From NCBI GenBank assembly GCA_003697125.1, contig RFGB01000164.1:1-35917 (forward strand): 35,917 bases of DNA, read 5' to 3'. This DNA is from Alphaproteobacteria bacterium. GTDB lineage: Bacteria > Pseudomonadota > Alphaproteobacteria > Rhodobacterales > Rhodobacteraceae. A program made the position numbers and the translations under genes. Below, piece by piece: positions 1 through 35,917 of the stretch; the first letter of the stretch is position 1, and each line of letters begins with the position of its first letter. The notes under the pieces are model-generated. The model made no database searches. It was not told the origin of the DNA and was given only the letters and a program-made list of their open reading frames with translations.

Positions 1-1699
1 CGGCCAGCGGGCGCAGCCGGACGGGCAGCGACAGCCCGCCGGCGCAGGCAACCGCCGCCCCATCGCCCAGCGGCCACAGCCGGGGCGCGGGGGGGCGCAA
101 CGCGACCGGGCCGGCCTCGGCCTCGACGGCGGGCGCGGGCCCCAGCCGCAGCACCATCTCGCTCTCGCCCATCGGATCGCTGACCGCCAGCGGCACCCGG
201 CCGGCCGCCGCGCCATGGCGGGCGGTGACGCGGAAGCCGTCGGTGCGCCGGTGGGGATCGTCGGGCCCGGCCAGCATCGCCAGCGCGGCGCCGGCGCGCA
301 GGGCGAGCAGCCGCTCGGGATCGGGGCGCCATCCGCCGGGAAATGTCTCGGCCAGGAAGGCGGTCGTGACCGCGCCGCGCGCGAAGGCGGGCGCGCGCAG
401 GCAGTCGGCGAGGAAGGCCTGGCCGATGGCCACGCCGGGCATCGCCAGCCTTTCCAGCCCCTCGATCAGCAGCCTGCGGGCGCTGTCGCGGTCGGGGCCA
501 TGGGCGATCAGCTTGGCCAGCAGCGAGTCGTAATGCGTGCCGACCTCCGAGCCTGCGGCGACCCCGGTATCGAAGCGCAGCCCCGGGGGGGCGACCACGT
601 CGATCAGCCGCCCGGTGGCCGGCAGGAAGCCTTCCTCGGGCCGCTCGGCATTGATGCGCACCTCGATGGCGGCGCCGCGGGGGCGGATCTGGTCCTGGCG
701 CAGCGGCAGCGGCAGGCCGGCGGCCTGACGCAGCTGCCATTCCACCAGATCGACGCCGCAGATTTCCTCGGTGACCGGATGTTCGACCTGAAGCCGGGTG
801 TTCATCTCCAGGAAGAAGGGTTCGGTGCCGCCCCGCTCCAGGATGAATTCCACCGTTCCCGCCCCGGCATAGCGGATGGCGCGGGCCAGGTTCAGGGCGT
901 GGTCGAACAGCCGGCGGCGCACGGCATCGGGCAGGTCCGGCGCAGGGGCCTCCTCGATCAGCTTCTGGTGGTTGCGCTGCACCGAACAGTCGCGTTCGTG
1001 GAAATGCACCGCATCGCCCTGCCCGTCGCCGAAGACCTGCACCTCGACATGGCGCGGGGCGAGGATCAGCTTCTCGATGAACAGCGTGTCGTCGCCGAAG
1101 GCCGCGCCGGCCTCGGCGCGGGCCGCGGCCAGCGCGGCGGCGAGATCCTGTGGCCGGTCGACCCGGCGCATCCCGCGCCCGCCCCCGCCGGCACTGGCCT
1201 TGACCATGACCGGGTAGCCGATGCGCGCCGCGGCCTCGGCCAGCGCCTCGTCGGGGGCGCCGGCGGCGGCATAGCCCGGCACCACCGGAACCCCGGCCGC
1301 CTCGGCGATGCGCCGCGCCTCGACCTTCGATCCCATTGCCGCCACCGCCGCGGGATCGGGGCCGACGAAGATCAGCCCCGCCTCGGCGCAGGCCCGCGCG
1401 AAGGCGGCGTTCTCGGACAGGAAGCCATAGCCCGGATGCACCGCGTCGACGCCGCCGGCGCGGGCCGCGGCGATGATCGCGGCGATGTTCAGATAGCTGT
1501 CCGCGGGGGCGGCGGGCCCGATGCACAGCGCGCGGTCGGCCATCCGGACATGCAGCGCGCCGGCATCGGCCTTGGAATGCACCGCGATGCTGCGCAGGCC
1601 CAGACGGCGGCAGGTGGCGATGATCCGGCAGGCGATCTCGCCGCGATTGGCGATCAGGACGGTGCGGATGGGGCGGGGGGCGGTCAGGAAGGCGGTCAT
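1..1699 (-). CDS. Acyl-CoA carboxylase alpha (biotin carboxylase) subunit, partial
   Basis: This subunit carboxylates biotin with ATP and bicarbonate and passes CO2 to the beta subunit encoded just upstream. The frame is open for 566 codons from ATG at 1699 to the window edge. It shows the N-terminal IANRGEIACRI motif (about 16-26), the ATP-grasp glycine loop KASAGGGGRGMR (167-178), KLIEEAPAP (about 246) and EMNTRLQVEHPVTEEICGVD (298-317). All are hallmarks of the AccC/MccA/PccA family. Family members are about 650-670 residues, so the missing left part should hold the biotinyl domain with its AMKM-type lysine. It starts 1 nt after the beta-subunit stop, so translation is probably coupled. 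The substrate (3-methylcrotonyl-, geranyl-, propionyl-CoA) cannot be told from this subunit; the beta partner favours the methylcrotonyl/geranyl group. Confidence 0.95.
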   Translation of the reverse strand, partial: MTAFLTAPRPIRTVLIANRGEIACRIIATCRRLGLRSIAVHSKADAGALHVRMADRALCIGPAAPADSYLNIAAIIAAARAGGVDAVHPGYGFLSENAAFARACAEAGLIFVGPDPAAVAAMGSKVEARRIAEAAGVPVVPGYAAAGAPDEALAEAAARIGYPVMVKASAGGGGRGMRRVDRPQDLAAALAAARAEAGAAFGDDTLFIEKLILAPRHVEVQVFGDGQGDAVHFHERDCSVQRNHQKLIEEAPAPDLPDAVRRRLFDHALNLARAIRYAGAGTVEFILERGGTEPFFLEMNTRLQVEHPVTEEICGVDLVEWQLRQAAGLPLPLRQDQIRPRGAAIEVRINAERPEEGFLPATGRLIDVVAPPGLRFDTGVAAGSEVGTHYDSLLAKLIAHGPDRDSARRLLIEGLERLAMPGVAIGQAFLADCLRAPAFARGAVTTAFLAETFPGGWRPDPERLLALRAGAALAMLAGPDDPHRRTDGFRVTARHGAAAGRVPLAVSDPMGESEMVLRLGPAPAVEAEAGPVALRPPAPRLWPLGDGAAVACAGGLSLPVRLRPLA

Positions 1700-1700
1700 C

Positions 1701-3302
1701 TCACATCCTGTAGACCGGGCGCGCGGGGCGCGGTTCGGGGCGCATCGCGCCGATGGCCAGGCAGATGCCCAGCACCCGGCGGGTGTCGCGGGGGTCGATG
1801 ATGCCGTCGTCGAACAGCCGCGCGGTGCAGAAATAGGGGTCGGACTTCTCCTCGAACATCCGGCGCAGGCGCGCCTCATAGGCGGCCAGCTCCTCCTCGC
1901 TGGCCGGATGGCGCGAGATCGAGGCCCGGCGCAGGTCCATCAGCACCGAGGAGCCGACATCGGGGTTCATGCCCCCCAGCCTGGCGTTCGGCCACATGAA
2001 CATGAAGCGCGGGCGGAAGCCGCGGCCCGACATGCCGTAGTTTCCCGCGCCGTAGGAAGCGCCGGTGACCACCGTATAGCGGGGCACGCGGGCGTTCGAC
2101 ATCGCATAGACCAGCTTGGCGGAATGCTTGGCGATGCCGCCGAGCTCGGCCTCCCGGCCGACCATGAAGCCGGTGGTGTTCTGCAGGAACAGGATCGGCA
2201 CGCCGCGCTGGTCGCACAGCTCGATGAAATGGGTTCCCTTGAGGCAGGCTTCCGAGAACAGCACCCCGTTGTTGGCGATGATGCCGACCGGAAAGCCTTC
2301 GAGATGCGCGAAGCCGGTCACCAGGGTGTCGCCCCAGGCGGGCTTGAATTCGTGGAACGCGCTGTCGTCGACCAGCCGGGCGATGATCTCGCGCTGGTCG
2401 AAGGGCCGCGACAGGTCGGTGCCCAGTATGCCCGGGATCTCGGCGGGATCGTGGCGCGGGGGGCGCGGGGTCCGGCGGCCCGGGGCGAAGGGCTGGGCAT
2501 AGGCCAGCGCGCCCACCATGTCGCGCAGCCGGCCGATGGCGGCGTGCTCGTCCGGGGCGATGTGGTCGCTGACCCCCGACTGCAGCGTGTGCAGCGCCGC
2601 GCCGCCAAGCTCCATGCGGTCCACGATCTCCGATATCGCCGCCTTCACGATCTGCGGCCCGCCCAGATGGATCGAGGCGTTGCCCTCCACCATGACGAAT
2701 TCGTCGCACAGGGCGGGGATGTAGGCGCCCCCCGCGGTGCATTCGCCGAAGACCGCGGCCAGCTGGGGAATGCCTTCGGCCGACATGCGGCACTGACGGA
2801 AGAAGGTGCCGCCGAAATGGTTCTCGTCGTAGAAGACCTCCTCCATCTGGTTCAGGTTGGCGCCGCCGCAATCGACCAGATACAGGACCGGCAGGCGGTT
2901 CTCGCGGGCGATCTCCTGGGCGCGGATGTGCTTCTTCACCGTCTCGCGGAAGAAGCTGCCGCCCTTCACGGTGGCATCATTGGCGATGATCATGCAGGCG
3001 GTGCCCCGCACCGTGCCGATTCCGGTGACGATCCCGGCCGCGGGAAGCTGGTTGTCATAGAGCCCCCAGCCGGCCAGCGGCGTCAGCTCCAGGAAGGCGG
3101 TGCCGGGATCGATCAGCAGGTCGATGCGCTCGCGCACCAGGATCTTGCCGCGGGCGCGATGGCGTTCGACCATCTTCGGCCCGCCGCCCGCCAGCGCCCA
3201 GCCCAGGCGTTCGTGCAGCTGGTCGATCAGCGCATCATAGGCCGCGGCGCGGGCGCGGAAATCGGGGTCTGCGGGGTCGATGCGGGTCTCGAGCACGCTC
3301 AT
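1701..3302 (-). CDS. Acyl-CoA carboxylase beta (carboxyltransferase) subunit, MccB/AtuC type
   Basis: This subunit transfers CO2 from carboxybiotin to an acyl-CoA. At 533 aa it matches the usual MCC beta length (about 535). It has the two crotonase-fold halves: the N half with GECTAGGAYIPAL (about 186-198) and SGVSDH, and the C half with NTTGFMVGREAELGG and a GASYGAGNYGM oxyanion segment. Tracts such as HFGGTFF and FSEACLKGTHFIELCDQR are typical of methylcrotonyl- and geranyl-CoA carboxylases rather than AccD or PccB. The start at 3302 has an AGGA Shine-Dalgarno 6 nt upstream. It lies 24 nt after the PaaK-like gene and 1 nt before the alpha subunit. No enoyl-CoA hydratase or HMG-CoA lyase follows inside the window; they could lie beyond position 1. 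Family call is firm; exact substrate is open. Confidence 0.95.
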   Translation of the reverse strand: MSVLETRIDPADPDFRARAAAYDALIDQLHERLGWALAGGGPKMVERHRARGKILVRERIDLLIDPGTAFLELTPLAGWGLYDNQLPAAGIVTGIGTVRGTACMIIANDATVKGGSFFRETVKKHIRAQEIARENRLPVLYLVDCGGANLNQMEEVFYDENHFGGTFFRQCRMSAEGIPQLAAVFGECTAGGAYIPALCDEFVMVEGNASIHLGGPQIVKAAISEIVDRMELGGAALHTLQSGVSDHIAPDEHAAIGRLRDMVGALAYAQPFAPGRRTPRPPRHDPAEIPGILGTDLSRPFDQREIIARLVDDSAFHEFKPAWGDTLVTGFAHLEGFPVGIIANNGVLFSEACLKGTHFIELCDQRGVPILFLQNTTGFMVGREAELGGIAKHSAKLVYAMSNARVPRYTVVTGASYGAGNYGMSGRGFRPRFMFMWPNARLGGMNPDVGSSVLMDLRRASISRHPASEEELAAYEARLRRMFEEKSDPYFCTARLFDDGIIDPRDTRRVLGICLAIGAMRPEPRPARPVYRM

Positions 3303-3326
3303 CGGCTGTCCTGTGGGCGATGCCGG

Positions 3327-4523
3327 TCAGCGCCGGCGGGCGTCATGCAGGGGCTGGGGGATGGTGAAGCCGGCGACCGCGACCACCCGGTCAAGTCGCA
3401 GGCGGGTGATGCGGCGGAAGGCGTCGCGCACGTCCGCCTCGGCCACCGGCGGGCCGGTCAGCTCCAGCGTCAGCAGGTCGCGCGGGCCCTCGCGGTCGAT
3501 CCTCAGCCGCGCCGCGCGGCCCTGCCCGCCCAGCTCGGCGGCCAGCCGCTCCAGATGGTCGGGATAGACGAAGATCTCCCGCACCTTGACCCCGGCGCCG
3601 ACCCGCCCCTCGATGGGACCCAGCCGGGCGACGAAACCGTCGGGCGAGATTTCCATCGCCCGGGCGACATCGCCGGTTCCGAAGCGGATCATCGGCCAGC
3701 CCGGGTTCAGCGTCGAGACGACCACCTGCCCCGGCGCGCCCGCGGGCAGCGGAGCCCCCGTTTCGGGGTCGCAGACCTGCACCAGCCGGTCGGGATGGGT
3801 GAGATAGCCCGCGCGCCCGGGCTCCTCGTGCCCCACCAGCCCCAGATCGGCGGTGCCATAGGCGGTGTGGACCGCGACGCCATGCTCGGCCTCGATCCGG
3901 GCCCGGCGGGCGGGCCAGTCGCCGGGCTCGCCGACCAGGAAGGCGTGGCGCAGCGTCCAGCCCCCCCGGGTGGGACCGTTGCGCGCCGCCCAGGCCGCGG
4001 CCACCGTCTCGAAATGGCTGGCCGAGCCGAGGAAGGCGGTCACGCCCAGGCTGGCGATCAGGGCGAGCTTGAGCTCGGTCTGGCCGGGGCCGGCGGGCAC
4101 CACGGTCGCGCCCACCGACCGCAGCCCGCGGTCGAAGATCAGCCCCGCGGGGACCAGATGATAGGACCAGGTGTTCAGCGCCACATCCCCCGGCCCCAGC
4201 CCCGCCGCGGCGAAGATTCGCCCCATGCCCATGCCGTCGGCATCGTCGGCGGGCACAGGTTCCATGATCGGCCCCGGCGAGACGAAGACATGGCCGATGC
4301 CCTCGGTCGGGCAGCCGAGGAAGCCCGCGAAGGGCGGATCGGCCGCCTGCAGGCGCATCAGTTCCGCCTTGGCCAGCACCGGCAGCCGGTCGAGCGCGCC
4401 GGGCGTGGCCAGATCGGCCGGCGCCAGCCCCGCGGCCGCCAGCCTGCGCGCCAGCGCCGGGGCGTGGGGCAGCGCCCGGGCCACGGCCGCAGCCAGACGG
4501 GAAAGCCGGGTTGCGCCCGTCAT
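3327..4523 (-). CDS. PaaK-like AMP-forming acyl-CoA ligase family protein, divergent P-loop
   Basis: The 398-aa product aligns in layout with phenylacetate-CoA ligase, but it is about 30-40 residues shorter. AYGTADLGLVGHEE fits the A5 region, RFGTGDVA the A7 region, and GRVGAGVKVREIFVYPDHLE fits the PaaK GR-x-D-x-G-V-x-V-P-x-x-E segment. The adenylate P-loop of PaaK (SSGTTG) is replaced by VSPGPIMEP at 81-89, with no SGTTG anywhere. Proteins of this type are often encoded beside Liv-type transporters, but their reaction is not established to my knowledge. The start at 4523 overlaps the livF stop by 4 nt (ATGA); a longer upstream frame exists but lies inside livF. It may be a ligase, a CoA-ester editing enzyme or a binding protein that has lost adenylation. 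Confidence 0.85.
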   Translation of the reverse strand: MTGATRLSRLAAAVARALPHAPALARRLAAAGLAPADLATPGALDRLPVLAKAELMRLQAADPPFAGFLGCPTEGIGHVFVSPGPIMEPVPADDADGMGMGRIFAAAGLGPGDVALNTWSYHLVPAGLIFDRGLRSVGATVVPAGPGQTELKLALIASLGVTAFLGSASHFETVAAAWAARNGPTRGGWTLRHAFLVGEPGDWPARRARIEAEHGVAVHTAYGTADLGLVGHEEPGRAGYLTHPDRLVQVCDPETGAPLPAGAPGQVVVSTLNPGWPMIRFGTGDVARAMEISPDGFVARLGPIEGRVGAGVKVREIFVYPDHLERLAAELGGQGRAARLRIDREGPRDLLTLELTGPPVAEADVRDAFRRITRLRLDRVVAVAGFTIPQPLHDARRR

Positions 4524-5314
4524 CCCAGCCACCTCTTGCGGCGGCGGTAATGCTTCACCTCGCGATAGCTGGGCCGGTCGCCGCCCGACAGGCCGAGATA
4601 GAATTCCTGCACGTCCTGGTTTCCCATCAGCTCGGCGCGCGTGCCGTGCAGCACGATGCGCCCGCCTTCCATGACATAGCCGTAATCGCACCGGGCGATG
4701 GCCGCGCGGGCGTTCTGTTCGACCATCAGCACCGTCAGCCTCTCCTCGGCCCTGATGCGCCCGATGGTGTCGAACAGCTGCTCGACAAGGACCGGCGCCA
4801 GCCCCATCGAGGGTTCGTCGAGGATCAGCAGCCGCGGGCGGGCCATCAGGGCGCGCCCGATCAGCAGCATCTGCATCTCGCCGCCCGACAGATAGCCGGC
4901 GGTGCGGCCCAGAAGCGCGCGCAGACGCGGGAAATAGCCGAACACCCGTTCCAGATCGGCGCGCACCTCCGCCCCGTCGCGGCGCAGATGCGCGCCCACC
5001 ATCAGGTTCTGGCGCACCGTCAGATGTTCCAGCACGCGGCGGCCTTCCAGGACCTGGACGATCCCCTTGCGGAAGATCGCCGCGGGATCGGCACCGGTGA
5101 TGTCCTGCCCGTCGAAGGCGATGCGGCCGGCGGTGACGGCGCCCTGATCGGCGTGGAGCAGCCCCGAGACCGCCCGGAGCGTGGTGGTCTTGCCCGCGCC
5201 ATTGGCGCCCAGCAGCACCACCATCTGGCCCTCGCGGACCTGGATGTTGGCCGAGCGGAGCACCTGGATCACCCCGCCATAGACCACATCGACATTCGAC
5301 AGGCTCAGCAGCAT
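4520..5314 (-). CDS. livF: Branched-chain-type ABC transporter ATP-binding protein (LivF)
   Basis: This is a cytoplasmic ATPase subunit of a HAAT-family importer, 264 aa. Walker A is GANGAGKTT (36-44), the signature is LSGGEMQML, Walker B is RLLILDEPS, and the His-loop position reads VEQN, as usual in LivF. It carries a basic C-terminal tail (SYREVKHYRRRKRWLG) absent from E. coli LivF, and a very similar tail ends the second LivF of this window (29923-30705). It starts 4 nt after the binding-protein stop and overlaps the PaaK-like gene by 4 nt, so it sits in the middle of the operon. The transported compound is more likely a carboxylic acid than an amino acid, given the CoA ligase, dehydrogenase and carboxylase around it (inference from context). 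Confidence 0.95.
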   Translation of the reverse strand: MLLSLSNVDVVYGGVIQVLRSANIQVREGQMVVLLGANGAGKTTTLRAVSGLLHADQGAVTAGRIAFDGQDITGADPAAIFRKGIVQVLEGRRVLEHLTVRQNLMVGAHLRRDGAEVRADLERVFGYFPRLRALLGRTAGYLSGGEMQMLLIGRALMARPRLLILDEPSMGLAPVLVEQLFDTIGRIRAEERLTVLMVEQNARAAIARCDYGYVMEGGRIVLHGTRAELMGNQDVQEFYLGLSGGDRPSYREVKHYRRRKRWLG

Positions 5315-5318
5315 CGCC

Positions 5319-6512
5319 TCACCACCGCTCCAGCGCCGGCACGTCGAACCAGCCGTCGGTCAGGGTGGTGATGGCGCCGTCGCGCACCACCTCGGCGGTG
5401 GCCTTGATCCGGCCCACGGGAAATGGCGCGGTCTCGTCGTAATCGAGGCTGGGCAGCACCCCGAGGAGCTCCTCCTCGGTGTATTGATGGCCGAGCAGGG
5501 CGTCATACATGGCCTGCCCGTCCACGCCGTCCGCACCCTTCGCCGCGATCGCCCGTTCCAGAACCCTGAGCGCGAGGATCGCCTGGGCGCAGGCCTGGGC
5601 GGTGATCAGGCCCCACCTGCCCTCGGTGGCGAAGCTTTCGAACACGTCGCGCATCGGCAGGTCCGGCCGCCCCGGGGGCGAGAAGCTGAAGGCGGCCATC
5701 GCGCCCTCGAGCCGCTCCAGCGGGATGCCCTTGGAGACCTCGTAGAGCCCGTTATGCGTCGAGGTCACGATCGGCACGCGCTGGCCCAGCTCCTCCATCG
5801 CCTTGACCGCGGCGATCACCTGCGCCGTGGTGCCGCCGATCAGCACCAGGTCGGGCCGTTCGGCCAGAAGCGCGCGCATCTGCGCGGTCAGCGAGACGGG
5901 CGCGGTCTCGGCCCATTGCACCCCCACCACCGCGAAGCGGTCGGGATACTGCCGCGCCAGCTGCTGGACGCCCTTGACCTGGTCGACGAAGCCGGCCTGG
6001 TTCTGGGTCGAGATCGCGCCGATGCGCAGCACGCCACCCTTCCCGGCCTGCAGATGGGCGAACAGCCCGGCGAATTCGTGGCTGTAGGTGGGCCGGACCG
6101 AGAAGTGCCAGCCGCCCGGCTTCCAGACCAGCCCCACCATCGCCGTGCCCAGCAGCATCGGCACCCGGTCATTGGGCAGCCGGCCCATCAGCGTGGTCAG
6201 GTCGGGCGAGCCGAAGCCCAGATGCATGATCGGCCGGTCGCCGGCCAGGATGGCCGGCCAGGTGCGCGCGATCACCGCCCCGTCATAGCGCATGTCATAG
6301 ATCTTCAGCCGGACATCCACGCCCAGATCCTTGCCCACGGTGGCGTTCCACCAGTCGATGGTCGCCTTCAGCCCGGCCATGGCGTCGGGCATCACGTCGG
6401 CGAAGGGGCCGGAATAGTCGGCGCTGGCGGTCATGACATAGGTCCTGGCCATCGCCGTCCCGGCAAGGCCCAGCGCCAGCGCCCCGGCGGCCAGCAGCGT
6501 TCGCTTCAGCAT
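5319..6512 (-). CDS. Periplasmic substrate-binding protein, branched-chain/HAAT family
   Basis: This is the periplasmic receptor of the importer, 397 aa. A Sec signal peptide is clear: K-R then a hydrophobic stretch LLAAGALALGLAGTAMA, with cleavage probably after AMA. The mature part has the periplasmic-binding (type I, LivJ-like) pattern, including MTASADYSGPF, IGAISTQNQAG and PDLVLIGGTTAQVIAAVKAM. I set the start at 6512, not further upstream, because GGAGG stands 7 nt before this ATG and the signal peptide begins here. A 7-bp stem hairpin (6533-6553) sits just upstream in the message, between livM and this gene. The ligand is unknown; the ACAD and carboxylase genes suggest a branched or isoprenoid acid. 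Confidence 0.93.
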   Translation of the reverse strand: MLKRTLLAAGALALGLAGTAMARTYVMTASADYSGPFADVMPDAMAGLKATIDWWNATVGKDLGVDVRLKIYDMRYDGAVIARTWPAILAGDRPIMHLGFGSPDLTTLMGRLPNDRVPMLLGTAMVGLVWKPGGWHFSVRPTYSHEFAGLFAHLQAGKGGVLRIGAISTQNQAGFVDQVKGVQQLARQYPDRFAVVGVQWAETAPVSLTAQMRALLAERPDLVLIGGTTAQVIAAVKAMEELGQRVPIVTSTHNGLYEVSKGIPLERLEGAMAAFSFSPPGRPDLPMRDVFESFATEGRWGLITAQACAQAILALRVLERAIAAKGADGVDGQAMYDALLGHQYTEEELLGVLPSLDYDETAPFPVGRIKATAEVVRDGAITTLTDGWFDVPALERW

Positions 6513-6532
6513 GTCGTCCTCCCTCCTCTGTG

Positions 6533-6553
6533 GCCCGGGTGCACCGCCCGGGC
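6533..6553 (-). promoter_or_regulatory. Intercistronic hairpin upstream of binding-protein gene
   Basis: The arms GCCCGGG (6533-6539) and CCCGGGC (6547-6553) are perfect complements around a 7-nt loop. In the transcript it stands between the livM stop and the Shine-Dalgarno of the binding-protein gene. There is no T tract, so it is not a classic terminator. A stability or processing element that raises binding-protein expression is a reasonable inference. Confidence 0.45.
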
Positions 6554-6568
6554 GCGGTCGCCGGCCGC

Positions 6569-7621
6569 TCAGTTCCGCGGGAACGGCCACAGCCGGAATG
6601 CCGTCATCACCTGATGCCAGAGATGCGCGAGGCCCCGCGGTTCGAGGATCAGCGCCGCCAGCACGCACAGCGCGAGCAGGATCGAGCTGAGGGCGAAGAA
6701 CGCCCCCCCGCCCAGCGCGCTGTCGGATTGCAGCATCAGATTGGCCGCCTTGTGCAGCCCCTCCTGCAGGGCGGTGACGAAGCACACCCCCAGGATCGCC
6801 CCCAGCGGGGAATGCATCCCCCCCACGATCAGCATGCCCAGATACCAGACCGAGGCGAACAGCGTGAAGTTCTGCGCGGTGACGAACTGCAGGAAATAGG
6901 CCATCAGCGCGCCAGCCACCCCCGCGAACAGCGCCCCGGTGAAGAAGGCGGCGATCTTGACGCGGGCCACGGGAATGCCCATCACCTCGGCCGCGGTGTC
7001 GTTGTCATGCACCGCCCGCATCGCCCGGCCCAGCCGCGAGCGCGGCAGGTTGAACCCGCACCACACCGCCAGCACCGTCACCGCGAGGCACAGCCAGTAG
7101 AGCCGCCCCGGCGTGGACAGGCCGATGCCGAACAGCGCGGGCGGCGTCACCGGCAGGCCGACCAGCCCGCCAAGCCACGCCATCGGCAGCGCCATGACGA
7201 TGATCGGGAACATCACCTGCGCCGCCAGCGTGGTCAGCGCCAGGTAGAACCCCCGCACCCGCACCGCCGGCAGGGCGAACAGCACCGACACCGCCCCGGT
7301 GATCAGCGCCGCCACCGGCAGCACCGCCCAGAAGGGCACGCCCATCCCCGAGAGCCTGGCGGTGGCGAAGGCCCCCACCCCGACGAAGGCCGACTGGGCG
7401 ATGTTGATCTGCCCGGCCATGCCCACCGTGACGCAAAGCCCCAGCACCGCGATCAGGGTGATGAACAGGTTGGTCAGCTCGCCCAGAAGCCAGGGGCCGG
7501 CGATCAGCGGCATCGCCGCCAGCACGGCCAGCAGCGCCAGCGCCGACAGGCGCGCGCGGCGCGTCTCCAGCACGCGGGCCTCGGCGGCATGGGTCTCGAA
7601 CCACAGTCCGGTCGGTCGCAT
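6569..7621 (-). CDS. livM: Branched-chain-type ABC transporter permease (LivM)
   Basis: This is an inner-membrane permease of 350 aa with about nine to ten hydrophobic segments and a hydrophilic N-terminus of about 25 residues. The LivM landmarks are present: GMAGQINIAQSAFVGVGA (the GxxGQxSxGxAxFxGxGA motif), LPAVRVRGFYLALTTLA, and the cytoplasmic coupling region SRLGRAMRAVHDNDTAAEVMGI. Near the C-terminus there is a LILEPRGLAHLW segment. It starts 3 nt after the livH stop. It pairs with LivH in the membrane and contacts LivF/LivG. The substrate is not shown by sequence. Confidence 0.95.
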   Translation of the reverse strand: MRPTGLWFETHAAEARVLETRRARLSALALLAVLAAMPLIAGPWLLGELTNLFITLIAVLGLCVTVGMAGQINIAQSAFVGVGAFATARLSGMGVPFWAVLPVAALITGAVSVLFALPAVRVRGFYLALTTLAAQVMFPIIVMALPMAWLGGLVGLPVTPPALFGIGLSTPGRLYWLCLAVTVLAVWCGFNLPRSRLGRAMRAVHDNDTAAEVMGIPVARVKIAAFFTGALFAGVAGALMAYFLQFVTAQNFTLFASVWYLGMLIVGGMHSPLGAILGVCFVTALQEGLHKAANLMLQSDSALGGGAFFALSSILLALCVLAALILEPRGLAHLWHQVMTAFRLWPFPRN

Positions 7622-7624
7622 CGC

Positions 7625-8524
7625 CTAGAGCCTTTCGATCCTGCGCCAGCCGAACAGCCCGTAGGGGCGGATCAGCAGCACCGCGATCATCGCGACATAG
7701 GGCAGCACGCCCGAGGCCGCGCCATTGGTGATCGGGTCGAGATAGGTGGTGGCCAGCGCCTCCAGCACGCCGATGATCACCCCGGCAAGCGGCGCGCCGC
7801 GGATGCTCTCCAGCCCGCCAAGCAACGCCACCGGCAGCGCCTTGAAGCCGATGCCTGCCACCTCGAGCGAGAGGATCGAGCCCGACAGCAGCACCACCGC
7901 GGCCGCGGTGGCCACCAGCGTGCCCAGCACCCAGGCGACCGCGATCGCCTGGCGCACCGACACGCCCAGCGACAGCGCGGTGACGTGGTCCTCGGCCACC
8001 GCGGCCAGCCGCAGCCCCAGGCGCGACCGGGTGAAGAAGACATGCAGCGCGGCGGTCAGCGCCAGGGTGAACAGCGCCCCGATCAGAAGCCGGGTGTTGG
8101 CCAGGAACGGCCCCAGCGTCAGCGCCCCCTCGGGCAGGATCACCGGCGCGGTGCGCGACTGCGCGCCCCACAGCAGCTGCGTCACCCCCCGCAGCAGGAT
8201 CAGCAGCGCCACGCCGGCCATGAAGATGGTGAAGCCCGACTGCCCGATCAGCGGCCGGAAGATGCCGCGTTCCAGCATCACGCCGAAGGCGATGCAGGCC
8301 AGCGCCGTCAGCCCCAGCGCCACCGGCAGCGGCAGCCCGACCCCGGCCGCCCGCGCCCCCTCGGTGACGCTCCACAGCACATAGGCGCCGAACAGCAGAA
8401 CCTCGCCCTGGGCAAGGTTGATGATCCGCGATGCGCGATAGATCACCACGAAGCTGATCGCGACCAGGCCATAGACCAGCCCGACCAGCACGCCCTCGAT
8501 CAGGATCTGGATCAGACCGGTCAT
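7625..8524 (-). CDS. livH: Branched-chain-type ABC transporter permease (LivH)
   Basis: This is a 299-aa inner-membrane permease. It has the LivH signature near the N-terminus (GLVYGLVAISFVVIYRASRI followed by INLAQGE), several membrane segments, and a late LLGGLESIRGAPLAGVIIG motif. It ends with IRPYGLFGWRRIERL, as LivH proteins typically do. The true start is ATG 8524, which overlaps the ligase stop by 4 nt (ATGA). The frame stays open far upstream through the ligase gene, but that extension has no ligase-like or LivH-like sequence and is a GC-bias artefact. Confidence 0.95.
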   Translation of the reverse strand: MTGLIQILIEGVLVGLVYGLVAISFVVIYRASRIINLAQGEVLLFGAYVLWSVTEGARAAGVGLPLPVALGLTALACIAFGVMLERGIFRPLIGQSGFTIFMAGVALLILLRGVTQLLWGAQSRTAPVILPEGALTLGPFLANTRLLIGALFTLALTAALHVFFTRSRLGLRLAAVAEDHVTALSLGVSVRQAIAVAWVLGTLVATAAAVVLLSGSILSLEVAGIGFKALPVALLGGLESIRGAPLAGVIIGVLEALATTYLDPITNGAASGVLPYVAMIAVLLIRPYGLFGWRRIERL

Positions 8525-10518
8525 GCGCCGTCTCCGTCGATGAAGTTCATCACCACCTCGGCGACGAGCCGCGACCGGCGCCCGTCCCGATAGGCCACCT
8601 CGATCGCGCAGGGCACCCGTTCCTGCCGGCGGTAGAGCCCGTCGATCAGCATCGCGTAGCGCGCCTCGATCGCGGCCCGGCGCAGCTTGCGCGAACGCGT
8701 CAGCTCCTCCTCGTCGGCATCCAGCGGCTTGGGCAGGTTGGCGAAGGCGGCGATCCGCGCGCCGGGATCCACGCGGCCGTTCACCCGCCGCACCGCGCGG
8801 GCGATCTCGGCGCGCACCGGCGCAAGCTGGCTCAGCTCGGTATGGGTGCCGAAGGCGAGGCCATGGCGTTCGGCGAAGCGGCCGGCGATCTCCGTGTCGA
8901 TGTCGATCAGCGCCACCACCCGGTCGCGATCCTCGCCGCCGATCACGATCGCCTCGCGGATCAACGGCTCGGCGCGCAGGTGGTTCTCGAGGAACTGCGG
9001 CGGATAGACCTGCCCGGTGGACAGGCGCCGCAGGTCCTTGACGCGGTCGAGGAAGACCAGCTCGCCGCGTTCGTCCAGCCGGACGGCATCGCCGGTCTCG
9101 TAGCCATGCGCCGCATCGCCCAGCGCCGCCGTCGCCTCGGGATCGCCGAGATAGCCCGAGAAGGCCTTGACGCTGAGCCGCAGCTGGCCGGTCGCGTCCA
9201 CCCAGGCTTCCATCGGCGGGGCGATCGCGGGATCGGAGGGCATCAGCCGGCCCATGCTGTCGGGATTCGCGTCGCCGGGGTGATGCGTCGCAATCAGCCC
9301 CAGCTCGCTGGAGCCATAGAGATTGCCGAGCGGGACGCCGAAGGCGCGGAAGCGGCGGAAGATCTCGGCCGACAGCCCCGAGCCGCCCGACAGCACCGCG
9401 CGGGCGCGGGTCAGCCCCAGAAGGTCGCGCACCCCCTTCAGCACCAGCTGGTCGGCCAGGGGCCAGGACACCAGCCGCGCCCATGCCCCGCCCCGGCCGG
9501 CCGCGCGCGCCGCGCCCTGGCGCAGCCCCTAGGCGAACAGGCGCTGGCGCCAGGCCGGGGCATCCATCATCCGCGCCTCGACATTGCTGGCCAGCATCTC
9601 CCACTGGCGCGGCGTGAACATCAGGAATTCGGGCCCGATCTCGCGCAGGTCCTTCTGGACGGTCTCGGGCTTCTCGGCGACATGCACCACCAGCGGGGCC
9701 AGCAGCACCAGCCCCACGCCGAAGAACTGTTCCGCCGCCCAGGCCGGCGAGATGTAGGAAAGGTAGTTGCCCCCCGCGCGGATGCCCAGCGCCCCCATCA
9801 GGCGGTAGGCGTTGTCCAGCACGAAGGCATGGCTGAGCATCGCCGCCTTGGGCCGGCCGGTGGTGCCCGAGGTGTAGCAGTAGACCGCCACATCCTCGGG
9901 CCCCGCGGCGGCGATCGCCTCGTCCAGCCAGGGGCCGTCGCGCCCGGCGGCCAGCATCTCGTCCCACCCGGTCAGCCCCGCGGCGCGATAGTCCCACAGC
10001 CCGCGCGGATCGACATGCAGGATGCGGCGCAGCCGGGCGGCCGCATCGGGGCGCGCCAGGATCTTGTCGACCTGCTCCTGATCCTCGGCCAGCGCCATCG
10101 CCACCCCGGCATGGGCGATGACATGGGCAACCTCCTCCGCGCCGGCATCGGGATAGACCGCGACCGCAACCGCCCCCAGGCAGCCCGCGGCCAGCTGGGC
10201 GATCCAGGCCTCCTCGCGGTTCTCGGACAGGATCATCAGCACCTCGCCCCGGCCCAGCCCCAGCGCCGACAGGCCGGCCGCGGCCCGGCGGGTGGCGGCC
10301 CACAGCGCCGCCCAGTCCAGCGTGCGCCACAGCCCGCCGCGCTTGGACCGCAGCGCCGGCCGGGGACCGAAGCTGCGGGCATTGTCGCGCAGCATCTGCG
10401 GCAGGGTGCGCCCGCCCGATCCGCGCGGCAGCTGAACGCTGGGCGCGCGCAGGCGGATGCCGGGCGCGGCGGGGCGGGCGATGGCGCCGCCGGGCGCGGC
10501 CGGACCGGCGGCGGTCAT
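8521..10518 (-). pseudogene. Long-chain-type acyl-CoA synthetase (AMP-forming), interrupted by in-frame TAG
   Basis: The intact form would activate the imported acid to acyl-AMP and then acyl-CoA; total length is about 665 codons. The N part (329 aa) holds the P-loop YTSGTTGRPKAAM (215-227). Codon 330 is TAG (9529-9531). The same frame then continues without another stop to 8521, giving YGSSELG (A5), YETGD (A7), DRVKDLRRLSTGQ (A8) and a late RSRKLRR. Frame and family motifs continue on both sides, so this is a single nonsense change, not a frameshift. Context RLFA-stop-GLRQG suggests a Trp codon (TGG to TAG), by comparison with remembered relatives. A GTG at 9471 could restart a C-terminal fragment. 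It overlaps livG and livH by 4 nt each. It is a paralogue of the ligase at 33928-35811 (shared AEDQE-x-VDKIL). It could be a real null allele, a suppressed stop or a sequencing error. Confidence 0.9.
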
Positions 10519-11309
10519 GGGGTGGCCCCCTCGGTGGCGCCGCCCAGATAGGCGGCGATGACCCGGGGATCGGTGCGGATCGCGGCGGGGATGTCGTCGG
10601 CGATCACCGCGCCGAATTCCAGGACGGTGATGCGGTCGGAGATGTCCATGACCACATCCATGTCATGTTCGACCAGCACCACCGGGATGCCGAAGCGGTC
10701 GCGGATGTCGAGGATGTAGCGCGCGAGGTCGCCCTTCTCCTCGGGGCTCATCCCGGCCATGGGTTCGTCCATGATCAGGATCCGCGGCTCGAGCGCCAGC
10801 GCCCGGCCCAGATCGACGCGCTTGCGCAGGCCATAGGGCATCTCCCCCACCAGGGCGTGGCGGTGTTCCTCCAGCTCGAGGAAGGCGATGATCTCCTCGG
10901 CGCGGGCGGTGAAGGCCTCCTCCTCCCGCACCGCCGCGGGCCATCGGAAGAGCCCGGCCAGGATGCCGGCCCGCATCCGGGCGTGGAAGCCGGTCAGGAT
11001 GTTCTCGCGCGCGGTCAGGCCGGGATAGGTATGGATGCCCTGGAAGGTGCGGCCGATCCCGGCGCGGGCGCGCGCTGCGGGTCCGAGTGCGGAGATGTCG
11101 CGCCCCCCGAACAGCACCCTGCCCGAGCGCGGCCGGTAGAATCCCGACAGGCAGTTCAGCAGGCTGGACTTTCCCGCGCCGTTCGGCCCGATCAGGGCGT
11201 GGATCGCGCCCGGGGCCACGCGCAGCGAGACGCCGCGGAGCGCCTCGACCGCGCCGAAGCCCAGGCGCAGCTCGCGCGCCTCGAGCACTGCCTCCGCGCG
11301 CTCGGTCAT
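10515..11309 (-). CDS. livG: Branched-chain-type ABC transporter ATP-binding protein (LivG)
   Basis: This is the second ATPase of the importer, 264 aa. Walker A is GPNGAGKSS, the Q-loop region is GRTFQGIHTYPGLT, a degenerate signature reads MPYGLRKRVDLGRAL, Walker B is RILIMDEPMAGMSPEE, and the His-loop is VLVEHDMDVVM. The C-terminus has the LivG-type DPRVIAAYLG. Two in-frame ATGs exist. The one at 11315 touches the GGAGG (11316-11320) directly, whereas the one at 11309 lies 6 nt from it, so I choose 11309. The gene overlaps the ligase by 4 nt. The upstream gap of 69 nt to the dehydrogenase contains a hairpin whose 3' arm overlaps the Shine-Dalgarno. Confidence 0.94.
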   Translation of the reverse strand: MTERAEAVLEARELRLGFGAVEALRGVSLRVAPGAIHALIGPNGAGKSSLLNCLSGFYRPRSGRVLFGGRDISALGPAARARAGIGRTFQGIHTYPGLTARENILTGFHARMRAGILAGLFRWPAAVREEEAFTARAEEIIAFLELEEHRHALVGEMPYGLRKRVDLGRALALEPRILIMDEPMAGMSPEEKGDLARYILDIRDRFGIPVVLVEHDMDVVMDISDRITVLEFGAVIADDIPAAIRTDPRVIAAYLGGATEGATP

Positions 11310-11315
11310 GGGCAT

Positions 11316-11344
11316 CCTCCCCGGTTTCGATGCTGCGGCCGGGG
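11316..11344 (-). promoter_or_regulatory. RBS of livG with overlapping hairpin
   Basis: GGAGG at 11316-11320 fixes the livG start at 11309. CCCCGG (11339-11344 in the message sense) can pair with CCGGGG (11319-11324), whose last bases belong to the ribosome-binding site. Partial masking of the site is possible; the stem is only 6 bp. Confidence 0.4.
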
Positions 11345-11378
11345 ATCTGTCGCCCCCTTCGCCGCGGTTGCGGACGGT

Positions 11379-12542
11379 TCAGGTGAAGCTGACCTCCAGC
11401 CCGCAGGCGCGGGCGATCAGCAGCGTCTGGATCTGGCTGGACCCGTCGCCGATGGTGGTGATGCGGTTGTCGCGCAGATAGCGCGACGGCGGGCAGTCAT
11501 CCATGAAGCCCCAGCCGCCATGGACCTGGATGGCCAGGTTGGCCACCTCCGAGCCGGTCTCGGTGGCATGCAGCTTGGCCATCGACAGCGCGCCAAGATC
11601 CTCGATGCCCTGATCGACCTGCCAGGCGGCGCGATAGGTGACCAGCCGGGCGCTGTCGACCTTCAGCGCCATCTTCGCGATCATCTCCTGCACCAGCTGC
11701 AGCCGGCCGATGGTGCCCCCGAAGGCCCGGCGGGTGTTGGCATGGGCGATGGCGTGGTCGAGGCTGGCCTGGGCGAGACCCAGCGAGCAGGCGGCCAGGA
11801 ACAGCCGGGCGGCCTGATAGCCCTTGTGCAGGATGTAGCGCCCGCCATCCACGGGGCCGACCACGGCCTCGGGGCCGACCTCGGCGCGGTCGAGATAGAG
11901 CGGCCGGGTGTCCGAGCTGCGCCATCCCATCTTCCGGTAGGGTTCGCCGCGCGTATAGCCGGGGGTGTCGTTGGGCAGCAGGAACAGGGTGAACTTCTTC
12001 CGCTCGGCCGATTTCGGGCTGGTCACCGCCAGGATCAGGGTGAACAGCGAGATCGGCGTTCCGGCATTGGTGATGAAGGCCTTCTCGCCGGAGAGCGCCC
12101 AGCCCCCCGCGGGGGTGGGTTCGGCACGGGTGCGGAAGCCCTGCGTGTCCGATCCGGCATCGGGCTCGGTCCCGGCGATGGCGCAGATGCGGCGGCCGGC
12201 GATGATGTCGGGCAGCCAGCGGCGCTTCTGCTCCTCGGTGCCATAGCGGGCCACGGTCAGGCCGGTGGCCATCGAGACCATGGCCGAGACGGCCAGCGAC
12301 TGGTCGGCGCGGGCCAGCTCCTCGATGGCCAGCACCGCCTCGAACACGCCCAGCCCCAGCCCGCCCAGCTCGGCGGGAAAGGGGATGGCGGTGATCCCCA
12401 TCTCGCCCACGCGCTGGAACAGGTCGACCGGAAAGACGCCCTCGCGGTCCAGCGCCTCGGCACGGGGCGCGACCTCGCGCCGGGCGAAATCCCGTATGGT
12501 CTGCTTCAGCTCGCGCTGCTCGGGCGTCAGGTCGAAATTCAT
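11379..12542 (-). CDS. Acyl-CoA dehydrogenase (FAD)
   Basis: This enzyme introduces the alpha-beta double bond in an acyl-CoA and passes electrons to ETF; 387 aa, normal for short/medium-chain ACADs. The N-terminal domain begins FDLTPEQRELKQTIRDFA. FAD-contact stretches are AIAGTEPDAGSDTQG and GEKAFITNAG, followed by RRAFGGTIGRLQLVQ and QVHGGWGFM. The C-terminal base region normally reads EGT-x-EI, but here it is GDGSSQIQ with Asp at 366. The position used by isovaleryl-CoA dehydrogenase for its alternative Glu also seems to be non-acidic (KGYQAARLF). ATG 12542 has AGGAGG about 6 nt upstream; a longer frame to 12593 runs into the tetR gene. It follows tetR by 19 nt. The product should feed the carboxylase at the end of the operon. 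Confidence 0.93.
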   Translation of the reverse strand: MNFDLTPEQRELKQTIRDFARREVAPRAEALDREGVFPVDLFQRVGEMGITAIPFPAELGGLGLGVFEAVLAIEELARADQSLAVSAMVSMATGLTVARYGTEEQKRRWLPDIIAGRRICAIAGTEPDAGSDTQGFRTRAEPTPAGGWALSGEKAFITNAGTPISLFTLILAVTSPKSAERKKFTLFLLPNDTPGYTRGEPYRKMGWRSSDTRPLYLDRAEVGPEAVVGPVDGGRYILHKGYQAARLFLAACSLGLAQASLDHAIAHANTRRAFGGTIGRLQLVQEMIAKMALKVDSARLVTYRAAWQVDQGIEDLGALSMAKLHATETGSEVANLAIQVHGGWGFMDDCPPSRYLRDNRITTIGDGSSQIQTLLIARACGLEVSFT

Positions 12543-12561
12543 CGCATCCCTCCTGGATCGG

Positions 12562-13230
12562 TCAGGGTTCCGTTCCGGCGGGCGCCGCGCCACGGTGGAT
12601 GGCCGAGCCGAGCGCGGCCGGCGGCTGGGCGGCCAGCGCGCGGGTCACCAGCTCCATCAGCGCCTCGGCCACCTCGCCCGCCCGCCAGGCGCCGTCGGGG
12701 TTGTACCACTTGGTGACCCAGTGGATGGCGCCCAGCAGCATGAACACGGCGAGCTTGGGGTTCATCGGCAGGATCGAGCCGTCGGCGATGCCCTGTTCCA
12801 CCAGGGCGCGCAGCCGCCGTTCATAGGCATCGCGCAGGGCATAGATGCGCTCGGCCTCCTCGCCCTGCAGCGCGTTCTCCTCCAGGATCAGCACCGGGAC
12901 GCCCAGCTCTCCGATCATCTCGGCCAGATAGGCGCTCATGCCGATGCGGATCTTCTCCAGCCCGGTGCGCCCGCTGCGCTCGCCCTCGGTCAGGGTGCGG
13001 TCGGCGATCTCCATCGCCTCCTCGTGGCAGGCGAACAGCAGATCGTTCTTGTTGCGGACATAGCGGTAGAGCGCAGCCTTGCTGACGCCCAGCCGGTCGG
13101 CGACGTCATCGAGCGTGGCGCCATGGCATCCCCGGCGGGAGAAGATGCGCGCGGCCTCGCGGATGATGGCCTTGCGCTTCAGCTCCTGCTGCTCGGCGCG
13201 GTCGGGCACCGCATTGGCCCATCGCGTCAT
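12562..13230 (-). CDS. TetR-family transcriptional regulator
   Basis: This is a 222-aa regulator. The N-terminal helix-turn-helix spans about 38-61 (ATLDDVADRLGVSKAALYRYVRNK) within a canonical TetR_N domain (KRKAIIREAARIFSRRGCHG). The remainder is an alpha-helical ligand domain resembling regulators of acyl-CoA metabolism (inference). It is the first gene of the acid-import operon and probably represses it until an acyl-CoA or the free acid binds. The ATG at 13278 overlaps the -10 box I propose, so I use the ATG at 13230, although its Shine-Dalgarno (GGA) is weak. Three related motifs near the promoter (13245-13320) are candidate autoregulatory sites. Confidence 0.9.
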   Translation of the reverse strand: MTRWANAVPDRAEQQELKRKAIIREAARIFSRRGCHGATLDDVADRLGVSKAALYRYVRNKNDLLFACHEEAMEIADRTLTEGERSGRTGLEKIRIGMSAYLAEMIGELGVPVLILEENALQGEEAERIYALRDAYERRLRALVEQGIADGSILPMNPKLAVFMLLGAIHWVTKWYNPDGAWRAGEVAEALMELVTRALAAQPPAALGSAIHRGAAPAGTEP

Positions 13231-13244
13231 CGATCCGTTCCGTC

Positions 13245-13325
13245 CGTTTCTGGTCCGACTCGTTACGTTTCTGACCATACAGGCAGCCTTCCGTTCGTCA
13301 AGAAATTTTGGTTACTGGTCGGTCA
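13245..13325 (-). promoter_or_regulatory. Three related motifs around the tetR promoter (candidate operators)
   Basis: In the minus sense: GACCAGTAACC at 13310-13320 (upstream of -35), GGTCAGAAACG at 13266-13276 (at -10/+1) and GACCAGAAACG at 13245-13255 (leader). The last two are 21 bp apart, two helical turns. An imperfect palindrome TTACTGGTCGGTCA (plus sense, 13312-13325) covers the first. Position suggests TetR autoregulation; binding is not shown. Confidence 0.45.
13274..13301 (-). promoter_or_regulatory. Putative sigma-70 promoter of the tetR-ACAD-liv operon
   Basis: On the minus strand, TTGACG (13296-13301) and TATGGT (13274-13279) are separated by 16 nt. Transcription would begin near 13266, upstream of the chosen tetR start. 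It lies in the only non-coding gap before this operon. Confidence 0.55.
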
Positions 13326-13350
13326 CTTTTGCGGTCGAGCCGTCCCGCGC

Positions 13351-13383
13351 GGCCCCGCGGCCGCGGATCGGCGGCGCGGGGCC
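13351..13383 (-). terminator. Strong hairpin after the antiporter gene
   Basis: GGCCCCGCG (13351-13359) pairs perfectly with CGCGGGGCC (13375-13383), and an inner CCGC/GCGG stem can extend it. It begins 5 nt beyond the antiporter stop. There is no T run, so intrinsic termination is uncertain, but position fits a transcript 3' end that insulates the tetR promoter. Confidence 0.5.
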
Positions 13384-13387
13384 GGCC

Positions 13388-15937
13388 TCAGGCCGCGTCG
13401 GATTCGGGCCGCGCAGGCGGCGCGCCCCGCTCCGGGCCCGACGGGGGAAGGATGGTCGCGGGATCGATGCCGCGCTTCTCGGCGCTGGCCCGCACCGCCT
13501 CGCGCAGCGCCTCGCTCCGGTCCAGCAGGCGGCGGAAGCGATCCTCGTCGAGCACCAGCAGCGTCGAGGGCGCGATGGCGCGCACCGCGACGCGGGGGCT
13601 CCTGCGCGCGAGGATCCCCATCTGGCCGAACATCTCGCCCCGCCCCAGCCGCCAGGTCTGGCCGGCGCATTCCAGCTCGACCGCGCCCGAGGCGATGAAG
13701 AACACCCTTCCCGGCGGGCTGTCCTTGCGCAGGATGACGGTCCCGGAATCGACCTGTCGGGTGACCAGCGCGCGGCTGAGCCGCTTGAGCGCCGCCTCGT
13801 CGAGATCGGCGAACAGCGGCAGCTGGCGCACCAGTTCCATCCGCCGCAGGGCGATGTCGAGCGGCGGGCGGCGCTCCTCCTCGGCCCGGCGGCGGGCAAG
13901 GTCGATCATCAGCGCGGTGTATACCTCGGCCCCGATCAGGCCGTCATCGCGCATCGCGGCGTATTCGCGCTCCTCCAGCCGCAGCGCGGTGCGCCGGATC
14001 AGCCGCCGTTCCAGCTCCTCGGCATAGCCCGGATATTGCAGCGACAGCCCCTCCAGCGCCGTCTCCACCGCCTCGATGCGCCGCGCCAGCAGCTCGTGCA
14101 GAAGCTCGGCGACGCGCCGGCCATGCACGCGGCGCAGGCGGTCATCGATGAAGTCGCCCAGGTCGCGCAGGATCAGCCGCTGCGCCAGCAGCCTTTCCAG
14201 CCGGTCCGCGGTCAGGATCGCCAGCGGCCGCGACAGGCCGAGGCGGTTGTTGAGCCACAGCGCCACCCGGTAGGCCGCGCCATAGCCGGCGCTGCGCCGG
14301 GCGGCGCGCTGGTAGCCGCTGCGCCCGCCGGCGCGCGCGCCCTCGATCAGCCGTTCGGCGTCGGGCAGCAGCCGCTCTGCCAGCCGCGCCGAGAGGGTCC
14401 GTTCGCGCACCCGCGCCAGGATCTTCTCGCGCTCATGCGCGGCCAGCGCGATCAGCCCCAGCGTGATGCGGTCACGGTCGAGGATGTCCGCCCCCTCCTC
14501 GGCCGCGCGCACCGCCGCCTCCAGCCGGGCGCCGAACCGCTTGGCCTCGGCGCGGACGATCTCGTGGGGCAGGTCCATCCGCTCGGTCACCCGCGCCAGC
14601 TCCTCGCGCACCGTCTGCAGCGCCACCGCCACCACCTGACGCGACAGCGCCTCGTCGATCGGCGACAGCCGGTCGAGCCCCAGCCGCCCGATGATCCAGC
14701 GCAGCGTGGTTCCCTGGGCGAGCAGCGTGAACAGGGTGAAGCCGGTGGCGAGGATGCCGACCATGCGCTGGATGCCGTCGGGGACGCGGAAGCTCTCGGT
14801 CACCGCCAGCGCCAGCGCCAGCGTGACCGCCCCGCGCAGTCCGCCCCACAGGATGGCGACGCGATAGGGCCGCTCGACCGGGGGCGACAGGCGCAGGGCG
14901 GTCAGAAGCGGCAGCAGGCCGAACAGGATCACCGCCCGCGCCACGATCGCGGCGACCACCACCACCCCGACCAGCAGCAGGTCGGAAAGGCGCACCTCCT
15001 CCAGAAGCCGGGGGATCAGCAGCGCCGCCAGGATGAAGATCAGCGCCCCCGCCCAGTGGGCCAGAACCTCCCACAGCTCGCGCAGGCCGGCCCAGCTCTG
15101 CGGCGCGATCCGCCCCGGCCCGGACAGGTTCAGCGTCAGCCCCGCCGCCACCACCGCGATCACGCCCGAGGCGCCGATCATCTGCTCGGCCCCGATATAG
15201 GCGATGTAGGGCAGCGCCACCGAGACCGACATGAGCGCCAGTTCATGCCCCGAGAGCATCTTCATCAGCCACAGCGCCGCCCGCGCCGCCAGCCAGCCGG
15301 CCAGCGCGCCGCCCAGGATCAGCACCGGAAAGCGCGCCAGCGCATCGGGCAGCGACGGGTCGGGAACCCCCAGCATCACGAAGCCCATGAACAGCCCGAA
15401 CAGGGCGATGGCGGCGGCGTCGTTCAGCAGGCTCTCGCCCTCGATGATCCGCACCAGACGCTGCGGCGCCGAGATGGAACGGAAGATCGACACCACCGCC
15501 GAGGGATCGGTGGTGGACACGATCGCCCCGACCAGCAGGCAGGCGGCCAGCGGCAGCGCCCCGGTCCAGAACAGCGCATGGCCCACGGTGACGGTCGCCA
15601 CCACCACCGCCACCACCGCCAGCACCAGGATCGGCACCCAGTCATCCAGCATCCGGCGCAGGTTCATCCCCAGCGTTGCCTGGAAAAGCAGCGTGGGAAG
15701 AAAGACATACAGAAAGATATTCGACCTGATCGGAAGCCCCAGGATCGCCGCCGCCACCGGGTTCAGCGCATCGGTCAGATCGGTGTGCAGCAGGAAGCTC
15801 GCCCCCGCCCCGATCAGGATGCCGAGCAGCGCGAGCAGCGCCGTGTAGGGCAGCCTCAGCCGCCGGGCCAGCGGCTCGCCCAGGGCGATGACAACGAACA
15901 GCGAAGCGATGATCGCGGTGACCAGAACGATGTCCAT
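13388..15937 (-). CDS. CPA1 Na+/H+ antiporter with C-terminal cyclic-nucleotide-binding-like domain
   Basis: This is an 849-aa inner-membrane cation/proton exchanger. About twelve membrane segments occupy 1-410, with STTDPSAV (141-148, ion-binding Asp), EGESLLND (166-173) and a WGGLRGAVTLALA motif, all typical of NHE/NhaP/SOS1 proteins. A long charged helical region follows (about 420-700). A CNB-like fold then spans about 700-810, with GEMFGQMGILARRSPRVAVR at 768-787. In that phosphate-binding cassette the usual Glu is Gln (772) and the residue after Arg is Val, so cNMP binding may be lost. ATG 15937 opens directly on the first membrane segment; no good Shine-Dalgarno is seen. A weak TTGCCG/TATCCA pair ends 6 nt before the ATG, so a leaderless message is possible. 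It is a single-gene unit with no link to its neighbours. Confidence 0.93.
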   Translation of the reverse strand: MDIVLVTAIIASLFVVIALGEPLARRLRLPYTALLALLGILIGAGASFLLHTDLTDALNPVAAAILGLPIRSNIFLYVFLPTLLFQATLGMNLRRMLDDWVPILVLAVVAVVVATVTVGHALFWTGALPLAACLLVGAIVSTTDPSAVVSIFRSISAPQRLVRIIEGESLLNDAAAIALFGLFMGFVMLGVPDPSLPDALARFPVLILGGALAGWLAARAALWLMKMLSGHELALMSVSVALPYIAYIGAEQMIGASGVIAVVAAGLTLNLSGPGRIAPQSWAGLRELWEVLAHWAGALIFILAALLIPRLLEEVRLSDLLLVGVVVVAAIVARAVILFGLLPLLTALRLSPPVERPYRVAILWGGLRGAVTLALALAVTESFRVPDGIQRMVGILATGFTLFTLLAQGTTLRWIIGRLGLDRLSPIDEALSRQVVAVALQTVREELARVTERMDLPHEIVRAEAKRFGARLEAAVRAAEEGADILDRDRITLGLIALAAHEREKILARVRERTLSARLAERLLPDAERLIEGARAGGRSGYQRAARRSAGYGAAYRVALWLNNRLGLSRPLAILTADRLERLLAQRLILRDLGDFIDDRLRRVHGRRVAELLHELLARRIEAVETALEGLSLQYPGYAEELERRLIRRTALRLEEREYAAMRDDGLIGAEVYTALMIDLARRRAEEERRPPLDIALRRMELVRQLPLFADLDEAALKRLSRALVTRQVDSGTVILRKDSPPGRVFFIASGAVELECAGQTWRLGRGEMFGQMGILARRSPRVAVRAIAPSTLLVLDEDRFRRLLDRSEALREAVRASAEKRGIDPATILPPSGPERGAPPARPESDAA

Positions 15938-15988
15938 GCGTCTGGATAGCCGCTTCCCGCGCCGCGGCAAATCTCGAATGTGCCGCGA

Positions 15989-16054
15989 TGCCCGCCCGCG
16001 CGGGCCGGACCGGTTCGGCGCAGTTGCGCACCGATCCTGCCCGCCCGCGCGGGC
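15989..16054. repeat. 17-bp direct repeat with palindromic core, two copies
   Basis: TGCCCGCCCGCGCGGGC occurs at 15989-16005 and again at 16038-16054, start to start 49 bp. Each copy contains the perfect palindrome CCCGCGCGGG. The pair lies 52-117 bp upstream of the antiporter start, so a pair of operators is possible. Confidence 0.6.
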
Positions 16055-16197
16055 ATCGGGGCATCCATCCGGGCCATAGGGTGTGCGAGCGGTTCGGGAC
16101 GGCCCTCGCGGCGATCGCGTCAGGTGGCGGGCGATGCCGCGGCATCGGCGGCGGGGACGGAGATCAGGAACCGCCTCGGGATCGGGCGGGGCTGCCC

Positions 16198-16222
16198 GGT
16201 TTCCCGGCTTCGGCGGGAAACC
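16198..16222. terminator. 9-bp-stem hairpin, possible terminator of the sorC-type operon
   Basis: GGTTTCCCG (16198-16206) and CGGGAAACC (16214-16222) form a perfect stem with a 7-nt loop. A second small stem CCCG-TTT-CGGG follows at about 16226. No T tract follows on either strand, so this is only a candidate 3' end for the leftward operon whose last stop is at 16428. Confidence 0.35.
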
Positions 16223-16427
16223 ATCCCGTTTCGGGCGCCGCTGTCGAGCGGAGGATCGACGTCGCGATGTCCGGGGAGGCGGGCCTCACCGGAGGGGATG
16301 CGGGTGACAGGGCGCGCCGGGATCCGGGGACGGTGACCACGGCCTGGCTGCGCGACCGATGGCGGATTCGCGCACCAGGGCGCGTTCTTCGGCCCGCCAC
16401 ACGGGTTCGGCCGCCCCGGCCGGGCGC

Positions 16428-17438
16428 TCAGCCATCCGCGCCGGCCGCATCCTCGTCTGCCAGGGCAAGGATCCGTTCGGCGGTTGCCGCGTCGGTGATC
16501 ACGACATCGGGCCCGATCAGCCGGATCACCGCCAGCATGATCTCGGCCTTTTCCGTCCCGCCCGAGATCAGGATCTTGGTCCGGATCCTCCGCAGCCGGT
16601 CGGGCGGGAGCGAGATGGCGCGATCGTTGACCGGATGGGGCACCGGCCGGCCCCGCCGGTCGAGGAAATTGTACAGGATGTCCCCCACGGCGCCGGCATC
16701 GATCAGCGACTGGCGTTCGAATGCCGAGAGATGCCCCAGCCGGTAGGATGCGGTCAGCGAGCGGATGTCGCCGCACGAAAGAAGGGCCAGATCGCAGCTT
16801 TCCCCCATCTGCAGGATCTGGTCCAGCCCGCAGCGTTCCAGCAGCGCCTCCTTGGTCTCGACGGAATCGACCAGCGCCGGGGCGGGGATCAGGAAGCCCT
16901 CGGCATCGAACAGCTGGGCGAAGCGCCAGGCGAATTCGGCCGGGTTGAAGCGCCGCGCCCGGGCGATTCCGCCCAGCAGCGACACCACCCTGACCCCTGA
17001 CAGCTGGCGCCCCTCAACGAATGGCAGCATACTGTGCAGCGTCCGGCCCCAGCCGACCCCGATCGTCTGGTCGTCCGCGACCACCTCGGACACATAGGCC
17101 CCTGCCGCGGCGGCGATCAGGCGGGTGGGGTCGGTTCCGGGATCGACGACCGGCACCAGGATCGCCCGCGCCAGGCCGAAGCGCGCGGCCAGCCGGTCCT
17201 GCAGCCGGGCGATCGGCTCGATCTCGGCATTGATGCGGATGACCACCTCGCCGCGGCGGCGGGCCTCGGAAATCAGCCGCGTGATCAGGACCCGGTTCAC
17301 GCCCAGCCGCTCGGCCACCTCGGCCTGGGTCAACCCTTCGATGAAATAGAGCCAGGCGGCCCGGATGCGCAGCTGGCTGTGGGGATCCAGCGCGTCGCGG
17401 GCGCGGTCGAGACCGGAATCGTCCTGATCGTCGGGCAT
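16428..17438 (-). CDS. SorC/DeoR-type sugar-responsive transcriptional regulator
   Basis: This is a 336-aa regulator. The N-terminal HTH is at 36-61 (LTQAEVAERLGVNRVLITRLISEARR). It is followed by a SorC-type effector domain related to sugar-phosphate isomerases, with tracts such as IGVGWGRTLHSML, VVSLLGGI, DLALLSCGDI and LIDAGAVGDILYNFLD (a highly typical SorC motif). SorC proteins sense phosphorylated sugars or polyols. The gene is last in the operon with the oxidoreductase and the E1/E2 genes, so it probably controls the divergent promoter region at 22186-22424. The start is uncertain: ATG 17438 is used, but a GTG at 17477 overlaps the upstream stop by 4 nt (GTGA) and would add 13 residues. 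Confidence 0.92.
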   Translation of the reverse strand: MPDDQDDSGLDRARDALDPHSQLRIRAAWLYFIEGLTQAEVAERLGVNRVLITRLISEARRRGEVVIRINAEIEPIARLQDRLAARFGLARAILVPVVDPGTDPTRLIAAAAGAYVSEVVADDQTIGVGWGRTLHSMLPFVEGRQLSGVRVVSLLGGIARARRFNPAEFAWRFAQLFDAEGFLIPAPALVDSVETKEALLERCGLDQILQMGESCDLALLSCGDIRSLTASYRLGHLSAFERQSLIDAGAVGDILYNFLDRRGRPVPHPVNDRAISLPPDRLRRIRTKILISGGTEKAEIMLAVIRLIGPDVVITDAATAERILALADEDAAGADG

Positions 17439-17473
17439 GGCGCGGGCAGCGGTAGCATGCCCGCGGCCGCCTG

Positions 17474-18838
17474 TCACGACATGCCCCCGCGCAGGAGAGG
17501 CGCGATCGCATCGGGTCGTTCCAGATGGGGAACATGCCCCAGTTCGGGGAACAGATGCAGCGCCACCCTTCCCGGCGCGGTCAGCGCATGCCGCCAGGGG
17601 ATCACCGCGTCACGCCGGCCCCAGATGATGCGGGTCGGCATCCCGACCCGGTCCAGCGCGGCGCGCAGATCGAAGGCCTGCACGCCATCGGGAAACAGGA
17701 TGCCGGCCAGCGCGGCCTGCGCCGCGCGCAGCTGCGCGCACGCGCGCCCGGCCATGGCCTGACGCACATAGCCATCGCTGATCAGCCGCTCATCGGCCAC
17801 CAGCATCCTGAGCCATGGCGCCAGGCTTTCGGGCCGGGTGGCGGCGCAGATCCCGCGCAGCACATCGCCCGCGATCTGCGGTCCCAGCCCGGCCGGAGCG
17901 ATCAGCGTCAGGGCGGCGATGCGCCGCGGGCGCGTGTCGGCCAGCGCCAGCGCCAGCGCACCGCCAAGCGAGTGCCCGACGAGATCGAACTCGGCCAGGT
18001 CCAGCCGGTCGATGGTGTCACGCATCAGCGCGGCAAGCTCGGCAAAGGACCGCACCGCGAGAAGCGGCGATTTTCCGTGTGCCGGCAGATCGATGCGCAG
18101 GATCGGCCGGTCGCCGAGATGCGCCTCGACCGGCGCCCAGGACAGCGAGTCGCTGGCAAATCCGTGCAGCAGCACGACCGGGCGGCCGCGCCCGGCGCCG
18201 CGGCGCGTCACCGACAGCCCGCCGGCCTCGGGCGTGAACCCGGCCGCAGGGGAAGGGACGGGCGACATGGCGGTTTCCAGCCGCGCGCGCACATCCGCGC
18301 CCTGGATGCGGCCGCGCGGCCCGCTGCCCTGCAAGGTGGCGAGATCCAGCCCCGCCTCCCGGGCCAGCCTTCGCGCGGCCGGGGTTGCGCGAAGCCCCGC
18401 GGGCCGGCCTTCGGCGCCGGTTTCGGTCGGCCCGGCCCGTGGCGCACCGATCGCCGCGGGCGCGGCCCCGGCCGTCGCCCCAGACCCATCGCCGCCGCCG
18501 CCGCGACCCGCCGCCGGCGGGATGGCGCCGGTCGCGGACGCCGCCGCCGGCGGGATGGCGCCGGTCGCGGACGCCGCCCCCGGCGGGGGACCGACGGCCT
18601 CCCCCTCGGCATAGATCCAGGCGACCGGCTGGCCGATGGGAACCTCGGCGCCTTCGGGCACGCGATGGTGCAGGAAGCCTTCGGCCTCGGCCTCGACCTC
18701 CATCGCCGCCTTGTCGGTCTCGATGTCGAACAGCGGGGTGCCGCGGCTGACCCTTTCGCCCTCGCCGACATGCCAGACCAGGATCCGCCCGGTGGTCATG
18801 TCCATGTCCACCTTGGGCATGATGACCTCGACGGGCAT
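17474..18838 (-). CDS. acoC: E2-like protein: lipoyl domain, PSBD and alpha/beta hydrolase (AcoC type)
   Basis: This should be the lipoyl-bearing component of an acetoin-dehydrogenase-type complex, 454 aa. The lipoyl domain is at 1-78 with lipoyl-lysine K43 in DIETDKAAM. An Ala/Gly/Pro linker (81-145) contains an exact 11-residue tandem duplication. The peripheral-subunit-binding domain follows (150-187, ATPAARRLAREAGLDL then GSGPRGRIQGADV). Next comes an alpha/beta hydrolase (about 208-450) with HGF oxyanion (225), nucleophile S290 in GHSLGG, D410 in GRRD and H435 in GHVPH. AcoC of acetoin cleavage has this hydrolase in place of the CAT acyltransferase core; a PSBD is an addition compared with the shorter AcoC form I recall. 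It overlaps the E1 beta stop by 1 nt (TGATG). No E3 gene is nearby, so a shared lipoamide dehydrogenase must be used. Confidence 0.93.
   Translation of the reverse strand: MPVEVIMPKVDMDMTTGRILVWHVGEGERVSRGTPLFDIETDKAAMEVEAEAEGFLHHRVPEGAEVPIGQPVAWIYAEGEAVGPPPGAASATGAIPPAAASATGAIPPAAGRGGGGDGSGATAGAAPAAIGAPRAGPTETGAEGRPAGLRATPAARRLAREAGLDLATLQGSGPRGRIQGADVRARLETAMSPVPSPAAGFTPEAGGLSVTRRGAGRGRPVVLLHGFASDSLSWAPVEAHLGDRPILRIDLPAHGKSPLLAVRSFAELAALMRDTIDRLDLAEFDLVGHSLGGALALALADTRPRRIAALTLIAPAGLGPQIAGDVLRGICAATRPESLAPWLRMLVADERLISDGYVRQAMAGRACAQLRAAQAALAGILFPDGVQAFDLRAALDRVGMPTRIIWGRRDAVIPWRHALTAPGRVALHLFPELGHVPHLERPDAIAPLLRGGMS
18508..18573. repeat. Exact 33-bp tandem repeat in the acoC-like linker
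   Basis: Copies at 18508-18540 and 18541-18573 are identical; a partial third copy starts at 18574. They encode a duplicated Ala/Pro/Gly unit of 11 residues (ASATGAIPPAA) between the lipoyl and PSBD domains. In-frame repeat length means copy number can change without breaking the gene. Confidence 0.9.
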
Positions 18839-19841
18839 CAGAGGCGGCCCCCCGCCAGCGCCCGCGCCGCCGCGACGATGTCGGGCACCTGCGGCACCGC
18901 GGCCTTCTCCAGTTCCGGATTGTAGGGGATCGGCGCCTCGGCCCCCCCGAGGCGGATGATCGGCGCATCCAGAAAGTCGAACGCGTCGCTTTCCGCCACC
19001 ATGGCGCTGATCTCGGCACCGATGCCCAGCGTCTTGACGCCTTCATAGACGCAGATCAGCCGGCCGGTGCGGCGCACCGCATCCAGGATGGTATCGCGAT
19101 CGATGGGCCGGATCGAGCGCAGGTCGATCACCTCGGCCTCGATCCCCTCGGCCGACAGCGCCTCGGCCGCCTCCAGCGCGCGGTGGACCATGATCGCGCC
19201 CGCCACGATGCACAGATCCCGCCCGGGGCGGCGAATGGCGGCCTTGCCGATGGGGACGGTGTAGTGCCCCTCCGGCACCGGCCCCTTCATCTTGTAGAGG
19301 AGCTTGTGCTCGAAGATCAGCACCGGGTCGGGATCCTCGAGCGCGGCGAGCAGCAGCCCCTTGGCATCGGCGGGCGTGCTGGGCTGCACCACCTTCAGCC
19401 CGGGGACATGGCCGAACCAGGCCTCCAGGCTCTGGCTGTGCTGGGCGGCGGCGCCGGTTCCCGATCCTGCCGGAAAGCGCATCACCACCGGCACCGAGAC
19501 CGCGCCGCCCAGCATGTACCGGATCTTTGCCGCCTGATTGACGATCTGCTCCATCGCCAGCGTGGCGAAATCCGAGAACTGGAATTCGTAGATCGGCCGC
19601 AGCCCGGTCATCGCGGCGCCGATCGCGACGCCCGCGCCGCCGAGTTCCGAGATGGGCGTATCGATCACGCGATCCTCGCCGTATCTGTGGACGAGATCGC
19701 CGGTAACCTGGAAGGCGCCGCCATAGACGCCGATATCCTCGCCCATCAGGATCACCCGCGGGTCCGAGGCAAGCGCGATGTCCATCGCTTCGCGCAGGGC
19801 CTCGGCATAGGACAGCTCGCGCACGCCGCCGCCGGCCGTGG

Positions 19842-19845
<4 letters not shown>
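18838..19845 (-). CDS. acoB: TPP-dependent dehydrogenase E1 component beta subunit (AcoB/PdhB type)
   Basis: This 335-aa subunit forms the alpha2beta2 E1 heterotetramer with the product of the overlapping upstream gene. It shows [45 protein letters not shown], then [21 protein letters not shown], and the C-terminal transketolase domain with [12 protein letters not shown]. It is typical of acetoin, pyruvate and branched-chain E1 beta proteins (about 325-340 aa). The start at 19845 overlaps the alpha stop by 4 nt (ATGA). The AcoC-type E2 that follows favours the acetoin-dehydrogenase branch, but substrate specificity is not readable here, and the sugar transporter and SAF oxidoreductase suggest a different alpha-hydroxyketone or 2-keto acid. 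Confidence 0.94.
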
Positions 19846-20853
<1,008 letters not shown>

Positions 20854-20861
<8 letters not shown>

Positions 20862-22185
20862 GGGATGCCTCCTTGCCGTGCAGCATCTCGTCCTGGCGCC
20901 GGCGCAGCGCGACGATCGGAGAGTCCGGCAGGGCGACGTTGTCGGCGGTCAGAAGCGCGCCCCTGGCGACCGGCCGGGTGACGCGCGCGCCGGCAAGGAC
21001 CCCGGCGGGATGGGCGCGGGCGGCGCGCGCGCGCCCTGCCTCCATCGCCCAGGCGCGATAGCTGTATTCGCCGATCTGGTCCAGGGTTTCCCCGGGCGCG
21101 AGATCGCGCTTGGCGACGGCGCAGACCTCGGCAACCGGCCGGTCCAGCGGCACCATGTCCGCCTTGCCGTGCAGGACGGCGCGCGCGCAGGTCAGCGGCA
21201 CCTCGAGCGAGGTGAGGTGATAGGGCCGGATCAGCGCGAAATAGGGGCCGTCTCCCATCTTCAGGTCGCGCAGCCGCTCATGCACCCGGGGATGCTCGGC
21301 ATGGATGATGACGAAGACGCCGGGCGCGACGCCCTGCCCCACGGAATAGTCGACCCGCCCGACATCCGACAGCACGCCACCGTCGCGGGCCGGGATCAGG
21401 GTGCGCGCGAGATCCCGCGGACCTGCCGCCGGGCCGTGCATGCCGTCGACATCGGGGATCAGGCCGGTGGCGTTGGCGATGGCGCACATCTCGACCATCG
21501 TCTTCGACCCGTCGACGAATTCCACCAGCAGGCGCGGGTTCATGTTGCGGCGCGCCGCCTCCTCGGCATAGGCGTCCGGGGTGGCGTCGATGTCGAGCGG
21601 GTTGTTCTTCCCCTTGCCTGCGCACACGATCCGGTGGCCCATTGCCGAGGCGAACTCGATCAGCTCCATGCAGGCCGACGGCTCGTCGCCCGCGCCCAGG
21701 GTATAAACCACGCCCAGCCGGTCGGCCTCGCGCCGCAGATAGGCGCCGATGGTCACGTCGGCCTCGACATTCATCATCACGAGATGCTTGCCATGCTGCA
21801 TGGCGCGCAGGCCGATCTCGGCCCCGACCGCGGGCACGCCGGTCGCATCGACGATCACGTCGATCAGATCCGATCCGATCAGCGCCCCCGCATCGCCGGT
21901 CACCGCCGTGCGCCCCCGCGCGATCGCGGCATCGGCCGCGGCGGGGGTCGCGACCTCGACGCTGTGGCCGGCCTCGCGGCGCGCGATCTCCACCGCCCGA
22001 TGCGCCGCCGCGAGATCGATCTCGGCGATCGCGGCAACCTCGATGCCGTCCATCAGTGCGGTGCGCGTGACGATGTCGGTGCCCATCTCGCCGGAGCCGA
22101 CAAGACCGATCCTGACCGGGCGGCCCGCATCGGCGCGCTGCTTCAGCTCGCGCGCCAGCCCCGTCAGTGCGACATTGGTTGCCAT
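20854..22185 (-). CDS. SAF-domain NAD(P)-dependent oxidoreductase (COG4091-like, homoserine dehydrogenase-related)
   Basis: This is a 443-aa cytoplasmic protein. The Rossmann fold has IGLVGSGEMGTDI (GSGEMG at 30-35) and an acidic residue at the end of beta-2 (AEID). A middle catalytic domain includes IVDATGVPAVGAEIGL, MMNVEADVTIG and YTLGAGDEPSACMELIEFA. A C-terminal SAF-like domain (about 360-425) contains AKRDLAPGETLD and TRPVARGALLTADNV. This matches what is annotated as predicted homoserine dehydrogenase with SAF domain. I do not know a firm biochemical assignment; the SAF fold is shared with sugar-acid dehydratases and sialic acid synthase-like proteins. ATG 22185 has GGAAGGA just upstream. 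It is the first gene of the leftward operon and divergent from the sugar importer, so it probably oxidises or rearranges the imported polyol or sugar acid. Confidence 0.88.
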
Positions 22186-22218
22186 CTGTCCTTCCCTTGC
22201 TGCCACGGCAAGGATTCA

Positions 22219-22250
22219 GAACATTCGTTCAGGTGTCAACCGCAATGTTC
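22219..22250. promoter_or_regulatory. Inverted repeat GAACATT-N18-AATGTTC
   Basis: Two perfect 7-bp arms (22219-22225 and 22244-22250) enclose the leftward -35 box. Arm spacing puts them about 2.4 turns apart. This is a candidate operator, possibly for the SorC-type protein. Confidence 0.5.
22233..22238 (-). promoter_or_regulatory. -35 box of the leftward (SAF oxidoreductase-E1-E2-sorC) promoter
   Basis: A perfect TTGACA on the minus strand, 48 nt upstream of the oxidoreductase start. The matching -10 is poor (AATCCT after 17 nt), suggesting an activator-dependent or regulated promoter. It lies inside the inverted repeat at 22219-22250. Confidence 0.45.
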
Positions 22251-22253
22251 ATC

Positions 22254-22358
22254 TGCACGAAGGAGCCACTTGACAATTGCACGGGCGTGGCTTTCACTCG
22301 GGATCCTGTGCACATGTGTTATGCACACGGTTCAAACGTGCACGGCAAGCCACGCCCG
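22254..22358. promoter_or_regulatory. Operator-like cluster: TGCACR boxes and 12-bp inverted repeat
   Basis: TGCACG/TGCACA occurs at 22254, 22278, 22322 and 22339. TGTGCA (22307-22312) and TGCACA (22322-22327) form an inverted pair. Separately, CGGGCGTGGCTT (22282-22293) and AAGCCACGCCCG (22347-22358) are perfect 12-bp inverted arms, 65 bp centre to centre, enclosing it. SorC-family proteins often act as tetramers at paired sites, so looping is plausible. Confidence 0.5.
22270..22298 (+). promoter_or_regulatory. Putative promoter of the sugar ABC/pfkB operon
   Basis: A perfect TTGACA (22270-22275) is followed after 17 nt by a weak -10 TTCACT (22293-22298). The -35 is flanked by TGCACG boxes at 22254-22259 and 22278-22283. 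Confidence 0.45.
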
Positions 22359-22424
22359 GCGCCGCACCCGCCGGGCAGTCGAACCGGTCCCGGCCCGACC
22401 CGGGGACGACCAAGGGAGGATCAG

Positions 22425-23972
22425 ATGACATTCCGCCTCACGCGCCGCGCATTCCTGAGGAGCGGATCCGCAGCGGGGATCGCGGCGGCGGCCGCGCCGC
22501 TTGGCGTGCCCGCCCTCGCCCAGAGCAGCCTGCCGGACCCGGCCAGCGTGCTCGCCGACATCTCGATCAGCAAGTATGTGCGGGCCGACTACCGCGCCCT
22601 CTACGGCATGTCCGATGACAAGCCGCTGTGGGATCCGAAAAAGGACTGGATCCGCACGGTGGACTGGGAGCGGGTCCGCGCCGAGCTGGCCGGCACGCGG
22701 GTGCGCTTCGCGATCGGCGCCGCGGACACCGAATCGGCCGCCGAGGGCCTTGCGCCCTTCGAGGCGCTGTCGGGCATCAAGGTGGAGCTTGTCCCGATCC
22801 CCGATGACAGCATGTATGACAAGGTGCTGGCCGAGTTCATCTCGGGCAACGCCTCATTCGACGCGCTGCAGTTCTTCTCGCCCTGGATGGGCGATTTCGC
22901 CGCGCCGGGCTTCCTGTATCCGCTGGATGAATTCGCAGAGAAGTGGAAGCTGCCCCTGGATGATTTCTATGACACATACCGCCTGAACTACGGTTATTTC
23001 AATGGGCGGATGTATGGCATTCCCTTCGACTGCGACATCCAGATGGTCCACCTGCGCAAGGGCTATGTCGAGAAGGTTCTGGGCGGGCCGATCGACAAGG
23101 CGCATTCGGTGCCGACCTATGACGATCTGATCCGCCTTGCGCGCGAGCTGAACAATGTCGAGCCGGGGGTCTCCGGCGTCGGCCTGATGCTCGCTCCCGG
23201 CTTCTGGTCCACCTATACGTGGGAGCACATCGCCACCCAGGCGGGGATGATGCTCTTCAACGAGAAGTGGGAGCCGATCTTCAACGATGATGCCGGGATC
23301 AAGGGGCTCGAGATCATCCTGGAACTCGCCAAGCACGCCAATCCCGGGCATGCGGGGGCGGGCTGGCCCGAGAACCGCGCGGCCTGGCTGGGCGGTCAGG
23401 TGGCCACCAACATCAGCTGGCAGGATTCCGGCACGCAGGCGATGCGTCCCGACCAGTCGCAGATCGTCGGCGACTTCGTGACGATCTACGAGCCGCGGAT
23501 CCCCGGCGGGCGCTTCGCGCCGCCCAACATCGCCGGCTCCACCTCCTGCGTCGCGGCGGCGGCGCGCAACCCCGAAGGCGCCTTCCTGATGCTGGGCTTC
23601 CTGACCACCGCCTCGATCATGGCGATGAACGAGGCCAATGCCAACGGCGTGGCGCCCGGCTACAAGTCGGTGCTGGAGAACCCGAACCTGCAGGCCGTCT
23701 CGCAGCCCGCGAAGGTCTGGGGGGACAGCCTGCACCATGCCTGGTGCGCGCCGCGCATTCCCGGCGCCTTCCCCATCGAGCAGGCGATCGGGAACGAGAT
23801 CAACAAGGCCGTCGTCGGCCGGATCTCGGCCAGGGAAGCGCTTGACAATGCAGTGGCCGCGGTGCGCCAGATCATGGCGGAGAACGGCTTCTACGCCGGC
23901 AACGACCCGGTGGACTATGCCGCGGTTGCGCCGGGACTGTATGTCGGCGAAGGCAAGCCGCTGCCCTTCTGA
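22425..23972 (+). CDS. Extracellular sugar/polyol-type substrate-binding protein, Tat-exported
   Basis: This is the periplasmic receptor of a carbohydrate (CUT1) importer, 515 aa, longer than the usual 400-440. The N-terminus has a twin-arginine signal (TRRAFLRSG at 6-14) followed by a hydrophobic Ala-rich stretch and an ALAQ cleavage site. Tat export implies folding, perhaps with a cofactor or quickly, before secretion. The mature sequence has solute-binding features such as FEALSGIKVELVPIPDD, DALQFFSPWMGDFA and YGIPFDCDIQMVHLRK, with many Trp/Tyr in the second lobe. GGAGG precedes ATG 22425; the frame is open further upstream but lacks a site. It is first in the operon with two permeases, ATPase and PfkB kinase. 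Ligand unknown; polyol or unusual sugar is likely. Confidence 0.93.
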   Translation: MTFRLTRRAFLRSGSAAGIAAAAAPLGVPALAQSSLPDPASVLADISISKYVRADYRALYGMSDDKPLWDPKKDWIRTVDWERVRAELAGTRVRFAIGAADTESAAEGLAPFEALSGIKVELVPIPDDSMYDKVLAEFISGNASFDALQFFSPWMGDFAAPGFLYPLDEFAEKWKLPLDDFYDTYRLNYGYFNGRMYGIPFDCDIQMVHLRKGYVEKVLGGPIDKAHSVPTYDDLIRLARELNNVEPGVSGVGLMLAPGFWSTYTWEHIATQAGMMLFNEKWEPIFNDDAGIKGLEIILELAKHANPGHAGAGWPENRAAWLGGQVATNISWQDSGTQAMRPDQSQIVGDFVTIYEPRIPGGRFAPPNIAGSTSCVAAAARNPEGAFLMLGFLTTASIMAMNEANANGVAPGYKSVLENPNLQAVSQPAKVWGDSLHHAWCAPRIPGAFPIEQAIGNEINKAVVGRISAREALDNAVAAVRQIMAENGFYAGNDPVDYAAVAPGLYVGEGKPLPF

Positions 23973-24000
23973 CGGCGCGACGATAAGGGAGTCGGCAGGG

Positions 24001-24942
24001 TTGACCGAGTCGCCTGTCCCCGCCGGGGCGGAGAGATCCGCCCCGGCACGGCCCGCGCAGGGCCGCTACCGGCGTCGCAGCCGGCGCCTGCGCGTGCTGT
24101 TTCCCTATCTGCTGGTCGCGCCCGCGGTCATCTATCTGCTGCTGATCACGCTGTATCCGGGGATCTTCGCCCTGGTGCAGAGTTTTCACGCGGTGAAGTT
24201 CGGGCCGTGGACCTATGTGGGCCTGGCCAATTACGAGCGGCTGCTGGCCGATCCGCAGTTCTGGGGCGCATTGTGGAACACCTTCGTGATCGGCGCGATC
24301 TCGCTGGCGTTGCAATGCGTCATCGCGCTGGCGCTTGCCTATCACGCCTATCGCGATCCGTGGGTGCGCGGCTGGCGGATCATCTTCCTGGTGCCGATGC
24401 TGTTCATGCCATCGGCGGTGGCCTTCCTGTTCAAGCTCGCCTTCCTGGATGCGCGCGTCGTCTCGGACATCCTGATCCGTCTGGGGCTGATCGAACAGAA
24501 CCTGTCAATCCAGTCCTCGGTGTGGATGAGCCGGGCGGTGCTGATCCTGGCGGATGTGTGGCAGTGGACGCCCTTCCTGTTCATCATCTTCGTGGCCGCG
24601 CTTCAGGGCCAGGACGAGGAGATCGAGGAGGCGGCCCGCCTCGACGGGGCATCCTGGTTCCAGGTGTTCTGGAATGTCTCGCTGCCGCTGATGCGCCCGG
24701 TGATCGCCGTTGCGCTGACGCTGCGCGCGATCGACATCACCACGATGTTCGCCAATGTCTTCATCATCACCAAGGGCGGCCCGGCCTTCGGCACCGAGAC
24801 GATCAGCTATTTCGTCTACCGGACCGGCTTCAAGTTCTTCAACTTCGGCTATGCCTCGGCCGCAAGCGTCGTCATGCTTGTTCTGACCATCGTGATCGCC
24901 CAGACCGTGGTCAAGCGCGCCTTCCGTTCGGCGAGGAGCTGA
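24001..24942 (+). CDS. Carbohydrate ABC transporter permease (MalF/UgpA type)
   Basis: This is a 313-aa inner-membrane permease with about six membrane segments after a basic N-terminus (RYRRRSRRLR). The EAA-loop reads EEAARLDGASWFQVFWNVSLP followed by L-M-R-P, the coupling helix to the ATPase. No ATG is available before the first membrane segment, so the start is taken as TTG 24001, with AAGGGAG 9 nt upstream; the reading frame opens inside the previous gene and cannot all be real. It follows the binding-protein stop by 28 nt and precedes the second permease by 3 nt. Confidence 0.9.
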   Translation: MTESPVPAGAERSAPARPAQGRYRRRSRRLRVLFPYLLVAPAVIYLLLITLYPGIFALVQSFHAVKFGPWTYVGLANYERLLADPQFWGALWNTFVIGAISLALQCVIALALAYHAYRDPWVRGWRIIFLVPMLFMPSAVAFLFKLAFLDARVVSDILIRLGLIEQNLSIQSSVWMSRAVLILADVWQWTPFLFIIFVAALQGQDEEIEEAARLDGASWFQVFWNVSLPLMRPVIAVALTLRAIDITTMFANVFIITKGGPAFGTETISYFVYRTGFKFFNFGYASAASVVMLVLTIVIAQTVVKRAFRSARS

Positions 24943-24945
24943 GAG

Positions 24946-25788
24946 ATGGCAAGCCTTCGCACGACCCGCCGCGACAGCAGGCTGCTGCGCTATCTCATTC
25001 TCGGGACATGGGCCCTGGTCTGCCTCGTTCCGGTGGCATGGTTCCTGTCCATCGGTCTGCGCCCGCGGGTCGAGATCATCACCCCGCGCCCGATCTACTG
25101 GCCGACATTCTCGCTCGATGCCTGGCACATGATCTGGGAAGACTGGCCCATGGCGCGCTATCTGCGCAACTCGGTGGCGGCGATCTTCGGGTCGGTGCTG
25201 ATCGATCTGGTTCTGGCGATCCCGGCGGCCTATTCCCTGGCCCGCTATCAGTATCGCGGGCGTGACGACATCGCCTTCTACATCCTGTCGACCCGGATGA
25301 TGGCGCCGGCGATCGTGGCGATCCCCATCTTCTTCCTTTTCCGCAGCCTGGGACTTCTGGACACGGTCTGGGCGCTGATGATCGTCTATGCCGCGATCAA
25401 CCTGAGCCTGGTGACCTGGATCATCCGCAGCTACATGCTCGACATCCCCAAGGAACTGGAGGATGCCGCCCGCACCGACGGCGCCTCGGACCTCAGGATC
25501 CTGTGGGAGGTGATCGTGCCCGCGATCCGCCCGGGCATCATCACCGCAAGCGTGATCGCGATGATCTTCGCGATCAACGAATTCCTGTTCACGCTGCTGA
25601 TCGCCTCGACCCCCAATGCCTATACGATGTCCGTCGCGCTGGCCAACTTCACCGGCGGTTCGGACGGCGTGATCTACAACGCCATCGCCCTTGTCGCCTT
25701 CCTGGCCTTCCTGCCGGTGTTCCTGGTGGTCCTGCTGATCCAGCGGCATCTGAGCCGGGGGCTGACGATGGGCGCTGTGAAGGGATAG
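24946..25788 (+). CDS. Carbohydrate ABC transporter permease (MalG/UgpE type)
   Basis: This is the partner permease, 280 aa with six predicted membrane segments. The EAA-loop is ELEDAARTDGASDLRILWEV followed by IVPAIRPG. The C-terminus QRHLSRGLTMGAVKG is characteristic of the MalG family of CUT1 importers. ATG 24946 begins 3 nt after the first permease stop, within GAGAG, so translation is probably coupled. Confidence 0.95.
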   Translation: MASLRTTRRDSRLLRYLILGTWALVCLVPVAWFLSIGLRPRVEIITPRPIYWPTFSLDAWHMIWEDWPMARYLRNSVAAIFGSVLIDLVLAIPAAYSLARYQYRGRDDIAFYILSTRMMAPAIVAIPIFFLFRSLGLLDTVWALMIVYAAINLSLVTWIIRSYMLDIPKELEDAARTDGASDLRILWEVIVPAIRPGIITASVIAMIFAINEFLFTLLIASTPNAYTMSVALANFTGGSDGVIYNAIALVAFLAFLPVFLVVLLIQRHLSRGLTMGAVKG

Positions 25789-25793
25789 CCGGC

Positions 25794-26843
25794 ATGGCAC
25801 GGATCGAGCTGCGGAATGTCGAGAAGCGCTGGGGCGCGGTATGGGGCGTGCGGGGGGTCAATCTCGACATTGCGGAAGAGGAATTCGTCGTGTTCCTCGG
25901 CCCCTCGGGCTGCGGCAAGACCACGACGATGCGCATGATCGCGGGGCTGGAGGAGCCGAGTTCGGGCGAGATCCTGATGGACGGCGAGAACATGAACGGG
26001 GTCGATGCCCGCGACCGCGACGTTGCCATGGTGTTCCAGGGCTATGCGCTCTATCCCAACATGACCGTCTACGAGAACATCCGCTTCCCGCTGCGCATGC
26101 GCAAGGTGCCGCGCAGCCAGCACGACGCGCTGGTGCGGCGGGCGGCCGAGATGGTCCAGCTGACCGAACTGCTCGACCGCAAGCCGGGGGCGCTGTCGGG
26201 CGGCCAGCGCCAGCGGGCCGCGCTTGCCCGCGCGATCGTGCGCCAGCCGAAGGTCTTCCTGATGGACGAGCCATTGTCCAACCTGGATGCCAAGCTGCGC
26301 CAGCACATGCGCGTCCAGATCCGGCACATCCAGCGCGACCTGCGCATCACGACGGTCTATGTCACCCATGACCAGATCGAGGCGATGACCCTTGCCGACC
26401 GCATCGTGGTGATGCGCTCGGCCGAGATCCAGCAGATCGGCACCCCCGACGAGATCTACAATGATCCGGCCAACACCTTCGTGGCCGGATTCATCGGCGC
26501 GCCGCCGATGAATCTGGTCGAGGGGGGGATCGAGGGGGGCGTGTTCCGCGCGCCGGGGCTCGAGGTGCCGCTGCCCGGACGCGGCGATCTCGGCCGCGTG
26601 ATTCTCGGCTTCCGACCCGAGGATTGCGCCGTCTCGATGGACGGGGGCGAGCTCAGGGGCTGCGTCTACGGGGTCGAGCCCACCGGCGACGTGACATATC
26701 TCACGCTCAAGGCCGGGGAGCGGCTGATCGAGATCAAGGCCGACCGCCAGTTCCGCGCCCCCCTCGACAGCCCGGTGCAGGTGGCGCTCGACCCCGCGCG
26801 CCTCTATCTGTTCGACGGTGAAACCGGGCGGCGCATTCGGTGA
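25794..26843 (+). CDS. Carbohydrate ABC transporter ATP-binding protein (MalK/UgpC type)
   Basis: This is the ATPase of the importer, 349 aa. Walker A is GPSGCGKTT, the Q-loop region is VFQGYALYPNMTV, the signature is LSGGQRQR, Walker B is KVFLMDEPLSNLDAKLR, and the His-loop is VTHDQIEAMTLADR. A C-terminal TOBE/OB region (about 240-349) has FIGAPPMNLVEG and GFRPEDC, as in MalK/UgpC. Such ATPases can serve several CUT1 importers. ATG 25794 is 5 nt after the permease stop. The open frame extends back to 25503 through the permease gene, which is not credible. Confidence 0.96.
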   Translation: MARIELRNVEKRWGAVWGVRGVNLDIAEEEFVVFLGPSGCGKTTTMRMIAGLEEPSSGEILMDGENMNGVDARDRDVAMVFQGYALYPNMTVYENIRFPLRMRKVPRSQHDALVRRAAEMVQLTELLDRKPGALSGGQRQRAALARAIVRQPKVFLMDEPLSNLDAKLRQHMRVQIRHIQRDLRITTVYVTHDQIEAMTLADRIVVMRSAEIQQIGTPDEIYNDPANTFVAGFIGAPPMNLVEGGIEGGVFRAPGLEVPLPGRGDLGRVILGFRPEDCAVSMDGGELRGCVYGVEPTGDVTYLTLKAGERLIEIKADRQFRAPLDSPVQVALDPARLYLFDGETGRRIR

Positions 26844-26865
26844 AGCGGTTCAGGAGGCGCTGGGG

Positions 26866-27810
26866 ATGACCTTCGACTACACCTCGATGGGATTTTACAC
26901 CTTCGACGCCCTGTGCCGCCCGGTCACCGACCTGCCCCCGGGGGGCGGCACCTATTTCGTCGAGGATTTCGCCCTGGCGGTATCCGGCGCGGCGGGCTCG
27001 GCCGCGATCGTGGCCGCCAAGCACGGGCTGAAGGTGCAGGCGGTGGGCGGGGTCGGCAATGACCTGATGGGCGACTGGGTGCTGCGCCGGCTCGGCGATT
27101 TCGGCATCGACACGCAGAACATGCAGCGCGTGGCCGGGATGACCACCTCCTCCTCCATCGTCACCACCCGCCCCGACGGCGCGCGCCCGGCCCTGCACAA
27201 GCGCGGGGCGACGGCGGGCTTCTTTGTCGATGACGCCGCCATCGAACGGGTGACCGACACGCGCATCCTGCATGTGGGCGGCGTGGGGCTGATGGACCGC
27301 ATGGATCAGGGCCGCACCGCCGAGGTGATGGCGGCGGCGAAGGCGCGCGGCGCGATCACCACGCTCGACGTGTTCGCGGCGACCCGGGACGATTTCGCCA
27401 AGGTCAGGCCGCTCCTGCCCCACACGGACTACTTCATGCCCTCCGAGGAAGAGGCGACGGCCCTGTCCGGGCTGCAGGATCTGGACGCGATCGCGGATTT
27501 CCTGCTCGATCAGGGCGCGGGCGCGGTGATCCTGACCCTGGGCGAGCGGGGGGTGATGTATCGTGACCGGAGCGGACGATCCTTCCACATTCCCGCCTAT
27601 CGGGTCGAGGTGGTCTGCACCTGCGGCTGCGGCGACTGCTTCAATGCCGGCTTCGCCACCGGCCTGCATCTGGGCCTGCCGGTGGAGGATTGCGTGCGGA
27701 TGGGCCAGGCGGCGTCGGCGCAGAACGCGACCGGGCTGGGCAGCCAGGCCGGGGTCACCTCGCTCCGGGACACGCTCAACTTCATGGACAGCACGCCACT
27801 GCGCTGCTAA
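26866..27810 (+). CDS. PfkB-family carbohydrate kinase with Cys-rich anion-hole loop
   Basis: This 314-aa protein belongs to the ribokinase/PfkB family and should phosphorylate the imported sugar, polyol or a derived acid. The N-terminal di-glycine region is VSGAAGSAAIVAAKHG (39-54) followed by VGGVGNDLMGDWVL. The ATP region has ITTLDVFAA and VILTLGERGVM (221-231). The catalytic loop, usually D-T-T-G-A-G-D-x-F, here reads CTCGCGDCF (251-259), keeping the G-x-G-D core and D257 but with four cysteines. FMPSEEEA replaces the usual N-x-x-E with S-x-x-E. The start is ATG 26866, with AGGAGG 8 nt upstream; a frame back to 26818 overlaps the ATPase gene. It lies 22 nt after the ATPase, same operon. 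Confidence 0.92.
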   Translation: MTFDYTSMGFYTFDALCRPVTDLPPGGGTYFVEDFALAVSGAAGSAAIVAAKHGLKVQAVGGVGNDLMGDWVLRRLGDFGIDTQNMQRVAGMTTSSSIVTTRPDGARPALHKRGATAGFFVDDAAIERVTDTRILHVGGVGLMDRMDQGRTAEVMAAAKARGAITTLDVFAATRDDFAKVRPLLPHTDYFMPSEEEATALSGLQDLDAIADFLLDQGAGAVILTLGERGVMYRDRSGRSFHIPAYRVEVVCTCGCGDCFNAGFATGLHLGLPVEDCVRMGQAASAQNATGLGSQAGVTSLRDTLNFMDSTPLRC

Positions 27811-27821
27811 CCAGAGGCGAG

Positions 27822-28526
27822 ATGACCGAGGCTCGGATGTCCCGACGGCCCCGCCTGCCGAGTCTGCCGGTGGCGCAGGCTCTCTCGATGCCGTTGCGCG
27901 ATGCGCTGCGCGGGCTGGCCGGTGTGGCCGACCTGACCGAGGAGCTGCTCGAGCCGCTGCGGCGGGCAGTCCCCGCGCCGGTGCTCGATGCGCTCCGGGC
28001 GCTCGAGGGGCGCGGGGCGCGCCTGCTGGAAGCGGGGATTTCCGAGGCCGACATCGGCGCCGCGGCAGCCTTCCTCGCCGGCCCTTCGGCGCGACGCAGC
28101 GATGCGTTCGCCTGTGCGCGGGTTCTGGCCTTCGCCTGGGACCATCTGCGCCGGCGCGAGGAGCCGTCCCTTCTGCTCAGCGAGGTGCTGACCGCCGCGC
28201 GGCTTGGCACCATCGCCGACCGGACCGCCGGGCCGCCGATGCGCGCGGCGCAGCTGGTGCTGGCGCTGCGTGACGCGCATGTGGCCGGACGCATCCCCGG
28301 GCTCCCCGTGACCCTGGATGAGGAGGAGAAGGCGGCGATCGAGCTGCGGCTGTGCGGTCTGGCCGTATGGCTTCTGGCCGAGCGCGGCACATCGCTTGCC
28401 GAGGAGGTCCGGCTTCTGGATCTGGCCGATGCGCTGGTGGCCGCGGAATCCGCGCGCCTGCGCGCGGCGATGGGCGATCCGGCGGCGCTGGCGCAGGCGC
28501 TGCGCGAAATCTCGGACCACCTCTGA
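27822..28526 (+). CDS. Conserved-looking helical protein of unknown function
   Basis: I do not recognise this 234-aa protein. It is Ala/Leu/Arg rich, almost entirely helix-forming, with no signal peptide, no membrane segment long enough to be sure of, and no catalytic motif I can name. Local features: an acidic-hydrophobic stretch LTEELLEPLRRA near 37-48, two cysteines in separate helices, and an amphipathic C-terminus. ATG 27822 has AGAGGCGAG just upstream and begins 11 nt after the kinase stop, so it is in the sugar operon. A second in-frame ATG is at 27837. The strong codon bias matches the neighbours, so it is a real gene. It could be a regulatory or scaffolding partner of the kinase or E1/E2 complex (speculation). 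Confidence 0.8.
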   Translation: MTEARMSRRPRLPSLPVAQALSMPLRDALRGLAGVADLTEELLEPLRRAVPAPVLDALRALEGRGARLLEAGISEADIGAAAAFLAGPSARRSDAFACARVLAFAWDHLRRREEPSLLLSEVLTAARLGTIADRTAGPPMRAAQLVLALRDAHVAGRIPGLPVTLDEEEKAAIELRLCGLAVWLLAERGTSLAEEVRLLDLADALVAAESARLRAAMGDPAALAQALREISDHL

Positions 28527-28538
28527 GGGGCCGCGGCA

Positions 28539-29138
28539 ATGTCCGATGTCACGCCAGTCCGGCCGGTCCGAAAGTCCGCACAGCGGGTGCGCTGGTTCAT
28601 CGAGACCTTCAATGCCCATCTCGGGCAGGTCGAGGCCGAGACCGCAAACCGCTTCGTTCTGGACGAACGCGCCCTGGTCGCCGCCTTCTCGGAATGGATT
28701 CACGCCTTCGATGCCCAGAAGCCCGGCCGTTCGGAGGATCGCGAGGCCTTCGTGGGCTTTGCCGCCGGGCTGATGCTGCGCAGCCTCCTCCGCCACGCGC
28801 CGGCGCGGTGCGTCGGGGGCCCGGAAGGGGCTGACCCGGGCCGTCCCGCCCATTTCTGGCCGGAGGGCCATCTCTACGTGACCTTCTGCCTGAAGCTGCG
28901 CGGACTGGTGCTGGAACAGGACTTCCATGCCCGGCAGGCGGGCGCCCCGGCGGTGCTTGACGATCTGCGTGCGTGGGAGAGCTTCCGCGAGAACGTCGCC
29001 GCGGATTCGCGCCTGGCCGTCGCCTTCCTCGACCTGTTCGCCGGCGCGGACCCGGACTGGCACATGCCCGGGCTTTTCCGCCCCCGCCCTGGCCCCGCGC
29101 TCGGGCCCGGGAAGGAGAAGGCGCGGCTCGAACCCTAG
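28539..29138 (+). CDS. Protein of unknown function, last gene of the sugar operon
   Basis: I do not recognise this 199-aa cytoplasmic protein. The N-terminus is basic (RPVRKSAQRVRWF), the middle is helical (AFVGFAAGLMLRSLLRHAP), there is a HFWPEGHLYVTFCLKLR segment around 107-123, and the last 35 residues are Pro/Gly-rich and probably disordered. No signal peptide or membrane helix is evident. It starts 12 nt after the preceding stop, with GAGGGG about 9 nt before the ATG. Together with the previous gene it forms an unidentified pair behind the kinase. It ends 18 nt before the convergent livG of the next operon. Confidence 0.8.
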   Translation: MSDVTPVRPVRKSAQRVRWFIETFNAHLGQVEAETANRFVLDERALVAAFSEWIHAFDAQKPGRSEDREAFVGFAAGLMLRSLLRHAPARCVGGPEGADPGRPAHFWPEGHLYVTFCLKLRGLVLEQDFHARQAGAPAVLDDLRAWESFRENVAADSRLAVAFLDLFAGADPDWHMPGLFRPRPGPALGPGKEKARLEP

Positions 29139-29142
29139 GCCC

Positions 29143-29156
29143 GCCGCCGCGGCGGC
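29143..29156. terminator. 14-bp perfect palindrome between convergent genes
   Basis: GCCGCCGCGGCGGC fills almost the whole 18-bp gap between the stops at 29138 and 29157. It could act on both converging transcripts. No T tract is present and a perfect palindrome with no loop bases forms a weaker RNA hairpin, so confidence is low. Confidence 0.35.
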
Positions 29157-29930
29157 TCAGGACGCGGCGGGGGCGGTGCCCAGATAGGCGCCGATCACCG
29201 CGGGATCGGAGAGCACCCGGTCGGGCGGGCCGCTGGCGATGGTGCGGCCATAGTCCAGCACATGCACCCGGTCGGCGAGATCGGCGACCATCTGCATGTC
29301 ATGCTCGATCCAGATCATCGGCACGCCGAGCTCGTGGCGGATGCGCAGCAGAAAGCGCGCCAGATCCTCGCGCTCGTCCCGGTTGAGGCCTGCCGAGGGT
29401 TCATCGAGCAGAAGGAACCGCGGTTCCATCGCCAGCGCCCGGGCGAAGCCGCACAGCTTCTGCAGCCCGAAGGGAAGGCCCCCCACCGGCGCATGGCGGA
29501 ACCGCTCCAGCTCGACGAAGGCGATCACCCGTTCCACAGCCTCGCGGTGGGCGATCTCGGCGCGGCGCACCGAGGGCAGGAACAGCGCCTCGGCCAGCGG
29601 CGCGCCACGCATCAGCGCATGGCGCCCGGTCATCAGGTTGTCGATGACGCTCATCGCGCCGAACAGCTCGCCATGCTGGAAGGTGCGGGCGATCCCTCGC
29701 CGGGCGATCTCCGGGGGCGGCAGGCCGGTGATCTCCTCGCCGCGGAACCGGATGCTGCCGGCCTGCGGCCGGTAGAGGCCGCTGATGCAGTTGAAGATGC
29801 TGGTCTTGCCCGCCCCGTTCGGGCCGATCAGCGCGAACAGTTCGCCCGCATCGACCGCCAGGCTCACGCCCTCCAGCACCCTCAGACCGCCGAAGGCAAG
29901 CGTCAGTCCCTCGATCTCCAGTTCAGCCAT
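29157..29930 (-). CDS. livG: Branched-chain-type ABC transporter ATP-binding protein (LivG), second importer
   Basis: This is a 257-aa ATPase subunit. Walker A is GPNGAGKTS, with RTFQHGELFGAMSV after it, a degenerate signature LPFGLQKLCGFARAL, Walker B RFLLLDEPSAGLNRDE and His-loop WIEHDMQMV. The C-terminus carries DPAVIGAYLG, as in LivG. The start at 29930 overlaps the livF stop by 8 nt. It is the last gene of the second Liv cassette, whereas livG comes first in the transporter block of region A, so the two cassettes differ in order. Confidence 0.95.
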   Translation of the reverse strand: MAELEIEGLTLAFGGLRVLEGVSLAVDAGELFALIGPNGAGKTSIFNCISGLYRPQAGSIRFRGEEITGLPPPEIARRGIARTFQHGELFGAMSVIDNLMTGRHALMRGAPLAEALFLPSVRRAEIAHREAVERVIAFVELERFRHAPVGGLPFGLQKLCGFARALAMEPRFLLLDEPSAGLNRDEREDLARFLLRIRHELGVPMIWIEHDMQMVADLADRVHVLDYGRTIASGPPDRVLSDPAVIGAYLGTAPAAS

Positions 29931-30705
29931 ACCACCTCCGGCTGCGGCGATACTGCTTCACGTCGCGATAGCTGCGCCGCCCCCCGGCACTGCCGCCCAG
30001 ATAGAATTCCTGCACGTCCGGATGGCCGCGAAGCCGTTCGGCGCTGCCCTCCAGCACGACCCGGCCATTCTCCAGCACATAGCCGTGGTCGGCGATCGAC
30101 AGGGCCACCGCCGCGCTCTGCTCGACCAGAAGGATGGTGAGACCCAGCTCGCGCCGGATGCGGCGAAGGCTGTCGGCCAGCTCCGCGGTGGCGATGGGCG
30201 ACAGGCCGAGGGAAAGCTCGTCGACCATCAGCAGGCGCGGCGCGCCCATCAGCCCCGCCGCGATGGCCAGCATCTGCCTTTCGCCGCCCGACAGCAGCCC
30301 CGCCGTTCGCCGCCCCAGCCCGGCCAGGCGGGGAAACAGGTCGTGCACGGTATCCATCAGCGCGCGGGGGCGCGGGCTTGGCACCGCGGCGAGATTCTCG
30401 GCAACGGTAAGGTTCGGGAAGACCTTCTCGCGCTCGGGCACCAGGGCGATGCCCATCGCCGCGGTGCGATGGGGCGGCAGGTTGGCGATGTCCTGCCCGT
30501 CGAAGCGGATGCGCCCCTCGGTGACGCGGGCGTCGTCCAGACCGAGAAACCCCGATATGGCGCGCAGCGTCGTGCTCTTGCCCGCGCCATTGGTGCCGAG
30601 GACGGCGACGATCGCGCCCTGCGGGACCGAGAGCGAGACGCCATGCACCGCCGTGATCGCGCGGGAATAGACCACCTCCAGATTCTCGACCGCCAGAAGC
30701 GCCAT
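29923..30705 (-). CDS. livF: Branched-chain-type ABC transporter ATP-binding protein (LivF), second importer
   Basis: This is a 260-aa ATPase subunit. Walker A is GTNGAGKST, the signature is LSGGERQMLAIAAGL, Walker B is RLLMVDELSLGLSP (Glu-Leu where most have Glu-Pro), and the His-loop position is VEQS. The basic C-terminal tail SYRDVKQYRRSRRWYG closely matches the tail of the other LivF in this window. The start at 30705 shares one base with the livM stop (TGATG). The frame remains open upstream into livM but without LivF-like sequence. Confidence 0.95.
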   Translation of the reverse strand: MALLAVENLEVVYSRAITAVHGVSLSVPQGAIVAVLGTNGAGKSTTLRAISGFLGLDDARVTEGRIRFDGQDIANLPPHRTAAMGIALVPEREKVFPNLTVAENLAAVPSPRPRALMDTVHDLFPRLAGLGRRTAGLLSGGERQMLAIAAGLMGAPRLLMVDELSLGLSPIATAELADSLRRIRRELGLTILLVEQSAAVALSIADHGYVLENGRVVLEGSAERLRGHPDVQEFYLGGSAGGRRSYRDVKQYRRSRRWYG

Positions 30706-31781
30706 CAGCCCCTCCCCGGCAGTCGCGCCCGGAACGGCCACAGCACGAACCAGTCGCGGACGCGCCGCCAGATGCCCATCAGCCCCTCGGGCTCGAAGAC
30801 CAGGAACAGGATCATCACCACCCCGAAGGCGGCCTGATTGACGGCGAAGACATCCCCGGCAAGACGGCCCGCCCCGGGCAGCGCGGCCATGGTCGCCTCG
30901 ATCCCATACGGAAACAGGGTGACGAAGAGCGCCCCGAGCAGCGCACCCGCGAGCGATCCCATGCCGCCGATGATGATCATGGCGACATACTGGATGCTGA
31001 GATAGAGCGAGAAGGCCTCGATCGAGACGAAGCCGCGATAGAGCGCGAACAGCGCCCCGGCCACCGCGGTCATCGCCGAGGTGATGACGAAGGCGTAGAG
31101 CTTGTGGCGCGCCACGCGGATGCCCAGCGCCGCGGCGACGGTCTCGTTGGCGCGGATCGCCCGCCAGGCGCGGCCCGAACGGCTGCGCAGCAGGTTGAAG
31201 CTGATCCACAGCGCGGCCAGGGCCGCTGCCAGCAGGATGAAATACCATTCCCGCGGCGCGTAGATCTCGTGGCCGAACAGCCGTGGCGGGTCGATCAGTA
31301 TGCCGGTGGAAAAGCCCCGCCGCGTCTCGTATTCCGCGCCCAGATAGACGACGACGAAATGCAGCGCCAGGGTCGAGACCGCGAGGTAGAGCCCGCGCAG
31401 CCTGAGCGAGGGCAGCCCGAAGACGAGGCCGAGCAGTCCGCCCACCAGACCCGCCGCCGGCACCGTCACCCAGAAGGGAAGGGCGAACTCGCGAAACAGG
31501 ATGCCGGTGGTGAACGCCCCCGCCGCCAGAAGCCCGGCATGGCCCAGGCTGACCTGACCTGCAAAGCCGGTCAGCAGCATCAGCGCCAGCGCCCCGATGC
31601 TGGCCAGCAAGACCTGCGTGGCCAGGTCCAGCACGAAGGGCGAGGCGACGAAGGGCAGCATCGCCAGCACGACGGCGAAGCCGAACGCCGCCAGGCGACT
31701 GATGCGCGTCTCGAACAGGCGGAACTCGTCGCCATAGCTCAGCCGCATGCAGCCGCTGACATGGGGAAGGGGCTTAGACAC
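30705..31781 (-). CDS. livM: Branched-chain-type ABC transporter permease (LivM), second importer
   Basis: This is a 358-aa inner-membrane permease with about nine to ten hydrophobic segments. The motif GFAGQVSLGHAGLLAAGAF, the region LPSLRLRGLYLAVSTLA and the coupling loop SRSGRAWRAIRANETVAAALGI identify LivM. It ends LVFEPEGLMGIWRRVRDWF. The start is taken as GTG 31781 because GAGGAG (31789-31794) lies 7 nt upstream; the first ATG, at 31748, has no ribosome-binding site. The GTG start overlaps the livH stop by 8 nt. Confidence 0.93.
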   Translation of the reverse strand: MSKPLPHVSGCMRLSYGDEFRLFETRISRLAAFGFAVVLAMLPFVASPFVLDLATQVLLASIGALALMLLTGFAGQVSLGHAGLLAAGAFTTGILFREFALPFWVTVPAAGLVGGLLGLVFGLPSLRLRGLYLAVSTLALHFVVVYLGAEYETRRGFSTGILIDPPRLFGHEIYAPREWYFILLAAALAALWISFNLLRSRSGRAWRAIRANETVAAALGIRVARHKLYAFVITSAMTAVAGALFALYRGFVSIEAFSLYLSIQYVAMIIIGGMGSLAGALLGALFVTLFPYGIEATMAALPGAGRLAGDVFAVNQAAFGVVMILFLVFEPEGLMGIWRRVRDWFVLWPFRARLPGRG

Positions 31782-32643
31782 GGTCCAGCTCCTCGCGCGT
31801 TCCGAACAGGCCCCAGGGACGGATCACCAGCATCGCCACCAGCACGAGGAAGGGGACGACATCGGCCAGCAGCGGATCGACGAAGCGGATCACCCCGACC
31901 TCGACCAGCGCGACCAGAAGGCCGCCCGCCAGCGCACCGACCAGGCTGTCGAGGCCGCCGACCAGCGCGGCCGGAAACGCCTTCAGCCCGATCATCACCA
32001 TCGTCGCGTCAAGCCCGCTGTCCAGCGCGATCAGCATTCCCGCCATGGCGCCGGTGAAGGTGGCAAGCCCCCAGGCCAGGGCGAAGACGGCATGCAGGTT
32101 GATGCCGCGCTGGGCGGCAAGCAGCGGGTTCTGCCCCGCCGCGCGCATCCGCATCCCCCATCGGCTGTGGCGCAGGAAGACGAACAGCCCGGCATAGACC
32201 ACCGCCGTCACCCCGATGAGCAGCGCCGAGAAGAACGAGATGTTCGCCCCGCCCGGAAGCGCGAGGCTGGGGTTGTCCCAGCCCAGCGCTGCGCGCGGAT
32301 ATTGCGGGCTGGCCGTCCAGACCAGCAGCACCACCCCGCGGATCATGATGCCGAGCGCGACGGTGCTGAGCACCGCCGCAAGCACCATCTCGCCGGTCAT
32401 ACGGCGCATCAGGAACAGATAGACCAGCACCCCCACCGCCAGGCTGAGGGCGACCGCGAAGCCGAGCGCGGCCCAGGGCGAACCGATGCCCGACGCCGTC
32501 GCGACCAGAAGATAGGCGCCCAGCATCATCAATTCGCCATGGGCGAGGTTGAGCACGCGGCTGACCCGGTAGACCAGCACATAGCCGCAGGCGATCAGCG
32601 CATAGATCGCGCCCAGCACGGCGACATTGACGACGAACTGCAT
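31774..32643 (-). CDS. livH: Branched-chain-type ABC transporter permease (LivH), second importer
   Basis: This is a 289-aa inner-membrane permease. The N-terminal LivH signature is AIYALIACGYVLVYRVSRVL followed by NLAHGE. The late motif LVGGLDSLVGALAGGLLVA and the C-terminal VIRPWGLFGTREELDRV are family landmarks. ATG 32643 has GGGGGG 6 nt upstream. A strong hairpin (32678-32696) separates it from the binding-protein gene. Longer frames upstream run into that hairpin and gene and are rejected. Confidence 0.95.
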   Translation of the reverse strand: MQFVVNVAVLGAIYALIACGYVLVYRVSRVLNLAHGELMMLGAYLLVATASGIGSPWAALGFAVALSLAVGVLVYLFLMRRMTGEMVLAAVLSTVALGIMIRGVVLLVWTASPQYPRAALGWDNPSLALPGGANISFFSALLIGVTAVVYAGLFVFLRHSRWGMRMRAAGQNPLLAAQRGINLHAVFALAWGLATFTGAMAGMLIALDSGLDATMVMIGLKAFPAALVGGLDSLVGALAGGLLVALVEVGVIRFVDPLLADVVPFLVLVAMLVIRPWGLFGTREELDRV

Positions 32644-32677
32644 GACCGACCCCCCGACCCCGTCGGCAGCCGGACCC

Positions 32678-32696
32678 GGGGGCGGTGGCCGCCCCC
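32678..32696 (-). promoter_or_regulatory. Strong intercistronic hairpin after the second binding-protein gene
   Basis: GGGGGCGG (32678-32685) and CCGCCCCC (32689-32696) form a perfect 8-bp stem with a 3-nt loop, 12 nt beyond the binding-protein stop and before livH. It lacks a T tract. Partial termination or 3'-end protection, giving more binding protein than permease, is the likely role (inference). Confidence 0.55.
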
Positions 32697-32707
32697 GCGG
32701 CCGGGTT

Positions 32708-33872
32708 TCACTCGACGCGGTAATGCATCCAGTCGCGCGCGATCTCGATGGCGCCCTTCTCCGGGTTCCAGCGATACACCCGATAGGCCTGCTCGGTGCG
32801 GAAGTGGTTGCTCTCGGTCCATTCCAGGGCAGCGCCCCGCAGGCCGCGGGTATCCACCCGCACCGCCGAGAGTGCCGCCCGCACCGCCGCGGGATCGGTC
32901 GGATCATCCGCGGCGGAAAGCGCCGCCTCGATCACCATGCCGGCGATCCAGCCCTCGGTCAGCTGATGGGCCGGATAGCTGGATCCGGCGCTGGCCGCGG
33001 CCGCGGCGATCTCCTCCATCACCGGCAGCGCCTCGACGAACATCGCGTTGGCCCCGATGGCGTAGAGGTCGCCATCGGCGACGCGTGCAAGCTCGTCCTC
33101 GGCCTCGAGATGGGCATAGAGCAGGTATTTCCCCTGCCAGCCCTGACGGCGCAGCGCCTCGAAGGTGCGCAGCTGCGCAACCCAGGGCGCCCAGGACCAC
33201 ACCCATTCGGCACCCCGCCCGGGCGATGTTGTCGGCGAAGGGGCCGTAGTCGGGGGTGGGCGGCGGCGTGATCTCCTTGGCCACCGGGGTCATGCCCCTT
33301 TCGGCGGCCAGCGTCTCGGCATAGTCGATCTCGCCGCGCGAGATCGGGATCGCCATGGCGTGAAAGGCGATCTTCACATCGGAGCCGTCCATCGCGGCGA
33401 TGAAGTCCAGCGCGGCGCGGCTATCGTAGCGCGGCCCGAAGCCGGTGGTGCAGAAGAGATTCGGATCGGCCGGCGGGAAGACCTCGGTCGGGCAGGCCGA
33501 GGCCGCGAACAGCAGCGGAACGCCTGCCCGGCGCGCCTCGGCGATCATCGGCGCATAGGTCGAGGACAGGCTGGAGTTGATCATCATCACCACGCCGTCC
33601 TGGGTGGCGAAGCGGCGGGCATTCGCGGCCGCGCGCGAGGGTTCGGCCCCGTCGTCCTGAAGGACCAGCTCGATGCGGTGGCCGCCGATGCCACCGCGGG
33701 CGTTCACCCCCTCCAGATAGACCCTCAGCCCCTCGACAGCCGGGGCATAGGTGCCCGCGACCGGACCGGTCAAGGCGCCGGTCAGGCCGATCCGGATGGC
33801 CTCCTGCGCCGACGCGCCGGCGCCGGCGGCGAGCCCCAGCGCCACGGCCAGGATTGCGCTTCGCGTGAACAT
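32708..33872 (-). pseudogene. Periplasmic substrate-binding protein (HAAT family), one-base frameshift
   Basis: The intact protein would be about 387 aa. The N part starts at ATG 33872 (GGAGG 5 nt upstream) with a Sec signal (FTRSAILAVALGLAAGAGASAQ) and mature IRIGLTGALTGPVAG, as in LivJ-like proteins. At about residue 219 the frame shifts in a run of four G (C run at 33213-33216 on the plus strand). Removing one G restores ARAGAEWVWSWAPWV and joins the C part, which runs to the stop at 32708 with AEDELARVADGDLYAIGAN and ends DWMHYRVE. As read, the protein would carry about 100 wrong residues to 32904. The rest of the operon is intact, so a sequencing error in the homopolymer is as likely as real inactivation. 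Confidence 0.9.
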
Positions 33873-33927
33873 GGCTTCCTCCCGTCCATTGTCTGAACCG
33901 TTCGGGCAGGCGACGCGCCCGCCCCGG

Positions 33928-35811
33928 TCACGGCGTGCCGGCGGCGTCTCCGACCGCTTCGGCAATCGCGCGTTCCTCGCTGTCGTCGTACATCGCCTCC
34001 ACAAGGTCGCGGAACTTCTCGTACATCTGGGCGCGCTTGACCTTGCGCGTGGGCGTGACCGGCTCGCCCTCTTCCTCCGGGTCAAGCTCCTTCGGTATGA
34101 TGCGGAAATCCTTGACCTGTTCGACGCGCGCCAGGGTGGCGTTGCCGCGCGCGATCTCCTGCGCGATCAGCGCGCGGACCTCATCGCTCTCGACCAGGCT
34201 GCGGAAGCCGGTCAGCGCCAGCCCGCGGGCGCGGGCCCATTCGGCCACCATCTCGGCGTCGATCTCGACAAGGGCCACGAGATATTTGCGCCCGTGACCG
34301 AAGACGACCGCCTCGCTGATGTAGGGGCTGGCGCGCAGCGCATTCTCGACCCAGGCCGGCGAGATGGTCTTGCCCCCGGCGGTGACGATGAAGTCGCGGG
34401 CGCGGTCGACGAGGCGCAGCGCCTCGCCCTGCCATTCGCCGACATCGCCGGTGCGCGGCCAGCCATCGGCGCTGAAGGCGGCGGCGCTGGCCTGGGGGTT
34501 GTTCCAGTAGCCCGAGAAGAGATCGGGGCTGAACACCTCGATTTCCCCCGATCCGGCCAGACGGACCTTCCAGCCCTCGGGCACGGTGCCCACCGTGCCG
34601 GGGCGCGGGAACGGGCCGCGCTGGCCGGCGATGATGCCGCCCGCGGTCTCGGTCTGGCCATACATTTCCACCAGGTTCACGCCCAGCATCTGCCAGAACC
34701 GGGCGGTGTCGGCGGGCATCGGCGCGCCACCCGACACGGCCAGCTGCAGCCTGTCCAGGCCGAGCCTGGTCAGCGCGGGGTCGAAGACCGCGGCGCGCGC
34801 AAGCCGCCATGCCGGGCCCGGGTCCCTGCCCTGCCAGCGCCGGTCCAGCGCGCGCCGGGCGATGCGCATCGCCAGGTTCCAGGCCCGACGCTTCAGCGGC
34901 GAGGTGTTGGCGATGCCGATCAGGATCTGGCTCGCCCATTTCTGCAGGAAGCGCGGCACCGAGAACAGGACCGTCGGCGCCACCTCGAAGAGCGTGAGGG
35001 CGAGATCCTCCACATCCTCGCCGAAATGGGGCTCCAGGCCCGAAAGCAGTGGCAGCGTGATGGCCACGTCGCGCCCCAGGACATGGCACAGCGGCAGGAA
35101 GACCACGGTGCGCTGACCGGTGCGGGCGAGGATGGGGTAATGGTGCAGGATGTTCGCCGTGGCGGCGAGGTGGCGGCCATGGGTGACGACCGCGCCCTTC
35201 GGCGCGCCGGTGGTGCCCGAGGTGTAGACGATGAAGGCGGGCGCCTGGGGATCGAGGCGGCCCGCGCGTTCGGCCAGCCAGTCCAGGTTGTGGCTGCCGC
35301 GCCGGGGGGCGGCGATGTCCTCCAGCACCACCAGCCGCGGATCGGAATAGGCGAACAGCGCGGTGGGGTCGATCACCACGATGTGGCGCAGCGCCGGCAG
35401 CCCCTCTGCCACGGCCAGGATCTTGTCGACATATTCCTGATCCTCGGCCACGAAGATCACCGCCCCGCCGTCGCGCATCTGGAAGGCCAGCTCCTCGGCC
35501 GAGGCGGTGGGATAGATGCCATAGCTGACGGCACCCAGGGTCTGGGCGGCGAGATCGCAGATCACCCAGGCCTCGCAGGCATCGCCCATGATCGCCACCC
35601 GGTCGCCCGGCGAAAGCCCCAGATCGGCGAAGCCGCGCGCCACCGCCGCGACCTCCTCGGCCAGCGAACGCCAGCTGCGCTCGACCCAGATGCCCAGGCG
35701 CTTGGCCCGCCAGGCCACCCGCCCGCCTTCCTGCCGGGCGCGCCGCACCAGCAGGCCGGGAGCGGTGGAGCCGCGCAGCAGCCCGTAGTCCCGGATCGGG
35801 TCCGCAGCCAT
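33928..35811 (-). CDS. Long-chain-type acyl-CoA synthetase (AMP-forming)
   Basis: This is a 627-aa cytoplasmic enzyme that makes an acyl-CoA from acid, ATP and CoA. The P-loop YTSGTTGAPKGAV is at 196-208. MYGQTETAGG is the A5 motif, RTGDVGEW the A7, DRARDFIVTAGGKTISP the A8, and a C-terminal PTRKVKR carries the A10 lysine region. It resembles FadD15-type long-chain ligases. It is the first gene of the second Liv operon, 55 nt before the binding-protein gene, so uptake and activation are linked (vectorial acylation is possible). ATG 35811 has GGAGG 8 nt upstream; the GTG at 35820 is too close to it. It is a paralogue of the broken ligase at 8521-10518. Confidence 0.94.
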   Translation of the reverse strand: MAADPIRDYGLLRGSTAPGLLVRRARQEGGRVAWRAKRLGIWVERSWRSLAEEVAAVARGFADLGLSPGDRVAIMGDACEAWVICDLAAQTLGAVSYGIYPTASAEELAFQMRDGGAVIFVAEDQEYVDKILAVAEGLPALRHIVVIDPTALFAYSDPRLVVLEDIAAPRRGSHNLDWLAERAGRLDPQAPAFIVYTSGTTGAPKGAVVTHGRHLAATANILHHYPILARTGQRTVVFLPLCHVLGRDVAITLPLLSGLEPHFGEDVEDLALTLFEVAPTVLFSVPRFLQKWASQILIGIANTSPLKRRAWNLAMRIARRALDRRWQGRDPGPAWRLARAAVFDPALTRLGLDRLQLAVSGGAPMPADTARFWQMLGVNLVEMYGQTETAGGIIAGQRGPFPRPGTVGTVPEGWKVRLAGSGEIEVFSPDLFSGYWNNPQASAAAFSADGWPRTGDVGEWQGEALRLVDRARDFIVTAGGKTISPAWVENALRASPYISEAVVFGHGRKYLVALVEIDAEMVAEWARARGLALTGFRSLVESDEVRALIAQEIARGNATLARVEQVKDFRIIPKELDPEEEGEPVTPTRKVKRAQMYEKFRDLVEAMYDDSEERAIAEAVGDAAGTP

Positions 35812-35855
35812 GTCCGCCACCTCCGCGAATCATGCTTTCCGCTGGCAGTGACGAA

Positions 35856-35890
35856 AGTATAATGGCAAAATTCTATAGCTCTATAAAATT
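35856..35890 (-). promoter_or_regulatory. AT-rich promoter with palindromic operator upstream of the ligase-liv operon
   Basis: On the minus strand TATACT (35856-35861) is a good -10. At the -35 position there is no TTGACA but an imperfect 22-bp palindrome at 35869-35890 with core TATAG-CT-CTATA flanked by AATT on both sides. An AT-rich palindrome in such GC-rich DNA, at -35, suggests a binding site for a regulator that is not encoded in this window. Confidence 0.6.
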
Positions 35891-35917
35891 CCGTCGCCCG
35901 CCGACCCTCCCCCGCCC

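Follow-up and report, generated by a model that had tools for sequence, protein, structure and literature searches.

The bkaR regulon of mycobacteria (accD1-accA1-fadE19-Rv2499c-citE-bkdABC), as described in sections of PMC3920632, PMC4347857 and PMC6689899, has a TetR-family regulator, carboxylase alpha and beta subunits, an acyl-CoA dehydrogenase (ACAD), a hydratase and a CitE-type lyase in common with the gene cluster analysed here. Rv2498c (citE) sits in the TetR-regulated operon accD1-accA1-fadE19-Rv2499c-citE according to PMC3920632, and its product (PDB 6as5) is described in PMC6689899 as an (R)-HMG-CoA lyase that gives the regulon an R-specific HMG-CoA lyase step. The liu cluster shares an MCC-type alpha/beta carboxylase with the MCC Phe motif and an acyl-CoA dehydrogenase, whereas its remaining enzymes are a crotonase and an HMG-CoA lyase. 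The atu cluster, with geranyl-CoA carboxylase (GCC), shares the gamma-carboxylation side. Members of the MCC/GCC group are described as frequently misannotated in PMC4673880, where a Phe in the N-domain pocket and a 3-residue insertion serve as MCC criteria and the MCC Phe is said to block geranyl-CoA; Phe-motif criteria for MCC are also given in PMC4347857. Finally, the Pseudomonas ict-ich-ccl cluster with the IctPQM TRAP importer likewise joins a dedicated organic-acid importer to Ich and Ccl (MaoC-like and CitE-like by the names of their NCBIfam models), but its acid, itaconate, is already a dicarboxylate, and it is presented without mention of a carboxylase or dehydrogenase (PMC12599236). 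No title matching a cluster such as the present one was found among open-licence PMC articles.

The window, that is, the whole stretch of DNA analysed (35917 bp), is an entire contig. Position 1 is a contig end, so that the alpha gene lacks its carrier domain and the distal end of the operon is missing. Ten minus-strand genes run from TetR to carboxylase beta and are followed by the truncated alpha (Table 1). Neighbours are spaced by at most 63 bp, the gaps from TetR to alpha being 19, 63, -4, -4, 3, 56, 4, -13, 24 and 1 bp; the -13 bp between the LivF and PaaK-like genes applies to a GTG start at 4532 and becomes -4 bp with the ATG start (4523). The named genes, all on the minus strand, have Pfam support, which for the PaaK-like gene lies under the cut-off. 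A single coupled operon of TetR, ACAD, Liv importer, adenylate-forming proteins and carboxylase had been proposed in a sequence-only reading, and the common strand, Pfam support and short gaps confirm it.

Table 1. Genes of the operon, listed from the regulator to the contig end
Feature	Coordinates	Strand	Support or remark
TetR-family regulator (TetR_C_24)	12562..13209	-	Pfam; ortholog in 12/33 related loci
Acyl-CoA dehydrogenase ACAD1	11379..12542	-	Pfam
LivG-type ABC ATPase	10515..11315	-	236.7 bits to PRK11300, under cut-off 362
FadD-like adenylate-forming CoA ligase, in-frame TAG at 9529-9531	8521..10518	-	
LivH-type permease	7625..8524	-	Profile matches
LivM-type permease	6569..7621	-	Profile matches
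LivK-type periplasmic binding protein	5319..6512	-	Pfam Peripla_BP_6; fold searches
LivF-type ABC ATPase	4520..5314	-	Profile matches
PaaK-like protein without SSGTTG loop	3327..4523	-	ATG start
Carboxyltransferase beta, assigned to a third lineage of gamma-carboxylating acyl-CoA carboxylases	1701..3302	-	
Biotin carboxylase alpha, cut by contig end before carrier domain	1..1699	-	

This layout is not a product of chance, since each gene of the ACAD-LivGHMKF-FadD-PaaK-like block is called in 14 to 16 of 33 related loci and TetR in 12. Alpha is called in 32 of these loci, MaoC in 28 and CitE in 25. In an intact Seohaeicola relative (L036/L059), the order past beta is alpha(BCCP)-MaoC-SDR-ACAD2-CitE, and the L036 alpha ortholog is full-length with a Biotin_lipoyl domain; three other loci (L052, L054, L058) hold beta-alpha-ACAD2 and neither MaoC nor CitE. 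In all 14 aligned ACAD1 rows, this contig's included, an Asp stands where the catalytic Glu is usually found, at a site which we take to be the MCAD Glu376 position. In ACAD2, Gly occupies the site of the usual Glu, and a Glu lies in the ERLV/ERMV helix (8/8 rows, 7 distinct).

A hydratase and a lyase absent from the contig had been expected as an enoyl-CoA hydratase and an HMG-CoA lyase. Both activities do have candidates following alpha in relatives, but we assign these, by their profiles, as MaoC (RipB/Ich-like) and CitE (RipC/Rv2498c-like) proteins rather than as crotonase and HMG-CoA lyase. Among NCBIfam models, RipB/Ich fits MaoC best and RipC fits CitE best, both under equivalog cut-offs, and the second PDB match of CitE is the 6aq4/6as5 set. 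No homolog of LiuE (HMG-CoA lyase) was found in 28 long third-lineage loci, where MaoC and CitE are present instead.

Orthologs of MaoC, ACAD2 and CitE were not found in the assembly of this genome itself (best matches 52, 39 and 44%), so that completeness of the operon rests on its relatives. None of these matches looks like a missing part: that of MaoC, on C281, is in a TRAP/MmgE cluster (L142), that of ACAD2 lies on C168, and that of CitE, on C153 (L137), is near a two-domain MaoC-like gene. The missing MaoC and CitE, the in-frame TAG in FadD and a binding protein split across two frames in another Liv cluster of this contig would fit an operon that is decaying and not functional in this genome, whatever its substrate. 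We consider such decay unlikely, because the other nine operon genes ending inside the contig have open frames, the two disruptions can be draft-assembly sequence errors, and contig breaks can explain the missing genes (assembly completeness 95.4%).

Next, we considered the lineage of the beta subunit. The claim that it belongs on the MCC/GCC gamma-carboxylating side, not with PccB or AccD, is borne out by trees and by bit scores to PDB chains: 588 to MCC 3u9r, 405 to GCC and at most 265 to PCC, the last figure leaving out 9tps, which is named PCC and scores 571 bits, yet carries the MCC-type motif HFGRVF. In the trees, beta branches separately from two PCC rows, one of which was compared with 3n6r as a check (1033 bits), and identity to PccB is at the 33-34% level. 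The phylogeny against MccB, AtuC and PccB called for by the sequence-only reading thus set beta apart from PccB and AccD, but joined it to neither MccB nor AtuC. Beta forms its own clade (support 100/100), apart from MCC and GCC rows and from characterised MccB (Pseudomonas, human and, in contrast to the bkaR regulon, AccD1), and on phylogenetic grounds we regard it as a third lineage. Since no single branch separates MCC from all other rows in two trees, beta may have descended from within MCC. A sister lineage (56-59% identity) groups with L008 and L009 at SH-aLRT 98. Together, the third and sister lineages (T + T2) group with GCC at a support of 87/82; when two divergent plasmid rows were added in a quick tree, this pairing was broken (support 16 and 96 at the forks), MCC was not clearly one clade and T2 was not one clade.

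The GCC hallmarks, a Gly for the MCC Phe and the loss of 3 residues, were not found in the beta alignment. The small-pocket Phe of MCC and the 3-residue insertion before it occur in 12 of 12 displayed T/T2 rows, which also keep all three Phe of the MCC motif, and both are absent from 6 GCC-like rows. The retained Phe and insertion argue against a geranyl-CoA-sized carboxylase substrate. Of the acids put forward in the sequence-only reading, isovalerate and 3-methylcrotonate are candidates, as is another branched acid. The same pocket makes it highly unlikely that the operon is a divergent atu system for degrading citronellate- or geranate-type terpenoids, given that the MCC Phe is described as blocking geranyl-CoA (PMC4673880). 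By tblastn, no AtuA homolog was detected in 32 of 33 third-clade loci, four positive controls giving signal. The exception is L066, in which a distant AtuA homolog (30-31% identity) immediately precedes beta; this gene, the grouping of T + T2 with GCC, and Sulfitobacter SK025 (L146), where a sister-lineage beta has a gene of the AtuA family and further carboxylase genes as neighbours, speak for a terpenoid substrate. So does an alpha-methylacyl-CoA racemase homolog beside or inside the cluster in five loci (L054, L064, L075, L169 and L173), which suggests methyl-branched chains and likewise fits the external branched acid favoured below; the association is a minority one (3/28 long loci), and the L054 copy alone was compared with solved racemases.

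Ser187 and Tyr422 have been reported as substrate-recognition residues of MCC (reference cited in PMC4673880). Tyr422 is kept in the beta rows displayed. All 35 rows (33 distinct) have Glu instead of Ser187, this position being one of 27 alignment columns fixed differently between third-lineage beta and MccB, and MNPDVGS-like residues stand where MCC has MGGEQAA; with Glu187, they suggest that the substrate may not be plain 3-methyl-enoyl-CoA. These 27 columns and the racemase neighbours also count against a second plain 3-methylcrotonyl-CoA carboxylase pathway, in which external isovalerate or 3-methylcrotonate would be handled under its own regulator and importer along the mycobacterial R-route. 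The three conserved Phe are consistent with such a pathway, as is the parallel to the mycobacterial operon, where accD1-accA1 mutants of M. smegmatis are reported to fail on isovalerate (PMC4347857). However, this genome also has a liu-type cluster (L040) of crotonase, dehydrogenase, MccB-clade beta, alpha and HMG-CoA lyase, and an ordinary LiuB (at least 67% identity) is present in 24 of 25 genomes searched, indicating that third-lineage beta is not merely the leucine MCC. Overall, a plain duplicate of MCC appears rather unlikely.

An import/ligase module, of two Liv types or a TRAP type (the latter in L051, L056, L060 and L061), adjoins beta in 24 of 28 long third-lineage loci, compared with no Liv/TRAP importer in 43 long MccB (liu-type) loci. 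The earlier view that a dedicated importer distinguishes the operon from liu clusters therefore holds. Because of this association, the separate beta clade and the separate LiuB, the pathway is probably uptake-coupled, for an external beta-methyl-branched acid. In comparison with the bkaR regulon, the importer, FadD and PaaK-like genes replace those of the keto-acid dehydrogenase; this indicates an external acid rather than a keto acid formed inside the cell. On balance, we lean slightly towards reading the operon as catabolic, TetR-linked and directed at a short beta-methyl-branched (isoprenoid-type) carboxylic acid from outside. We infer its substrate, reactions, stereochemistry and step order as follows: 1) LivK/H/M/G/F would import the acid and FadD would activate it; 2) ACAD1, in some relatives also ACAD2 of isovaleryl-CoA-dehydrogenase type, would form a 3-methyl-2-enoyl-CoA; 3) the alpha/beta carboxylase would add CO2 to its gamma carbon; 4) the MaoC hydratase, probably R-specific, would hydrate the 3-methylglutaconyl-type product; and 5) the CitE-type lyase would split the hydrated compound into an acetoacetate-type acid and acetyl-CoA. 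Only tentatively would we go on to propose that beta is a third gamma-carboxylating branch with its own short beta-methyl-branched or polar-substituted enoyl-CoA, recognised via Glu187 and His212, mostly uptake-coupled and with an R-type MaoC/CitE arm kept apart from the leucine pathway.

Both genes for the two adenylate-forming proteins of the sequence-only reading are present, but neither is straightforward. All 16 ortholog rows (15 distinct) have a Trp where the FadD-like frame carries its TAG. In the PaaK-like protein, SPGPI occupies the site of the PaaK SSGTTG loop, as in 15 of 15 other rows, and the Pfam AMP-binding score is 27.7 (cut-off 29.9); judged by this loop, the protein is probably not a working ligase. 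It was rejected as an operon marker, with a homolog (E <1e-40) in 285 of 394 family genomes and at least 60% identity in 4 of 394: two 40% homologs that were opened (L166, L171) lie inside Liv clusters without a carboxylase, and a 49% group (L167, L170) inside a CaiB/ECH cluster.

The Liv-type importer set is complete, with two ATPases, two permeases and a type I binding protein. LivK had no sequence match in the PDB; its predicted model (pLDDT 85.3) has the type I binding-protein fold. Foldseek ranked three Rhodopseudomonas binding proteins first, followed by several aromatic-acid complexes, whereas VIA-align placed a valine binder and a fatty-acid binder above aromatic-acid binders, and this mixture of predicted fold matches suggests that the fold names no ligand. 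The Foldseek ranking and the PaaK-like and FadD-like genes could be read as signs of an alicyclic or aromatic acid pathway, in which a beta-branched acyl-CoA bearing a ring would be channelled through the carboxylase. We give this very little credence in view of the VIA-align ranking and the small MCC-type pocket, and no ring-cleavage gene was seen by eye in the L036 cluster or 17 further displayed loci.

If the uptake-coupled reading is true, a third substrate class would be added to the MCC/GCC group, and the MaoC/CitE route of mycobacterial leucine breakdown would also serve for an external acid in Marinobacter and in Alphaproteobacteria of marine and soil origin. As one core occurs with three kinds of importer (two Liv, one TRAP), its substrate might be traced through what the importers and ligases share. 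All 748 plasmid records in PLSDB that match beta have less than 60% identity; PLSDB plasmids thus yielded the sister lineage but no member of the third lineage proper. In 14 stretches upstream of TetR (this contig and 13 relatives), an operator search revealed no palindrome common to all, and the 6-mer GTGACC/GGTCAC occurred in nine of them.

An operon coupling a TetR regulator, an acyl-CoA dehydrogenase (ACAD1), a Liv-type importer, two adenylate-forming proteins and a carboxylase had been read from the sequence alone. It is present on one strand, with intergenic gaps of −13 to 63 bp (−13 becomes −4 with an ATG start for the PaaK-like protein). Three details change the weight of this observation. 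An in-frame TAG, which may be a true loss or a sequence error, interrupts the FadD-like ligase gene at a site where every one of the 16 ortholog rows (15 distinct) has Trp. In the PaaK-like protein, SPGPI aligns in the place of the SSGTTG loop of PaaK, as in all 15 other rows. The biotin carboxylase alpha gene runs past the contig end and therefore lacks its carrier domain; the window spans one entire contig, from a genome fragmented into 315 contigs (3.51 Mb, 95.4% complete). The operon in the window's own organism may be damaged, or just imperfectly sequenced.

Features of the window
Feature	Position	Strand	Content
Operon	13209 to 1	minus	TetR, ACAD1, LivG, FadD-like ligase, LivH, LivM, LivK, LivF, PaaK-like, carboxyltransferase beta, biotin carboxylase alpha
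ACAD1	11379-12542	minus
TAG in FadD	9529-9531	minus
2-oxoacid-dehydrogenase-type set	16.4-22.2 kb	minus	E2 domains fused to alpha/beta hydrolase; E1 beta-like and E1_dh proteins; DRL_cat/SAF oxidoreductase; Sugar-bind regulator
Sugar-type ABC importer	22.5-27.8 kb	plus	SBP_bac_1, BPD_transp_1 permease, MalK-like ATPase; PfkB kinase
Two small genes after sugar importer	27888-28526, 28587-29138		No Pfam match
Second Liv-type importer with own ligase	28.9-35.9 kb	minus	LivG2, LivF2, LivM2, LivH2, FadD-like FadD2 (33928-35820)
Second Liv binding protein	32904-34085, 32708-33202	minus	Peripla_BP_6 2-221 in first ORF, 207-341 in second

Among the best 80 of 260 relatives kept from a beta scan of genome contigs, 32 loci had beta identities of 72-88% (L050-L081) and one (L082) 63%, after which identity fell to 54% or less. 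Going by record titles, the hosts comprise, among others, Rhodobacterales, Ferrovibrio, Phreatobacter, Methylobacterium, Reyranella, Bradyrhizobium and Marinobacter. By identity thresholds of our choosing, the genes called in the 33 loci, several of them short, were alpha (32), MaoC (28), CitE (25), SDR (16), LivH (15), FadD (15), PaaK-like (14, with that of L057 uncalled), ACAD1 (14), TetR (12) and a second dehydrogenase, ACAD2 (7). In a family sample of 394 genomes, a PaaK-like homolog occurred at E < 1e-40 in 285 but at 60% identity or more in only 4, indicating that the window-type operon is rare there. Two family loci, L171 and L166, pair a Rhodobacterales Liv cluster with a PaaK-like protein of about 41% identity and lack the carboxylase; FadD is present in L171.

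By sequence, the closest solved relatives of beta are Pseudomonas MCC beta (588 bits), AccD1 (582), 9tps (571) and human MCC (570), against 405 bits for GCC and at most 265 for PCC chains. Chain 9tps_A was deposited as propionyl-CoA carboxylase beta; it has an MCC-type motif and by sequence appears to be an MCC beta. A 108-row tree placed the window within a 35-row clade (SH-aLRT 100), nested in a 38-row clade (99) and separate from the MCC (61 rows), GCC-like (6) and PCC (2) groups, the last being real PCC (one row scores 1033 bits against 3n6r); L119, outside these groups, was omitted from residue-column counts. In a 43-row tree including 5ikl, this third clade, its union with sister rows, and GCC each received 100/100; third clade and sister rows joined GCC at 87/82, and MCC was not one side of a branch. 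At 90%, 27 columns are fixed differently between the third clade (35 rows, 33 distinct) and MCC (61); among them, Glu replaces Ser187, His replaces Phe212, and the MGGEQAA stretch is altered. The title of a reference cited in PMC4673880 names Ser187 and Tyr422 as substrate-recognition residues of Pseudomonas MCC; we matched the numbering ourselves, both positions being Ser and Tyr in native numbering. PMC4673880 itself describes a Phe and a 3-residue insertion that distinguish MCC from GCC. Both are retained in the third clade (12 rows printed), so its pocket is probably small.

The window's own genome contains a separate liu-type cluster on another contig (C78), with crotonase, dehydrogenase, MCC-clade beta, alpha and HMG-CoA lyase. 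The crotonase matches PRK07468 (404.5 bits, cut-off 350) and the lyase scores 458 bits (cut-off 246); the other names are our assignments. The liu-type MCC beta, LiuB, was found at 67% identity or more in 24 of 25 genomes searched (exception G791; G087 and G777 are one genome), and 19 of 25 carry an HMG-CoA lyase homolog of at least 50% identity, one of these partial. Judged from these homologies, the third-lineage carboxylase is probably not merely the leucine enzyme.

We counted importers in the 28 of the 32 loci (L050-L081) that span at least 15 kb. An import module with ligase lies beside the carboxylase core in 24: the window's Liv/FadD module in 15, a second Liv type with a different ligase in five (L071, L076, L077, L078, L080), and a TRAP transporter with ligase, divergent from the core, in four (L051, L056, L060, L061; components Pfam-checked on L051 only). 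L068 carries a ligase plus a binding protein, and L052, L054 and L058 have beta-alpha-ACAD2. A looser count that accepted an importer at any place in the locus raised the figure to 25 of 28. As a control we used 47 loci of MccB, the liu-type beta, from the same scan; these are next-best beta matches rather than a random sample. None of the 43 long enough had an importer resembling the Liv and TRAP proteins found in the third-clade loci, the only types searched; they contained LiuE, the HMG-CoA lyase (22), ligase (15), MaoC (1) and CitE (1). In L063 the import block diverges from the core, and the two are set apart in L064 and L173 by a racemase homolog and a TetR-type gene, indicating that import and carboxylase are separable modules. 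The carboxylation cluster is real, conserved and in most cases coupled to uptake, and the sequence-only reading was right in its general idea.

In 14 of 14 aligned rows ACAD1 carries Asp at the position of the catalytic Glu in MCAD-type enzymes, to our knowledge unusual among acyl-CoA dehydrogenases. The 8 ACAD2 rows (7 distinct) all show Gly at this position and place a Glu in the ERLV helix, which is the isovaleryl-CoA dehydrogenase pattern.

The hydratase and lyase sought beyond alpha are both present in relatives, but as other enzyme types, MaoC and CitE. In L036, the same Seohaeicola saemankumensis contig as L059 with identical beta, the operon continues in the same order with alpha carrying a Biotin_lipoyl domain, MaoC, SDR, ACAD2 and CitE. 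In NCBIfam, MaoC scores best against the RipB/Ich model (154.5 bits, cut-off 340) and CitE against RipC (184.8, cut-off 375); these scores under the cut-offs make them relatives, not equivalogs. The top solved-structure match of CitE is 3qll (144 bits), followed at 142 bits by the 6aq4 set, which includes 6as5, an Rv2498c structure (PMC6689899). A search of the window's own genome for MaoC, ACAD2 and CitE found no orthologs (best 52, 39 and 44%). From the parts of the operon and its relatives we infer a route in which an acid would be imported, activated to its CoA ester, dehydrogenated to a 3-methyl-2-enoyl-CoA and gamma-carboxylated, then hydrated and cleaved by retro-aldol reaction. Among published systems the mycobacterial bkaR operon, where Rv2498c is an (R)-HMG-CoA lyase (PMC3920632, PMC6689899), comes closest, and gene content supports well a predicted similarity of function. 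The operon is at most a putative member of that system, since third-lineage beta forms its own clade and the activities are predicted ones.

For the substrate, an external 3-methyl-branched or isoprenoid acid in the sequence-only reading, the citronellate option is disfavoured; isovalerate, 3-methylcrotonate or another branched acid may be the one used. A CaiB-family protein adjoins or sits inside the cluster in L054, L064, L075, L169 and L173 (the other four copies share 57-76% identity with that of L054, and one of them is partial), and such a neighbour was counted in 3 of 28 long loci. The L054 copy is nearest alpha-methylacyl-CoA racemase (303 bits to 1x74), and a racemase homolog would fit methyl-branched acids. 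In L066 a distant AtuA homolog (30-31% identity; 5868-7163 of that locus) directly precedes beta; none was found in the other 32 of 33 third-clade loci. Genes for hydantoinase B, an ACAD, a CaiB-like protein and a crotonase also occur in L066. The sister beta lineage (56-59% identity) is located on plasmids, with an AtuA-family gene adjoining once. The Sulfitobacter SK025 plasmid (L146) has three carboxyltransferase genes counting sister beta, plus the AtuA-family gene; on the Polaromonas JS666 plasmid (L144) sister beta likewise lies among other carboxyltransferase genes, counted as two in that locus. The LivK model, predicted with confidence (pLDDT 85.3), was compared by fold, which named no ligand.

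Elsewhere in the window, two frames share the coding sequence of the second Liv binding protein, pointing to a frameshift in gene or assembly. On another contig of the same genome (C281), L142 carries TRAP-type genes, SDR, ACAD, MaoC (53%) and an MmgE/PrpD protein, which may make up another acid pathway.
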